The notes below the pieces were generated by a model. The model was not told the DNA's origin, did no database searches, and was given only the letters and a program-made list of their open reading frames with translations. 64,000 bases of DNA from Rickettsia endosymbiont of Gonocerus acuteangulatus (GTDB lineage: Bacteria > Pseudomonadota > Alphaproteobacteria > Rickettsiales > Rickettsiaceae): NCBI RefSeq assembly GCF_964026435.1, contig NZ_OZ032147.1, positions 1,612,001-1,676,000 of the forward strand, in the 5' to 3' direction. Below are positions 1-64,000 of this stretch, piece by piece. Every line of letters starts with the position of its first letter. Position 1 is the stretch's first letter. The translations under genes and the position numbers were made by a program.

Positions 1-950
1 CCGATTGTATTTACAGTCCTTTTGAGAAATGCCCAAACTAAAAATGCACAACTAATATGATTACGTTGAAGACGCTGTTTCCTGCATTGACAACGTTCTA
101 TCCCAGTAAGTTGCTTAATTTCTCTGTGCATGCTCTCAATTACCCATCGAAAGCCACACTCATCTTGTGCAGCTTTAGAAGATTTTTGAGTTTTGTTATT
201 GGTAACAACATACTCAACTCTGTTGGTAGAAACAGTAAATTTAAACAAATTAACATGCTTATTTTTAGCAAAGCCTTTTATATGAATCTCTACTCCATGC
301 CTGATCTCTTCATCTGAAAATGTCAACTCTTTTACAGCTTTATAAGGTTTAGAATCGTGCGTTTTACTAACGTTTCTATTGGCTTTAATAGGGGCATAAT
401 AATATTTCCCCAGAGAGTCAACATGTTGCATAATTTTGTGTGTAGAATACCATGTGTCAAAAAGTACTGTTTGAAAAGGAATCTTCTTGCTATAAACAGC
501 ATTATTTAACATGTTTAATAGGTGTTCTAGTTTTGTTGCTCCATCATGATCAGGTGCAAAAATTCGATAATCTATTACCCAAAACTTATTAATATCAGGG
601 TTATAATATACCAGACTCACTACTCCTATACCTTTAGTAACTCTACCTGTAGCTCCACTGTACTGCGATCTTGCAATTTCTATTTGCTTCGTATTCCTTT
701 TATTTAAAACCGTATCATCAAATATTGTATATCCATTAGATGAAAAAATAACATCATTCTTGATGTGTTCCCATAACAAAGAAGGTGTATATTTTTCATT
801 CCTTAAAAATCTATTAATAACATCATGACTACATTTCTTTGCATATTCAGCGTAGTAGGTTAAACTATAATTCTTTTGGCTAACTATTAAAAATTGACAA
901 TAATCTGTCCTATTAATTGGTATTGCTTGCAACTTTATCCTCTTTGACAT
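1..950 (-). CDS. DDE transposase, IS4/IS701-like (partial at window edge)
   Basis: This is the transposase of element copy 1. It starts with ATG at 950, matching the MSKRIKLQ start of the intact 349-residue copies, and about 33 C-terminal residues fall outside the window. The visible frame has no indel relative to the intact copy at 3267-4316. Family features include FDDTV near residue 73, LFDTWYS near 170 and a late Glu region (RWVIESMHRE). It catalyses cut-and-paste movement of its own element and probably of the 125-bp MITE that shares its ends. Confidence 0.85.
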   Translation of the reverse strand, partial: MSKRIKLQAIPINRTDYCQFLIVSQKNYSLTYYAEYAKKCSHDVINRFLRNEKYTPSLLWEHIKNDVIFSSNGYTIFDDTVLNKRNTKQIEIARSQYSGATGRVTKGIGVVSLVYYNPDINKFWVIDYRIFAPDHDGATKLEHLLNMLNNAVYSKKIPFQTVLFDTWYSTHKIMQHVDSLGKYYYAPIKANRNVSKTHDSKPYKAVKELTFSDEEIRHGVEIHIKGFAKNKHVNLFKFTVSTNRVEYVVTNNKTQKSSKAAQDECGFRWVIESMHREIKQLTGIERCQCRKQRLQRNHISCAFLVWAFLKRTVNTI

Positions 951-1004
951 GTTTAATTATTTTTACAATAATTTATCACTTTTTTACTCATAGCGTAAGT
1001 TTTG
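1..1004 (-). mobile_element. IS4/IS701-like element, copy 1 (cut by window edge)
   Basis: This is the same element as the complete 1110-bp copies at 3213-4322 and 47359-48468. The outer end carries the 16-bp terminal repeat CAAAACTTACGCTATG (reverse complement ending at 1004). The other end lies about 105 bp outside the window. Clean copies elsewhere have 4-bp target duplications, as expected for IS701-type elements. It resembles the ISRpe1-type element of Rickettsia, but I cannot confirm the name. Confidence 0.9.
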
Positions 1005-1048
1005 TATTAATTCTTTTTTGGTTGTTAACTCTTGGTTTTAAGACTTCA

Positions 1049-1469
1049 TTAACCTAGTAATTCACTGCTATATTCTTCTAGCTCACCTACCCTACTTGCA
1101 ACTCTTTCCATGAACTCATTAATTACCAAGTCCTTCTGAATGCTCATTTGCTTTAAATTCTCTCTTAAAAATGACTCCCCCGCATAACTTGAGAAAAAAC
1201 CTGATATGGATAACTCCTTCATACGCTCATGCATGTTTTTGGGACTTTGGTTTGTGTCTTGGTTTCGGTTTTGCAATACTTTTCTAGTTGCTGCAAAATC
1301 GTATCCTTGTTCCTTAAACATTTTAAACTCCTCTGTAATGCTGTAAGTACTGCAAGCTTCTGCGTGCTCTCTTGCAGTATGGCTCTTGGTCTCAAGGTTC
1401 TGATTCTCTGCAGCATCACTTGGCTTAGCCGCTATCTCATCTGCAAATCTTGCATATATTAGTTTTCTA
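1049..1469 (-). pseudogene. 5'-truncated hypothetical protein
   Basis: An open frame of about 138 codons ends at 1049. Its apparent start (MPRK) lies in the end of the IS6 element, so the native 5' end has been lost to that insertion. The product is hydrophilic, charged and probably helical; a typical stretch is ERVASRVGELEEYSSELLG at the C-terminus. There are no membrane segments and no motif I recognise. It may be the tail of an accessory or conjugation-related protein, but nothing in the sequence proves this. Confidence 0.45.
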
Positions 1470-2304
1470 GGCACTGTTGCAAATAGGTATTGTGGGTGTA
1501 TTTTGTGAAGGGAGTGAAATATGTTATGTATTAAAAGGCTAATAGATTTTCAGTAATAATTCTGATTTCGCCGTGAATACCTTGACCATATTTCCATAAT
1601 TCAAATCTTCCTTTTTTAAACATTCGCATTATCTCAAATCCTTTAATAGTTGCATAAGCTGTTTTCATTGATTTAAAACCAAGAGTAGGTTTAATCAGTC
1701 GTTTCAGCTTACCATGATCAGATTCTATTATATTATTCAGATACTTAATCTGCCGATGTTCTAACTCTTGTGAGCATTTGCCTTCTGATTTGAGTAGAGT
1801 AATTGCTTTACTATAAGCTGGGTTCTTATCAGTATTAATTGTTTCCGGATGTGAATATTCTGGGATTGATTTCAAGGCTTTACCTAGGAAACGCTTAGCA
1901 GCGTTAGCATTACGAGTAGATGATAGGTAAAAATCAATTGTATCCCCATATTTGTCTACAGCTCTATACAAATATGCCCATTTACCTTTTACTTTAATGT
2001 ATGTCTCATCTACTCTCCAACTAAACCCTGACTTAGGCTTCCAGCACCATTTTAATTTATCTAATATCTTTGGGGCATAATACTGAACCCAACGGTAAAT
2101 TGTAGAGTGATCTACCTCTACACCTCTTTCCTCTAACATCTCTTCTAAATCTCGATAGCTAATACCGTACTTACAGTACCACCTTACTGCCCATATTATT
2201 ATATCGTATTTAAAATGACGTCTCTTAAAAAAATTCATAAAGCTTATCTATAACAATTTATTCCCTATTCTTATATACTAATATTTCCTATTTGCAACAG
2301 GGCC
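1470..2304 (-). mobile_element. IS6 family (IS240-like) element
   Basis: This 835-bp element is bounded by imperfect 18-bp inverted repeats, GGCACTGTTGCAAATAGG on the left and the complement of GGCCCTGTTGCAAATAGG on the right. Such ends are typical of IS6/IS26/IS240. The flanks (gttttcta and ttatttac) do not match as an 8-bp duplication, which suggests replicon fusion or later recombination, both usual for IS6. Confidence 0.9.
1531..2238 (-). CDS. IS6 family transposase
   Basis: A full-length 235-residue transposase. An N-terminal helix-turn-helix region (YRDLEEMLEERGVEVDHSTI) precedes the DDE catalytic core: the first Asp is in RVDETYIKVKGKW, the second in INTDKNPAY, and the Glu is in NNIIESDHGKLKR. 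Length and motifs are those of IS6/IS240 enzymes, which move by replicative transposition through cointegrates. It starts with ATG about 65 bp inside the element end. It appears intact and is the only IS6 copy in this window. Confidence 0.92.
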   Translation of the reverse strand: MNFFKRRHFKYDIIIWAVRWYCKYGISYRDLEEMLEERGVEVDHSTIYRWVQYYAPKILDKLKWCWKPKSGFSWRVDETYIKVKGKWAYLYRAVDKYGDTIDFYLSSTRNANAAKRFLGKALKSIPEYSHPETINTDKNPAYSKAITLLKSEGKCSQELEHRQIKYLNNIIESDHGKLKRLIKPTLGFKSMKTAYATIKGFEIMRMFKKGRFELWKYGQGIHGEIRIITENLLAF

Positions 2305-2395
2305 TTATTTACTTATATGCAAAAGGTTACATTTTTATAACAAATTCATACTTGGCATTTCATTAACCTCTTTTATCGAGGAGGTGGAGTCGTGT

Positions 2396-2597
2396 ATGTC
2401 AAGACTTACTAGCATTTTTGCTTATAGACGTGCCATTGATGATCAAGATATACAAAATAATCAGACACCATCACCGAGTATAAGTCAGGAACTAGAGCAT
2501 CAAAATTGGGGTCCCCCAGTAGGTATATTTTTGTCAATTATTTCCATTGGGTTGTTTATATTTTATAAGTCTAAGTCATATTCCAAAATTAATAATG
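2396..2597 (+). pseudogene. Small membrane protein, cut by IS30
   Basis: The start is ATG at 2396, 8 bases after a strong GAGGAGG ribosome binding site; an upstream in-frame GTG at 2384 is less likely. The first 43 or so residues are polar. One hydrophobic segment (GIFLSIISIGLFIFY) follows, then a short basic tail. The frame runs into the IS30 end at 2598, so the native C-terminus is lost. The family is not recognised. Confidence 0.5.
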
Positions 2598-2910
2598 TGA
2601 AAATACTATAAGTAAGTAGAACAGAACCTATTTAAAATAATAAGATTTTAAATAGGTAATGATGAACAGAAAATATAGACACTTATCTCGAGAAGAGAGA
2701 TATGAGATAAAAAGAATGTATGACCTAGGAGTCAGTATTAATAAGATAGCACAACATCTTACGAGGTCTAAAAGCACTATTAGTATGGAGCTAAAAAGAA
2801 ATAAGGTAAAAGATAAGTATATGCCTTGTGTTGCTCAGGAAAAATATGAAAACAGGATGTATCAGCAAGAGTTATTAAAAATAGAAAAGAACCCTATGTT
2901 GTTAGATTAT
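2598..2910 (+). mobile_element. IS30 element, 5' fragment
   Basis: This is the left end of the IS30 element (TGAAAATACTATAAGTAAGT) and the first 84 codons of its transposase, from ATG 2659. It is identical to the left part of the copy at 24132. It stops where the reverse-oriented end of an IS4/IS701-like element begins at 2911. A further IS30 scrap (attaaaaat, the next bases of the gene) remains at 3202-3210, beyond the inserted material. Confidence 0.85.
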
Positions 2911-3076
2911 CAAAACTTACGCTATGTTTGGTTCTAAATATCGTAAAGATGGAGAACGCAGCTGTTGTTGCATATAGTCATCTAAAAGCCCTAACTTTAT
3001 TTGGTAAACCGTTTTACCGATTGTATTTGCAGTCCTTTTGAGAAATGCCCAAACTAAAAATGCACAACTAATATGA
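2911..3076 (-). mobile_element. IS4/IS701-like element, 166-bp terminal fragment
   Basis: This is the 3' terminal 166 bp of the element in reverse orientation, starting with CAAAACTTACGCTATG. It encodes only the C-terminal part of the transposase and ends abruptly at the MITE beginning at 3077. The rest of the element is missing, so this is a recombination remnant and not a simple insertion. Confidence 0.85.
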
Positions 3077-3201
3077 CAAAACTTACGCTATGTTATAGCA
3101 AATATGCTAAAAACTCTTATTACACAGCAATGTTTTATAGTGAAGCACTTCATAATATCCCTTAATTCATGGGCATTATATCAAACATAGCGTAAGTTTT
3201 G
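3077..3201 (+). mobile_element. 125-bp MITE, copy 1
   Basis: A non-coding 125-bp element whose two ends are inverted repeats of CAAAACTTACGCTATG, the same ends as the IS4/IS701-like element. The interior is unrelated to that IS. Near-identical copies lie at 15287, 20853 and 56551. This copy joins an IS fragment on its left to IS30 sequence on its right and has no target duplication, so one flank was lost after insertion. Confidence 0.85.
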
Positions 3202-3212
3202 ATTAAAAATAT

Positions 3213-4322
3213 CAAAACTTACGCTATGAGTAAAAAAGTGATAAATTATTGTAAAAATAATTAAACATGTCAAAGAGGATAAAGTTGCAAGCAATACCAA
3301 TTAATAGGACAAATTATTGTCAATTTTTAATAGTTAGCCAAAAGAATTATAGTTTAACCTACTACGCTGAACATGCAAAGAAATGTAGTCATGATGTTAT
3401 TAATAGATTTTTAAGGAATGAAAAATATACACCTTCTTTGTTATGGGAACACATCAAGAATGATGTTATTTTTTCATCTAATGGATATACAATATTTGAT
3501 GATACGGTTTTAAATAAAAGGAATACGAAGCAAATAGAAATTGCAAGATCGCAGTACAGTGGAGCTACAGGTAGAGTTACTAAAGGTATAGGAGTAGTGA
3601 GTCTGGTATATTATAACCCTGATATTAATAAGTTTTGGGTAATAGATTATCGAATTTTTGCACCTGATCATGATGGAGCAACAAAACTAGAACACCTATT
3701 AAACATGTTAAATAATGCTGTTTATAGCAAGAAGATTCCTTTTCAAACAGTACTTTTTGACACATGGTATTCTACACACAAAATTATGCAACATGTTGAC
3801 TCTCTGGGGAAATATTATTATGCCCCTATTAAAGCCAATAGAAACGTTAGTAAAACACACGATTCTAAACCTTATAAAGCTGTAAAAGAGTTGACATTTT
3901 CAGATGAAGAGATCAGGCATGGAGTAGAGATTCATATAAAAGGCTTTGCTAAAAATAAGCATGTTAATTTGTTTAAATTTACTGTTTCTACCAACAGAGT
4001 TGAGTATGTTGTTACCAATAACAAAACTCACAAATCTTCTAAAGCTGCACAAGATGAGTGTGGCTTTCGATGGGTAATTGAGAGCATGCACAGAGAAATT
4101 AAGCAACTTACTGGGATAGAACGTTGTCAATGCAGGAAACAGCGTATTCAACGTAATCATATTAGTTGGGCATTTTTAGTTTGGGCATTTCTCAAAAGGA
4201 CTGCAAATACAATCGGTAAAACGGTTTACCAAATAAAGTTAGGGCTTTTAGATGACTATATGCAACAACAGCTGCGTTCTCCATCTTTACGATATTTAGA
4301 ACCAAACATAGCGTAAGTTTTG
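3213..4322 (+). mobile_element. IS4/IS701-like element, copy 2 (complete)
   Basis: A complete 1110-bp element with both CAAAACTTACGCTATG ends and an intact transposase. The right flank is an IS630 fragment and the left flank is IS30 debris. They do not form a duplication, so the element sits at a rearrangement junction. Confidence 0.92.
3267..4316 (+). CDS. DDE transposase, IS4/IS701-like (intact)
   Basis: A full-length 349-residue transposase starting with ATG (MSKRIKLQAIP) 54 bp from the element end and stopping 6 bp before the other end, so the stop overlaps the terminal repeat. Acidic catalytic candidates are FDDTVLN near residue 73, TVLFDTWYS near 170, and RWVIESMHREIKQL near 270. The enzyme is likely active. 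It and the copy at 47413 are the only undamaged versions fully inside the window. Confidence 0.92.
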   Translation: MSKRIKLQAIPINRTNYCQFLIVSQKNYSLTYYAEHAKKCSHDVINRFLRNEKYTPSLLWEHIKNDVIFSSNGYTIFDDTVLNKRNTKQIEIARSQYSGATGRVTKGIGVVSLVYYNPDINKFWVIDYRIFAPDHDGATKLEHLLNMLNNAVYSKKIPFQTVLFDTWYSTHKIMQHVDSLGKYYYAPIKANRNVSKTHDSKPYKAVKELTFSDEEIRHGVEIHIKGFAKNKHVNLFKFTVSTNRVEYVVTNNKTHKSSKAAQDECGFRWVIESMHREIKQLTGIERCQCRKQRIQRNHISWAFLVWAFLKRTANTIGKTVYQIKLGLLDDYMQQQLRSPSLRYLEPNIA

Positions 4323-4487
4323 TCTATAAATTTTTTAAATCCCTCTATGTCTCTTATTATTCTACGATGTCCTGTATGATCACCACTTTTTGCTTTGACA
4401 TCCCCAGTTTGTTTCTTTAATTTTTTCCACTCTATTATAGTCTTCCTACTAATAGAGTATATCTCTGAAGTCTCTTTTATTGTTTTA
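4323..4487 (-). mobile_element. IS630 type B, internal fragment
   Basis: About 165 bp of the type-B IS630 transposase N-terminus (compare 16128 onward), covering the helix-turn-helix region around ETSEIYSISRKTIIEWKK. It is cut on the left by the end of the IS4/IS701-like element and on the right by a type-A IS630 that entered at TA (4486-4487). It cannot encode a functional protein. Confidence 0.8.
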
Positions 4488-5448
4488 TAGCATAAGTCAT
4501 TAAGGTACTGACAGAGCGAGAGTATCATGTTATAGTAAGCAAATATTAACAAGCATGTAAAGAGATATGGCACGAGCATATGCAATAGAACTAAGACTAA
4601 GAGTTATAAAAGCTGTAGAAGCAGGGATACGAATAAGTAAGGTAAGTAAATTATTTAATGTAAGTCGTGATACTATATATAAATGGAAAAAATTAAAAGA
4701 TAAGCAAGGTACTTTAGAAGCAGCAACTGGTTATCAGAAAGGACATAGTCATAAGATAAAAGATTCAGAATCTTTTAAAGAATTTTTTAAAGCTAATATG
4801 AATAAAACATCAAAGGAGTTAGCAAAGCAATGGGGTAATATTGCATCTGTAACTATTTTAAGACAAATCAGAAAACTTGGCTATAGCTATAAAAAAACTC
4901 ATTTTCATCCGAAAAGAGATATTAAATTAAGAAATGAATTTATAGCAAAGATACAAACCATCACAAAAGACAAATTAGTATATCTTGATGAATCTGGAAT
5001 AGAGGATAATGCTTGCAAAGAGTATGGATGGAGCATTATAGGACAAAGGTGTTATGGAGAAAAGGTGTATCAACATAAATTTAGAATAAGTATGATAGCT
5101 GGTCTTTGTAATGGTAATCTTATTGCTCCTGTAATATTTGAAGATAATTGTAATACAGAGGTCTTTAAAACTTATATTAGGGATGTATTAATTACAGAAT
5201 TACAACCTGGGCAAACCGTTATTATGGATAACATTAATTTTCATAAAAATTCTAAAGTTAAAGAGTTCATTGAATCCGTTGGTTGTACCATATTGTATTT
5301 ACCAACTTACTCTCCTGATTTAAATCCTATAGAGCATTACTGGTTTAAGATAAAAAATGAAATTAGGAAAGTTGTAGGAGATTTTGAAACATTTTATGAT
5401 GCTGTTTTTAATACTATTAAATTGTCAGTATCTTAATGATTTATGCTA
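4488..5448 (+). mobile_element. IS630 type A, copy 1 (complete)
   Basis: A 961-bp element bounded by inverted repeats TAGCATAAGTCATTAAGG and its near complement (CTTAATGATTTATGCTA), flanked by TA on both sides as expected for IS630/Tc1-mariner insertion. Beyond the TA, the left and right flanks belong to different sequences (an IS630-B fragment and unique DNA), so the locus has been rearranged. Confidence 0.9.
4567..5436 (+). CDS. IS630 type A transposase (intact)
   Basis: A full-length 289-residue transposase. The N-terminal helix-turn-helix (ISKVSKLFNVSRDTIYKWKK) is followed by a DDE core of Tc1/mariner type: first Asp in VYLDESGIEDN, second in VIMDNINFHK, Glu in SPDLNPIEHYWFKIKNEIRK. It has seven A at the YSYKKTHF junction, which keeps one frame. 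Copies at 24834 and 41898 carry an inserted base there and are frameshifted. It is probably active and may serve the damaged copies in trans. Confidence 0.92.
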   Translation: MARAYAIELRLRVIKAVEAGIRISKVSKLFNVSRDTIYKWKKLKDKQGTLEAATGYQKGHSHKIKDSESFKEFFKANMNKTSKELAKQWGNIASVTILRQIRKLGYSYKKTHFHPKRDIKLRNEFIAKIQTITKDKLVYLDESGIEDNACKEYGWSIIGQRCYGEKVYQHKFRISMIAGLCNGNLIAPVIFEDNCNTEVFKTYIRDVLITELQPGQTVIMDNINFHKNSKVKEFIESVGCTILYLPTYSPDLNPIEHYWFKIKNEIRKVVGDFETFYDAVFNTIKLSVS

Positions 5449-5509
5449 TATAATACATGGCTACATACGAATCCCGAAATTTGGCTTACCAAATCTTGCA
5501 GTATCAAAA

Positions 5510-6724
5510 TTATACTCTAGGTAAATATCTGATTAGAATATATGCCGGTATAAAACAAAAACCTGCAATAGCAAAAAAATAACCCCAGCCTAAATAAGTA
5601 GCGGCGTAACCGGAAATACTACCAAAAAATACAGTGCTAATATAAGCAATAGAAGTAATCAAGGCGATCTGCGTTATGCAATATTTAGAGCTACAACATC
5701 TTAATTGGTAAGAAAAAAACGGCGACATAGTTAGCCCTTTGGTAAACTCCTGAAAAAACACTGCTATATAAAGAGTTGTAATAGTTTGACTATAAGAATA
5801 AAGCAGTAAAAAAGTTATGCTAGATAAAGCATGATAAACTAATACTCTTCTAAATATATAAGCATATTCATATTTTCGGCATAGAAAACCGCCTATAAAT
5901 CCTCCAGCTATAGTAGCACACATACCAAAAGCCTTATATCCAAGAGCTAAATCTTTTTTCGTATAGCCGATATCAAGATAAAACATATTTGGCATGACTG
6001 AAAGAAAGTTATCCTGCAAGCGATATAGAAGCATAAAGCCAACAATTATTATCCATTTAGTTTTTTTGATAAAATCATAGAAAGCATGCCAAAATCTATC
6101 AAAATCATTAACGGCTATTTTTTCTTTAAACTTTAGCGGATAGAAAATAATTAGTAATAATGATGGCACACATAAAATCGCCATAGTGCGATAGACTTCT
6201 TGCCAAGATATGATAGTCGATAAATATAATGCACCAGAACCTGATATAAGTATACCGATTCTGAACCCACTAGTGCAAGCTGCCTCGCTTATTCCCCAAT
6301 TTTTATTATTAATAAGTAGCATTTGGGAAGATTGCAAAAGCATGTCATAAATAGAGGAAAAAAATGCTAGAATTATCAAACATAAAAAGAAGGATATAAA
6401 ATTAGTACTGGGATTAAAGCCAGTTAGAATATATACGCAACAAATGCAGCTAAGCAGTGAAAAGATTAAACAATATTTATATCCACGACTATTTGAGGGT
6501 ATAAAACTTATTTTTTCAAGTAGCGGTCCCCATAGAAATTTAAATATGTGAATGAAGTTAACCAGACTAAAAAGACCGATGGTAATTTTATCAAAACCGG
6601 ATTCTCGAAGCCAAAAAGAAAGCGTCGAACCGGTAAGTAGATAAATTAAACCACCAGGGAACGAAATGAATAATATAAATAAAATACTATATATATTTTG
6701 TAATCGTGAAAAATTAGAAATTAT
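5510..6724 (-). CDS. MFS permease, AmpG-like
   Basis: The frame is open for about 404 codons and encodes a multi-pass membrane protein with repeated hydrophobic segments, including [14 protein letters not shown] near the N-terminus and the typical [19 protein letters not shown] loop. The layout matches AmpG-type major facilitator permeases, of which Rickettsia carry several; AmpG proper imports muropeptides, but the substrate here is unknown. No ATG is present at the expected start. A good AGGAGG site lies just upstream of ATA at 6724, where related genes would have a Met. The first TTG is at 6379 and would drop about four membrane segments. The gene may use a non-standard start or may have lost its start codon. 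Confidence 0.7.
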
Positions 6725-6811
6725 GAATTTATCCTCCTATAATTATGTGCCATTGCGTTGATTGGAAACGTCATGCTCATTCCTTAATCACAGCATCTCA
6801 CGGTCTGCAAG

Positions 6812-6834
6812 ATCCCGCAAACAAGTTGCGGGAT
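6812..6834. repeat. Hairpin, RPE-like fragment
   Basis: A perfect 9-bp stem (ATCCCGCAA / TTGCGGGAT) with a 5-base loop, downstream of the helicase gene and followed by GACAGA and not by a T-tract. It resembles half of the palindromic repeats seen elsewhere in this genome. It could also help end helicase transcription. Confidence 0.5.
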
Positions 6835-6848
6835 GACAGACTTTCCTC

Positions 6849-8084
6849 TTAAGATACTTTACTTCTTTTTTGACTGTAATTATTACTATTACTCTCAGAA
6901 CTTCTTTTATTGCCAGCACCGAATCTTTTATTAGAGTTATCGCCTCTTCTATTATTACCAAATGATCTTTTACGATTATTTTTGTTACTTCTAAAGCTCT
7001 CTCTAGGAGTAGATTCGCCTTGATTTATTAAACGATCAATAGCACGCCATCTAACAACATCATCAGGTGAAATAAATGATAATGCATTACCTTTAGCACC
7101 AGCTCTACCAGTTCTACCTATTCTGTGCAGGTAATCTTCCGGACACATCGGTAAATCATAATTAATTACGTGCTGAGTATGCGGAATATCAAGTCCACGA
7201 GCAGCCACATCAGTTGCTACCATTATTCTATGATTTGACTTACGGAATGATAAAATTACTCTATCACGTTGACGCTGACTTAAATCACCATGTATAGCTT
7301 CTGCTTTATGATTTTCATATCTTAGCATTTTAGCTAATTGATCAGCAGAACGTTTTGTTTTTACAAAAATAATTACTGATCCCTCTCTATCGCCAAGCTG
7401 CTTATTTAACTCAGTAAATTTTTCTTTATCTGTAATATGTACTGACTCTTGTTTTATTTCTGCTGCTGCTTTATTAGTAGCACCTACTGTAATACGTACA
7501 GGATTATTTAAATATTTTTGTGAAAGAGAAATAATATGTTTTGGCATAGTAGCAGAAAACATTAAAACTTGTCTTTTTTCGGGCAAGAATTTATTGATTT
7601 CTTCTAACTGCTCTTTCATACCCATATCTAGCATTCTATCCATTTCGTCAAGCACAGTTATACCTATACGATCAATTTTTAGGCTTCCACGATTTAAATG
7701 ATCAATAATACGCCCAGGAGTTCCTATAATTACTTTAGGATTTTTCTTTAATTGCGTAAATTGCTTAGGCATAGGCTCACCACCTATCAAAACTGCATTA
7801 TTTATTTTGAAAGACGTAGTTACTTTGTTTAAGGTAGAACAGATTTGTGTTGCAAGCTCTCTTGTCGGTACTAATATTAAAGTAGTAGTTTTATCTTTAA
7901 TAAATGCATTAATTACTGGTAACAAGTAAGCTAAAGTCTTGCCTGAACCAGTTTGGCTAGAAGCAAGTATATCAGAACCTGCGATAGCAACCGGAATCGA
8001 TTGCTTTTGTATTTCGGTTGGCTCTGTTATCTTCATCGCTTCAAGCGTATTAGTTAATTCTTCAGGTAAATTAAAATTTTTCAT
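6849..8084 (-). CDS. rhlE: DEAD-box RNA helicase (RhlE-like)
   Basis: An ATP-dependent RNA helicase with both RecA-like domains. Starting from ATG 8084 (411 aa) it shows the Q motif near residues 15-25, Walker A ASSQTGSGKT at about 41-50, PTRELA, TPGR, motif III (MFSATM) near 175, and HRIGRTGR near 318. Motif II reads DEMD instead of DEAD. The C-terminal 65 residues are a basic, Asn/Arg/Ser-rich tail typical of RhlE-like proteins that bind RNA and act in ribosome assembly or mRNA decay. An in-frame TTG at 8096 would add four residues; ATG is preferred. The gene stands alone, with a long non-coding stretch upstream. Confidence 0.93.
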   Translation of the reverse strand: MKNFNLPEELTNTLEAMKITEPTEIQKQSIPVAIAGSDILASSQTGSGKTLAYLLPVINAFIKDKTTTLILVPTRELATQICSTLNKVTTSFKINNAVLIGGEPMPKQFTQLKKNPKVIIGTPGRIIDHLNRGSLKIDRIGITVLDEMDRMLDMGMKEQLEEINKFLPEKRQVLMFSATMPKHIISLSQKYLNNPVRITVGATNKAAAEIKQESVHITDKEKFTELNKQLGDREGSVIIFVKTKRSADQLAKMLRYENHKAEAIHGDLSQRQRDRVILSFRKSNHRIMVATDVAARGLDIPHTQHVINYDLPMCPEDYLHRIGRTGRAGAKGNALSFISPDDVVRWRAIDRLINQGESTPRESFRSNKNNRKRSFGNNRRGDNSNKRFGAGNKRSSESNSNNYSQKRSKVS

Positions 8085-8417
8085 TATATAATCCAATAAA
8101 GTTTAAGTTAAAATATGCACATTATTGATTGTATAAAAATATCTCACAGCAAAAAATAATGACTTTAGTATCTTTGTATTACAAAAATATACTAATAGCA
8201 GCCATTAAATTATCTATAGCATATTAACAAAATAGCTTTAATTGATTTGAAGTAATAACGAACCTATTTCAAAAAAATCTTATAATTTACAGCAAATAAA
8301 GATTTTAATTAGCTTTAAAATTATTTGTTAACAGTACCACAATTATGATATTTTTTTACTTTTAAGCATAAAATCATCCCAATGCTTAAGACATGTATAA
8401 GGTTATTATAAGACAAA

Positions 8418-8491
8418 ACAAAATATCTAATATTTTGTTGTAAAAGGTGACGAGGCTATCCAAAATTTAAAAACTTTGGATAGCTGTTTTT
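8418..8491. terminator. Paired hairpins downstream of cspA
   Basis: Two stem-loops lie about 15-90 bp beyond the cold-shock gene. The stem at 8455-8484 (GCTATCCAAA / TTTGGATAGC) is followed by TGTTTTT on the plus strand. The stem at 8418-8438 (ACAAAATAT / ATATTTTGT) is followed by a T-rich run on the minus strand. The second is in the right orientation to end cspA transcription. The interval 8097-8417 holds nothing I can identify. Confidence 0.5.
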
Positions 8492-8504
8492 GGTACAAAT
8501 ATAT

Positions 8505-8717
8505 TTATTTAATTCTGAGGTTAACTGCAGAAATTTTACCATCCTTTTCTTCAAGATCAAAAACTACATCTTGTCCTTCATTAAAATCTGCAAGACCTGC
8601 TATGTCTACGGCAGATTTGTGTACAAACACATCTTTGCCGCCATTTTTCTGTTCAATAAATCCAAAATTTTTCATCGGATCAAACCATTTAACTTTACCT
8701 ACTATATTTGTAGTCAT
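8505..8717 (-). CDS. cspA: Cold-shock domain protein
   Basis: A 70-residue single cold-shock domain, the usual CspA length. RNP1 appears as KNFGFIEQ and RNP2 as DVFVHKSAV, in an OB-fold that binds single-stranded RNA or DNA. It starts at ATG 8717 behind a weak AAGG site. Such proteins melt mRNA structure and act as RNA chaperones. A candidate promoter 110 bp upstream implies a leader of about 100 nt, a common feature of cold-shock mRNAs. Confidence 0.95.
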
Positions 8718-8827
8718 AAAAACCTTTTTAGATAGAAATTGCTTATTGGAATTTAAATTATGCTTAATAAAAAATTAAAGATCAGACTTACATTTAATAT
8801 TAAGATTAATAAAAAATTCACTATGTA

Positions 8828-8856
8828 AAACTATCTTACCTTGCGGCATTTGTCAA
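8828..8856 (-). promoter_or_regulatory. Candidate sigma-70 promoter of cspA
   Basis: On the minus strand a perfect -35 box (TTGACA, 8851-8856) is followed 17 bp later by TAGTTT (8828-8833) as a -10. The spacing is ideal and the distance to the cspA start is about 105 nt. Confidence 0.45.
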
Positions 8857-9067
8857 TAACATGCAAAAGAAAGTATTACTTTCTGGGTCTAATTATATCA
8901 TATTATTACTATTTTGTCACTATTTTAGTTAATATATTACAGGCAAAATTTGATTTGCCTACATTAGACCTTTATTATTATGTAATTAATAAATAAAAGT
9001 TCTTGCTTTTTTTTCTTTTTTTTATTAATCTGTCCACTTAACAAAATACAGTATTGTATTTTTAATT

Positions 9068-9153
9068 GCCCGCGTGATGAAATGGTAGACATAACGGACT
9101 TAAAATCCGTGGAGCGTAAGCTCTTGCCGGTTCAAGTCCGGCCGCGGGTACCA
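9068..9153 (+). tRNA. tRNA-Leu (anticodon TAA)
   Basis: An 86-nt class II tRNA with encoded CCA. The acceptor stem is GCCCGCG / CGCGGGT, the anticodon loop is CTTAAAA with TAA reading UUA, there is a variable arm around GGAGCGTAAGCTC, and the T-loop is GGTTCAAGTCC. The interval 9154-9446 has no gene that I can support. Confidence 0.97.
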
Positions 9154-9446
9154 CATGTTAAAGCACATAGAAGACCTCCACTTTTAACTTGTAAACTTCC
9201 CACTAAATTCTTTATTTTATTTGCAAGTCTTTTTAGTTTCCTGTTTTATATCACTATTCATAAAATAATCTATAATTTCTGCTATTCTATTCAGCAGTAA
9301 ATCAAAAGTAAAAAAAATTATATTAATATCATTGCAAATACAATATAAATAGCTATAATAGCTTCAAGAATAGGAATTTAACGGATGCAATTTAAAGTTT
9401 AAATAATAACAGAAAAGAGTAAATATAATAATATAACTCAAAATGT

Positions 9447-9984
9447 ATGGATAATTTAATAAAGTTTCTAGAAGAAAAAGATTTTACAGAAGAAGCAATA
9501 AGTTTAAAAAATGGCGGTGATATTCTTAATCTTTCAAAAAAAAGACTTACAGATACAGATGTTAAAGAAATCTCTAAATTGCTAGCAAGCGATAATAATA
9601 TTATCCAGCTCGATTTGTTTGGTAATAACATAAGTACAAACGGAGCTATAGAGCTTGCGAAACTGCTTTAAGCTTAATAAAACTCTTATTGGTCTTGACC
9701 TTGGGAATAACGATATAGATAAAACAGGGGCAAACGAAATTGAGAAAGCATTAAAAGCAAATACAACTCTTATTTTTCTTAATTTGACATGGAATTCAGT
9801 AGAATCAGCAAAATATTTAGTTAGAAATGCCAATTTAACAAACGAGCAAGAATTAGTAAAAATGGCAAAAAAATTTAATGAAATAGACGAAGAAAAATTA
9901 TTAAAGAAATTAGATATAATAGTAAGAGGCAATATCCCCCGTAAGACTTGCCTGCGTGGATCATTTTCTCCTGTCATCCCGTGA
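9447..9984 (+). pseudogene. Leucine-rich repeat protein, frameshifted
   Basis: Two overlapping frames together read as one short protein of RNase-inhibitor-type leucine-rich repeats. Typical repeats are IIQLDLFGNNISTNGAIELA and LIGLDLGNNDIDKTGANEI. The frames separate near 9668, where one base is missing in CTGCTTTAAGCTT; restoring it gives LAKLLKLNKTLIGL. The last 20 or so residues are read from an RPE-like repeat (CHSR-type codons and a GTCATCCCG core), so the native C-terminus has been replaced or extended. The intact paralogue at 19336 has the same repeat type and N-terminal IEFLE-like start. Such proteins are typical of rickettsial accessory, possibly host-interacting, genes. Confidence 0.65.
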
Positions 9985-10132
9985 TTTATGAACTAGAGCC
10001 AGTTAAAAATACTAATAAAATTAGTATTTTAAACTATTTTTCTGGATGCCGTGGACAAGCAACTAGATAACCTCGAGAGTGCTTTTCAATCCACGCTGGG
10101 CAAGCCTTAAGCGGGAATGACATAGTAGCCAT
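9958..10132. repeat. RPE-like palindromic repeats and gap to 10510
   Basis: The stretch contains GTCATCCCG, a TACTAATaaaATTAGTA hairpin, TTTTTCTGGAT and GCGGGAATGACAT, the building blocks of rickettsial palindromic elements. Beyond it, 10133-10510 is very AT-rich and shows no gene. Confidence 0.5.
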
Positions 10133-10510
10133 ACAACAGCATTAATTTTTCCTTGCAATGACACTGATTTTTTAAAACTGTCTAGTATTATTATATCACA
10201 AATTTTAATTTTGTTCTACTTTTAATTTAAAAGGTACTTATTTTATATATTAATGATATATTAGTATTATTGATGGAATTAAAACTATTAAGGCAAAACA
10301 TAGACATCGTATAAAAGCTTATCTATTGATAAATTTAATTAATTTGTAGCCAATTATATAATTCCTAAACAACTCTATTAATTATTTAGAAAAGTTAATA
10401 TGAATTAAATTATTAATTTATTGTTGAATTTTATAAAATATAGCATAAAAATTAGCAATAAATTTAATAAGTACAAATATGTTCCCTATTGTATATGATG
10501 ACTATAAAAA

Positions 10511-11573
10511 ATGCAAGTAGAAGCTGTTAAAAAAGAAATAGATCGAGCTTGTCTCTTTGGATACACCTTCATTCTAGAAGATATTTTAAAAACTATACCT
10601 AATTTTTTAAACAGTAAATATTATGACCCTAGTTATTTACGCACTGCATATTTGGATAATAATAAACATATAATATCCATTTTACTGCAAGCAGGAGCGA
10701 GTCCAGATACTTCTTATATAGGTCTTAATCCACTTTTATATGACGCGTGCCTTGAAGGTAAAGAAGATATAGTAAATATATTTCTTAATGCCGGAGCAAA
10801 TCCTAATATTAGGAAGCAGAGCGGGGAATCTCCTTTAAGGATAGCAGCTCATAAAAATCATGTTAATATAGTTAAGTCTCTTCTCAAACATGGAGCTGAT
10901 CTAGAAGATAAAACGGAAAACTTACTTTCTGATCCTATTCCTATTGTAATTGAAGCAGTAATGAACGGGTATCATGATGTAGTTAAGCTATTGTTACAAT
11001 ATGGTACTAATTTAAATATAGAACTTATTAAGAAGTCTGCATTAATGTTCACTGATGCAGAATCAAAAAATTCTCTAGCATTAACAATAATATGTCGCGA
11101 TGAAAGTTTTACTAATATGTCAATTGATACTCCTAATAAACTTTTACCTAGTTTTTTAAAATGGAAAGCATCTATAAAACCTTATGATATTGAATTTAAA
11201 ACTAAACCTTTAAAGCTTCATTTAGTAGAAATTTATAATTTAAGTAAGTATTTAAAAACTCTTGAAGAATATAAAGATAGTAAGGAATTGAAAAATATAA
11301 ATAATATATTAGATTGTTTTCCAGAAATCGTAAAAGCATTAGATAATGATAGTAAACCAATATTTAGCCTTAAGAACCTCGCTATCTTAAAACTCAGTGA
11401 AATAGAGAATTTTCAGATTTATCTACTTTACCTCTCCTTTCTAACAAAAAATTTGCTGAAAAAGTTAAAGAAAAAGAAATATTCGAGCATTTAGAAAACA
11501 ATTGCCCATACTTATCAGATCATTTAGAAAAGCTTATAGGTAAAATAAATGAACATAGTACTTGGTGTAGATA
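10511..11573 (+). pseudogene. Ankyrin repeat protein, frameshifted near 3' end
   Basis: The frame from ATG 10511 gives at least four ankyrin repeats in its first 180 residues; clear examples are LLYDACLEGKEDIVNIFLNA and SPLRIAAHKNHVNIVKSLLK. A helical region without repeats follows. At about 11413 the frame shifts. The main frame stops at 11494, while the +1 frame continues with sensible coding (SDLSTLPLLSNKKFAEKVKE) to a stop at 11573. A single indel in TTTTCAGATT explains it. Ankyrin proteins often act on host proteins; no secretion signal is visible here. Confidence 0.7.
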
Positions 11574-12715
11574 ATTTAGAATTTTAACAACCTACGATTA
11601 AATTATTGCTTTTTTATATAATATAATTTATATATTTCTTAACTCTTTAAATTATTATTAATATGAAACAATTAGAGGATCTTTCTTGGTCATCATATAG
11701 TTAGTGGGAAAGATGGCAAATTCTTAAAGCTCATTGCGTCAGAGTTTCTGATGAAGAGTCTTTTAATAATAATCTCCTTCATATAGCCGCAAAAAGTGGT
11801 GATCTAGCACTTCTCAAGAAAATATTATTAAATAGCGAAGAGAACATAGATATAAATAAGCAAGATGAAAAGGGTTGGACAGCACTACATATAGCAGCTT
11901 ATTTAGGAAATCTTGAAATGACGAAATTTTTAGTAGAGGAAGAAGGAGCTGATATTAGTGCAAAAAATGATAATAATCATACGGCAATGGATTTGAGTTT
12001 CAAATGTATTAATCAAGAAATTGCAGAATATTTGATAACGCAAGGAGCAGAGATACCGCCTAAACCAGTCGGTATTATTGAAGTTCCTAGCTTACATAGT
12101 GTTAGAGCAGGATCAATGTTTAACCATGATATAAAAACAGATCTTGCATTAGTACAAAGCTTAAATAATTTCAGAACTAGGATAAAACTTTATAAAAAAT
12201 TGATTAACACTAAACTGGAACAACTATTTCAAGGAAATAATTTTAATAACGATTTAATAAATGAAGGTATAACGCCTAATCACATTATAGTTTTTGCTAA
12301 TAAAAAAATACAAACATTGCCAAGAGATTTTAAAGAAACTCCAGAACTTTTTGCAAAGCATATTAACGATCTTTACTCTTTACAGGAATTTTTAGAGATT
12401 AATTCATATTTTAGAGATGATGAATTGAAGACTAATTTAGAAGAAGCATTAAATAATTACACAGGAATAAGAAACTTTAAAGATGCAGGACTAGGGTGTA
12501 ATCTAAAGTTAAAAACTTTATGTATGCTTTCACTCATAAAAGATGCAACCTATGAAGATATTAGTTTTTTACCTCAAACTTTAAAGACAGAACTTACTAA
12601 AAAATATTTACCTGAAATAATCTATCCCACAAAAACACTTAAAGATATTTCTTGGTCTCAATATAGCTGGAGCGAAATAGCAAAAATCTTATTATGTTCT
12701 TCTAAGACTTTATTA

Positions 12716-13243
12716 AATCTCTTTTGGGTATATTCCCCGCCGCTTGCGGCGTAATATGGCGGAATGAGCAAATATATACATAAAAGTCATAATGTTACGG
12801 TACTGCTGTATCACATGGTATTTCCAGCAAAATATCGCCGAGCAGTGTTTGACGTATCAGTTGATCAAGTATTACGAGAAATATGTTTAGAGATAGAAAA
12901 GAGATATCAAATAAAATTTTTAGAAATAGGGGTTGATGAAGATCATGTCCATTTTTTGGTACAATCTGTACCAACCTATAGCGTAACAAAAATAGTAACA
13001 ACAATTAAAAGTGTTACAGCTCGTCAAATATTTAGACAGTGTCCACAGGTAAAGAAACAATTATGGGGTGGAGAATTTTGGACTGATGGATATTTTACGA
13101 GTACGGTAGGTAAGCATGGAAATGAGAATATGATAGGAAAATACGTAAAAAACCAAGGCAAGGAATATCAGAAACTGCATGAGGATCATCAGCTAGCTTT
13201 CTTCTAAAATACCCCGCTGCTTGCGGCGGGGATTACTTTTATT
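12716..13243 (+). mobile_element. IS200 element, copy 1
   Basis: A 528-bp element without terminal inverted repeats. It carries subterminal hairpins at both ends (CCCCGCCGCTTGCGGCG at the left, CCCCGCTGCTTGCGGCGGGG at the right) of the kind bound by TnpA of IS200/IS605. No target duplication is seen, as expected. Ends were set by comparing three copies in different flanks. Confidence 0.9.
12764..13207 (+). CDS. tnpA: IS200 transposase TnpA (Y1 HUH)
   Basis: A 147-residue Y1 transposase identical to those at 14573 and 54452. The HUH metal-binding motif is DHVHFL near residue 62, and the catalytic Tyr is expected in ENMIGKYVKNQG near residue 128. It moves the element as single-stranded circles by peel-and-paste. 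No TnpB partner is present, so this belongs to the IS200 subgroup. The three identical copies suggest recent spread. Confidence 0.95.
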   Translation: MSKYIHKSHNVTVLLYHMVFPAKYRRAVFDVSVDQVLREICLEIEKRYQIKFLEIGVDEDHVHFLVQSVPTYSVTKIVTTIKSVTARQIFRQCPQVKKQLWGGEFWTDGYFTSTVGKHGNENMIGKYVKNQGKEYQKLHEDHQLAFF

Positions 13244-13358
13244 GAGAATTTAAACCTTTTATATATAGGATTACTCAGCGGTGATTTAAACCTTATTAAA
13301 AAGATTTTAGAAGTTGAGAATATTGATGTTAATGCATCTGTGCATCAAGGAAAAAAGC

Positions 13359-14424
13359 TGAAAATGCAAGGACTAAGTAGAACAAAACCTATAAATTTTC
13401 TGCCCAAATTTCATTGGGGGTTTTATAACCAAAAATCTTTCTTGGCATGTTATTTAAAATCTCAGCAACATTGTCAAGACCTCTTTGTGTAACGGTAGTA
13501 ATATCTGTATTTTTAGGTAAAATTCTATGAATCATAGAATTCATTTTTTCCACTAATGCTTTTTGTCTAGGGCGGTATGGATCACAAAAGAAAGTTTGAA
13601 ACCCAGATAGTCTATAGGCAACATGCCCCACAAACTCTTTGCCATTATCCATAGTAATAGTCTTTCTCACACTATTTGGAAGAGTTTTTATCTTTCTTAA
13701 AAAACCATTGGTAACTGTTGTAGCTCTCTTGGAGTTATTCAGCACTAAAATAATCTTTTGACTCTTTTTATTCACCAGTGCACCAATATTCATACTTTGA
13801 TTACCTTTATGAAATGTAAGATCTGCCTCAAAATTCCCTACTTCTACCTTTTTCGTAGCTATTGCATTACGCTGATGTATTGAGATCCTTTCTGGTATAA
13901 TGATCCTTTGACGCCTCTTCCCTCTTTCTTGCCTTTTATATCTTTTAGAAGGTAAATAGCTATATAACTTTAATTTAGCTGCTACTGCAGAAGTGTAAAC
14001 AAATCTATATATACTTTCTGTACTGATACACAAAGCTGTATTTTTGTCTAGTTTTAACTTTCCGGCTATAGCATCCGGCGACCATTTCTTGCGAATCATA
14101 GCATTTTTAATATAATCTAACAACATAGGGTTCTTTTCTATTTTTAATAACTCTTGCTGATACATCCTGTTTTCATATTTTTCCTGAGCAACACAAGGCA
14201 TATACTTATCTTTTACCTTATTTCTTTTTAGCTCCATACTAATAGCGCTTTTAGACCTCGTAAGATGTTGTGCTATCTTATTAATACTGACTCCTAGGTC
14301 ATACATTCTTTTTATCTCATATCTCTCTTCTCGAGATAAGTGTCTATATTTTCTGTTCATCATTACCTATTTAAAATCTTATTATTTTAAATAGGTTCTG
14401 TTCTACTTACTTATAGTATTTTCA
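13359..14424 (-). mobile_element. IS30 element, copy 2 (complete)
   Basis: A 1066-bp element with ends TGAAAATGCAAGGACTAAGT and the complement of TGAAAATACTATAAGTAAGT, flanked by the 4-bp duplication AAGC (13355-13358 and 14425-14428). It lies inside the ankyrin gene. Confidence 0.93.
13389..14363 (-). CDS. IS30 family transposase (intact)
   Basis: A full-length 324-residue transposase. The N-terminal helix-turn-helix typical of IS30 (YRHLSREERYEIKRMYDLG, then INKIAQHLTRSKSAIS) precedes a DDE integrase core: Asp in GNFEADLTFHKG, Asp in TITMDNGKEFVGH, and Glu in RQKALVEKMNSMIHR. The C-terminus is MPRKIFGYKTPNEIW. It is likely active. Complete copies here and at 52134 differ by scattered substitutions. 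Confidence 0.95.
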   Translation of the reverse strand: MMNRKYRHLSREERYEIKRMYDLGVSINKIAQHLTRSKSAISMELKRNKVKDKYMPCVAQEKYENRMYQQELLKIEKNPMLLDYIKNAMIRKKWSPDAIAGKLKLDKNTALCISTESIYRFVYTSAVAAKLKLYSYLPSKRYKRQERGKRRQRIIIPERISIHQRNAIATKKVEVGNFEADLTFHKGNQSMNIGALVNKKSQKIILVLNNSKRATTVTNGFLRKIKTLPNSVRKTITMDNGKEFVGHVAYRLSGFQTFFCDPYRPRQKALVEKMNSMIHRILPKNTDITTVTQRGLDNVAEILNNMPRKIFGYKTPNEIWAENL

Positions 14425-14536
14425 AAGCACTTCATATAGCTTGTTTAGATCAAAATTTAGAATTAGTAAAATTTTTAGTAAATCAAGGTGCTGATATAAA
14501 TATACCAATTCCAAAAATAGAGGATGATAGTGTTCT

Positions 14537-15065
14537 AATAAAAGTAATCCCCGCCGCAAGCAGCGGGGTATTTTAGAAGAAAGCTAGCTGATGATCCTCA
14601 TGCAGTTTCTGATATTCCTTGCCTTGGTTTTTTACGTATTTTCCTATCATATTCTCATTTCCATGCTTACCTACCGTACTCGTAAAATATCCATCAGTCC
14701 AAAATTCTCCACCCCATAATTGTTTCTTTACCTGTGGACACTGTCTAAATATTTGACGAGCTGTAACACTTTTAATTGTTGTTACTATTTTTGTTACGCT
14801 ATAGGTTGGTACAGATTGTACCAAAAAATGGACATGATCTTCATCAACCCCTATTTCTAAAAATTTTATTTGATATCTCTTTTCTATCTCTAAACATATT
14901 TCTCGTAATACTTGATCAACTGATACGTCAAACACTGCTCGGCGATATTTTGCTGGAAATACCATGTGATACAGCAGTACCGTAACATTATGACTTTTAT
15001 GTATATATTTGCTCATTCCGCCATATTACGCCGCAAGCGGCGGGGAATATACCCAAAAGAGATTT
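14537..15065 (-). mobile_element. IS200 element, copy 2
   Basis: Same 528-bp element as copy 1 in opposite orientation, also inside the ankyrin gene about 1.3 kb downstream. Hairpins are at both ends, and removing the element restores the host reading frame exactly. Confidence 0.9.
14573..15016 (-). CDS. tnpA: IS200 transposase TnpA
   Basis: A 147-residue Y1 transposase, identical in sequence to the copy at 12764, with the HUH motif DHVHFL and the C-terminal Tyr helix intact. It starts with ATG beside the left-end hairpin and probably works on all three IS200 copies in the window. Confidence 0.95.
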   Translation of the reverse strand: MSKYIHKSHNVTVLLYHMVFPAKYRRAVFDVSVDQVLREICLEIEKRYQIKFLEIGVDEDHVHFLVQSVPTYSVTKIVTTIKSVTARQIFRQCPQVKKQLWGGEFWTDGYFTSTVGKHGNENMIGKYVKNQGKEYQKLHEDHQLAFF

Positions 15066-15286
15066 AATAAAGATGATAATACTTTAAGCCTCTTTACTGT
15101 AACATCAGGCATCAAAACTATTATAGAATTGAGTGTTAGTAAACTTGATTTGGATATGACCAAATATTTTCTTGAACTCAGCATGAAATTACCTCAAGTA
15201 AATACAGTAATATTAAAAGATTCAGAAACCACACAAACTGGAAAAGATTTCTTTGAAAAATTAATTGAATATTATCAAAATAAATG

Positions 15287-15411
15287 CAAAACTTACACTA
15301 TGTTTGATATAATGCCCATGAATTAAGGGATATTATGAAGTGCTTCACTATAAAACATTGCTGTGTAATAAGAGTTTTTAGCATATTTGCTATAACATAG
15401 CGTAAGTTTTG
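15287..15411 (-). mobile_element. 125-bp MITE, copy 2
   Basis: Same element as at 3077, inverted, with one substitution in its left terminal repeat. It is flanked by a clean 4-bp duplication AATG and interrupts the last part of the ankyrin gene. Confidence 0.88.
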
Positions 15412-15607
15412 AATGTTTAGAAGATTCAAAATACCAAACTGTTTTAGATCAAATTAAAAAGAGACAAACAGAGGTTCTTAATGACAATGTTCCAATTGAA
15501 AAGTTAGTAGAAAGCTTATTAAATATGGATTCAACTAGTCCTGATGAGCAAGAAATTTTAGGCGATCATCCAATAGGAACAGAAAGTAATTGATAAGAGG
15601 GTTATTT

Positions 15608-15835
15608 ATGAAAACATTGTGGAACTTTTCTTGATCTCAATATAGCTGGGAAGAAGTAAGAGAAATTATTAAAGGGTATTTTGTAATATATTCAGAATCT
15701 GTTGATTTAACCGATAATGGTATAAAGCCGGCTCCTTTAAGTAGTAATATTATTCATATAATTGCTAAAAGTAATAACTTAGAGCTTGCTAAAAAAGTTA
15801 TAGGTGACAGTAAAAATATTTCAGATTTAGTATAA
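15608..15835 (+). pseudogene. Ankyrin-family gene remnant
   Basis: A short frame starting MKTLWNFS. It carries the motif SQYSWEEVREIIKGY, which matches the N-terminal motif of the neighbouring ankyrin gene and an internal stretch before 12715 (SWSQYSWSEIAKIL). Codon 9 is TGA where the motif has Trp (TGG), so translation would stop there. The C-terminal part (NIIHIIAKSNNLELAKKVI) is one ankyrin-like repeat, then TAA. It is probably a decayed duplicate of the gene upstream. Confidence 0.55.
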
Positions 15836-15845
15836 TAGTAAAATT

Positions 15846-16065
15846 ATGTTTAAAAAATATTTCTCAAGTTTATTTATTCTTCTAATTTTATCAGCTGCAA
15901 TGTATGGCACTGAAGGAAATTTAAAATTAAAAGAACTGTTGGACGTAATGCCGCAAATAGCAAATGCTACCTCCTCTTCTTCTGCTCATCCTGAAATTTG
16001 CAGTTCGAAAGTAACTATTAACGGCGTTAATTATGAAGTCAGATATTTTAGTTTTGAAGATACTA
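15846..16065 (+). pseudogene. Exported hypothetical protein, cut by IS630
   Basis: ATG 15846 begins a typical signal peptide (MFKKYFSSLFILLILSAAMY), followed by about 55 residues with no recognised domain (ICSSKVTINGVNYEVRYF). The frame enters the IS630 type-B element at the TA target (16064-16065), so the C-terminus is lost. The signal peptide indicates export across the inner membrane. Confidence 0.5.
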
Positions 16066-16808
16066 TAGCTTAATGCGATAAGGTAGTGACTTATAGTATG
16101 AGTTGGATTATACTAAATGAAAAACTTATGGCAAAGGCATATTCATACGATTTAAGAATACGAGTAATAAAAAGTTTAACAGATGGTAAAACAATAAAAG
16201 AGACTTCAGAGATATACTCTATTAGTAGGAAGACTATAATAGAGTGGAAAAAATTAAAGAAACAAACTGGGGATGTCAAAGCAAAAAGTGGTTATCATAC
16301 AGGATATCGTAGAATAATAAGAGACATAGAGGGATTTAAAAAATTTATAGAATTAAATTTTGATAAAACCACCATGGAGCTAGCTAATAACTGGAGTCAA
16401 AAAGTATCTGCAAGTACGATATCAAGATTGCTTAATAAATTAGGTTATAGTTATAAAAAAAACTTTTCTTCATCCCAAAAGGGATATTGGTCTAAGGAAT
16501 GAGTTTATATTGAAACTAAAAACTATAGATAAACAAGATTTAGTATTTATCGATGAGTCTGGGATAGAAGATAATAGCTGTAGAGAACACGGGTGGAACA
16601 TTATCGGTCAAAGATGTTATGGTGAAAAGGTCTATCAACATAAATCACGGATTAGTATGATTGCTGGGCTGTGTGTCAAAGATATTATTGCCCCAATAAT
16701 ATTTGATGGGACATGTAATAAGGACATTTTTGAAACTTATGTACAAGAGATATTGATCAAGGAATTAAAGGCTGGTCAGATAGTAGTAATGGATAATATT
16801 AATTTTCA
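16066..16808 (+). mobile_element. IS630 type B, right-truncated
   Basis: Starts with the type-B end TAGCTTAATGCGATAAGG next to a TA target. The transposase (from ATG 16128) carries a run of eight A at the YSYKK codons and then continues one frame over (16510 onward: VFIDESGIEDNSCREHGW, VVMDNINF). It is cut at 16808 by an IS4/IS701-like element, so the terminal Glu region is missing. The same A8 is present in the copy at 28737-30812. Confidence 0.85.
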
Positions 16809-17920
16809 CAAAACTTACGCTATGTTTGGTTCTAAATATCGTAAAGATGGAGAACGCAGCTGTTGTTGCATATAGTCATCTAAAAGCCCTAACTTTATTT
16901 GGTAAACCGTTTTACCGATTGTATTTGCAGTCCTTTTGAGAAATGCCCAAACTAAAAATGCACAACTAATATGATTACGTTGAATATGCTGTTTCCTGCA
17001 TTGACAACGTTCTATCCCAGTAAGTTGCTTAATTTCTCTGTGCATGCTCTCAATTACCCATCGAAAGCCACACTCATCTTGTGCAGCTTTAGAAGATTTG
17101 TGAGTTTTGTTATTGGTAACAACATACTCAACTCTGTTGGTAGAAACAGTAAATTTAAACAAATTAACATGCTTATTTTTAGCAAAGCCTTTTATATGAA
17201 TCTCTACTCCATGCCTGATCTCTTCATCTGAAAATGTCAACTCTTTTACAGCTTTATAAGGTTTAGAATCGTGTGTTTTACTAACGTTTCTATTGGCTTT
17301 AATAGGGGCATAATAATATTTCCCCAGAGAGTCAACATGTTGCATAATTTTGTGTGTAGAATACCATGTGTCAAAAAGTACTGTTTGAAAAGGAATCTTC
17401 TTGCTATAAACAGCATTATTTAACATGTTTAATAGGTGTTCTAGTTTTGTTGCTCCATCATGATCAGGTGCAAAAATTCGATAATCTATTACCCAAAACT
17501 TATTAATATCAGGGTTATAATATACCAGACTCACTACTCCTATACCTTTAGTAACTCTACCTGTAGCTCCACTGTACTGCGATCTTGCAATTTTTATTTG
17601 CTTCGTATTCCTTTTATTTAAAACCGTATCATCAAATATTGTATATCCATTAGATGAAAAAATAACATCATTCTTGATGTGTTCCCATAACAAAGAAGGT
17701 GTATATTTTTCATTCCTTAAAAATCTATTAATAACACATCATGACTACATTTCTTTGCATGTTCAGCGTAGTAGGTTAAACTATAATTCTTTTGGCTAAC
17801 TATTAAAAATTGACAATAATCTGTCCTATTAATTGGTATTGCTTGCAACTTTATCCTCTTTGACATGTTTAATTATTTTTACAATAATTTATCACTTTTT
17901 TACTCATAGCGTAAGTTTTG
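16809..17920 (-). mobile_element. IS4/IS701-like element, copy 3 (transposase frameshifted)
   Basis: A full-length copy (1112 bp) with both terminal repeats. A 2-bp insertion near 17735 (ataacacatcatg instead of ataacatcatg) splits the transposase, which would run 17866 to 16815. Left flank is IS630-B and right flank is an IS21 istA fragment, with no duplication; another rearrangement junction. Confidence 0.9.
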
Positions 17921-18223
17921 TATACTATCCGGATATTCTCCAGGATGATGATCCTGTAGATATTCTAATAATGTTAATGATGTTAAATGTGGTATTTGTT
18001 CTAATAAAGGCACTATAATTGGTTCCCACACTTTGTCTAAAGGATCATTAATACGTTTAGAAACTTTTTTATATTGTTTTTGTGGTAGCCCTCTTCTTTC
18101 TATATTTCTAGCAGTACGTTCTGAAAATCCTGCTTTAGCTGATGCAATAACTTGGTTTAAACCTGCTTTTCTTAATGTCATATATACCTTTACTTGTTGG
18201 TGTGTTATTCTTTTCCCAGACAT
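17921..18223 (-). pseudogene. istA: IS21-like IstA, N-terminal fragment
   Basis: The first 100 or so residues of an IstA-like transposase (MSGKRITHQQVKVYMTLRKA, then a resolvase-type helix-turn-helix GFSERTARNIERRG). It is cut at 17921 by the IS4/IS701-like element. It differs from the complete IstA at 39323, so a second IS21 type once lived here. The sequence from 18224 to about 18310, including a cggcaa-containing end region, is probably the outer end of that IS. Confidence 0.7.
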
Positions 18224-18319
18224 CTTTGCAACTAATTAATTTGTTTAGATGTCTATTTTATTATCGGCAAAGAAAACTGTCACCCCTCGGCAATAATATC
18301 TGTCATTGCATACAGGGCC

Positions 18320-18440
18320 ATATTATTAGTATTTTTTATTTTTTTCTGGATTGCCACGCTCATTTAATTCGCTCGCAATGACATAAACAAGCCATGCAAC
18401 AACTCCCGAATCTCCTCACAATGACAATATCTTAACACAA
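18320..18440. repeat. RPE-like repeat upstream of tRNA-Ala
   Basis: Contains TTTTTTCTGGATTGCCACG and CGCTCGCAATGACAT, the same consensus blocks as the palindromic repeats near 56978-57081. No gene is present between 18311 and the tRNA. Confidence 0.4.
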
Positions 18441-18500
18441 CACATAAAAAACTTATAGATTTAATATCATTATTAGAGTATAAACAATTATCTTTTTATT

Positions 18501-18576
<76 letters not shown>

Positions 18577-18584
18577 GTTACTTT

Positions 18585-18604
18585 AAGGCTTTTCAGCCTT
18601 TCTT
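18585..18604 (+). terminator. Terminator of tRNA-Ala
   Basis: Stem AAGGCT / AGCCTT with a 4-base loop, followed by TCTT, 8 bp beyond the tRNA 3' end. Confidence 0.55.
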
Positions 18605-18694
18605 AAATCTTCTAAAAAAATATATGTTTCTTATAGGTTCCAAAATACTTAATTTTAATATTGAGACAGTATAAAAAAATAATCAACTCATAAG

Positions 18695-18810
18695 CTATTC
18701 TTTTCCATAATCGGCTTTGTTATTATCAACCGGCTTAAATCCTTTCTTTTAACAGCTTCTATTAAGTCATATTTAGTAGCGTTACCTTTACCAGTGATAT
18801 GTTTCTTAAT
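18695..18810 (-). pseudogene. Phage RuvC-like resolvase remnant
   Basis: On the minus strand the stretch reads HITGKGNATKYDLIEAVKR, followed after a one-base frameshift by GFKPVDNNKADYGKE and a stop. This resembles the late conserved region of RuvC-like Holliday junction resolvases carried by phages, in which KGNA-K and D-N-ADA residues lie near the active site. Only about 37 codons survive. Confidence 0.4.
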
Positions 18811-18861
18811 AGTACTAACTTACTATTAACTAAAAGCCAATAATCCATTTTAATTTCGTTC

Positions 18862-19071
18862 ATCTTTAACTGCGGTAGTGGTGCATTTCAAGCATCAACC
18901 TTGCGGCAGAAACTTAACCGAGGCGAATACTCAAACGCTGCCGATGAGTTGCTGCGATGGGTAAAAGCTAAAGGCGGCGTTACGCTGCAAGGCTTAGTAA
19001 AGCGTCGTAATATAGAGCGGTCATTGTTCTTGAGCGAAGCAGCTACAGCAGCGGTTTTTAGCTCTGCCTAA
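18862..19071 (+). pseudogene. Phage lysozyme (GH24-like) C-terminal fragment
   Basis: An open frame of about 69 codons with no start reads FNCGSGAFQASTLRQKLNRG, then NAADELLRWVKAKGG and GLVKRRNIERSLF, ending in TAA at 19071. This is the C-terminal half of a T4/P22-type endolysin of the RrrD kind. The N-terminal catalytic Glu region is absent. Codon use and base composition (close to half G+C) differ sharply from the AT-rich surroundings, which points to recent acquisition from another bacterium or phage. The stretches 18605-18694 and 19072-19335 show no gene. Confidence 0.7.
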
Positions 19072-19335
19072 AATACCATCATATTTACATCTTAATAAAA
19101 GTTTCTTAAATATTTTATTATAATTATAAGTGGTATTCATTACTAATTATTAAAACTCTCTATTATTTTCCTTTATCCTATATTAATATTTACATTTCAC
19201 AAATTATCCCTAATTCATTAATTTATATCCTTGGTTAAATTTCCATTGATTTCTTAAAACTCCTTATTATTATTTCGTCTATAGCTCGTTTTTAACAAAA
19301 CATTAAAAATTATAGAATTTGATAAGAGTATAATT

Positions 19336-20589
19336 ATGTTTAAGGGACAGTCTCAAATTACGCAAGAAGTAACAACAATAAAAACACCACATGAAAACTT
19401 AATAGAATTTTTAGAAACAAGAGGATTAAAGCACAAAGCAGATAACTTAAGCAAAGATGATAAATCGCTTGATCTTTCAGAGAACAACATAGGCGAAGCC
19501 GGAGCAACGGAACTAGCTAGAGTTCTAAAAGATAATTCTACTCTTACATCACTTTATCTTTCAAGTAACAAAATAGGCTCAATATTAAGAAGAATTAACA
19601 AATATCTAGTCAGAAACAAAGATTTAGCAGAGAAAAAAGCAGAAAGTTTGAATGCCGCAGGCGATGATTTATACAATCAAGAAAAATATAGTGAAGCCAT
19701 AGAAAAATATAAAGCTGCAATAAAACTTATATCATATGACCAAGATAAATTAGAATTATACGAAAAAAATCAAAAAAAAGCAGAAAAGAAATATGAAGAA
19801 CAGAAAAAACAAATACTTTCAGAAAATGACGAACTTGCTGAAATAGTAAATAAATTTTTTCACGATCCTACAGCTGTCAGTCTTTGTTATCAAATAATAA
19901 CAGATGATTTTGCTAAATTAGTTGCAGATAAATTAAAAGTTATTAAAACGATTACTGCTATCGATTTTATGGGTAGCACTATAAGTGATCAAAGTATAAA
20001 AATTATTACTGAAGCTCTAAAAACAAGTACACAACTAAAGAAACTTGATTTTAGCGGATGTGATTTAGGTGATCAAAAAATATCAATATTAGCCGAAGTT
20101 TTACAACTTAAGACTCTTACCCACCTTTGCCTTAATGCAAATTATATAGGGACTGTAGGAATAAACGCAATTATTGAAGCTTTAAAAGAAAATACCACCA
20201 TTACGCATATAGATTTAAAGCAAAATAATATAGATCAACAAAGTCAAATTATAATCGAGAAATATTTACAGCGAAATAAAAATTTATTGGAAGAACATAA
20301 TAGTTTTCAAAAGTTAGTAGATAAGTTAAACGATAAAATAGCTAACGATGCTAACATTAAAAATAAATCTATAGTAGAAGATACTATAAAGTATATAATA
20401 CAAAAAACTCCTCTTCTTACTAGGACAATCGACCGAGACCAAATAATAACTGATATACAGAAGCTTTTAGATAATAAGTTTGCAGCGTCAAAATTTATGG
20501 GCATAAAAGAAGAGCTTGAGGAATTAATAGAACAACAAAGCATAAATGATGATACTAATGTCCTTGGAATAGATAGTACGTTTGGCTGA
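19336..20589 (+). CDS. Leucine-rich repeat / TPR-like protein
   Basis: An intact 417-residue protein. Residues 40-90 carry RNase-inhibitor-type leucine-rich repeats (KSLDLSENNIGEAGATELAR). Residues 95-160 form a TPR-like, charged coiled-coil stretch (AAGDDLYNQEKYSEAIEKYK, then Lys/Glu-rich helix). More LRRs follow at about 200-310 (LKKLDFSGCDLGDQKISILA, THIDLKQNNIDQQSQIII), and then a helical C-terminus. There is no signal peptide or membrane segment. It is the best preserved of the accessory repeat proteins here and the paralogue of the broken gene at 9447. Function is unknown; protein-protein interaction is likely. Confidence 0.75.
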   Translation: MFKGQSQITQEVTTIKTPHENLIEFLETRGLKHKADNLSKDDKSLDLSENNIGEAGATELARVLKDNSTLTSLYLSSNKIGSILRRINKYLVRNKDLAEKKAESLNAAGDDLYNQEKYSEAIEKYKAAIKLISYDQDKLELYEKNQKKAEKKYEEQKKQILSENDELAEIVNKFFHDPTAVSLCYQIITDDFAKLVADKLKVIKTITAIDFMGSTISDQSIKIITEALKTSTQLKKLDFSGCDLGDQKISILAEVLQLKTLTHLCLNANYIGTVGINAIIEALKENTTITHIDLKQNNIDQQSQIIIEKYLQRNKNLLEEHNSFQKLVDKLNDKIANDANIKNKSIVEDTIKYIIQKTPLLTRTIDRDQIITDIQKLLDNKFAASKFMGIKEELEELIEQQSINDDTNVLGIDSTFG

Positions 20590-20710
20590 AAAACGGACAA
20601 GGACAATTTGCTCCCCTTAAATTCATGTTGCTTGTAAATTTTGTTGCATAAAAAAGCAAAACTTACGCTATGAGTAAAAAAGTGATAAATTATTGTAAAA
20701 ATAATTAAAC

Positions 20711-21888
20711 ATGTCAAAGAGGATAAAGTTGCAAGCAATACCAATTAATAGGACAGATTATTGTCAATTTTTAATAGTTAGCCAAAAGAATTATAGTTTA
20801 ACCTACTACGCTGAACATGCAAAGAAATGTAGTCATGATGTTATTAATAGATCAAAACTTACGCTATGTTATAGCAAATATGCTAAAAACTCTTATTACA
20901 CAGCAATGTTTTATAGTGAAGCACTTCATAATATCCCTTAATTCATGGGCATTATATCAAACATAGCGTAAGTTTTGAGATTTTTAAGGAATGAAAAATA
21001 TACACCTTCTTTGTTATGGGAACACATCAAGAATGATGTTATTTTTTCATCTAATGGATATACAATATTTGATGATACGGTTTTAAATAAAAGGAATACG
21101 AAGCAAATAGAAATTGCAAGATCGCAGTACAGTGGAGCTACAGGTAGAGTTACTAAAGGTATAGGAGTAGTGAGTCTGGTATATTATAACCCTGATATTA
21201 ATAAGTTTTGGGTAATAGATTATCGAATTTTTGCACCTGATCATGATGGAGCAACAAAACTAGAACACCTATTAAACATGTTAAATAATGCTGTTTATAG
21301 CAAGAAGATTCCTTTTCAAACAGTACTTTTTGACACATGGTATTCTACACACAAAATTATGCAACATGTTGACTCTTTGGGGAAATATTATTATGCCCCT
21401 ATTAAAGCCAATAGAAACGTTAGTAAAACGCACGATTCTAAACCTTATAAAGCTGTAAAAGAGTTGACATTTTCAGATGAAGAGATCAGGCATGGAGTAG
21501 AGATTCATATAAAAGGCTTTGCTAAAAATAAGCATGTTAATTTGTTTAAATTTACTGTTCCTACCAACAGAGTTGAGTATGTTGTTACCAATAACAAAAC
21601 TCAAAATCTTCTAAAGCTGCACAAGATGAGTGTGGCTTTCGATGGGTAATTGAGAGCATGCACAGAGAAATTAAGCAACTTACTGGGATAGAACGTTGTC
21701 AATGCAGGAAACAGCGTATTCAACGTAATCATATTAGTTGTGCATTTTTAGTTTGGGCATTTCTCAAAAGGACTGCAAATACAATCGGTAAAACGGTTTA
21801 CCAAATAAAGTTAGGGCTTTTAGATGACTATATGCAACAACAGCTGCGTTCTCCATCTTTACGATATTTAGAACCAAACATAGCGTAA
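20711..21888 (+). pseudogene. IS4/IS701-like transposase, disrupted
   Basis: ATG 20711 gives the normal N-terminus for 47 residues, then the frame enters the MITE. The middle part resumes at 20978 (RFLRNEKYTPSLLWEH). A one-base deletion in the AACTCAcAAATC stretch near 21603 shifts the frame before the Glu helix, which is readable again from 21658 (MHREIKQLTGIERC). Not functional. Confidence 0.9.
20853..20977 (+). mobile_element. 125-bp MITE, copy 3 (inside its presumed parent IS)
   Basis: Perfect MITE with both CAAAACTTACGCTATG ends and the 4-bp target duplication AGAT. It has landed inside a copy of the element whose ends it shares, which dates it after that IS insertion. Confidence 0.93.
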
Positions 21889-21894
21889 GTTTTG

Positions 21895-22126
21895 AAAGGT
21901 ATCATTTATATACTGTCTTTTATCCATGGTGGTTAGCAAATCGTACTACTTGCTTCCACCATTCAAATCATTCGCAATTAATCACAAATATACTAAATAT
22001 TAAATTCATTATACATATTTGTATATTTTCCTATAATATCTTTAGCTAATTCAGCTATATTTGCATTAATTTACCATCCGATGATAGATAAACTAAACAT
22101 AATAATCATCTGAAAGCCAAAAAATC
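21895..22126. other. Gene-free stretch upstream of ubiA
   Basis: AT-rich DNA with no credible open frame. It probably contains the ubiA promoter, but no box stands out. Confidence 0.4.
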
Positions 22127-22957
22127 ATGCATAAATTCTTATTAACTTTAAAATTAATGCGAGCAGATAAGCCGGTAGCTTATTTACTGGTCTTCTTCCC
22201 TGCCTTATTTGGTTTACTGCTTGCCAATCCGTCTAGAGAAGATTTAATATATTTACTCCCACTATTTATCCTAGGTAGCATTACAACAAGAAGTAGCGGA
22301 TGTATTATCAATGATATATTTGACCGAAAATTCGATAAGTATGTTGCAAGGACTAAAAACCGCCCTCTAGCTAGCGGTACTTTGTCTATAAAATATGCTA
22401 TTGCTATACTTTTTATTCTTGGTGTAATCTCGCTTTTTACTTTGCTAGCTTTGAATAAGACAGCCATATATATAGGTTTTTTCGCAGTAATTATGATTAG
22501 TATATATCCGCTAATGAAGCGTGTTACTTATCTCCCCCAAGTTTTTTTAGGTTTTACATTTAATTTAGGAACGCTAATAGCCTATACAGCAGTTCAGAAT
22601 AAGCTTGATATAGCAGCAATTACGATGTATTTAGCCTGCTGTTTATGGACGATGGGGTATGATACGATATATGGATTTATGGATATAAAGGACGATAAGG
22701 AAATAGGAGTGAAATCCTTAAGCATTTATTTAGAAAATAAAGCATATAAATTTTGGCTTTATATATTTTACGTTGGATTTATTTTATTATTTATTTCAGC
22801 TGCCGGCTATAATCTAGACTATCTACCTATCCTCGGTGCTTCAACCTTATTAATACTACAAATAGCAACTTTAGACATTCATAATCCAGCTAATTGCATG
22901 ACAAGATTTAAAGCAAATCATTATGCCGGATTGCTATTAAGTTTAAGTTTCTGTTAA
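22127..22957 (+). CDS. ubiA: 4-hydroxybenzoate polyprenyltransferase
   Basis: A 276-residue integral membrane prenyltransferase of the UbiA family, with about eight or nine hydrophobic segments. The first Asp-rich motif is N62-D63-xx-D66-xxx-D70 followed by ARTKNRP, and the second lies near residues 182-190 (MDIKDDKEIG); both bind the prenyl diphosphate through magnesium. It attaches a polyprenyl tail to 4-hydroxybenzoate in ubiquinone synthesis. That fits the aerobic respiratory chain encoded further on (nuo genes). It starts at ATG 22127 and stands alone. Confidence 0.95.
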   Translation: MHKFLLTLKLMRADKPVAYLLVFFPALFGLLLANPSREDLIYLLPLFILGSITTRSSGCIINDIFDRKFDKYVARTKNRPLASGTLSIKYAIAILFILGVISLFTLLALNKTAIYIGFFAVIMISIYPLMKRVTYLPQVFLGFTFNLGTLIAYTAVQNKLDIAAITMYLACCLWTMGYDTIYGFMDIKDDKEIGVKSLSIYLENKAYKFWLYIFYVGFILLFISAAGYNLDYLPILGASTLLILQIATLDIHNPANCMTRFKANHYAGLLLSLSFC

Positions 22958-23017
22958 ATATATTGCTAATTTATATATAACTATACCCATACAAATCTTA
23001 CAAAATTTACGGCTAAT

Positions 23018-23256
23018 TTATACTTGTTCAGGAAGCACAACACCTGAGAGTACATATTCATTATTTTGAAGTGTATATTCTATTATATCAGTATCGGATG
23101 CATTCTCTAACATTTTTTGATTATACTCAAGAATTAATCTAGACTTTGGATATAACCATATTATATCTTTCATTACGAACCTTAGAGCCTCTGTAATAGT
23201 AGTTGTTCCTTTTGCATATGCTATATTTTTTTCTCATTTTGTGGATAATTTAACAT
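23018..23256 (-). pseudogene. Hypothetical gene remnant
   Basis: On the minus strand ATG at 23256 opens a frame (MLNYPQNEK) that meets a run of seven A. Adding one A joins it to a sensible frame (ITEALRFVMKDIIWLYPKSR ... YTLQNNEYVLSGVVLPEQV) ending at 23018. Length would be about 79 residues. The family is not recognised. The remaining intergenic sequence to 23378 holds nothing else. Confidence 0.35.
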
Positions 23257-24754
23257 ACACTATAATTCTATTTAAAATAGTTTAAGCAATTAAATATATG
23301 GTAACTTATTCCTAATTGTCAATTAAAATATTTTTAGCTTGGAAATTTGGAAACTCGTCTCTATTCCTTAATAATTAACTACAAACTCCTGATTCTTGCA
23401 GGTAGTTTTAATGATTTATCTTTCATGAAATTTAAAAATTGGCTAACTGAGTCTACTATATCGTCATTTTTTATATGCGGGAAGTTTAGTAATTCCTTTA
23501 AGGCTATGGTTGATGGTTTAGGTATTAACACTATACCGGCTTGAAATAAAGGCACTACTGCAGCAAATCTCGTAACTTTATCAAACTTAGGCTTAATCCC
23601 TATCACTCTAATATTGTCAGCTAAAAAACCTAAATCTTGAATTAGTTGCTGACCGCTTGCTTTGTCTTCTATCAATATAAATCTCGGCTTATATTGATTG
23701 GCTAATTTTTCTGTCAAATTCTTCAATTCAGGATAATTAATTCTTTTTCGTATTAATGATACTAAATAATATTTCTGCCCTAAAATACCCCATATAGTGC
23801 AGACGCTATAATCTGAATCTTCAAAAATTTTAATTGCCGTATCCCAGCTTTGGATGAAATAATCAAACTTCTCAGGCAAACTTTCATAAAAACTAATATC
23901 TTCGATATTAAGCAGTGATGAGCCTTGCGGTATAGGCTCTTGCAAATATTGAGCATGGTAATTATAGCTACCTATTTCATGCTCTAATTTTGCTAAGCAA
24001 TATCAGCAGGCTCTTTATAACTCTCCAATACTTCACCTTTAATATAAGAATTAGCTGTGAGTTTAAAAGAATAATCACAATCAGCAATAGCTGGAATTTT
24101 TAAATGATGCCACGCATTGCTGTTATTAAGCTGAAAATACTATAAGTAAGTAGAACAGAACCTATTTAAAATAATAAGATTTTAAATAGGTAATGATGAA
24201 CAGAAAATATAGACACTTATCTCGAGAAGAGAGATATGAGATAAAAAGAATGTATGACCTAGGAGTCAGTATTAATAAGATAGCACAACATCTTACGAGG
24301 TCTAAAAGCACTATTAGTATGGAGCTAAAAAGAAATAAGGTAAAAGATAAGTATATGCCTTGTGTTGCTCAGGAAAAATATGAAAACAGGATGTATCAGC
24401 AAGAGTTATTAAAAATAGAAAAGAACCCTATGTTGTTAGATTATATTAAAAATGCTATGATTCGCAAGAAATGGTCGCCGGATGCTATAGCCGGAAAGTT
24501 AAAACTAGACAAAAATACAGCTTTGTGTATCAGTACAGAAAGTATATATAGATTTGTTTACACTTCTGCAGTAGCAGCTAAATTAAAGTTATATAGCTAT
24601 TTACCTTCTAAAAGATATAAAAGGCAAGAAAGAGGGAAGAGGCATCAAAGGATCATTATACCACAAAGGATCTCAATACATCAGCGTGATGCAATAGCTA
24701 CGAAAAAGGTAGAAGTAGGGCATTTTGAGGCAGATCTTACATTTCATAAAGGTA

Positions 24755-25716
24755 TAGCATAAGTCATTAAGGTACTGACAGAGCGAGAGTATCATGTTAT
24801 AGTAAGCAAATATTAACAAGCATGTAAAGAGATATGGCACGAGCATATGCAATAGAACTAAGACTAAGAGTTATAAAAGCTGTAGAAGCAGGGATACGAA
24901 TAAGTAAGGTAAGTAAATTATTTAATGTAAGTCGTGATACTATATATAAATGGAAAAAATTAAAAGATAAGCAAGGTACTTTAGAAGCAGCAACTGGTTA
25001 TCAGAAAGGACATAGTCATAAGATAAAAGATTCAGAATCTTTTAAAGAATTTTTTAAAGCTAATATGAATAAAACATCAAAGGAGTTAGCAAAGCAATGG
25101 GGTAATATTGCATCTGTAACTATTTTAAGACAAATCAGAAAACTTGGCTATAGCTATAAACAAAACTCATTTTCATCCGAAAAGAGATATTAAATTAAGA
25201 AATGAATTTATAGCAAAGATACAAACCATCACAAAAGACAAATTAGTATATCTTGATGAATCTGGAATAGAGGATAATGCTTGCAAAGAGTATGGATGGA
25301 GCATTATAGGACAAAGGTGTTATGGAGAAAAGGTGTATCAACATAAATTTAGAATAAGTATGATAGCTGGTCTTTGTAATGGTAATCTTATTGCTCCTGT
25401 AATATTTGAAGGTAATTGTAATACAGAGGTCTTTAAAACTTATATTAGGGATGTATTAATTACAAAATTACAACCTGGGCAAACCGTTATTATGGATAAC
25501 ATTAATTTTCATAAAAATTCTAAAGTTAAAGAGTTCATTGAATCCGTTGGTTGTACCATATTGTATTTACCAACTTACTCTCCTGATTTAAATCCTATAG
25601 AGCATTACTGGTTTAAGATAAAAAATGAAATTAGGAAAGTTGTAGGAGATTTTGAAACATTTTATGATGCTGTTTTTAATACTATTAAATTGTCAGTATC
25701 TTAATGATTTATGCTA
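24755..25716 (+). mobile_element. IS630 type A, copy 2
   Basis: A 962-bp element with both ends (TAGCATAAG and TTATGCTA) and a clean TA duplication in the IS30 sequence GGTAATCAAAG. One base is added in the lysine run (AAACAAAACT), so the transposase is split into 24834-25193 and 25144-25704 and is probably inactive. Confidence 0.93.
24834..25704 (+). pseudogene. IS630 type A transposase, frameshifted
   Basis: The N-terminal helix-turn-helix half and the DDE half (VYLDESGIEDN, VIMDNINFHK, NPIEHYWFKIKNEI) are both complete but lie in different frames. The shift is at the AAACAAAACT run; the intact copy at 4567 has AAAAAAACT. The copy at 41898 has the same extra base, so these two share a recent ancestor. 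Confidence 0.88.
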
Positions 25717-25770
25717 TAATCAAAGTATGAATATTGGTGCACTGGTGGATAAAAAGAGTCAAAAGATTAT

Positions 25771-26882
25771 CAAAACTTACGCTATGAGTAAAAAAGTGAT
25801 AAATTATTGTAAAAATAATTAAACATGTCAAAGAGGATAAAGTTGCAAGCAATACCAATTAATAGGACAGATTATTGTCAATTTTTAATAGTTAGCCAAA
25901 AGAATTATAGTTTAACCTACTACGCGCTGAACATGCAAAGAAATGTAGTCATGATGTTATTAATAGATTTTTAAGGAATGAAAAATATACACCTTCTTTG
26001 TTATGGGAACACATCAAGAATGATGTTATTTTTTCATCTAATGGATATACAATATTTGATGATACGGTTTTAAATAAAAGGAATACGAAGCAAATAGAAA
26101 TTGCAAGATCGCAGTACAGTGGAGCTACAGGTAGAGTTACTAAAGGTATAGGAGTAGTGAGTCTGGTATATTATAACCCTGATATTAATAAGTTTTGGGT
26201 AATAGATTATCGAATTTTTGCACCTGATCATGATGGAGCAACAAAACTAGAACACCTATTAAACATGTTAAATAATGCTGTTTATAGCAAGAAGATTCCT
26301 TTTCAAACAGTACTTTTTGACACATGGTATTCTACACACAAAATTATGCAACATGTTGACTCTCTGGGGAAATATTATTATGCCCCTATTAAAGCCAATA
26401 GAAACGTTAGTAAAACACACGATTCTAAACCTTATAAAGCTGTAAAAGAGTTGACATTTTCAGATGAAGAGATCAGGCATGGAGTAGAGATTCATATAAA
26501 AGGCTTTGCTAAAAATAAGCATGTTAATTTGTTTAAATTTACTGTTTCTACCAACAGAGTTGAGTATGTTGTTACCAATAACAAAACTCAAAAATCTTCT
26601 AAAGCTGCACAAGATGAGTGTGGCTTTCGATGGGTAATTGAGAGCATGCACAGAGAAATTAAGCAACTTACTGGGATAGAACGTTGTCAATGCAGGAAAC
26701 AGCGTATTCAACGTAATCATATTAGTTGGGCATTTTTAGTTTGGGCATTTCTCAAAAGGACTGCAAATACAATCGGTAAAACGGTTTACCAAATAAAGTT
26801 AGGGCTTTTAGATGACTATATGCAACAACAGCTGCGTTCTCCATCTTTACGATATTTAGAACCAAACATAGCGTAAGTTTTG
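25771..26882 (+). mobile_element. IS4/IS701-like element, copy 5 (transposase frameshifted)
   Basis: A full-length element (1112 bp) with the 4-bp duplication TTAT in IS30 sequence. A 2-bp insertion (ACGCGCTGAA instead of ACGCTGAA near 25925) breaks the transposase after about 38 residues. The remaining 292 residues are open from 25998. Confidence 0.93.
25825..26876 (+). pseudogene. IS4/IS701-like transposase, frameshifted
   Basis: Starts as the intact enzyme (MSKRIKLQ at 25825), is thrown out of frame by the extra GC near 25925, and is open again from MLWEHIKNDVIF at 25998 to the stop at 26876 with all catalytic residues. Restart at 25998 would give a protein lacking about 57 residues. Confidence 0.85.
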
Positions 26883-27232
26883 TTATTTTAGTGCTGAATA
26901 ACTCCAAGAGAGCTACAACAGTTACCAATGGTTTTTTAAGAAAGATAAAAACTCTTCCAAATAGTGTGAGAAAGACTATTACTATGGATAATGGCAAAGA
27001 GTTTGTGGGACATGTTGCCTATAGACTATCTGGGTTTCAAACTTTCTTTTGTGATCCATACCGCCCTAGACAAAAAGCATTAGTGGAAAAAATGAATTCT
27101 ATGATTCATAGAATTTTACCTAAAAATACAGATATTACTACCGTTACACAAAGAGGTCTTGACAATGTTGCTGAGATTTTAAATAACATGCCAAGAAAGA
27201 TTTTTGGTTATAAAACCCCCAATGAAATTTGG

Positions 27233-28558
27233 GGCTCTGTCCAAATAAGTGTGGGAATTTCTCAAAGGTTATATAAAAATATAATATAACAAAAGGAGAA
27301 ATTATATGCACCAAAAACAAAATGAAGCAATGAATCAAGCGATAGATTTATTAATAAATAATGATACAGATATATCAACATTACTTAAAGAGGATGGTTT
27401 ATTAAAGCAATTAACCAAACGGCTTGTAGAGAAGGCATTGCAGTCAGAGATGAATAATCACTTAGGATATGATAAATATTGTCATACTGATAGTGATAAT
27501 GTTCGTAATGGTAAGAATGTAAAGAATCTAGTAACAAATAATGGAGTTATAGAGATTGAGGTTCCAAGGGATAGAAGTAGTACATTTGAACCTGCATTAA
27601 TTCCAAAGCGTCAAAGACGTATTGAAGGATTTGATGATAAAATAATATCGTTATACGCTAAAGGAATGAGCTTATCTGATATTAAGATTCAAATACAAGA
27701 ATTGTATGGAGCTGACGTTAGCGAAAGTTTGATAAGTCAAATTACTGATGATGTAATTGAGGATGTCAAGATATGGCAAAGCCGACCATTGGATCGAGTA
27801 TATGCTATAGTATTTTTTGACTGTTTAGTAGTAAAAGTACGTCAAGATAAACGAATTATCAATAAGTCTGTATATGTAGCATTAGGTATTGATTTATCTG
27901 GCAGGAAGGATATTTTAGGATTGTGGATCAGTGAAAATGAAGGAGCAAAATTTTGGCTTGGTAATTTTACTGAGATGAAGAACAGAGGTATGCAAGACAT
28001 GCTTATTGCTTGCAGTGATAATTTAACCGGTATGTCTGAGGCGATAGAGGCAGTTTTTCCGAAAACCGAACATCAATTATGTATTGTACATCAGATTAGA
28101 AATAGTTTAAAATATGTATCATATAAAGACCGAAAAGAATTAGCGGCTGATTTAAAGCCTATTTATACTGCTAGCACAGAGGAAGAAGCACATCTTGCTT
28201 TAGAATCTTTTGAAGCTAAATGGAGTAAACAGTATCCACAAATTGCTAAATCTTGGTATGTTCATTGGGAAAATTTAATGGTTTTTCTAGGATACCCTGA
28301 GGCGATAAGGAAAGTAATATACACAACAAATAGTGTAGAATCTGTCAATAGCCAATTACGTAAGGTTACCAAGAATAAACGGGTTTTTCCAAATGATAAT
28401 GCCGTTTTTAAGACCTTATATTTGGCAATTGATTATATGACCAAGAAATGGGCTATGCCGATTCCAAACTGGAACGCAGCTATGGCTCACTTTTTGATAA
28501 AATTTGAAGGTAGAATTTAAGCCCTATGAAAAATTTACACACTTAATTAGAAAGACTC
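27233..28558 (+). mobile_element. IS256 family element
   Basis: A 1326-bp element with imperfect 31-bp inverted ends (GGCTCTGTCCAAATAAGTGT and GAGTCTTTCTAATTAAGTGT), flanked by the 8-bp duplication AAATTTGG (27225-27232 and 28559-28566). It is the only IS256 copy in the window. Confidence 0.93.
27306..28520 (+). CDS. IS256 family (mutator-type) transposase
   Basis: A full-length 404-residue transposase. It has the N-terminal conserved region (LVEKALQSEMNNHLGYDKY), an acidic catalytic site with Asp in VYAIVFFDCLVVKVRQ, Asp in MLIACSDNLTGM, and Glu in the IYTTNSVESVNSQLRK helix, and the CIVHQIRNSLKYV signature of IS256. AGGAG lies 8 bases before ATG 27306. It appears intact and active. Confidence 0.95.
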   Translation: MHQKQNEAMNQAIDLLINNDTDISTLLKEDGLLKQLTKRLVEKALQSEMNNHLGYDKYCHTDSDNVRNGKNVKNLVTNNGVIEIEVPRDRSSTFEPALIPKRQRRIEGFDDKIISLYAKGMSLSDIKIQIQELYGADVSESLISQITDDVIEDVKIWQSRPLDRVYAIVFFDCLVVKVRQDKRIINKSVYVALGIDLSGRKDILGLWISENEGAKFWLGNFTEMKNRGMQDMLIACSDNLTGMSEAIEAVFPKTEHQLCIVHQIRNSLKYVSYKDRKELAADLKPIYTASTEEEAHLALESFEAKWSKQYPQIAKSWYVHWENLMVFLGYPEAIRKVIYTTNSVESVNSQLRKVTKNKRVFPNDNAVFKTLYLAIDYMTKKWAMPIPNWNAAMAHFLIKFEGRI

Positions 28559-29369
28559 AAATTTGGGCAGAAAATTTATAGGTTTTGTTCTACTTAGTCC
28601 TTGCATTTTCAAAGCAAATATCCAACTTAATCATCACTATGTAGACGCTGCATAACCAAAACTATCGCACCACGATTACGATTATTGAGCCTACTGACAA
28701 AGGTTTGTTCAAACCAATCTATCACTTTTTGACGTATAGCTTAATGCGATAAGGTAGTGATTTTTTAAGAGCATAGTAAACAGCATCAAAAAAGTGCTCA
28801 AAATTAGAAATAGTTTTTCTTATTTCATTCTTGATTTTAAACCAGTAATGCTCAATAGGATTTAAGTCAGGAGAGTAAGTTGGTAAAAATAAAATACTGC
28901 AACCAACAGATTCAATTAACGTTTTCACTTTTGTACTTTTATGAAAATTAATATTATCCATTACTACTATCTGACCAGCCTTTAATTCCTTGATCAATAT
29001 CTCTTGTACATAAGTTTCAAAAATGTCCTTATTACATGTCCCATCAAATATTATTGGGGCAATAATATCTTTGACACACAGCCCAGCAATCATACTAATC
29101 CGTGATTTATGTTGATAGACCTTTTCACCATAACATCTTTGACCGATAATGCTCCACCCGTGTTCTCTACAGCTATTATCTTCTATCCCAGACTCATCGA
29201 TAAATACTAAATCTTGTTTATCTATAGTTTTTAGTTTCAATATAAACTCATTCCTTAGACCAATATCCCTTTTGGGATGAAGAAAAGTTTTTTTTATAAC
29301 TATAACCTAATTTATTAAGCAATCTTGATATCGTACTTGCAGATACTTTTTGACTCCAGTTATTAGCTA

Positions 29370-30495
29370 TTAACCACCAATTAAATACCTGACTTAAGAG
29401 GCATATTTAACATTATCAGCTTGGAATAATTTTTGTATATGTTTAGGATTGTTCTGTAAGCAACGTAAATAAGATTTAAGATTGTGTTTTAACTCATCTT
29501 TTGTAAGAGGTATTTTTCTATTTACATTTCTTTTTAAGTCATTATTTAAGTATTCATCTGGATTATGTTGTGGAGTATAAGGAGGCAAAAAAAACAAAGA
29601 AATTTTATCTTTATGCTTATTTGTCCAGTTGTATACTTTTTTACTATGATGTACTTTTAAATTGTCTAATATTAAAAAGATCTTCCTTTTTGCATATTTA
29701 ACTAATCTTCTTAGAAATTCTATAAATATATCTGTTTTTAGTGTATCTTCATATAACATGAACCTTAGTTTACCATTGTTCATAATAGTTGATATCATAT
29801 TTATAGTAAATCGTTTTGATTTATGAATAACTACGGGTGTTTTGCCTTTTAAAGAATAGCTTTGTAACACCTGACATTCTGATTTTATTCCCACTTCATC
29901 ACCCCAGTGTATTTCTGCTTGTTCCATTTGTGCTTGTTTTACTATTGCAGGATATTTTTCATCTAGCCATACTTGAACTTGTTTTGGCTGTTGTTCATAA
30001 GCTAATTTCTTTGGTTTTTGTGCAGTATATCCCCATCTTCTTAAATATTCTCCAATCGTGCTTAATGGCAAAAAGAAACCACAGTATTTTTTAATTAGGG
30101 CATTAATAGATTTTCTTGACCATAGTGCAGATTTAATATTCTGCTCTTCTGGTCTAGAGTTATTTATATAATCTTGTATTTTTTTACACAGCATTGCGTT
30201 TATTATTCTTTTTTCTCCTGTCTTTCTTCCTCTAGACTTTCCAGTTACTGCATATTTATCACCTCTTCTTCTTTTGCTCACCCAGTTATTAATAGTCTGA
30301 CGTGTTACTCCTATAAGACTTGCTACATCTAATTGTTTTTCTCCTTTATCAATTGCTCTTAATGCAACTTTTCTTAAAGCTGCTTGTGCACTCGTTGATA
30401 ATGTCCTAAAATCTTCTTTTTTTAGCATGATTTTATTCTAACATTATACTTTACTATTTGCAATTATTATGTCAGGTATTTCATTGGTGGGTTAA
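29370..30495 (-). mobile_element. IS630 type C element (complete)
   Basis: A 1126-bp element with inverted ends TTAACCACCAAT and the complement of TTAACCCACCAAT, flanked by TA (29368-29369 and 30496-30497). It sits inside the type-B IS630, which sits inside the terminase gene: three levels of nesting. Confidence 0.9.
29394..30428 (-). CDS. IS630 type C transposase (intact)
   Basis: A full-length 344-residue transposase, longer than types A and B. It has an N-terminal winged or homeodomain-like HTH (LDVASLIGVTRQTINNWVSK), a linker with STIGEYLRRWGYTAQKPKK, then a DDE core with Asp in IHWGDEVGIKSE, Asp in IFLILDNLKVHHSKK, and a terminal acidic residue in TPQHNPDEYLNNDLKR. The PDEYLN form is typical of another IS630 subgroup. 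Apparently active. Confidence 0.93.
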   Translation of the reverse strand: MLKKEDFRTLSTSAQAALRKVALRAIDKGEKQLDVASLIGVTRQTINNWVSKRRRGDKYAVTGKSRGRKTGEKRIINAMLCKKIQDYINNSRPEEQNIKSALWSRKSINALIKKYCGFFLPLSTIGEYLRRWGYTAQKPKKLAYEQQPKQVQVWLDEKYPAIVKQAQMEQAEIHWGDEVGIKSECQVLQSYSLKGKTPVVIHKSKRFTINMISTIMNNGKLRFMLYEDTLKTDIFIEFLRRLVKYAKRKIFLILDNLKVHHSKKVYNWTNKHKDKISLFFLPPYTPQHNPDEYLNNDLKRNVNRKIPLTKDELKHNLKSYLRCLQNNPKHIQKLFQADNVKYAS

Positions 30496-31410
30496 TAGCT
30501 CCATGGTGGTTTTATCAAAATTTAATTCTATAAATTTTTTAAATCCCTCTATGTCTCTTATTATTCTACGATGTCCTGTATGATAACCACTTTTTGCTTT
30601 GACATCCCCAGTTTGTTTCTTTAATTTTTTCCACTCTATTATAGTCTTCCTACTAATAGAGTATATCTCTGAAGTCTCTTTTATTGTTTTACCATCTGTT
30701 AAACTTTTTATTACTCGTATTCTTAAATCGTATGAATATGCCTTTGCCATAAGTTTTTCATTTAGTATAATCCAACTCATACTATAAGTCATTACCTTAT
30801 CGCATTAAGCTATATTTTATAAGAATGTATTTGCGTAGGGTTATGCGGATTATCGATAATTAAGATATCTCCGCCCTCCCCTGTAGCTGAACCACCTACC
30901 GATGTTGTAAATCTAAAACCATTAGCAGTTGTAAGGAACTTGCTTTTCTGATTATGAGTTTTGCTAAGTATAGTATTTGGGAACAGTTCTTTATACCAAT
31001 CAGAGTTTAAAATAAATCGACAATCGAGTGAATGTTTAATACTAAGCATTTGAGAATAGCTAGCCGACATTATATGCTTAGTTGGATCAAGCCCTAATAA
31101 AAAAGCAGTCCAAGCAACACTAACACAAATAGATTTCAAACTCCTAGGCGGTATGTTAATTATTAAACGATTAATATCACCATTCTGCACAGCACTTAGA
31201 TAATCACTAATTATGTTTATGTGTTTACTAGGATAATACTCAGCACCTGGATTAATAGTATTAAACACTTTAATTATAAAACTAGGAAAATCCTGACGCA
31301 AAACTGAATTTAATAATTCTTTTGAATAGATCATAATAGATTATTGTAGTAGTCAGGGCTTCATTCCTGTCATCCTGTGGCTTGTGCCTAGGTTGTTACA
31401 TAGCTCATAT

Positions 31411-31527
31411 GTCATTCCCGCGTAGGCGGGAATCCAGTAACTAAAAGTTTTAAAAACGATAAATTTTTAAAGCTAAAAGCTCGATTTATCTCGCTTTACT
31501 CTGGATTCCCGCCTACGCGGGAATGAC
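31411..31527. repeat. Full-length palindromic repeat (RPE-like)
   Basis: Perfect 27-bp inverted arms: GTCATTCCCGCGTAGGCGGG at the left, followed by AATCCAG, mirrored at the right, with about 60 bp between them. Each arm also folds on itself (CCCGCgtaGGCGGG). The element lies between the terminase start and the DUF2155 gene. Confidence 0.85.
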
Positions 31528-31608
31528 ATAAATAATAACCTATCACAAATTATCTTTGCCATTAATCTCTCATAGTATATAATTTAAAAAATTATAATTA
31601 ATTTACTT

Positions 31609-32082
31609 ATGAAGCATTTAAAGATCATTTTAGCGTTTATTATATTTACCTGCTCGCCTATTATATTTGCAGAAGAGTTAGATTCTATTACAACTACTGA
31701 AGATATTGAGAATGATATATTTAACCTTATTAATAATGATCCGCCGGTTTTAAATTTTAATCAAGCCATTAGTAGTACAGAATTCAAAAATTGTGATAAT
31801 TGTGAGATTACTGCCTTAAATAAAACTACTGCTAAATCTGAAAAACTTACGTTTAAAGTTGGTGAAGAACAATATTTCGGTAATATAAAAATCAAAATAC
31901 ATAAATGTGTTAAAAATCTTGATCCGTATAACGAAGATAATTACATATTAATGACTATAACTGAATATATAATTGACGAAGACCCTAAATTACTTTTTCA
32001 AGGGTGGATGACCTCCGGCAGCATTTCACTTTCTACATTCGAACACCCTATTTATGAAATATTCGCTAAAGAATGTTTTTAA
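31609..32082 (+). CDS. DUF2155 exported protein
   Basis: A 157-residue protein with an N-terminal signal peptide (MKHLKIILAFIIFTCSPIIF), an acidic linker and a C-terminal DUF2155 domain (TAKSEKLTFKVGEEQYFGNI, then GWMTSGSISLSTFEHPIYE). The Cys residues after 60 and near 100 and 156 could form disulphides in the periplasm. The family is conserved in alphaproteobacteria and its role is unknown. Start ATG 31609 fits the signal peptide. Next gene begins 6 bp after the stop, so the two are probably co-transcribed. Confidence 0.85.
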   Translation: MKHLKIILAFIIFTCSPIIFAEELDSITTTEDIENDIFNLINNDPPVLNFNQAISSTEFKNCDNCEITALNKTTAKSEKLTFKVGEEQYFGNIKIKIHKCVKNLDPYNEDNYILMTITEYIIDEDPKLLFQGWMTSGSISLSTFEHPIYEIFAKECF

Positions 32083-32088
32083 GTTAAC

Positions 32089-33285
32089 ATGATAAACTAT
32101 TTTTTTATATTCTTAGTCCCTAGCCTCGGCATGGTTGCCGGCTTATCAGTCGCAGCTACTGTTACGGTGTTTTTGTTGAGTATTATTTGCATGTCCATGT
32201 CATTCCTGCGAAAGCAGGAATCCAGTAGAAATTTATTTTTCTGGATCCCGTGGACACGCCACGGGATGACACTACAGTATAAAACAGAACTACTATTCCC
32301 TAGCTGTTGCTTGATATCCTGTTTATTTGCAATTAAACCTACCAACAGCCTAATTAATTTTGTTCAAGTCTTTACAATCTTATTTCTTGGCTTTGTTGTT
32401 AGTAATTTCAAACCATTTCAAAATCGCCCACAGCTTAAAAAAGCTTTAATATTTGGTACTCTTACGGCAATTTTATTATTCTTTGTCGAATATTTTTCTG
32501 ATGGCTTTTTAACTAGAATATTTAAAGCAAATTTTAACCTTTATATGTTAGATCGAGGTTGTGCTTTACTTTCAATTACTGCGTGGGTAGTAATAGCTAT
32601 TTTAATTTATGATAAAAAATATTATCACGCTCTAATATTATATATCTTAGTACTTTATTTATTAAGTATCTCTGATAGTTTAGCAAGTTTTCTAGGATTT
32701 AGTTTAGGCGGAATAGTGTTTATTTTAGCAAGGCTTGTAAAATCGATATTTTCTAAATTGATAATATTCGGTCTAATAACAGGTTCGTTATTGTTTCCGA
32801 TCATAGCCGGACAAATTAATCCTAAGGAGTTATCAGATAAATATTTATCTACCCACCCATCAGCGGCACATCGTTTATTTATCTGGCATTTCGTTGCAAA
32901 TAAAATTGCTGAAAAACCGCTTATGATTAATGGCTTTAATTCTTCTAAATATATCCAAGTTAAAGACAGCGAAATGATTGATTATAAAAGTAAAAAATGG
33001 CATCCTTTACCGCTTCACCCGCATAACAATATACTACAAATTACTCTTGAGCTAGGGCTAGTGGGATTAGCTTTATTCTTAAGCTTGGTTTACAAATACC
33101 TTAAACAAATTGGTAATATAGGAAATGATATTTTTAGCGCAATTTCTTATGCATGTTTCATAAATTACTATATTATCGGCATGATTTCATATAATGTTTG
33201 GCAAATATGGTGGGTGGCAAGCAGCATTTGGGTACTAATTTTAATGAAGTTATTAGTCAAACCCGATATTGTCATTGATAAATAA
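32089..33285 (+). CDS. O-antigen ligase / polymerase-like membrane protein
   Basis: A 398-residue membrane protein with roughly ten hydrophobic segments. The large loop near residues 250-320 contains STHPSAAHRLFIWHF and LPLHPHNNILQITLELG; the HPHN and preceding Arg/His residues are hallmarks of the WaaL/Wzy family, which joins or polymerises surface polysaccharide on undecaprenyl carrier. Residues 37-61 (MSFLRKQESSRN to GMT) are read from an RPE inserted in frame between two membrane segments and are not native. It probably acts in LPS O-antigen assembly. Confidence 0.8.
   Translation: MINYFFIFLVPSLGMVAGLSVAATVTVFLLSIICMSMSFLRKQESSRNLFFWIPWTRHGMTLQYKTELLFPSCCLISCLFAIKPTNSLINFVQVFTILFLGFVVSNFKPFQNRPQLKKALIFGTLTAILLFFVEYFSDGFLTRIFKANFNLYMLDRGCALLSITAWVVIAILIYDKKYYHALILYILVLYLLSISDSLASFLGFSLGGIVFILARLVKSIFSKLIIFGLITGSLLFPIIAGQINPKELSDKYLSTHPSAAHRLFIWHFVANKIAEKPLMINGFNSSKYIQVKDSEMIDYKSKKWHPLPLHPHNNILQITLELGLVGLALFLSLVYKYLKQIGNIGNDIFSAISYACFINYYIIGMISYNVWQIWWVASSIWVLILMKLLVKPDIVIDK
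32199..32270. repeat. RPE inserted inside a coding gene
   Basis: A 72-bp palindromic insert (24 codons), GTCATTCCTGCGAAAGCAGG ... ACGCCACGGGATGAC, which keeps the ligase-like frame open. It encodes the CHSR/FLRKQESS-type peptide typical of such repeats. Confidence 0.85.
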
Positions 33286-33322
33286 TGTTATTTGGGGTAA
33301 ATATAGAATATAGTGTTTTTAT

Positions 33323-33435
33323 GTCATTCCCGCGTAGGCGGGAATCCAGAGAAAAACCATTAATACAGCAAATTTTTAAAATTAAAGCTCGATTTATCTC
33401 GCTTTATACTGGATTCCTGCTTTCGCAGGAATGAC
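33323..33435. repeat. Palindromic repeat upstream of nuoA
   Basis: Inverted arms GTCATTCCCGCGTAGGCGGG...CCAG and its mirror with the CCTGCTTTCGCAGGAATGAC variant. It fills most of the space between the ligase-like gene and nuoA, ending 31 bp before the nuoA start. Confidence 0.85.
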
Positions 33436-33465
33436 AATGAGAAATTTAAAACAACAAAAAAATAT

Positions 33466-33840
33466 ATGCTGCAGAATTCAGAACTCTTACAAGAATATTT
33501 ACCTATTGCTATATTTTTTGGTATTGCAACATTAGTATCTAGCTTAATAATGATTCTACCGAATTTATTAGCTGCTAAAAAATATAATAAAGATAAATTA
33601 GAGCCTTACGAATGCGGATTTGAACCTTTCGACGATGCCAGATCAAAATTTGATATACGATTTTATCTAGTTGCTATTTTATTTATTATCTTTGACCTTG
33701 AAATTACGTTTTTAGTTCCGTGGGCTATTAGCCTTGGAACAATAGGCAAAATAGGCTTTTTCTCAATGATGTTCTTCTTATTCGTACTTACTATAGGATT
33801 TGTATATGAATGGAAGAAAGGAGCTTTAGATTGGGAGTAA
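33466..33840 (+). CDS. nuoA: NADH-quinone oxidoreductase subunit A
   Basis: A 124-residue membrane subunit of respiratory complex I with three transmembrane helices and the conserved loop KLEPYECGFEPFDDARSKFD. The Cys and acidic residues of that loop lie near the quinone-binding module. Length is normal for the family. It opens the nuoABC-x-DE cluster. A palindromic repeat separates it from nuoB. Confidence 0.96.
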   Translation: MLQNSELLQEYLPIAIFFGIATLVSSLIMILPNLLAAKKYNKDKLEPYECGFEPFDDARSKFDIRFYLVAILFIIFDLEITFLVPWAISLGTIGKIGFFSMMFFLFVLTIGFVYEWKKGALDWE

Positions 33841-33867
33841 AAATCAACTAATATTATTAAGTGCTAT

Positions 33868-33983
33868 GTCATTCCCGCGTAGGCGGGAATCCAGCATAAA
33901 GCGAGATAATATCAACCTTTTAATTAAAAAAACTTGCTGCTTTTATATTTATTTTTCTGGATTCCCGCCTACGCGGGAATGAC
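33868..33983. repeat. Palindromic repeat between nuoA and nuoB
   Basis: Both arms (GTCATTCCCGCGTAGGCGGG and mirror) are exact, with about 60 bp between them. It lies inside an operon-like gene series and would form a large hairpin in the transcript. Confidence 0.88.
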
Positions 33984-34036
33984 ATAGTAGAAAGAATAAC
34001 ACATATTCACTATATTTAACTTATATAAGAATAAAA

Positions 34037-34561
34037 ATGCATAATAATTTTTATCAGGAAGACGAATTGCTGAATAATGAGCTTTCAAATCGAGGGTTCT
34101 TATTAACCAAAGTCGATGATGTCATCGGCTGGGCAAGGAGCAATTCCCTATGGCCTATGACCTTTGGGCTTGCTTGTTGTGCAGTTGAGATGATGCAAGC
34201 AGCAGCAAGTAGGTATGATATGGATCGCTTTGGCATGCTGTTTAGACCAAGCCCAAGACAGTCCGATCTTATGATAGTTGCGGGAACGCTGACTAACAAA
34301 ATGGCACCAGCATTACGCAAAGTATACGATCAAATGGCTGAGCCTAAATGGGTACTTTCAATGGGTAGCTGTGCTAATGGCGGGGGATATTATCACTTCT
34401 CTTATTCAGTAGTCCGAGGCTGCGACCACATTGTACCGGTTGACGTATATGTCCCTGGCTGCCCTCCTACAGCGGAAGCTTTAATTTACGGACTTATGCA
34501 ATTACAAAAGAAAATCAAACGCACTACAGGTTTTAAATATGACGCTAGAAAAAATCATTGA
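34037..34561 (+). CDS. nuoB: NADH-quinone oxidoreductase subunit B
   Basis: A 174-residue subunit that holds the terminal 4Fe-4S cluster N2 of complex I. Cluster ligands are Cys47-Cys48 (LACCAVEMM), Cys112 (GSCANGG) and Cys142 (VPGCPPT). It passes electrons to ubiquinone at the interface with NuoD. The gene overlaps nuoC by 23 bp, which suggests coupled translation. Confidence 0.97.
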
Positions 34562-35174
34562 GAAGCTTGCCGCTAAATCAAGTATATTGATAAACCCCAT
34601 CACAGTTAAGGATTACCTAGCGTATAAAGTTGAGCCGAATTTTTTACTACCTTTCTTAAAAACTTTAAAAGAATCAGAAGAACTGCGTTTTACTGTACTA
34701 ACCGACTTATTTGGTAGCGATTTTCCTGAACGATGTCATTCCCGCGGAGGCAGGAATCCAGAAAAGACAACCTTAATAAATAAGAGGTTCGAAGTAGTAT
34801 ATAATTTATTAAGCTTAAAATTAAATAAACGTCTTATCATTAAAACTTATGTGTCTGAAAAAGAAAGCGTACCATCTATAATCAATATATTTAATGCTGC
34901 TTGTTGGTATGAGCGTGAAGTTTATGATATGTATGGCATAAATTTTGACGGCAATGATGATAAACGGCGAATACTTACCGATTATGAATTTGAAGGGCAT
35001 CCTTTGCGTAAAGATTTCCCGTTAACTGGATATACGCAAGTTAAATATGATGAACAGGCAAAAAAAGTAGCTTATGAACCAGTCAATTTAGATATAGAAT
35101 ATCGTGAGTTTGATTTTAGCTCACCTTGGCACAGCCCTACTTATGTACTACCTGGTGATGAGAAGGCTAAATGA
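34539..35174 (+). CDS. nuoC: NADH-quinone oxidoreductase subunit C (with RPE insert)
   Basis: A 211-residue 30-kDa subunit of the complex I connecting arm. The family signature is at residues 125-165 ([20 protein letters not shown], then [13 protein letters not shown]). Residues about 66-80 ([12 protein letters not shown]) come from an RPE fragment inserted in frame between FPER and [10 protein letters not shown]; family members without it pass directly from one to the other. The insert lies in a surface loop region before a beta strand and is presumably tolerated. It starts within nuoB and overlaps the next gene by 4 bp (ATGA). Confidence 0.95.
34735..34775. repeat. Half-RPE inside nuoC
   Basis: GTCATTCCCGCGGAGGCAGG followed by AATCCAG matches one arm of the 115-bp palindromes between the nuo genes. 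The second arm is absent. Confidence 0.8.
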
Positions 35175-35587
35175 TTAGAGTGATTACTAGTAAAGCAATG
35201 ATTCCGTATATCGTAAAAGGTCAACGAAATAACTTAACTTTAGATAAAAATTTTTCATTAAAAATAGATACAGAATTTTTTAAAGCATTTGTTGAAAAAG
35301 AAGTACCCTATATAGATCTACGTACTCTTAATGACCTTTCAAAACATATGGTAATTGATCCTATAAATAAATCATTTATACGTTACATTGAAGATTCTAA
35401 GTCTAATTATGGATGGCAAATAAATTATAATAAATTTTCTTTTTCATACCAACTTGTTTTAGCAAATAAACAAAATCAAGAATTATATAATACTTTTGCT
35501 TATTTTAAGCCTTTTCAATTTGATTGTATAATAACCGATAATTTTGAAGTATTACCCTTAGGTTCTATTAATATAGAAGAATCTTAA
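35171..35587 (+). CDS. Conserved hypothetical protein within the nuo cluster
   Basis: A 138-residue protein starting at the ATGA overlap with nuoC. It is basic and mixed alpha/beta in character, with no membrane segment, signal peptide or cysteine motif (KAMIPYIVKGQRNNLTLDKN, YSFSYQ-like strands). I do not recognise a family. Its place and translational coupling between nuoC and nuoD suggest a role with complex I or simple operon hitch-hiking. Nothing in the residues supports a redox function. Confidence 0.65.
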   Translation: MIRVITSKAMIPYIVKGQRNNLTLDKNFSLKIDTEFFKAFVEKEVPYIDLRTLNDLSKHMVIDPINKSFIRYIEDSKSNYGWQINYNKFSFSYQLVLANKQNQELYNTFAYFKPFQFDCIITDNFEVLPLGSINIEES

Positions 35588-35605
35588 ATATAAAAAATAA
35601 CCACC

Positions 35606-36781
35606 ATGCAAAATAACACCAAAAGTATAACATTAAATCTTGGTCCGCAGCATCCGGCAACGCACGGAGTTTTAAGGCTAATTCTTGAAATGGACGGGGA
35701 AGTAGTAAATAATGCTGATCCTCACATTGGATTACTTCATCGTGGTACGGAAAAGCTGATTGAGCATAAAACATATTTGCAGGCTATCCCCTACTTTGAT
35801 CGCCTTGATTATGTTTCGCCAATGTGTCAAGAACATGCTTTTGCTTTAGCTACCGAGTCATTATTAGAGTGCGAAATACCAAGAAGAGCTCAGTTTATTA
35901 GAGTACTATTCTCAGAACTAACGAGAATCCTAAACCATACGTTAAATATAGGCAGCCAAGCTTTAGATGTCGGGGCAACTACCCCTTTATTATGGCTATT
36001 TGAAGAGCGTGAGAAAATCATGGAATTTTACGAGCGTGTTTCTGGCTCTCGGATGCACTCAAACTATTTTAGACCAGGCGGCGTTGCTGAGGATTTACCT
36101 GATGGTTTACTCGAGGATATAGACAAATTTATTGATCAGTTCCCTTCTAAGCTGCAAGATATTGAAAATCTATTAAATGAAAATAGGTTATGGAAGCAGC
36201 GTTTAGTGGATATTGGTGTTGTTTCCCAAAAAGAGGCAATGGACTGGGGGTTTTCAGGTCCGATGCTCAGAGGTTCTGGTATAGCTTGGGATTTGCGTAA
36301 ATCAAACCCTTACGACGTATATAGTGAAATGAATTTTGAAGTACCGATCGGCAAAAATGGCGATTGTTATGATAGGTATTTAGTGCGTATACTCGAAATG
36401 TATGAATCTGTTAAGATAATCAAGCAATGTATAGAAAAAATGCCGCAAGGTCCGGTTAAAACTGATGATCCAAAACTAGCACCACCAACAAGGGCTAAAA
36501 TGAAAGAATCTATGGAAGCGATGATCCATCACTTTAAGCTTTATACCGAGGGGTATGATGTTCCAGCTGGTGAGACTTATAAGGCAGTAGAAGCCCCTAA
36601 AGGTGAATTTGGTGTATATTTATACTCTACTGGTGGTAATAGACCTTATAGATGCCGAATTAAAGCCCCAGGATTTGCTCACTTGCAGGGACTTGATTTT
36701 ATGTCAAAAGGTCATTTAATGGCAGATGTTATTACTATTATAGCAACGCTTGATATAGTATTTGGTGAGATCGATAGGTAG
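35606..36781 (+). CDS. nuoD: NADH-quinone oxidoreductase subunit D
   Basis: A 391-residue 49-kDa subunit of complex I, related to the large subunit of NiFe hydrogenases but without metal ligands. Conserved parts are [14 protein letters not shown] at residues 12-25 (with the quinone-site His), [10 protein letters not shown] near 44, and the C-terminal [18 protein letters not shown]. With NuoB it forms the ubiquinone pocket. Length is standard. It begins 18 bp after the small gene upstream. Confidence 0.97.
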
Positions 36782-36794
36782 ATTAATGTCTTAT

Positions 36795-36908
36795 GTTATT
36801 CCTGCGAAAGCAGGAATCCAGAAAAAAGCGAAATAATCTAAGCTTTTTATTTCAAAGCTTATTTATTTAATTTTTTAATTACTGGATTCCTGCTTTCGCA
36901 GGAATGAC
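36795..36908. repeat. Palindromic repeat between nuoD and nuoE
   Basis: Arms of the CCTGCGAAAGCAGGAATCCAG variant, 114 bp in total, beginning with GTTATTCC (one change from GTCATTCC). Confidence 0.85.
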
Positions 36909-36965
36909 ATTGCTCCTTAGACACCGAGAACCTAATACAGAAATGACAAAATTTATTAAAAACAT

Positions 36966-37469
36966 ATGAATACAAAAATTACAAATTTTAGTTTTGATAA
37001 GAAAAATTTAAGTCTAGCGGAGGATATCATAAAAAAATATCCTCCGGAGGGGAAAAGAAGTGCCATATTACCACTTCTTGATTTAGCTCAACGTCAAAAT
37101 GGTGGTTGGCTGCCTGTTCCTGCTATTGAATATGTAGCTAATATGCTAGAAATGCCGTATATGCGAGCTTATGAGGTGGCAACTTTTTATACTATGTTTA
37201 ATCTCAAGCCTGTGGGTAAGAATCATATCCAAGTGTGCACTACTACCCCTTGTTGGCTACGTGGTAGCGATGATATAATGAAAACTTGTAAGGAAAAACT
37301 TGGCATAAAAGATAAAGAAGTTACAAAAGATCAGAAATTTAGCTTAATAGAAATCGAATGTTTAGGAGCATGCGTTAACGCTCCCGTAGTACAGATTAAC
37401 GACGATTATTATGAAGATTTAACGCCGGAAAAGATGGAAGCAATTATAGATAAGTTACAAAATGACTAG
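36966..37469 (+). CDS. nuoE: NADH-quinone oxidoreductase subunit E
   Basis: A 167-residue 24-kDa subunit with a thioredoxin-like fold. The 2Fe-2S cluster N1a ligands are Cys91 and Cys96 (CTTTPC) and Cys132 and Cys136 (CLGAC). It belongs to the NADH dehydrogenase module. No nuoF follows; yidD begins 8 bp before its stop, so the rest of complex I is encoded elsewhere. Confidence 0.96.
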
Positions 37470-37692
37470 TATATTATTATTGTTACTCAAATTTTACCAA
37501 TACTTCATCTCCCCACTGCTAGGTAGTAATTGCCGCTTTTACCCTACTTGTTCAGATTATGCTAAAGATGCTATAACCTCGCACGGAAATATAAAAGGAT
37601 TATGGCTTACTGTTAAAAGAATAATCAAATGCCATCCTTTTTGTGATGGCGGATATGATCCTGTTCCACTACTAAATAAAAATGAACAATAA
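37462..37692 (+). CDS. yidD: Membrane protein insertion efficiency factor
   Basis: A 76-residue protein of the YidD family ([20 protein letters not shown], then [11 protein letters not shown] and [14 protein letters not shown]). It has one amphipathic N-terminal segment and the conserved Cys pattern. It is thought to help YidC insert proteins into the inner membrane. It overlaps nuoE by 8 bp and mpg by 11 bp, so the three are probably translated from one message. Confidence 0.94.
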
Positions 37693-38227
37693 ATTAATCC
37701 CTTTATCTCGAGAATTCTTTGCAAGAGATACTAATATAATAAGTCAAGAGCTGCTGGGTAAGGTTTTATACTTCCAAGGTAAAACAGCTATTATTACTGA
37801 GACTGAAAGCTATATAGGTCAGGACGATCCGGCTTGTCATGCTGCAAGAGGTCGTACAAAAAGAACTGATATAATGTTTGGTCCGGCTGGTTTTAGCTAT
37901 GTTTATCTGATTTACGGCATGTATTATTGTCTAAATTTCGTAACTGAAACTGACGGCTTTCCTGCTGCTACTTTAATTAGAGGGATACATGTTATTTCGC
38001 CTGAGAATGTAAACTTAAATGGTCCGGGGAAATTATGTAGATATCTAGGAATTAATATTGCTCATAATAAAATTGACCTAATCAATAACAACGAATTTTT
38101 TGTTAGTGATATTAACCTAAAACTCCCCTATTCTACCACTACACGCATTGGTATAACTAAAGGCATAGATAAGCTATGGCGTTACGTTGTCACCAATCCT
38201 ATTGATTTAACGAAAATATCATTTTAA
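37682..38227 (+). CDS. mpg: 3-methyladenine DNA glycosylase (AAG family)
   Basis: A 181-residue alkyladenine DNA glycosylase that removes alkylated or deaminated purines in base excision repair. Conserved parts are [25 protein letters not shown] (with the catalytic Glu), [20 protein letters not shown] and the GPGKLC loop. Length is normal. The start at 37682 overlaps the end of yidD. Confidence 0.94.
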
Positions 38228-38256
38228 CTAAAAGCAAAAATTCGGAAAAAAATTAT

Positions 38257-38331
38257 TGGAGCGGGTGAAGGGATTCGAACCCTCGACTTCGACCTTGGCA
38301 AGGTAGCACTCTACCCCTGAGCTACACCCGC
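38257..38331 (-). tRNA. tRNA-Gly (anticodon GCC)
   Basis: A 75-nt tRNA with CCA. On the minus strand the acceptor is GCGGGTG / CACCCGC, the anticodon loop holds TTGCCAA for glycine, and the T arm is GAGGGTTCGAATCCCTTC. The interval 38332-38570 shows no gene. Confidence 0.96.
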
Positions 38332-38570
38332 TTAAATATAGAGTAATTAGCTGTGGGCATTTTAATATATGAATTTAAGGGGATAAAATTCATTATTAAT
38401 ATTAAAACGCCCTTGTGCTTTTTATTTAAGCGACTTTGAATATAAGAAATAATGGAATAAATTGCAACAGTTAAATTAGAAAATTATTAATTTATCACAT
38501 TTATTTTTAAAACGATTTCTTCCATAAATCGGCCCCCTTTGCACTAGCTGATAAACTTGCTACTTTTCAT

Positions 38571-39210
38571 TTATCCTTCTGAATCACCGATAATAGGTGT
38601 TATATACTCCATACTATTGTCTTTAAAAGATACATAAGACTCAGAGACGCCTCCATTAGCTTTATCTTCATTTAAATTTTCTCCTATTAAAAGAGAGCTG
38701 TCTGTTGTATTAAAGGGGCAAAAGTATTGGCTATTATTTCTACCTAATTCCATTTCTGATTCATGAGATATATACTTATTATTTGCATAACTTTTATACC
38801 ACTTATAACCGGCATAACCAATTGCACTTATAACTCCTAAATGCCGATCCACCTGCAATGTACACACCTAGTGAATAACCATCATTGTGGCTTTCCTTAT
38901 CCTCTTGCTGCTCTGTCATTGAATTTAATAATGTAGTTACAGTAGTATTTACTATTTCAGATACAGTACTATTTGTTGCTTGAGTTATATCATTCAATAT
39001 TTTAAATACCCTACAATCTATAAGCTGGAAAAATTGTTGAATAAATTGTTCATCATTGTTTGGGTATATTAGTTCCTGTATATTTTTCTTATTATTTATA
39101 AAATTCCAAATATCTTCTCAAGTATAATTTTTAACCTCCTCAAAAGTGCGTTGTTGAAAAATATTTAGTGCTTTATGTAGATTTTGTATACATACTGTCA
39201 TTGCTAAAAT
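38571..39210 (-). pseudogene. Hypothetical protein, C-terminal part, damaged
   Basis: Reading down from the IS21 edge, one frame runs MTVCIQNLHKALNIFQQRTF ... with an in-frame TGA at 39118-39120, continues through NNDEQFIQQFFQLIDCRVF and TNSTVSEIVNTTVTTLLNS, and shifts frame near 38845. The second frame then gives a short hydrophobic turn (GVISAIGYAGYKWYKSY) and an acidic tail ending at 38571. It looks like one accessory gene whose 5' part lies beyond IS21 at 41523-41885. No family recognised. Confidence 0.5.
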
Positions 39211-39322
39211 AAAAGGGACCAGTAAATTGCACGAAAAAGGGACCAGAGAAGTTGGTGTGACCTAATAAGGTTAATGTGCAATATTCACTAGATAATTAAG
39301 CAAGTAAATATCTAGTGATACA

Positions 39323-40744
39323 ATGATAAGAATAAATATGTATACAACAATTATCACCCTTTATAAACAAGGCAATAGTCAAAGGAATATTGCCAAACTA
39401 ACAAGAACAGACCGCAAAACAGTACGAAAAATAATAAACCGCTATGTAGAGGCTGGTACAGAATCCCCAGCAATCTATGAACGATCTTCAGTTTTGGATT
39501 TTTGGCACGAAAAAATAATTGAGTTATTAGAAAAAAATCTGAGTTACATAAGAATTTTTGAGGAGTTAAAAAATCAAGGTTATACAAGCAGTTATACTTC
39601 TTTGACCCGTTATATCAAAAAATATAAAATTAAAGATAACAGTTGCATTCGTTTTCATACTTTAGCAGGAGAGGAAGCACAAGTAGATTTTGGTGACATA
39701 GGCTTACAGTATAATTCTAAAGGGCGTAGAGTTAAAGCATATGTATTTAATATGCGTTTAAGCTATAGTCGCCTTGATTATTATGAAGTAGTGTTTGATC
39801 AAAGTTGTCAAACATGGATTCAATGTCATATCAATGCATTTAATTATTTTGCTGGTAGTCCAAAAGTAATAAAACTTGATAATCTTAAAGCTGGAGTAGT
39901 AGATGCCAATTTTTATGAGCCAGTATATCAGAAGGAATATAAGTGCTTAGCCGATCATTATGGAATTTTACTTTCTCCTTGTCGAGTGTATCAACCGCAA
40001 GAAAAAGGCAAAGTTGAGTCGGGAATAAAATACGTTAAAAATAATTTTTTTGCTGGTCGTAAATTTGATAGATATGAAGAATTAACAAATGGTCTTGCAA
40101 ATTGGTTAAATAAGGCCAATAGCCGAATACATGGTACTACTAAGAGAATACCTAGAGAACTGTTTGAGCAAGAGGAAAGAAGTAGTTTGATTCCTTTACC
40201 ATTAGAAACTTTTGATTTGTCATCTTGGCATAATCGAAAAGTAGCAAAAGATTGTCATATTACCATAGATAATAATTATTACTCTGTACCAGCAAAATAT
40301 ATATACAGTGAGGTAATGGTACAATTGTCCCCAAAACTTGTTCAAATATTTTCTATACAAAATGATTTAATAGCAAGACACGTTAGAACAGAGGGCAAGG
40401 GGATATTTACCACTAATCCGTCTCATTATGCTAAATACAAACGTCTATGCCCAGGTTTTATAGAATATAGTGAACATTATCAACAACAAATGCAGCAGAT
40501 AGGGAATAATTGCAGTTTATTATTAGAATCATTACAACAAACAAGAGTGAATGATTGGCAACGTTGTGCACGAGGTATCATTTCTTTACGTAAGGTTTAC
40601 AATGATGACTTAATAGATAAAGCCTGTCATAGAGCACTACATTATGGTATAAGTTCTTACTCTAAAATTAAGAATATTTTAAATAGTAATGCAGTAAACT
40701 TACCATTACCAGAGTTTGGAGGTAATAATGCAGAACTTATTTAA
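39323..40744 (+). CDS. istA: IS21 transposase IstA
   Basis: A 473-residue IstA-type transposase. The N-terminal helix-turn-helix (GNSQRNIAKLTRTDRKTVRK) is followed by an integrase core with Asp in EEAQVDFGDIGLQY, Asp in KVIKLDNLKAGVV, and Glu in QPQEKGKVESGIKYVKNNF. The C-terminal DNA-binding region is about 200 residues. It overlaps istB by 17 bp. Apparently intact. Confidence 0.95.
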   Translation: MIRINMYTTIITLYKQGNSQRNIAKLTRTDRKTVRKIINRYVEAGTESPAIYERSSVLDFWHEKIIELLEKNLSYIRIFEELKNQGYTSSYTSLTRYIKKYKIKDNSCIRFHTLAGEEAQVDFGDIGLQYNSKGRRVKAYVFNMRLSYSRLDYYEVVFDQSCQTWIQCHINAFNYFAGSPKVIKLDNLKAGVVDANFYEPVYQKEYKCLADHYGILLSPCRVYQPQEKGKVESGIKYVKNNFFAGRKFDRYEELTNGLANWLNKANSRIHGTTKRIPRELFEQEERSSLIPLPLETFDLSSWHNRKVAKDCHITIDNNYYSVPAKYIYSEVMVQLSPKLVQIFSIQNDLIARHVRTEGKGIFTTNPSHYAKYKRLCPGFIEYSEHYQQQMQQIGNNCSLLLESLQQTRVNDWQRCARGIISLRKVYNDDLIDKACHRALHYGISSYSKIKNILNSNAVNLPLPEFGGNNAELI

Positions 40745-41480
40745 TGACCTACGAAGCTTTAGATTATCAGGTATAGTCAATAGTTTAAATGAAAGGATTA
40801 TTTATGCTCAAAATAATAAACTAGGATTTAAAGAATTTCTATCACTATTATGTGAAGATGAAAAATCTAACCGTAAGGATAATAATTACCGTCGCCGTAA
40901 AAGTGCTGCTAAATTGCCGGTAACTAAAAATTTAGAAGACTTTGATTTTAATTTCCAACCAAGTGTTGATGCCAAAGTAATAAGTGATTTATCAACTTGT
41001 GATTATATTAATACTAAGGGAAATGTAATATTCATAGGTGATTCAGGAACTGGGAAAACTCATCTTGCCATTGGGCTAGCATTAAAAGCTTTAACACGAG
41101 AATACTCTGTATATTTTACTACGGTATCGGATATGCTTTATAATTTACATATTGCAAGAGCAGATAATAGTTATCACAAAAAGGTTAAATTACTCCTATC
41201 GTTTGATTTATTAATTCTTGATGAGCTCGGGTTTAAGCAATTGCCAAAACATTCAGTAGAAGACTTTTTTAATATTATTGCTAAACGATATGAAAATAAA
41301 TCTACCATTATTACCACAAACAAGGATTTTGAAAAATGGAATGAAATATTTGCTGATGAAGTATTAACTCATGCAATTATTGATCGAGTGGTACATCATG
41401 CTCATATACTAAACATAAAAGGTAAAAGTTATCGTATTAATACTATAAATCTGGAGGTAATATGGCATAAAAATTTTTAA
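40728..41480 (+). CDS. istB: IS21 helper ATPase IstB
   Basis: A 250-residue AAA+ ATPase related to DnaC. Walker A is GDSGTGKTHLA near residue 104, Walker B is LLILDELGF near 164, and sensor-1 TTNKDF follows. It assembles on DNA and directs IstA to the target. ATG 40728, behind GGAGG, is chosen over an in-frame TTG at 40716. Confidence 0.95.
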   Translation: MQNLFNDLRSFRLSGIVNSLNERIIYAQNNKLGFKEFLSLLCEDEKSNRKDNNYRRRKSAAKLPVTKNLEDFDFNFQPSVDAKVISDLSTCDYINTKGNVIFIGDSGTGKTHLAIGLALKALTREYSVYFTTVSDMLYNLHIARADNSYHKKVKLLLSFDLLILDELGFKQLPKHSVEDFFNIIAKRYENKSTIITTNKDFEKWNEIFADEVLTHAIIDRVVHHAHILNIKGKSYRINTINLEVIWHKNF

Positions 41481-41522
41481 ATATAGTGGTTCCTTTTTCG
41501 TGCAATTTACTGGTCCCTTTTT

Positions 41523-41885
41523 AATTGACAATGACACATACTTGAGATTTTTTATTATCATACAAATAAAATGTACCGTTTAACTCATATTGCATATAGT
41601 TATGAGCTACTTCATTATTTTGTAATGCAGTTACGATATTATCTTTTATTTCAAAAATTCCCTTAAATTCTCCCTTTACATATTGTATGCCCAATTGGCA
41701 TGTATTACCTAATGATTCAAAAAATTTTCGAGCTTGTATAACACATAATTTAGGAGTAATATAACTATCATTAGATATAACATATTCTTCACCTCCTAGA
41801 AAAAAATTGGTAAAATTACCGAACATATTAGGATTTTCTTTAATCCTAGAAATAGGTTGTAGACTTAATTGAAATTGTTTAGGTA
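41523..41885 (-). pseudogene. Hypothetical protein, N-terminal part, cut by IS630 and IS21
   Basis: An open frame (PKQFQLSLQPISRIKENPNM ... NYMQYELNGTFYLYDNKK) whose apparent start is inside the IS630 element. Its upstream host sequence resumes after 42846 (FHNQLNIWRVL). The frame runs into IS21 at VCVIVN and probably continued into the piece at 38571-39210. Unrecognised family. Confidence 0.45.
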
Positions 41886-42846
41886 TAGCATAAATCATTA
41901 AGATACTGACAATTTAATAGTATTAAAAACAGCATCATAAAATGTTTCAAAATCTCCTACAACTTTCCTAATTTCATTTTTTATCTTAAACCAGTAATGC
42001 TCTATAGGATTTAAATCAGGAGAGTAAGTTGGTAAATACAATATGGTACAACCAACGGATTCAATGAACTCTTTAACTTTAGAATTTTTATGAAAATTAA
42101 TGTTATCCATAATAACGGTTTGCCCAGGTTGTAATTCTGTAATTAATACATCCCTAATATAAGTTTTAAAGACCTCTGTATTACAATTACCTTCAATATT
42201 ACAGGAGCAATAAGATTACCATTACAAAGACCAGCTATCATACTTATTCTAAATTTATGTTGATACACCTTTTCTCCATAACACCTTTGTCCTATAATGC
42301 TCCATCCATACTCTTTGCAAGCATTATCCTCTATTCCAGATTCATCAAGATATACTAATTTGTCTTTTGTGATGGTTTGTATCTTTGCTATAAATTCATT
42401 TCTTAATTTAATATCTCTTTTCGGATGAAAATGAGTTTTGTTTATAGCTATAGCCAAGTTTTCTGATTTGTCTTAAAATAGTTACAGATGCAATATTACC
42501 CCATTGCTTTGCTAACTCCTTTGATGTTTTATTCATATTAGCTTTAAAAAATTCTTTAAAAGATTCTGAATCTTTTATCTTATGACTATGTCCTTTCTGA
42601 TAACCAGTTGCTGCTTCTAAAGTACCTTGCTTATCTTTTAATTTTTTCCATTTATATATAGTATCACGACTTACATTAAATAATTTACTTACCTTACTTA
42701 TTCGTATCCCTGCTTCTACAGCTTTTATAACTCTTAGTCTTAGTTCTATTGCATATGCTCGTGCCATATCTCTTTACATGCTTGTTAATATTTGCTTACT
42801 ATAACATGATACTCTCGCTCTGTCAGTACCTTAATGACTTATGCTA
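41886..42846 (-). mobile_element. IS630 type A, copy 3
   Basis: Both ends are present (TAGCATAAATCATTAAG and complement), with TA on each side (41884-41885 and 42847-42848). The transposase is broken twice, so the copy is probably inactive. Confidence 0.92.
41898..42767 (-). pseudogene. IS630 type A transposase, two frameshifts
   Basis: The N-terminal half starts at 42767. The first shift is the extra base at the lysine run (also seen at 24834). The second is a one-base deletion in the CCTGTAATATTTGAAGG stretch near 42197. The last part, with MDNINFHK and the Glu helix, is open at 41898-42110. Confidence 0.88.
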
Positions 42847-42949
42847 TATAACACTCTCCATATATTAAGTTGATTATGAAAAGGTATAATATAAATATTT
42901 ACATATTTGTAAATATTTATTAACTATTTTTAGCAGTTAATAATTGTTA

Positions 42950-45616
42950 TTATTTAATAAAATTGCTTTTTAATTGATATAATAGCTCTAAAGCTTCTTT
43001 AGGAGATAGCTTATCGGGATCGATGGTTTTAAATTTTTCTTCAAGTTTAGAATTTGGTATCTGTTTAGCGGGTTCAATGGCAAATAAACTTAAATTATTT
43101 GACTCCGTCGATAAAATATTCTTTTCCTTGCCTGCCGCATTTTTCTCAAATTTAAGCAGAATCTGTTCTGCTCTATTTATAACGCTTGCAGGCAGCCCTG
43201 CTAAGGCTGCAACATGAATGCCATATGATCTATCAGCTGCACCTGCTATAATATTATGCAAAAATAAAATATCTTTGCCTGATTCCTCAATAGCAATAGT
43301 GTAATTTTGCATAGCTGGCAGAAAATTATCCATAATAGTTAGCTCATGATAATGCGTAGCAAACAAACAGCGGCATTTTAGTTTATCATGAATATATTCA
43401 AGCACCGACCAAGCAATAGATACGCCATCATAAGTAGAAGTTCCACGCCCTACCTCATCTAGTATAATCAATGAGTTTTTAGTAGATTGTGCAAGGATCG
43501 CCGACGTCTCTAACATCTCTGCCATAAAAGTCGATTGTCCTTTAATCAAATCATCAGCTGCCCCGATTCTGCTAAATATCTTATCCACCATCCCTATTCT
43601 AGCACTTTTAGCAGGCACAAATGAACCTATTTGAGCAATTATTGCAATAATGGCGTTTTGACGTAAAAAAGTACTTTTACCCGCCATATTAGGACCGGTA
43701 ATTAGCCAAATACGCTCCGCTTCCGATAAATGACAATCATTATGCACAAAGCTTTTTCTCTCTTTATTTAAAGCCTCTTCGACTACCGGATGACGCCCTT
43801 TAACGATGTCAAAGCTTAAATCATCGGTAAATTCAGGTCTGACATAATCATTTTCGCTTGCAATATAGGCAAAATTACAAAACACATCAATACCGCTTAA
43901 AGAACTGGCAAGAATCCGCAAATAATCGGATTGTTTTGTTACTCGCTTGCATATATCTTCGTACAACTCTTTTTCCAAACTTATTACTAGGGTTTTAGCA
44001 TTAACTAAATCACTTTCAAGTTTTTGTAACTCGGTAGTAGTATAACGTACGCTATTAACAGTCGTTTGACGATGAATAAATTTAGGGTCATTAATCTTAT
44101 TAGCATTTTTAGCGGTGATATCGATAAACAGCCCTATCACATTATTATGAGATATTTTTAAACTATCTATCCCTGTTTCTCTTTTATACTGATCTTTTAG
44201 TTTCTCAATATGTAATTTGCCGTTATTAATCAGATCATGCAACTGTAATACTTTCGGATGATATGAATGTTTTATAACACCACCATCATTTAAATTATTC
44301 GGGGCATCTTCGCATATGCTTTCCTCGATTAAATTATATAGCTCATCATTTCTTATTAAAGGCTTAATGATTTTTTCAATAAAGCTTGGTAGCTCAAAAC
44401 CATAATTATCAAAGAATATTTCTTTGATAGAGTTAGCCGTCTCTAGCGTATATTTAATACTAAGCAAATCACGCCCCGAACCTCTATTCATAGTAATACG
44501 GGTTAAACAACGCTCTATATCACTGGTTTTCTTTAGTAGCTCACGGACTTTTGCGGTTATATCTAGATTAGAATGGAAAAACTCCGTTATATTTAAACGC
44601 TGATTTATTTTATGAGTATCAGTTAACGGGCTTGATAGGAAATTATATAACAACCGCCCGCCTTGTTTAGTAACAGTATGGTTAAGAGTACTAAGCAAAC
44701 TTCCTTTATTACCCCCACATGAATTTGTGACGATCTCAAGATTGCGTCTTGTTGAAAAATCAATTGTCATATAGCTATGAAAATCGATAATCTTTGGCTT
44801 TGGTAAATTGGGGATATTTTCTTTTTGCGTTAGGGTAAGATATTCCAAAATACTACCTATCGCACAAATTTGACTGCTAGATATTTCCCCTACCCCTTTA
44901 ATATCTTTCATCTTATAAAAATCTAGAATAATCTTTTCACATTTATTAGCGGCAAAAAAACTATCAACTTGATAAGTAATGCGGAAATTTAGTTGTTTGG
45001 AAATAATACTAGCAAGATCAGAAGACCTTAAATGCTCGCTAAGCAGGATTTCACGAGGTTTTAGGCGGGCAAGTTCATTAAGAATTTCAAGCTCAGGAAC
45101 ATTAACCACAAAAATCGTAGAAGTAGAAAGGTCAGCATAGCAAAGTGCTGCCGTATCTCTGTTTTTTGGCACAACAAGACTTGCTAGATAATTTGGCTCA
45201 GCAGTGGTAATAAGATTTTCTTCAATCACTGTGCCAGGTGTTATAATCCGGGTAACATTTCTGTTAACTACCGCTTTATAACCGCCTCTATTCTTTGCTT
45301 CTTCTGGAGTTTCTAGCTGATCACAAATAGCAACTTTATAATTTTCTTCGATTAATTTAGTTAGGTAATTTTCAAGAGCATGGTAAGGTACGCCGCACAT
45401 TGGGACTTCTTCATCACCATTCTTACCCCTCTTAGTTAGGGCAATACCAAGCACACCACTAGCAAGCACCGCATCTTCATAAAACATTTCATAAAAGTCA
45501 CCCATTCTAAAAAGCAATAAACAATCTAGATGAGCAAATTTAATATCCAAATATTGCTGCATCATTTTAGTAGCAGCATCATAACCATATTTATGCTTAA
45601 ACTCTTGAAAATCCAT
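42950..45616 (-). CDS. mutS: DNA mismatch repair protein MutS
   Basis: A full-length 888-residue MutS starting at ATG 45616; a TTG three codons upstream is less likely. The mismatch-contact motif F41-Y42-E43 lies in RMGDFYEMFYEDA. The core and clamp domains show YLTLTQK and SHNNVIGLFIDIT. The ATPase carries Walker A GPNMAGKSTFLRQNA near residue 640, Walker B LIILDEVGRGTSTYDG near 715, and ATHYHEL. It recognises mispairs and starts repair with MutL. The gene is intact despite IS elements on both sides. Confidence 0.97.
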   Translation of the reverse strand: MDFQEFKHKYGYDAATKMMQQYLDIKFAHLDCLLLFRMGDFYEMFYEDAVLASGVLGIALTKRGKNGDEEVPMCGVPYHALENYLTKLIEENYKVAICDQLETPEEAKNRGGYKAVVNRNVTRIITPGTVIEENLITTAEPNYLASLVVPKNRDTAALCYADLSTSTIFVVNVPELEILNELARLKPREILLSEHLRSSDLASIISKQLNFRITYQVDSFFAANKCEKIILDFYKMKDIKGVGEISSSQICAIGSILEYLTLTQKENIPNLPKPKIIDFHSYMTIDFSTRRNLEIVTNSCGGNKGSLLSTLNHTVTKQGGRLLYNFLSSPLTDTHKINQRLNITEFFHSNLDITAKVRELLKKTSDIERCLTRITMNRGSGRDLLSIKYTLETANSIKEIFFDNYGFELPSFIEKIIKPLIRNDELYNLIEESICEDAPNNLNDGGVIKHSYHPKVLQLHDLINNGKLHIEKLKDQYKRETGIDSLKISHNNVIGLFIDITAKNANKINDPKFIHRQTTVNSVRYTTTELQKLESDLVNAKTLVISLEKELYEDICKRVTKQSDYLRILASSLSGIDVFCNFAYIASENDYVRPEFTDDLSFDIVKGRHPVVEEALNKERKSFVHNDCHLSEAERIWLITGPNMAGKSTFLRQNAIIAIIAQIGSFVPAKSARIGMVDKIFSRIGAADDLIKGQSTFMAEMLETSAILAQSTKNSLIILDEVGRGTSTYDGVSIAWSVLEYIHDKLKCRCLFATHYHELTIMDNFLPAMQNYTIAIEESGKDILFLHNIIAGAADRSYGIHVAALAGLPASVINRAEQILLKFEKNAAGKEKNILSTESNNLSLFAIEPAKQIPNSKLEEKFKTIDPDKLSPKEALELLYQLKSNFIK

Positions 45617-45704
45617 ATTATGCAAATCTTTATATTATGGTTTAACAATATATAAGAATGTGCTAATGAATTAAATATATATTTTTTATTATCAGATTTT
45701 TAGG

Positions 45705-45739
45705 TAATCATTGCCGTATTTTTCAACATATTCTTTATA
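45705..45739 (-). pseudogene. Last codons of a lost gene
   Basis: On the minus strand the bases directly after the IS end read KEYVEKYGNDYLKI and stop. The rest of the gene has been replaced by IS DNA. The identity cannot be told from 14 residues. Confidence 0.35.
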
Positions 45740-46559
45740 CAAAACTTACGCTATGTTTGGTTCTAAATATCGTAAAGATGGAGAACGCAGCTGTTGTTGC
45801 ATATAGTCATCTAAAAGCCCTAACTTTATTTGGTAAACCGTTTTACCGATTGTATTTGCAGTCCTTTTGAGAAATGCCCAAACTAAAAATGCCCAACTAA
45901 TATGATTACGTTGAAGACACTGTTTCCTGCATTGACAACGTTCTATCCCAGTAAGTTGCTTAATTTCTCTGTGCATGCTCTCAATTACCCATCGAAAGCC
46001 ACACTCATCTTGTGCAGCTTTAGAAGATTTGTGAGTTTTGTTATTGGTAACAACATACTCAACTCTGTTGGTAGGAACAGTAAATTTAAACAAATTAACA
46101 TGCTTATTTTTAGCAAAGCCTTTTATATGAATCTCTACTCCATGCCTGATCTCTTCATCTGAAAATGTCAACTCTTTTACAGCTTTATAAGGTTTAGAAT
46201 CGTGCGTTTTACTAACGTTTCTATTGGCTTTAATAGGGACATAATAATATTTCCCCAGAGAGTCAACATGTTGCATAATTTTGTGTGTAGAATACCATGT
46301 GTCAAAAAGTACTGTTTGAAAAGGAATCTTCTTGCTATAAACAGCATTATTTAACATGTTTAATAGGTGTTCTAGTTTTGTTGCTCCATCATGATCAGGT
46401 GCAAAAATTCGATAATCTATTACCCAAAACTTATTAATATCAGGGTTATAATATACCAGACTCACTACTCCTATACCTTTAGTAACTCTACCTGTAGCTC
46501 CACTGTACTGCGATCTTGCAATTTCTATTTGCTTCGTATTCCTTTTATTTAAAACCGTA
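45740..46559 (-). mobile_element. IS4/IS701-like element, 820-bp fragment
   Basis: Begins with the terminal repeat CAAAACTTACGCTATG and covers the transposase C-terminal two thirds up to the codons for KRNTKQ and VLN. There an IS630-A has entered at TA (46558-46559). The other part of the element is not found on the far side of that IS630, so the region has been rearranged. Confidence 0.88.
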
Positions 46560-47358
46560 TAGCATAAATCATTAAGATACTGACAATTTAATAGTATTAA
46601 AAACAGCATCATAAAATGTTTCACAATCTCCTACAACTTTCCTAATTTCATTTTTTATCTTAAACCAGTAATGCTCTATAGGATTTAAATCAAGAGAGTA
46701 AGTTGGTAAATACAATATGGTACAACCAATGGATTCAATTAACTCTTTAACTTTAGAATTTTTATGAAAATTAATGTTATCCATAATAACGGTTTGCCCA
46801 GGTTGTAATTCTGTAATTAATACATCCCTAATATAAGTTTTAAAGACCTCTGTATTACAATTACCTTCAAATATTACAGGAGCAATAAGATTACCATTAC
46901 AAAGACCAGCTATCATACTTATTCTAAATTTATGTTGATACACCTTTTCTCCATAACACCTTTGTCCTATAATGCTCCATCCATACTCTTTGCAAGCATT
47001 ATCCTCTATTCCAGATTCATCAAGATATACTAATTTGTCTTTTGTGATGGTTTGTATCTTTGCTATAAATTCATTTCTTAATTTAATATCTCTTTTCGGA
47101 TGAAAATGAGTTTTTTTATAGCTATAGCCAAGTTTTCTGATTTGTCTTAAAATAGTTACAGATGCAATATTACCCCATTGCTTTGCTAACTCCTTTGATG
47201 TTTTATTCATATTAGCTTTAAAAAATTCTTTAAAAGATTCTGAATCTTTTATCTTATGACTATGTCCTTTCTGATAACCAGTTGCTGCTTCTAAATTACC
47301 TTGCTTATCTTTTAATTTTTTCCATTTATATATAGTATCACGACTTACATTAAATATA

Positions 47359-48468
47359 CAAAACTTACGCTATGAGTAAAAAAGTGATAAATTATTGTAA
47401 AAATAATTAAACATGTCAAAGAGGATAAAGTTGCAAGCAATACCAATTAATAGGACAGATTATTGTCAATTTTTAATAGTTAGCCAAAAGAATTATAGTT
47501 TAACCTACTACGCTGAATATGCAAAGAAATGTAGTCATGATGTTATTAATAGATTTTTAAGGAATGAAAAATATACACCTTCTTTGTTATGGGAACACAT
47601 CAAGAATGATGTTATTTTTTCATCTAATGGATATACAATATTTGATGATACGGTTTTAAATAAAAGGAATACGAAGCAAATAGAAATTGTAAGATCGCAG
47701 TACAGTGGAGCTAAAGGTAGAGTTACTAAAGGTATAGGAGTAGTGAGTCTGGTATATTATAACCCTGATATTAATAAGTTTTGGGTAATAGATTATCGAA
47801 TTTTTGCACCTGATCATGATGGAGCAACAAAACTAGAACACCTATTAAACATGTTAAATAATGCTATTTATAGCAAGAAGATTCCTTTTCAAACAGTACT
47901 TTTTGACACATGGTATTCTACACACAAAATTATGCAACATGTTGACTCTCTGGGGAAATATTATTATGCCCCTATTAAAGCCAATAGAAACGTTAGTAAA
48001 ACGCACGATTCTAAACCTTATAAAGCTGTAAAAGAGTTGACATTTTCAGATGAAAAGATCAGGCATGGAGTAGAGATTCATATAAAAGGCTTTGCTAAAA
48101 ATAAGCATGTTAATTTGTTTAAATTTACTGTTTCTACCAACAGAGTTGAGTATGTTGTTACCAATAACAAAACTCACAAATCTTCTAAAGCTGCACAAGA
48201 TGAGTGTGGCTTTCGATGGGTAATTGAGAGCATGCACAGAGAAATTAAGCAACTTACTGGGATAGAACGTTGTCAATGCAGGAAACAGCGTATTCAACGT
48301 AATCATATTAGTTGGGCATTTTTAGTTTGGGCATTTCTCAAAAGGACTGCAAATACAATCGGTAAAACGGTTTACCAAATAAAGTTAGGGCTTTTAGATG
48401 ACTATATGCAACAACAGCTGCGTTCTCCATCTTTACGATATTTAGAACCAAACATAGCGTAAGTTTTG
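47359..48468 (+). mobile_element. IS4/IS701-like element, copy 7 (complete)
   Basis: A full 1110-bp element with both terminal repeats and TATA on both sides, inside the IS630-A. Confidence 0.93.
47413..48462 (+). CDS. DDE transposase, IS4/IS701-like (intact)
   Basis: A 349-residue enzyme differing from the copy at 3267 by a few substitutions (A to V near residue 93, T to K near 99, V to I, E to K). The catalytic Asp and Glu regions are unchanged. Probably active, and a likely source of transposase for the MITE and the frameshifted copies. Confidence 0.92.
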   Translation: MSKRIKLQAIPINRTDYCQFLIVSQKNYSLTYYAEYAKKCSHDVINRFLRNEKYTPSLLWEHIKNDVIFSSNGYTIFDDTVLNKRNTKQIEIVRSQYSGAKGRVTKGIGVVSLVYYNPDINKFWVIDYRIFAPDHDGATKLEHLLNMLNNAIYSKKIPFQTVLFDTWYSTHKIMQHVDSLGKYYYAPIKANRNVSKTHDSKPYKAVKELTFSDEKIRHGVEIHIKGFAKNKHVNLFKFTVSTNRVEYVVTNNKTHKSSKAAQDECGFRWVIESMHREIKQLTGIERCQCRKQRIQRNHISWAFLVWAFLKRTANTIGKTVYQIKLGLLDDYMQQQLRSPSLRYLEPNIA

Positions 48469-48635
48469 TATATTTACTTACCTTACTTATTCATATCCCT
48501 GCTTCTACAGCTTTTATAACTCTTAGTCTTAGTTCTATTGCATATGCTCGTGCCATATCTCTTTACATGCTTGTTAATATTTGCTTACTATAACATGATA
48601 CTCTCGCTCTGTCAGTACCTTAATGACTTATGCTA

Positions 48636-48815
48636 TATAAACTTCAAAATTAATTTATAACTGCTATGAAAAAATGATAACTGGACAGCCTATATTTTAA
48701 TTCATTCTTAGCTAAAAGTAGTATTGCGGCATGATTTCTATGCCATTCCCGCAGAATCTGGGATGACAAATGAGTCATGCAACAATACCCCTAATAGGAT
48801 GACGGTTCTACAACT
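48636..48815. other. Intergenic stretch with RPE debris
   Basis: Contains CCATTCCCGCAGAATCTGGG, GGGATGACA and TGCAACAATACC, degenerate repeat modules. No gene. Confidence 0.4.
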
Positions 48816-49997
48816 TTAAAAAATAATTTCATTATTCCATAATTTTTCTAAAAATTTCTGCAGAGGTATTATATCTATTTCTTGCGTACTCCAAGTTATT
48901 TTTCTTAGCCTTTCTTCTAAGCATACTATATAACCTTTATGCACTTGATGTTCTTCCATAAAAGATTTAATACCTCGAAGCTCACTATTATGTACATTTT
49001 CTGAGATTTTTACTTCTATCGGTAAAATCTTATTACCACGAACTGTGCTAATTATAAAATCAACCTCTAGACCTGTTTTAGTATGCCAATAATTTATACG
49101 ATAATCAAGATCATTTAAACCTATATAAGCTTTTAGCTCGGTAAATATATAATGTTCTAAGGCTTTTCCTGCTTCTTGCCCTTTTGTATTATCAAATTGA
49201 TGCTGGGTAATATTATTTGCAACCCCAACATCAAAATAATAAAATTTTGGCACAGATGATATAATTTCTCTGCTAACTTTTTTGCTATATGGATAAAGTA
49301 AATATCCTACTAAAGTATCAACAAGTATTTGATAATACTCCTTAACTGTTTTTGCATCTATACTACAATCACGTGCTATATTAGAATAGTTTAATAACTC
49401 ACCATGAGAAAAAGCAATACTATCCATAAATCTACCGAAAGCTGCTATGTTTCGTACTAACCCTTCGACTCTGATTTCATTTGTTAAATAATCTTCTACA
49501 TATGCTTTTAACAATTTACGAGGGTTATTACTGATAAAATGTGATGGAATTAAGCCATTATTGAATATCTTGAGTAATTTAAAACCTTCTTTTATTTCTG
49601 GATATACTAATGGATAAAAATTATATTTTATCGCTCTGCCTCCCAATAAATTTGTACCGGCAATTCTTAATTTTCTTATACTTGAACCGCACAAAATAAA
49701 ATAACAATCCGTATTTTCTATAAGCCAATGTATTTCATCAAGCAATACAGGTACTTTTTGGATTTCATCTATTATAATAGGTAAAGCGAATTTATCTCTT
49801 TCAAGACCTAAAATTTCTTCTCGAAAATCTGAAGGTTTCTTTAAATATTTCAGCTGTAAATCTGTTTTTAATAAATCGTAATATATAGAGTTTGGATATA
49901 ATTCTTTTAGATAAGTAGATTTGCCTGTTTTTCTTGCTCCCCATAAAAAAGCTGTCTGTTTTTTATCCAAGCTTAATTTTAAATATCTATTATACAT
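48816..49997 (-). CDS. AAA ATPase with DUF4143 domain
   Basis: A 393-residue protein. The N-terminal AAA domain has Walker A GARKTGKST at residues 20-28 and Walker B LPIIIDEIQKVP near 74, with the arginine-containing CGSSIRKLR stretch. The C-terminal DUF4143 part holds a nuclease-like pattern (EVDFIIS ... ILPIEVKIS). This family is common in bacteria with many paralogues. Its role is unclear; some have been linked to stress or toxin-type functions. It starts at ATG 49997 and a palindrome lies just upstream. Intact. Confidence 0.85.
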   Translation of the reverse strand: MYNRYLKLSLDKKQTAFLWGARKTGKSTYLKELYPNSIYYDLLKTDLQLKYLKKPSDFREEILGLERDKFALPIIIDEIQKVPVLLDEIHWLIENTDCYFILCGSSIRKLRIAGTNLLGGRAIKYNFYPLVYPEIKEGFKLLKIFNNGLIPSHFISNNPRKLLKAYVEDYLTNEIRVEGLVRNIAAFGRFMDSIAFSHGELLNYSNIARDCSIDAKTVKEYYQILVDTLVGYLLYPYSKKVSREIISSVPKFYYFDVGVANNITQHQFDNTKGQEAGKALEHYIFTELKAYIGLNDLDYRINYWHTKTGLEVDFIISTVRGNKILPIEVKISENVHNSELRGIKSFMEEHQVHKGYIVCLEERLRKITWSTQEIDIIPLQKFLEKLWNNEIIF

Positions 49998-50008
49998 TTT
50001 TCATTACT

Positions 50009-50030
50009 ATTTAGGAGTATATTCCTAAAT
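50009..50030. promoter_or_regulatory. Candidate operator upstream of the DUF4143 ATPase gene
   Basis: Palindrome ATTTAGGAGTATATTCCTAAAT lacks only central symmetry; its 8-bp arms are exact. It ends 12 bp before the ATG, and a further half site (TTTTTAGGAATT) lies about 12 bp beyond it. The position suits autorepression. The remaining interval to 50294 shows no gene. Confidence 0.4.
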
Positions 50031-50294
50031 AGTATCACTTTTTAGGAATTAAGTCCATATTTTAAATTCCATAATATTACTTTTTAAAACTAATATTATA
50101 ATCTTTGTAAAAGCTAAAATGCAACTTTTCTTTCAAGCTTTATTAAATTATGTGTTACTCAAAAGCAACTTATCAATCAATGGATTTTCTAAGTTAAGTT
50201 TATATTTTTGATATATTTTAAATTTATTATATTATTTACATATTAACTTATTCTTATTACGTTTAAAAAACAAATTATTATAAAGGAATTTAGT

Positions 50295-51164
50295 ATGTAT
50301 CACATTGAAGAGGGGATTGAATTAATTACTCAAAAATTTCTTGCTTTATGGAAATATGAATTGTTTCCTATTGCTAATAACCAGATCACAGTAAGTAATA
50401 TTTGTATTTTCATACTACTTTTATTATTTGGTGTTAAATATTCAGAACGCTTATCTAGATCTGTTAATAACTTTGTAAATCATAGATTGAAAGGAAATAA
50501 TACTAGTGCAAGCATTTTAAGTAAGCTAATTATATATTCAATACGTATTTTATATATAATTATTGCTATGTCTCTAGCTAATATCCCTATGGGAAGCTTA
50601 GCCATTTTAGGTGGAGCATTAGCATTCGGTTTAGGGTTCGGTACGCAAACATTAATTACTAATTTTATTAGCGGAATTATTATAATGATCGAGCAACCAA
50701 TTAAAGAGGGTGATATAATTGAAATAAAAGGGGTAATCGGAAAAGTAAAAACAATAGGCATTAGATGTATTATTCTAAAGACTACTACTAATCATTCTAT
50801 CCTTATTCCTAGTAGTGAAATTATTTTAAATAATGTAACAAATTGGACCCTAGACAATAATATAGTAAAATATCAGCTAGAAATAACATTCCCGAGTAGC
50901 GAAACTAAATTAAATCCTGAAAGTTTGATGGATAAACTTAAAACATCGATGAGCAAATTAGATTTTATAATTCCTAATGAAGAAGCGAATGTATTTTTGA
51001 CAAAAGTAGATAATAACGGCTTAACTTTCTATATTAGATTCAATATTGACATTAAGAAAAACTCTGATTTTGAATATATTAAAAATAATTTAAATATTGC
51101 CTTATATTCACAACTTAAAAATTATAATATTATTTTAAATCACTTAGATTGTACAAAAATATAA
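50295..51164 (+). CDS. mscS: Small-conductance mechanosensitive channel (MscS family)
   Basis: A 289-residue MscS-type channel. There are three or so transmembrane helices in residues 30-130. The pore helix is Gly/Ala-rich (LAILGGALAFGLGFGTQTLI), followed by the beta domain (EQPIKEGDIIEIKGVIGKV and the IGIRCIILKT strand) and a cytoplasmic C-terminal domain. It releases solutes under hypo-osmotic shock. AAGGA stands 7 bp before ATG 50295. Intact and monocistronic. Confidence 0.93.
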   Translation: MYHIEEGIELITQKFLALWKYELFPIANNQITVSNICIFILLLLFGVKYSERLSRSVNNFVNHRLKGNNTSASILSKLIIYSIRILYIIIAMSLANIPMGSLAILGGALAFGLGFGTQTLITNFISGIIIMIEQPIKEGDIIEIKGVIGKVKTIGIRCIILKTTTNHSILIPSSEIILNNVTNWTLDNNIVKYQLEITFPSSETKLNPESLMDKLKTSMSKLDFIIPNEEANVFLTKVDNNGLTFYIRFNIDIKKNSDFEYIKNNLNIALYSQLKNYNIILNHLDCTKI

Positions 51165-52072
51165 TAGAAAAGTCATCATCTATTTTTCAAAAGGTTAAAT
51201 ATTAAGGCATATAGTAAATTAAACAAAGCCATTAATTTAATGCTCCCATAGCTCCTTAAATTTACCTTTTTCTATGGAAAGCAGTTCAGTAAAAGTACCG
51301 CTTTCAACAATATTACCTTTATCCATAACGATAATTCTATCCATATGTTTGATGGTGGATAGTCTGTGAGCTATAGCAAGTATAGTTACATTATCAATAT
51401 CGAGCATTGCGTTAATGGATTTCTGTATTTCCTACTCGGTATGGCTATCAAGACTTGAGGTTGCTTCATCCAAAATTAAGATCGGAGCATTTTTGAGAAT
51501 AGCAATAGCTATGCGTTGCCTCTGCCCACCACTTAGCTTTACGCCCCTCTCACCAACTATTGTTTCATATTTCTCCGGTAAATTTTCAATAAACTCATGA
51601 ATATTTGCAGCTTTTGCAGCATTTTCTATCTCACCTTGCGTAGCATTTTCTTTTGCATAACCGATATTCTCACCGATAGAGCAATGGAACAGCATAATAT
51701 CTTGAGGGATTAATGATATTTGTGATCGTAAACTATCAGATGAGGTATCATAAATACTTTGATTATCGATTATGATATCGCCGCTTGAGGCTTTAAAATT
51801 CTTCAATAATAGTACAACCAAAGTAGATTTACCACCACCTGAATGCCCGACAATACCAATTTTCTCACCGGCTTTAATATGTAAAAGATACTTAAATACA
51901 TTACTATCTTCTTTATAGGCAAAAAATATTTCTTTAAATATTATTTCGCCTTTGGAAATTTTTATTTCAGCTGCATTTTCTTTATCTATTGTATCTTGCG
52001 GTGCTTGTATAATTGTAAAGGCGGAACGGAAAGCCGCAATTTTCTCCAAAAAGCTTTTAAGCTCCATAGTTG

Positions 52073-53138
52073 TGAAAATACTATAAGTAAGTAGAACAAA
52101 ACTTATTTAAAATAATAAGATTTTAAATAGGTAATGATGAACAGAAAATATAGACACTTATCTCGCGAAGAGAGATATGAAATAAAAAGAATGTATGACC
52201 TAGGAGTCAGTATTAACAAGATAGCACAACATCTTACGAGGTCTAAAAGCACTATTAGTATGGAGCTAAAAAGAAATAAAGTAAAAGGTAAGTATATGCC
52301 TTGTGTTGCTCAGGAACAATATAAAAAAAGGATGCATCAGCAAGAGTTATTAAAAATAGAGAAGTTACCTATTTTGTTAAATTATATCAAAAATGCTATG
52401 ATTCACAAGAAATGGTCACCGGATGCTATAGCCGGAAAGTTAAAACTGGACAAAAATACAGCTTGTTGTATCAGTACAGAAAGTATATATAGATTTGTCT
52501 ACACTTCTCCAGTTGCAGCTAAATTAAAGTTATATAGCTATTTACCGTCTAAAAGATATAAAAGGCAAGAAAGGGGGACAAGGCATCAAAGGATCATTAT
52601 ACCACAAAGGATCTCAATACATCAGCGTGATGCAATAGCAATGCAAAAGCTAGAAGTAGGGCATTTTGAGGCAGATCTTACATTTCATAAAGGTAATCAA
52701 AGTATGAATATCGGTGTGCTGGTGGATAAAAAGAGTCAAAAGATTATTTTAGTGCTGAATAACTCCAAAAGAGCTAAAACAGTTACCACTGGGTTTTTAA
52801 AAAAGATCAAAACGCTGCCAAGTAGTGTTAGAAAGACTATTACTATGGATAATGGCAAAGAGTTTGTAGGGCATCTTGCTTATAGACTATCTGGGTTTCA
52901 AACTTTCTTTTGTGATCCATATCGCCCTAGACAAAAAGCACTAGTGGAGAAAATGAATTCTATGATTCATAGAATTTTACCTAAAAATACAGATATTACA
53001 ACCGTTACACAAAGAGGTCTTGACAATATTGCTGAGATTTTAAATAACATGCCAAGAAAGATTTTTGGTTATAAAACCCCCAATGAAATTTGGGCAGAAA
53101 ATTTATAGGTTTTGTTCTACTTAGTCCTTGAATTTTCA
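52073..53138 (+). mobile_element. IS30 element, copy 4 (complete)
   Basis: 1066 bp with both IS30 ends, flanked by the 4-bp duplication GTTG (52069-52072 and 53139-53142), inside the ABC transporter gene. Confidence 0.94.
52134..53108 (+). CDS. IS30 family transposase (intact, divergent copy)
   Basis: 324 residues with the same HTH and DDE landmarks as the copy at 13389 (GHFEADLTFHKG, TITMDNGKEFVGH, RQKALVEKMNSM). It carries about fifteen amino-acid differences, more than any other pair of IS copies here, so it diverged earlier or arrived separately. Confidence 0.95.
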   Translation: MMNRKYRHLSREERYEIKRMYDLGVSINKIAQHLTRSKSTISMELKRNKVKGKYMPCVAQEQYKKRMHQQELLKIEKLPILLNYIKNAMIHKKWSPDAIAGKLKLDKNTACCISTESIYRFVYTSPVAAKLKLYSYLPSKRYKRQERGTRHQRIIIPQRISIHQRDAIAMQKLEVGHFEADLTFHKGNQSMNIGVLVDKKSQKIILVLNNSKRAKTVTTGFLKKIKTLPSSVRKTITMDNGKEFVGHLAYRLSGFQTFFCDPYRPRQKALVEKMNSMIHRILPKNTDITTVTQRGLDNIAEILNNMPRKIFGYKTPNEIWAENL

Positions 53139-53590
53139 GTTGTATGCCATGAATTTTCAGCAACTAAAAAAGTTAGCGACATAATAAAAGCTATGTCACC
53201 AATACTAATTTCACCTAGATTTCGCAAGTAAATTACATATATAAATATTCCTATCAAATATACCCAATATACTAAAGATAATATTATACAGATAATCAGA
53301 TCATATTTAAAATACCTAATCGTCAAAGGGTTATGCACTTTGCGGTAATAATCTTGTACTTTATTTAATTCACGCTTTTTTGATGCAAACGAAAAAACAG
53401 TAAAAATATTTGTTATGCAATCGGCTACTATACCAAATAAATTATACCAAGAATCCTGCTTATCTTGTTCCATTTTAGCAAGCTTGGTAAAAAAAATTGT
53501 AATGCAAGCGGTAAATAAACAGCAGTAAAAGCGATAACAGCGATAAATATTTTAAGATTAGTATTAGCAAGAGTGATACTAGATAATATA

Positions 53591-53806
53591 TAGCATAAAT
53601 CATTAAGATACTGACAATTTAATAGTATTAAAAACAGCATCATAAAATGTTTCAAAATCTCCTACAACTTTCCTAATTTCATTTTTTATCTTAAACCAGT
53701 AATGCTCTATAGGATTTAAATCAGGAGAGTAAGTTGGTAAATACAATATGGTACAACCAACGGATTCAATTAACTCTTTAACTTTAGAATTTTTATGAAA
53801 ATTAAT
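53591..53806 (-). mobile_element. IS630 type A, 216-bp end fragment
   Basis: Starts at TAGCATAAATC next to TA (53589-53590) and covers only the last 70 codons of the transposase (NPIEHYWFKIKNEI). It is cut by an IS4/IS701-like fragment at 53807. Confidence 0.88.
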
Positions 53807-54415
53807 CAAAACTTACGCTATGTTTGGTTCTAAATATCGTAAAGATGGAGAACGCAGCTGTTGTTGCATATATTCATCTAAAAGCCCTAACTTTATTTGG
53901 TAAACCGTTTTACCGATTGTATTTGCAGTCCTTTTGAGAAATGCCCAAACTAAAAATGCCCAACTAATATGATTACGTTGAAGACGCTGTTTCCTGCATT
54001 GACAACGTTCTATCCCAGTAAGTTGCTTAATTTCTCTGTGCATGCTCTCAATTACCCATCGAAAGCCACACTCATCTTGTGCAGCTTTAGAAGATTTGTG
54101 AGTTTTGTTATTGGTAACAACATACTCAACTCTGTTGGTAGAAACAGTAAATTTAAACAAATTAACATGCTTATTTTTAGCAAAGCCTTTTATATGAATC
54201 TCTACTCCATGCCTGATCTCTTCATCTGAAAATGTCAACTCTTTTACAGCTTTATAAGGTTTAGAATCGTGTGTTTTACTAACGTTTCTATTGGCTTTAA
54301 TAGGGGCATAATAATATTTCCCCAGAGAGTCAACATGTTGCATAATTTTGTGTGTAGAATACCATGTGTCAAAAAGTACTGTTTGAAAAGGAATCTTCTT
54401 GCTATAAACAGCATT
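53807..54415 (-). mobile_element. IS4/IS701-like element, 609-bp fragment
   Basis: Begins with the terminal repeat at 53807 and runs to codons for MLNNAVYSKK, where IS200 has entered at 54416. The N-terminal half is missing. The visible 176-residue frame starting at 54343 is a C-terminal piece only. Confidence 0.9.
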
Positions 54416-54943
54416 AATAAAAGTAATCCCCGCCGCAAGCAGCGGGGTATTTTAGAAGAAAGCTAGCTGATGATCCTCATGCAGTTTCTGATATTCCTTG
54501 CCTTGGTTTTTTACGTATTTTCCTATCATATTCTCATTTCCATGCTTACCTACCGTACTCGTAAAATATCCATCAGTCCAAAATTCTCCACCCCATAATT
54601 GTTTCTTTACCTGTGGACACTGTCTAAATATTTGACGAGCTGTAACACTTTTAATTGTTGTTACTATTTTTGTTACGCTATAGGTTGGTACAGATTGTAC
54701 CAAAAAATGGACATGATCTTCATCAACCCCTATTTCTAAAAATTTTATTTGATATCTCTTTTCTATCTCTAAACATATTTCTCGTAATACTTGATCAACT
54801 GATACGTCAAACACTGCTCGGCGATATTTTGCTGGAAATACCATGTGATACAGCAGTACCGTAACATTATGACTTTTATGTATATATTTGCTCATTCCGC
54901 CATATTACGCCGCAAGCGGCGGGGAATATACCCAAAAGAGATT
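54416..54943 (-). mobile_element. IS200 element, copy 3
   Basis: Identical to copies 1 and 2, with both end hairpins. Left flank is the IS4/IS701-like fragment and right flank is an unrelated gene fragment, so this IS lies at a recombination junction. Confidence 0.92.
54452..54895 (-). CDS. tnpA: IS200 transposase TnpA
   Basis: 147 residues, identical to the copies at 12764 and 14573; HUH motif DHVHFL, no TnpB. Confidence 0.95.
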   Translation of the reverse strand: MSKYIHKSHNVTVLLYHMVFPAKYRRAVFDVSVDQVLREICLEIEKRYQIKFLEIGVDEDHVHFLVQSVPTYSVTKIVTTIKSVTARQIFRQCPQVKKQLWGGEFWTDGYFTSTVGKHGNENMIGKYVKNQGKEYQKLHEDHQLAFF

Positions 54944-55664
54944 AAATAATTTAAAGCTAGAAAAATTAATTACATTCTTTGATACTAAAAATTTAATAAC
55001 ATTATATCAGTTTCAAGATATAAATAATATTAGTATACATTATATCAAAACTTTTTTAGAAAAAGCTCATGGGCTAAATTTCCATCATACAGAAACATTC
55101 AAATCATTAAATAGTAAACTAACCGATTTGCTTCCTAAAATAGATAATTTAGGAGAACGAAGCTTAAAACTTATAAAAACTCAACCTTTTAAAAAACTTT
55201 CTCCGGATTTAAAAGATTTAGTAGAAAAAGTTTATATTAAATTTACTGAGAGCTTACAAGAATTTAAAAAATTTTTAGACCAAAAACAACTTACTTTAAA
55301 AGAAGAGATAGAGGAATTATTACCTGAGATTTTACAAATTTTATGCACGAAAATAAAAGAATGGTACAATATTGATGCATCTGAATATATCACAAATGTA
55401 AAAACAGTAGAAGAGCTTAAAAATACAGAAGTATTAAAAGATATTACCGCCAAAATCAATAACTCTAATTCTATATTTTCTCAATCCAGAGATAAATTAA
55501 AATTTTCAATACCTCCTATTAAAAGAAAAATAGTTAGTACTGAAAATATTAATAACAAACTTTTAAAAACTCATAATGAAGAAACTTATGATTCAAGTTT
55601 AGATGATGCAATAAAAGAATATTATAAGATAATGGGGGAAGATAGAGGCTCTATATCTTTGTAA
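54944..55664 (+). pseudogene. Orphan C-terminal fragment, ankyrin-type accessory protein
   Basis: An open frame without its own start enters from the IS200 and continues for about 240 codons. It is helical, Lys/Glu/Leu-rich, with no membrane segment (DLLPKIDNLGERSLKLIKTQ, LKEEIEELLPEILQILCTKI). The style resembles the repeat-free C-termini of the ankyrin proteins at 10511 and 11663. The 5' part of the gene is missing, so it is a fragment. Function unknown. Confidence 0.5.
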
Positions 55665-55710
55665 AACTACTATTATAGTTTAATATTTACTTCCGACTAA
55701 TTTTGACTAT

Positions 55711-55740
55711 ACTTTAAATTAGCCGCGTCTAATTTAAAGT
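55711..55740. promoter_or_regulatory. Perfect 12-bp stem-loop before a tiny ORF
   Basis: ACTTTAAATTAG and CTAATTTAAAGT pair perfectly around CCGCGT. GAGG follows directly and ATG 55750 opens a 29-codon hydrophobic frame (MRRVYWLLLFFLNWYN) ending at 55839. This could be an operator or a leader hairpin, or the start of a lost membrane-protein gene. Confidence 0.35.
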
Positions 55741-55839
55741 GAGGTAAAAATGAGACGAGTATATTGGCTATTACTTTTCTTTCTCAATTGGTATAACAGT
55801 GAATTTTATATCCTTGTAAAACTACTATTAATATTATAA

Positions 55840-56090
55840 TTTTTTTCTGGTCCTAGGACTTGATAATTAAGAATAAAAGAATCAGGATTTAGAAATATAT
55901 AGGTAGCATTATAGTGGTCTTTACCGCATAAATGCCTACCTACAGCCTTTATACTCTTCTGCTCTGAAAAGAATTGGCTCTGCAAAACTTCGGGGAACTT
56001 GCGTGTTCACCTATTAAGTATAAGATGTGTGTGCTCGCCCCTTGTTTTACATTCCAGTTCTCCAAATCATTCGAGTATACATTATTGATG
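55840..56090. other. Gene-free stretch with repeat modules
   Basis: Holds TTTTTTTCTGGTCC and a CTTCGGGGAACTTGCG-type module that resembles palindromic repeat debris. No coding frame is convincing. Confidence 0.35.
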
Positions 56091-56343
56091 AAATCTAACT
56101 AATAAAACAAGCTATTCTCTGGAGTAGTAAAATATTTGGTGATATTATTATTTTCCAGAATATATTTATATTCTTTTACTGCAAATATTTGATTATCACA
56201 GCCATAATAATTAAAAATTAGCTCTTCTTTATATTAGTAATTCGTTAGGATTAATTTCTAAAAAATATGCACACCCTTCCCCATAACCATAATTCTCTAT
56301 GGTTCTTTTAATAACATATTTTCCGGAAAGATTTGCAAAGATT
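56091..56343 (-). pseudogene. Remnant downstream of the antitoxin gene
   Basis: On the minus strand, after the antitoxin stop, two frames joined by a one-base shift read FANLSGKYVIKRTIENYGYG ... FLEINPNELLI and KEELIFNYYGCDNQIFAVKE. The position is that of a toxin partner, but the sequence does not show a RelE, YoeB or Doc motif that I can recognise. Confidence 0.35.
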
Positions 56344-56724
56344 TTATTTTTTCCAAAATTCTTCATGAGTAATGCAGTCTTCTAACGGTTCTTTACTAGA
56401 TTCAAGAATTCTTTCTACTAATCCAGGTACAGAATAAATAGCTAAAGTTTTCTGTAGCCCTTCGTAATCTTCCTTTGATATGATTACTGCATTATTACGT
56501 TTTCCTTTTATATAAATAGGCTCATGAGTTTCATTAGTCTCATCAATAAGCAAAACTTACGCTATGTTATAGCAAATATGCTAAAAACTCTTATTACACA
56601 GCAATGTTTTATAGTGAAGCACTTCATAATATCCCTTAATTCATGGGCATTATATCAAACATAGCGTAAGTTTTGTAAGATTAAATAGTTTAGCTCGTGC
56701 TTGGCTACTAGTGTAAATAGTCAC
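56344..56724 (-). pseudogene. Phd/YefM-type antitoxin, interrupted by MITE
   Basis: After removal of the MITE (56551-56675) and one TAAG duplicate, the gene reads from GTG 56724: TIYTSSQARAKLFNLIDETN, then THEPIYIKGKRNNAVIISKE and EDYEGLQKTLAIYSVPG, ending EEFWKK. This is the Phd/YefM fold (N-terminal DNA-binding, then the ISxEDYEGLQ helix that binds the toxin), of about 84 residues. Inside the MITE the frame meets TAA after nine codons, so no full protein is made. Confidence 0.75.
56551..56675 (+). mobile_element. 125-bp MITE, copy 4
   Basis: Both 16-bp ends perfect, target duplication TAAG. It interrupts the antitoxin gene. Confidence 0.92.
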
Positions 56725-56810
56725 AATTATATACCTAAAATAGTTATATACTCCTAATAAATGAAGAGTTAGTAGACGAAGAAGCTCAATTTGGAAAAGA
56801 GCAAGGAGAC

Positions 56811-57081
56811 TTATACCTTCCGAGCGGAGCGTATTAATATGTGAGCACCCGAGGTCTTACAAAGACGACGCTGCCAATTTTTCAAATTAAGCGAGTATAC
56901 GCTCTTGTACCACACTATTTATGTAATAGCAATAATAGATAATTTTAAAAGGATTTTTTATAGATGCTCTGTTAATCGTCATTGCGAGAAGAAACCGCAA
57001 GTTTCAACGAAGCAATCTCAGGAGTCTTAATATTACTTCATGAGATTGCCACGTCGAGACTTTGTCTCTCCTCGCAATGAC
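56811..57081. repeat. RPE-like repeats downstream of dnaA
   Basis: 56978-57081 is a palindromic repeat of a second type (GTCATTGCGAGAAGAAACCG ... GAAGCAATCTCA, TGAGATTGCCACG, CTCGCAATGAC). 56811-56900 carries another GC-richer module (TCCGAGCGGAGCG, GAGCACCCGAGGTC). The second lies 8 bp from the dnaA stop. No gene in 56725-57088. Confidence 0.65.
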
Positions 57082-57088
57082 ACATAAG

Positions 57089-58480
57089 CTAATTCTGCAA
57101 GATTTTCATCATTAGGTTAATTTCTTCACGTAGTTCTAGGTCGCTTTCTAGTAGCTCTTCTACTTTTTTGATGGCGTGCATAACTGTTGTGTGGTCTTTT
57201 TTACCGAATTTTTTACCGATATCGACTAGACTTTTAGGGGTGAGGATTTTACTTAAATACATAGCTATCTGACGTGGTCTTGCTATAGTACGCATTCTAC
57301 GAGGTGAGGACATATCGGATAATTTAATATTGTAACGATTAGCTACTTTTTTCTGAATATCTTCAACTGTAATTATCCTTTCATTAGAACGGAGCAAATC
57401 CCTTAAAATATTTTGTGTATTTTCTAAAGTTATTTCTTTTGCAGTAAAATTAGAGTGGGCAATAACCTTATTTAACGCTCCCTCAAGCTCTCTTACATTT
57501 GAAACAATTTTAGAAGCTAGAAAATCAATTACATCTTTTGGAACTTTAACGTTCATCTGTTCAATTTTAGACTCTAAAATACCAAGACGTAACTCATAAG
57601 TAGTGCTATGAACATCTGCCACTAAACCCCATCCTAAACGGGATTTAATTCGGTCTTCAATATCGTCTAAATCGGAAGGTGACCTATCGCAAGAAATAAC
57701 CATCTGACGGTTATTATCAATCAGCGTATTGAACGTATGGAAGAACTCTTCCTGCGTACTATCTTTACCACAAATAAACTGAATATCATCAATCATTAAC
57801 ACATCAACTGAGCGAAATTTCTCTTTAAAAGACATTACTTCTTTGTTACGCAAAGCTTTAACAAATTGGTACATAAATTTCTCTGCCGACATGTATATAA
57901 CCTTACGGCTTGGATTATTCTGTTTTATGTACCAACCAATTGCATGCATTAAATGGGTTTTACCAAGCCCTACTCCGCCATATAGGAAAAGAGGATTAGA
58001 TTCGGAAACTGCACTTGAGGATTCAGCTACTGCTCTTGCAGCAGCATAAGCAAGTTCATTTGGAGCACCGACAACAAAATTATCAAAAGTAAAACGTATA
58101 TCAAGTGTTGAGAAAATATTTTCTGAATTAAGCTCACTACTACCAATATCAGCAAAAGTTTTAGTAGGCAACTCAAGAGTTGCTTGATTAGATGCCGGCA
58201 ATTCTTTAGTAATTATATCTACTGTTTTAATAGCATTATTATAATGCTGAAATAATTGCAATATAACGGCAGAATATTTAGATTTTATCCAATCTCTAAT
58301 AAAATTAGTAGGGGCACAAAGAATAACAGTATTTAATGTAGATTCTATAAAATTGACCTTACTAAACCAGCTATTATATAAAGCCTCACCGTAATAGTTA
58401 TAAAGGTCTTGGGTTACGTTACTCCAGACATTTACACTATTATCATTTTGATTTGTTAAAATTATTTGATTAGTATTCAC
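57089..58480 (-). CDS. dnaA: Chromosomal replication initiator DnaA
   Basis: A full-length 463-residue DnaA. The N-terminal helicase-loading domain comes first, then AAA+ with Walker [10 protein letters not shown] near residue 168 and Walker [10 protein letters not shown] near 226, and the C-terminal DNA-binding domain with the signature [14 protein letters not shown] near 426. It unwinds oriC with ATP. The start is GTG at 58480, immediately after the stop of the rhodanese gene, which implies co-transcription. No cluster of DnaA boxes is seen nearby, so oriC is not here. Confidence 0.97.
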
Positions 58481-58869
58481 TTAAAACTGCCACGGTAAGT
58501 TATTTTGTTTCCAGCCTTTATCTTGAAGATTTCCTTCGAAACCATCAATAATATTATAACAATTTTTATAACCTATATTAGCCATAAAATTTGCTGCCAT
58601 TAATGATCTATGCCCTGATCTGCATAAAAAAATATAATGTTAGACATTTTATCATCAATAATAGATAAAAATTTATCTTCAAAATCTTTATTCAGCTCCA
58701 TAAAAGGTGATAGCTGCCAACTTAAAAAGACCACATTATTTTTATTACTTAAACTCGGAACACCCACATTTTTCCATTCTTCTTCTGTTCTAACATCAAC
58801 AAGAAAAGTATTATTATTCGAAACCAGCATATTATAAGCTTCTTTAGAACAGATATTTTGAACTAACAT
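58481..58869 (-). pseudogene. Rhodanese-like sulfurtransferase, frameshifted
   Basis: The frame from ATG 58869 shows the start of a rhodanese domain (NTFLVDVRTEEEWKNVGVP). At about 58630 a run of seven T puts it out of frame and it stops at 58600. One more T gives the active-site loop LCRSGHRSLMAANFM with its catalytic Cys, and then NIIDGFEGNLQDKGWKQNNL to the stop at 58481. The stop touches the dnaA GTG. Translation past the run by slippage is conceivable; otherwise the enzyme is lost. Confidence 0.75.
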
Positions 58870-59057
58870 ATTTTGCCTATTACTTATATTGCTGTTATAT
58901 ATAATAAAAATGTTTAAACTATTGGATTTTATTCATGCGAAGATGAATTTATTAAGATAGTATAGCTTTCGTAAAACCTTAAATATTTTTAAAATATTCT
59001 TGGTCTCTGATAGTTTTAATAATATTATCATAAAAAAATTTTGCAAGATTTTATAAC

Positions 59058-59321
59058 ATGAATAAATTAAATAAAAACTCTTTACAAAAGAAACTTTTTT
59101 ATCGTAGTAAAAATCGTGGCTGCAAAGAAATGGATTATATATTAGGCAATTTTGCTAGTCTTTATCTACCTTTCATGGCGGAAGAAAAACTTTTAAGCTA
59201 TGCTTTAATACTTGATCAAAATGACAATGATTTTTATAATTGGATTACTAATAAATCTTCCGTTCCTTCTAATTTGGATGCCGAAATAATGGAGCAATTA
59301 CGCAAAATAATAAAAATATAA
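59058..59321 (+). CDS. sdhE: Succinate dehydrogenase assembly factor SdhE
   Basis: An 87-residue small helical protein of the SdhE (DUF339) family, with the key motif [11 protein letters not shown] near residues 17-27. It promotes covalent FAD attachment to SdhA of complex II. It is transcribed divergently from the rhodanese-dnaA unit and followed 13 bp later by mfd, so sdhE and mfd probably form an operon. Confidence 0.92.
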
Positions 59322-59334
59322 TTTTCCATCATAC

Positions 59335-62300
59335 ATGTTACAACAAAAATTTCCACAAGCTGCTAAATCTTTCTTCACAATTGATAGCTTTATAAAGAAT
59401 TCTAAGCAAGATTTCATTTTAGTTACAAGCAATGAAGAGGAGACGTTGCAATTATACAAGCAGGCTTTATTTTTTTTACCAAGCAAAAATATATATTATT
59501 TTCCGAGCTATGATACAATTCCTTATGACCATACGTCACCAAATTGCAATATCTTATCTAAGCGAGCCGAAACATTAACCAAACTTACGACCAATAAAGG
59601 AAATAAATTAGTCATTACTCACGCAACGAATTTATTGAATAAATTACCGCCTAGAGATTTCTTTGCTAAATATTATCTAAAATTATTTCCTAAAATGAAG
59701 CTGAGTGCAAATGAGCTAAGTAAGTTTTTGGTAGAAAATAGCTTTACGAGGAATGCAAGCACTGTTGATGTTGGAGAATTTGCAGTAAGAGGCGAGATTG
59801 TTGACTTAATATTATCTGAATCTAAAGGTTATAGAATTAATTTTAGCTGGGATTATGTCGAGTCTATCAAACAATTTGATATTGATACGCAAATCTCAAC
59901 TAAATCATGTAATGAACTAATTATTAGTCCGGCAAATGAGATAGTTTTAAATTCTGAGACAATCAGTAATTTTAAAGATAATTACCTACGTAATTTTGGA
60001 GTTAACCATACTGATAATCCTTTATATAAAGCAATAACTGGCGAAAGAAAATTCTCAGGTTATGAGCAGTTACTACCTCTATTTTATGATAGCTATTCGG
60101 GTCTAACAGACTACCTTAACAATCCGGTCATTATTTTTGATAATCTAACAAAGCTGGCTATTTTAGAATTCGAACATAGCTATAACGATTTTTACAAAGC
60201 AAGGCTAGATGCCAATAAGCTTAAATTTCACAGCTTTTATCCTACTCTTTCACCTGCTGCCTTATACTTTACCTCTCTTGAAGCTATAGAATTACTTGAG
60301 CAGGAGAATAATATCCTAATTAGTTATGAAAATTCCAAGCAGGCTAGCATAGTTGAAAATATAGCAGCTGCAAGCTTTGTAGAAAAGAAAACTGTTTTCG
60401 ATAAGTTATTTGAAGTTATCAAAGCTAATTCTTGTAAGAAGATTATTATAGGCTCAAGCGTTTTAAGTAGCTTTGAAAGAGTTAAAAGCATAATCGAAAA
60501 TTATGAATATAGCTATAATGAAGTAAAGTATTTAGAAGAAGCAAATCTTGGTGCAATAAATATTGCTATATTACCTTTAAATCAAAGCTTTTCTACTTCT
60601 GAATATTTATTTATTTCAGCTAGCGAACTATTAGAAGAAAAAGTTATCCCTACAAATACTAATAAAAAACTTAAGAATATTTTACTTGAGCTAGATCATT
60701 TAGCCGAGGGAGAGCTGATAGTCCATAAGGATCATGGTATAGGGCAGTTCTTAAAGCTTGAAGCTTTAGAGATTAAAGGCAAGCTTCATGATTTCTTAAA
60801 GATTCTCTATGCCGGTAATGATAAGCTATATATACCAGTTGAAAATATTGAGGTAATAAAGAAATATGGCAGTGATGTGACACAGCTTGATAAGCTAGGC
60901 AGTGTCTCATGGCAAAAAAATAAAGCTAAGCTTAAAAACCATATTAAGGAAATTGCCTTGCATTTAATGCAAATAGCTGCCAAGAGAAAACTTAATACCA
61001 CTGCTGCTATTGAATTTGACCTTGAAGAATATGATAAATTTTGTGCTAAATTTCCTTTTACCGAAACTGAAGATCAATTAAATGCAATAAACGATATTAG
61101 AGAAGATTTAAGCAATGGCAGGCTAATGGATAGGCTAATATGCGGAGATGTTGGTTTTGGTAAAACCGAAGTAGCAATGCGTGCTGCCTTTATGGTTGCT
61201 AAATCCCTAAACGAAAATTCACCACAAGTGGCGGTTGTCGTACCAACTACTATCTTATGCAGCCAACATTTTGCAAGATTTACTGAAAGATTTAAAGATT
61301 TTGGCTTAAATATCAAGCAGTTATCTAGCGTTGTTAGCTCCAAAGAAGCAAAAATTGTTAGATCGGAACTTGAAAGCGGTAAGATAAATATAGTAATAGG
61401 TACGCATTCTTTATTACATAAAGTTACTAAATTTTGTAATCTTAAACTATTAATTATAGATGAAGAGCAGCATTTTGGGGTTGGTCAAAAGGAATTCCTT
61501 AAATCGCTAAAATCTTCTACCCATGTGCTTGCAATGTCTGCAACACCGATACCTCGCACCTTACAAATGTCGATGACCGGCTTAAAAGAGTTAAGTATTA
61601 TTGCAACACCTCCACTAAATAGGCTGGAAGTCCGCACTTCCGTTATGCCGTTTGATCCCGTAATTATCAGGGACGCACTACTGCGTGAGCATTTTAGGGG
61701 CGGTAAAAGCTTTTTCGTTGTTCCGAGAATTAACGATATAGAGGATATCGAAAAGCAGTTAAAGCAAATCGTCCCCGAATTAAGTTATAAAGTCGCACAT
61801 GGTAAAATGTCGCCGAATAAAATTGATGAGATTATGAGCGAATTTTGTGCCAGCAAATTCGATATATTAGTCTCAACAACTATAATAGAGTCAGGAATTG
61901 ATATACAAGACGCTAATACTATGATTATCCATAAAGCCGATATGTTGGGGCTTAGTCAGCTATATCAGTTACGTGGAAGAATCGGGCGTGGTAAGATGCG
62001 AGGTTATGCCTACTTAACGCTGCCAAGTCATAAGAAAATGACTCCGCATAGCCTAAAACGCTTAGAGATAATCCAAAATAGCTGTGCCCTTGGTTCAGGC
62101 TTTACTATCGCAAGTCATGATATGGACTTACGGGGTTTCGGTAACTTAATCGGTGAAGAGCAATCAGGACAAATTAGAGAGGTCGGAACAGAGCTTTATC
62201 AAGAAATGCTGGAAGAACAGATAGCTATTTTTAAAGATGAGCCGATAAGCGGTGAACAGCCTTTCATCCCAACTATTAATTTAGGTTTATCGGTTTTTAT

Positions 62301-62697
62301 TCCTGATAATTATGTATCAGATTCAGTTCTAAAGCTTGGCTTATATAGAAGAATAGGTAATCTAAACGATGATCTGGAAGTAGAAAAATTTAAAGACGAA
62401 ATGATAGATAGATTTGGCAGCCTGCCAACTGAATTTAATAATTTACTTGATATTGTTAAAATAAAACTATTATGCTTTAAATTGAACATTGAAAATCTAG
62501 ATTCAGGCGATAACGGTTTTGTAATTAAATTTTATAAAAACGCTGATATGGCTTATAAGATTCTAAAATTTGTCAGTATCTATACTGCTAACGCAAAAAT
62601 TAAACCTGATAACAAATTAGTATTTATCAAGAAATTAGTAGGTAAGAATATAATTTTAGAGGCGAATCAGTTATTATGGAATTTATCAGAAATGTAG
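59335..62697 (+). CDS. mfd: Transcription-repair coupling factor Mfd
   Basis: A 1120-residue Mfd. The UvrB-like N-terminal region contains [14 protein letters not shown]. The RNA-polymerase-interacting CarD-like domain begins near residue 457 ([15 protein letters not shown]). The helicase has Walker [16 protein letters not shown] near 603, motif [15 protein letters not shown] near 708, [12 protein letters not shown], and the C-terminal [10 protein letters not shown] and translocation motif. It pushes stalled RNA polymerase off DNA and recruits UvrA. Length is normal and the frame intact. An RPE-like repeat follows. Confidence 0.97.
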
Positions 62698-62729
62698 ATT
62701 TTTTATGTCATCCTGCGATGGTTTTCTGT

Positions 62730-62844
62730 GTCATTCCCGCGTAGGCGGGAATCCAGCATAAAGCGAGATAACCTACGCTTTTAATTCTAAAAATTTGCTG
62801 TATTAATGCTTTTTTTTCTGGATTCCCGCCTCCGCGGGAATGAC
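62730..62844. repeat. Palindromic repeat between mfd and murE
   Basis: Arms GTCATTCCCGCGTAGGCGGG...CCAG and mirror with one change (CCTCCGCGGGAATGAC); 115 bp. A partial module follows to about 62930. Confidence 0.88.
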
Positions 62845-62953
62845 ATTAGAGCCATGCAACAAGGACTTCATTCGTTCGCAATGACGATTTGGTATCTACG
62901 CAACAATACCTTTGCGGGAATGACATAAAACTTTTAAAAATATACATAATAAT

Positions 62954-64000
62954 ATGACCCCTACCTTAACACAACTATTTGAAAAACATAAAGTAAAAGG
63001 TTTATCGAATAATTCTAAAACTATTAAGGCAAATGATGCTTTTTTTGCCATTAAAGGTGGGAATGATTTTATTGCAGATGCTTTAGATCAAGGGGCAGTA
63101 TTAATAATTACTGATGATAAAAAAAACACTACAAATAAAGTAATCTTTGTAGAAGACATTAAAGAAACTTTATATGAAGCTATAGAACTCTTCTACCCTA
63201 AAAAACCTAAAACCATGATAGCAGTAACCGGTACTAATGGCAAAAGCTCAGTAGTATCATACATAGCTCAAATATATTCGTTACTTGGACAAAAAGCAGC
63301 CTCAATAGGCACAATAGGCGTAGAAGTTTTTGGCATTGATGAATTTAGTGAGTCTATAGGCGGGCTAACTACAGCTGACTATTTAAGCTTCCGAAAAATC
63401 GCTCATAAGCTAGCTGAAAATGGTATAGATTATTTAGCATTTGAAGCTTCAAGTCATGGATTAGATCAACAAAGGCTTGGTGATTTAAAGGTAAATATTG
63501 CATGTTTCACTAGCTTTAGCCAAGATCACCTTGACTATCATCACACAAAAGAAAATTATTTGCTTGCTAAATTAAATTTATTTACCGATCATTTAGCAAA
63601 AGATGGCATTGCAATATTAAATTCTGATATAAAAGAGATAGACTTTATTAAAGACTATTTAGATAAGCATAAAATAAAATATTTATGCGTTGGAGCAAAC
63701 GGTGATTATAAAATAAATAAAACTAACAATTCTTTAAAAGGACAAAATATTAATTTTATCTTTGATAATAAAAATTATGATTTTGATACTCCAATAATAG
63801 GTAGCTTTCAGGCTAGTAATTTATTAATAGCTGGACTTAGTGTTTATTATACCAGTTTTGATTTTAGTAAAGTTATTGATACTTTAACAGAAATTAAATC
63901 GGTAAAGGGACGAATGGAGCGAATAGAAGATACTAATATATTTATTGATTATGCCCACACTTCCGATGCTCTTAAAAAAGCTTTAACTGAGCTAAAAAAT
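62954..64000 (+). CDS. murE: UDP-MurNAc-tripeptide synthetase MurE (partial)
   Basis: The first 349 residues of a Mur ligase; the window ends before its stop. The ATP-binding motif is VTGTNGKSSVV near residue 94. Other landmarks are TTADYLSFRK, ASSHGLDQQRL, SFSQDHLDYH and KGRMERI / IDYAHTSDALK. It adds the third amino acid (meso-diaminopimelate in Gram-negative bacteria) to UDP-MurNAc-dipeptide in peptidoglycan synthesis. The usual lysine carbamylation site falls in the central domain and cannot be fixed by eye. Start ATG 62954. Confidence 0.95.
   Translation, partial: MTPTLTQLFEKHKVKGLSNNSKTIKANDAFFAIKGGNDFIADALDQGAVLIITDDKKNTTNKVIFVEDIKETLYEAIELFYPKKPKTMIAVTGTNGKSSVVSYIAQIYSLLGQKAASIGTIGVEVFGIDEFSESIGGLTTADYLSFRKIAHKLAENGIDYLAFEASSHGLDQQRLGDLKVNIACFTSFSQDHLDYHHTKENYLLAKLNLFTDHLAKDGIAILNSDIKEIDFIKDYLDKHKIKYLCVGANGDYKINKTNNSLKGQNINFIFDNKNYDFDTPIIGSFQASNLLIAGLSVYYTSFDFSKVIDTLTEIKSVKGRMERIEDTNIFIDYAHTSDALKKALTELKN

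What the first reader, a model, noticed from the sequence alone, without database searches (positions are those of the whole stretch)
23379..31334. Terminase gene opened by transposons nested three deep
A single phage terminase gene is spread over 8 kb. IS30 entered it (AAGC duplication) and then took IS630-A (TA), an IS4/IS701-like element (TTAT) and IS256 (AAATTTGG). Separately IS630-B entered (TA) and then received IS630-C (TA). Each junction is exact, so the order of events can be read: the terminase first, the outer IS next, the inner ISs last. Such a dense and fully legible nest of five families in one dead prophage gene is unusual.
Basis: seen in the sequence. Interest (0 to 1): 0.7.

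Follow-up and report, generated by a model that had tools for sequence, protein, structure and literature searches.

The report
Transposon-shredded gene-transfer-agent terminase in Rickettsia
A DNA-packaging gene that sits at the same place in many Rickettsia chromosomes has, in this transposon-filled genome, been broken into three pieces by six jumping genes, some inside others; the pile-up is real but ordinary for this genome, and the gene more likely belongs to an old domesticated gene-transfer particle than to a dead prophage.

Summary
One large-terminase gene is split into three pieces at 23379-31334 by six insertion sequences: IS30 (holding IS630-A, an IS701-family element and IS256) and IS630-B (holding IS630-C). 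Target duplications are as stated. Searched apart, the pieces tile residues 1-463 of an intact 465-residue ortholog. Corrections: four IS families, not five; two IS layers inside the gene; only outer-before-inner order can be read. Nests are common in this 1.98-Mb Rickettsia genome: ten random 20-kb stretches hold ten interrupted IS copies, one of them three IS deep. The dead-prophage reading is not supported. The gene is single-copy and follows the same chromosomal genes (nuoCBA, Wzy_C, DUF2155) in 11 of 11 other Rickettsia loci read. In five other Rickettsiales genomes it adjoins gene transfer agent (GTA) genes, in one heading a nearly full GTA-like cluster. It is therefore most likely the packaging motor of the scattered Rickettsiales GTA. 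This genome shows no portal, capsid, GTA_TIM or Rcc01695-family match. Codon comparison suggests the gene was constrained until recently. A side result may be new: the Rickettsiales GTA terminase lies far from the terminase of other alphaproteobacterial GTAs.

The parts
30813..31334 (-). terminase piece 1 (N-terminal part)
   Evidence: matches residues 1-173 of the intact ortholog in G003 at 97%; single place in the genome
28612..28736 (-). terminase piece 2 (middle), contains an in-frame stop
   Evidence: matches residues 175-215 at 95%
23379..24131 (-). terminase piece 3 (C-terminal nuclease part), one change of frame inside
   Evidence: matches residues 215-257 and 258-463 in two frames; PF17289 Terminase_6C 1.1e-10; TIGR01630 2.2e-20
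24132..28611 (+). IS30 copy, interrupted three times; TSD AAGC
   Evidence: uninterrupted copies in the window at 13359-14424 and 52073-53138
24755..25716 (+). IS630-A inside IS30; TSD TA; transposase frame broken (119 + 186 aa; another copy in the window has 289 aa)
25771..26882 (+). IS701-family element inside IS30; TSD TTAT
   Evidence: NF049921 IS701 family transposase above cut-off
27233..28558 (+). IS256 inside IS30; TSD AAATTTGG; 404-aa transposase open
28737..30812 (-). IS630-B, interrupted by IS630-C; TSD TA
   Evidence: uninterrupted copy in L048
29370..30495 (-). IS630-C inside IS630-B; TSD TA; 344-aa transposase open; the only copy found in the genome
   Evidence: nearest relative found on Candidatus Megaera polyxenophila plasmids, 78%
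22127..22957 (+). UbiA prenyltransferase gene, next gene on the far side of the terminase
   Evidence: PF01040; adjacent in G003, about 6 kb off in G014, not seen near it in the other nine loci
31609..32082 (+). DUF2155 gene, next to the start of the terminase
   Evidence: PF09923; same neighbour in 11 of 11 loci
32089..35174 (+). Wzy_C gene, then three NADH dehydrogenase subunit genes (called nuoA, nuoB, nuoC from recall)
   Evidence: PF04932, PF00507, PF01058, PF00329; same order in 11 of 11 loci

Best explanation
The locus is the large-terminase gene of the Rickettsiales gene transfer agent, a domesticated, vertically inherited packaging motor that in Rickettsia sits apart from the other GTA genes in a fixed chromosomal slot. 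In this IS-overrun lineage, near the bellii group, the gene lost its function recently. IS30 and IS630-B inserted into it, other IS copies then inserted into those, and it also gained a stop and a frame change. The nest needs no special mechanism: once the gene is not needed, insertions into it cost nothing, and each IS copy is itself a further harmless target. Shown: junctions, duplications, tiling on one ortholog, fixed slot, GTA neighbours in relatives, no match to other GTA families in this genome, low dN/dS. Inferred: that the intact gene packages DNA in GTA particles, that loss of the GTA came first, and neutral accumulation.
For: Pieces tile one intact ortholog. Each long piece has one place in its own genome. 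Same upstream gene order in 11 of 11 other Rickettsia loci, six of them named. Homologs, intact or broken, in 49 of 57 relatives. In G056 the same type of terminase heads portal, protease, capsid, connector, Rcc01695-family, baseplate-hub and GTA_TIM-type genes in GTA order. It lies beside a portal gene in G036 and beside a portal match at the edge of the stretch in G027 and G023, and beside connector and Rcc01695-family genes in G024. Terminase and the Rcc01695 family (TIGR02217) co-occur: 43 both, 6 terminase only, 1 family only, 7 neither, of 57. In G000 there is no match to portal, capsid, GTA_TIM or TIGR02217. dN/dS of pieces against G003: 0.012/0.288 and 0.048/0.430. Nests elsewhere in the genome. 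GTA genes including terminase are described in print as scattered and vertically inherited in Wolbachia, and at conserved places in Orientia (PMC9203015; PMC10732058; passages).
Against: No particle or packaging has been shown for any of these genomes here. The terminase is not of the same lineage as the terminase of other alphaproteobacterial GTAs, so membership rests on neighbourhood and co-occurrence. Six of 57 relatives have the terminase without a TIGR02217 match and one has the reverse. Of eight non-Rickettsiales genomes with this type of terminase whose surroundings I read, seven show no GTA match near it, so the lineage is not confined to GTAs. Related genomes are not independent data. 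A XerD-like tyrosine recombinase gene follows the terminase in 8 of the 11 loci, which a prophage reading could use. Low dN/dS would also fit a phage gene kept for another reason.
Confidence: 0.82

Rival explanations
1. One reading: the gene is the last remnant of a dead prophage that was invaded by IS elements.
For: Terminase families are phage families. Phages hold homologs of the intact ortholog at up to 37% identity over most of its length, and a XerD-like recombinase gene follows the terminase in 8 of 11 relatives (PF00589).
Against: The genes on either side in the window are core genes, with the same upstream order across the genus. One copy, homologs in 49 of 57 relatives, next to GTA genes in five genomes. 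Low dN/dS.
Confidence: 0.1
2. The nest is partly an assembly artefact: near-identical IS copies were joined wrongly and the interleaving is not real.
For: The elements of this locus have 265 matches in the genome, cross-matches between IS630-A and IS630-B included: the classic setting for misjoins. No reads were available.
Against: Each junction carries the duplication expected for its family on both sides. The three gene pieces lie in gene order and tile one ortholog. The flanks agree with relatives. One contig.
Confidence: 0.05
3. The locus is a true hot spot: the terminase or the IS30 copy attracts IS elements more than other dead DNA does.
For: Four insertions into IS copies in about 6.7 kb, against ten in 200 kb of random stretches. 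IS256 lies in the 3' part of other IS30 copies too, at other positions (L035, L036, L046).
Against: The site was picked because it was dense. Two of the four inner insertions are IS630 elements in TA, a target that is everywhere. Similar nests occur at other loci.
Confidence: 0.08

Closest known systems
Scattered GTA genes of Rickettsiales (Wolbachia, Orientia, Rickettsia)
   Same: Terminase, portal, capsid/protease, TIM-barrel and tail genes at several chromosomal places (PMC9203015 and PMC10732058, passages); same layout in G003
   Different: Here the terminase is shredded and the other GTA families tested give no match in the genome
RcGTA-like (type I) GTA clusters of other alphaproteobacteria
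   Same: Homologous portal, capsid, protease, Rcc01695-family, hub and GTA_TIM proteins
   Different: Their terminase is on the other side of a long, 100/100-supported split; no phmmer match between the L003 terminase and any ORF of the seven clusters, though profile and single-row cross-matches show distant kinship
IS-driven genome expansion in bellii-group Rickettsia, e.g. rMd of the lacewing Mallada desjardinsi
   Same: Very many IS copies; 1,564 IS and 54.81% of the chromosome in rMd (PMC13375240, passages)
   Different: This genome is smaller (1.98 Mb); the IS families at this locus are IS30, IS630, IS701 and IS256, while in rMd the passages name IS3 as prevalent (506) and IS30 as rare (7) among four families compared

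Membership tests
Alphaproteobacterial GTA (RcGTA-like) | Terminase linked to HK97-type portal, protease and capsid plus Rcc01695-family, hub and GTA_TIM genes | tested here: met
   In relatives: nearly full order in G056 (L160; no match for two tail-gene queries between the tail terminator and the Rcc01695 gene; that genome is listed as 70% complete); partial in G036, G024, G027, G023. In the window's own genome the other families gave no match.
Alphaproteobacterial GTA (RcGTA-like) | Terminase orthologous to g2 of the RcGTA-like cluster | tested here: not met
   Separate sides of the tree; no phmmer match; g2-type query matches 1 of 58 genomes, weakly. The g2-type query hits the terminase of 6 of 6 further clusters. 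So it is filed as the Rickettsiales GTA terminase, not as g2.
Alphaproteobacterial GTA (RcGTA-like) | Vertical inheritance at a fixed chromosomal place | tested here: met
   Same upstream order in 11 of 11 Rickettsia loci; the 12 rows of family f1 form one clade with 100/100 support
Alphaproteobacterial GTA (RcGTA-like) | Particles that carry random host DNA | not testable with these tools
   needs particles and sequencing of protected DNA
Prophage remnant | Further phage genes or attachment sites next to the terminase | tested here: not met
   Nearest genes are UbiA, DUF2155, Wzy_C and NADH dehydrogenase genes; attachment sites were not searched for; a XerD-like gene follows in 8 of 11 relatives but was not found in the window
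IS30 family | IS30 transposase, inverted ends, short target duplication | tested here: met
   NF033563 on both halves; ends 20 of 25 alike, AAGC
IS630 family | IS630 transposase, TA duplication | tested here: met
   NF033545 on A, B and C; TA on both sides
IS701 family | IS701-type transposase, 4-bp duplication | tested here: met
   NF049921 over its cut-off; TTAT; duplication length for the family is recalled
IS256 family | IS256 transposase, 8-9 bp duplication | tested here: met
   NF033543; AAATTTGG; duplication length for the family is recalled

The most novel reading that the evidence does not exclude
The Rickettsiales gene transfer agent runs on a packaging motor from a different terminase lineage than the other alphaproteobacterial GTA clusters tested here, although head, portal and tail genes are homologous. 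In the common history of these GTAs the motor was exchanged once and has since been inherited mostly vertically. The window then shows the end stage in one lineage: the other GTA genes gone, the motor gene last and now filled with transposons.
Probability: 0.5. Interest if true: 0.55.

Novelty: new member of a known kind. Interest (0 to 1): 0.33.

Why it matters
The nest itself is one more case of IS accumulation in an IS-rich Rickettsia genome. What adds value is the identity of the target: a gene with homologs in 49 of 57 relatives, apparently part of a gene transfer agent, seen near the point of loss together with the absence of the other GTA families tested. It gives a recent loss to set beside intact relatives. 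It also points to a terminase lineage that separates the Rickettsiales GTA from the well-studied Rhodobacter type, which bears on whether GTA parts can be exchanged.

Tried and rejected
Prophage remnant: rejected on slot, neighbours and copy number.

The whole composite moving as a unit (IS30 with its passengers copied elsewhere): looked for in the listed own-genome matches. Two merged matches of IS30 plus IS256 turned out to differ (L035: insertion about 9 bases off; L036: an IS701 fragment follows IS256), and L033 has IS630-A and IS701 close together outside IS30. The list was cut, so unlisted matches were not seen.

Gene = g2 of RcGTA: my first idea, rejected.

IS630-C as a member of the resident IS630 set: rejected; single copy, 23-28% identical to the other listed IS630 matches of the genome.

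Dating the insertions by IS divergence: not pursued, because most copies seen are 99-100% alike and give no order.

Rfam on 23000-32000: no match at the gathering score.

Class-wide search with the intact terminase: 25 of 142 genomes, own included. Of eight non-Rickettsiales contexts fetched (L142-L148, L153; L145 is only 7.2 kb), one (L142) holds GTA-type tail genes near the terminase and seven show no GTA match. So this terminase lineage also occurs outside GTAs.

Which terminase lineage is ancestral was not tested, nor trees of portal or capsid. The dN/dS comparison used the N piece and the in-frame part of the C piece only; the N piece was not compared with G014.
Full report
Where it is. 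The window is bases 1,612,001-1,676,000 of a single-contig genome of 1,983,518 bases. A scan of named genomes with the C-terminal piece returned six loci, all Rickettsia, and 22 same-genus genomes were searched beside it, so the host is a Rickettsia. Its closest relatives in that search are G003 and G014 (90 and 89% on this piece). From memory, the contig length of G014 is that of R. bellii RML369-C, so I take the genome to be of or near the bellii group. Because the genus holds listed pathogens, I mended and joined nothing. The gene pieces were searched apart.

The observation. IS30 copies without passengers lie in the window at 13359-14424 and 52073-53138, and the first of these encodes an unbroken 324-residue transposase. 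An uninterrupted IS630-B copy is in L048. The three gene pieces match residues 1-173, 175-215 and 215-463 (the last in two frames) of an unbroken 465-residue ortholog. By NCBIfam the elements are IS30, IS630 (three), IS701 and IS256, so four families. IS630-A and IS630-B are 74% alike in DNA. IS630-C is another branch, found once. Its nearest relatives found are on plasmids of Candidatus Megaera polyxenophila (78%). In the whole-genome search 11 of 58 genomes, own included, had a match, the best outside G000 at 36% over part of the protein. It is probably a recent arrival.

What order can be read. Each outer element preceded what sits inside it. The order among IS630-A, IS701 and IS256, and between IS30 and IS630-B, is not recoverable from position. 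Copies are too alike for dating.

Is the nest unusual? In ten random 20-kb stretches of the same genome the six elements cover 41,697 of 200,000 bases, and 50,280 with two more elements added. Those stretches hold ten interrupted IS copies, nine of them filled by another catalogued element. In L119 an IS30 copy holds IS701 sequence that itself holds IS630-A, three IS deep, though the innermost junction is not clean: the IS701 halves overlap by about 50 bases. The window has six interruptions, four of them here. The locus is denser than the random stretches, but of the same kind. A 2026 paper reports IS-driven expansion in a bellii-group Rickettsia, with 1,564 IS making up 54.81% of the chromosome (PMC13375240, passages).

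What the broken gene is. It is a large terminase (PF17289 and TIGR01630 on the C-terminal piece; PHROG 38 best on the intact ortholog). The N-terminal piece alone matched no Pfam or NCBIfam model. It is not in a prophage as far as the neighbours tell: UbiA on one side, and DUF2155, Wzy_C and NADH dehydrogenase subunits on the other. The order from the NADH dehydrogenase genes to the terminase holds in 11 of 11 other Rickettsia loci read (five chosen by me from terminase matches, six from the named scan). On the far side a XerD-like gene follows in 8, ubiA in 2 (in G014 about 6 kb away), and neither in L064. Homologs, intact or broken, occur in 49 of 57 relatives. Rickettsia G003 carries a portal gene (with one stop inside the match), a fused protease-capsid with connector, Rcc01695-family and hub genes, and GTA_TIM genes at three other places. 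In G056, of another family of the order, the same type of terminase stands at the head of a nearly full GTA-like cluster. In G036 it lies next to a portal gene, in G027 and G023 next to a portal match at the edge of the stretch, and in G024 next to connector and Rcc01695-family genes. Across 57 relatives the terminase and the Rcc01695 family go together (43 both, 6 terminase only, 1 family only, 7 neither; Fisher 4.6e-5). Within 22 genus genomes an intact terminase goes with an intact capsid (7 both, 1 terminase only, 2 capsid only, 12 neither; p 0.0015), GTA_TIM (7, 1, 1, 13; p 0.0004) and portal (5, 3, 1, 13; p 0.011) (sets typed by hand). Relatedness makes these p-values too small. Published work already calls such genes in Wolbachia and Orientia GTA genes, terminase included (PMC9203015; PMC10732058; passages only).

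State in this genome. Portal, capsid, GTA_TIM and TIGR02217 models give no match at E 0.001 in G000. The terminase pieces, compared with G003, show dN 0.012 and dS 0.288 (N piece, 172 codons) and dN 0.048 and dS 0.430 (C piece, 188 codons). G003 against G014 in the same C part gives 0.016 and 0.205. The gene was thus probably under constraint for most of the time since these lineages parted, and its loss is recent on that scale.

A side result. The terminase of GTA clusters in other alphaproteobacteria is of another lineage. GTA_TIM matched in 9 of 96 genomes of the class, and I fetched seven of these clusters. The intact Rickettsia terminase has no phmmer match at E 10 in any of the seven. 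The g2-type query finds the terminase of six of six further clusters but only one weak match in 58 genomes of Rickettsiales. In the tree the two types are separated by long branches with 100/100 support on each side. The eight phages in it were chosen as good hits of one type or the other, four each, so their grouping is by design; the other-GTA rows are not resolved as a clade apart from their phages. The 17 Rickettsiales rows form one group with one outside genome (L142) among them, at 96/96. That genome also has GTA-type tail genes near its terminase, so some transfer between orders is possible. Distant kinship of the two types shows: g2-type query on L165 at 1.5e-5 and on L147 at 7e-7, and PHROG profiles that match both. 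A 2022 paper states that RcGTA and RcGTA-like terminases form one clade; it has no word beginning 'Rickettsi' in its main text (PMC9662315, passages). I found no paper that notes a different terminase in Rickettsiales in searches, of which I saw listings and, for some papers, passages. Lang and Beatty 2007, cited there for Rickettsiales, was not looked up or read.

Mechanism, in steps. Shown: clean insertions with family-typical duplications; nesting; single gene; fixed slot; GTA context in relatives; no match to partners here. Inferred: loss of need for the GTA, then unpunished insertions into the motor gene and into the insertions. I put this at about 0.82. Prophage remnant about 0.10, assembly error 0.05, special hot spot 0.08; the last two could also be partly true beside the first.

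Verdict. Confirmed observation, ordinary kind. The identity of the gene changes the story from a dead prophage to a domesticated packaging gene near the point of loss, and the odd terminase lineage is the part worth following.

Noticed in passing
L160 (G056) 13611-14999 against L134-L140: The terminase of Rickettsiales GTA-like clusters and that of other alphaproteobacterial GTAs lie on separate sides of the terminase tree although the head genes are homologous.
   Followed up: partly
window 3077-3201, 15287-15411, 20853-20977, 56551-56675: A 125-bp repeat whose ends are the 16-base ends of the IS701-family element: a likely non-autonomous derivative, once inside an IS701 copy; 14 copies in the window plus 200 kb.
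   Followed up: partly
window 12719-13242, 14538-15061, 54417-54940: A 524-bp IS200-like element (GC-rich repeats near its ends, no clear duplication; family name recalled, not tested), 17 copies in the window plus 200 kb, four of them inside IS30, IS630-A or IS701 copies.
   Followed up: partly
window 29370-30495: IS630-C was found once in the genome with an open 344-aa transposase; nearest relatives found are on Candidatus Megaera polyxenophila plasmids (78%), which hints at a recent arrival from another Rickettsiales.
   Followed up: partly
L035 1501-3228, L036 305-3255, L046 1385-3493: IS256 sits in the 3' part of other IS30 copies too, at other positions or in other settings, so IS30 seems a repeated target of IS256.
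   Followed up: no
window 31408-31530: A perfect inverted repeat (30 bases a side) between the terminase start and the DUF2155 gene, of the look of a Rickettsia palindromic element (name recalled); related copy at 32197-32227.
   Followed up: no
window 19336-20589: A 417-aa protein with leucine-rich and TPR-like repeats.
   Followed up: no
L125 1255-4712: An IS701 copy split by 2,336 bases that match none of the eight catalogued elements.
   Followed up: no
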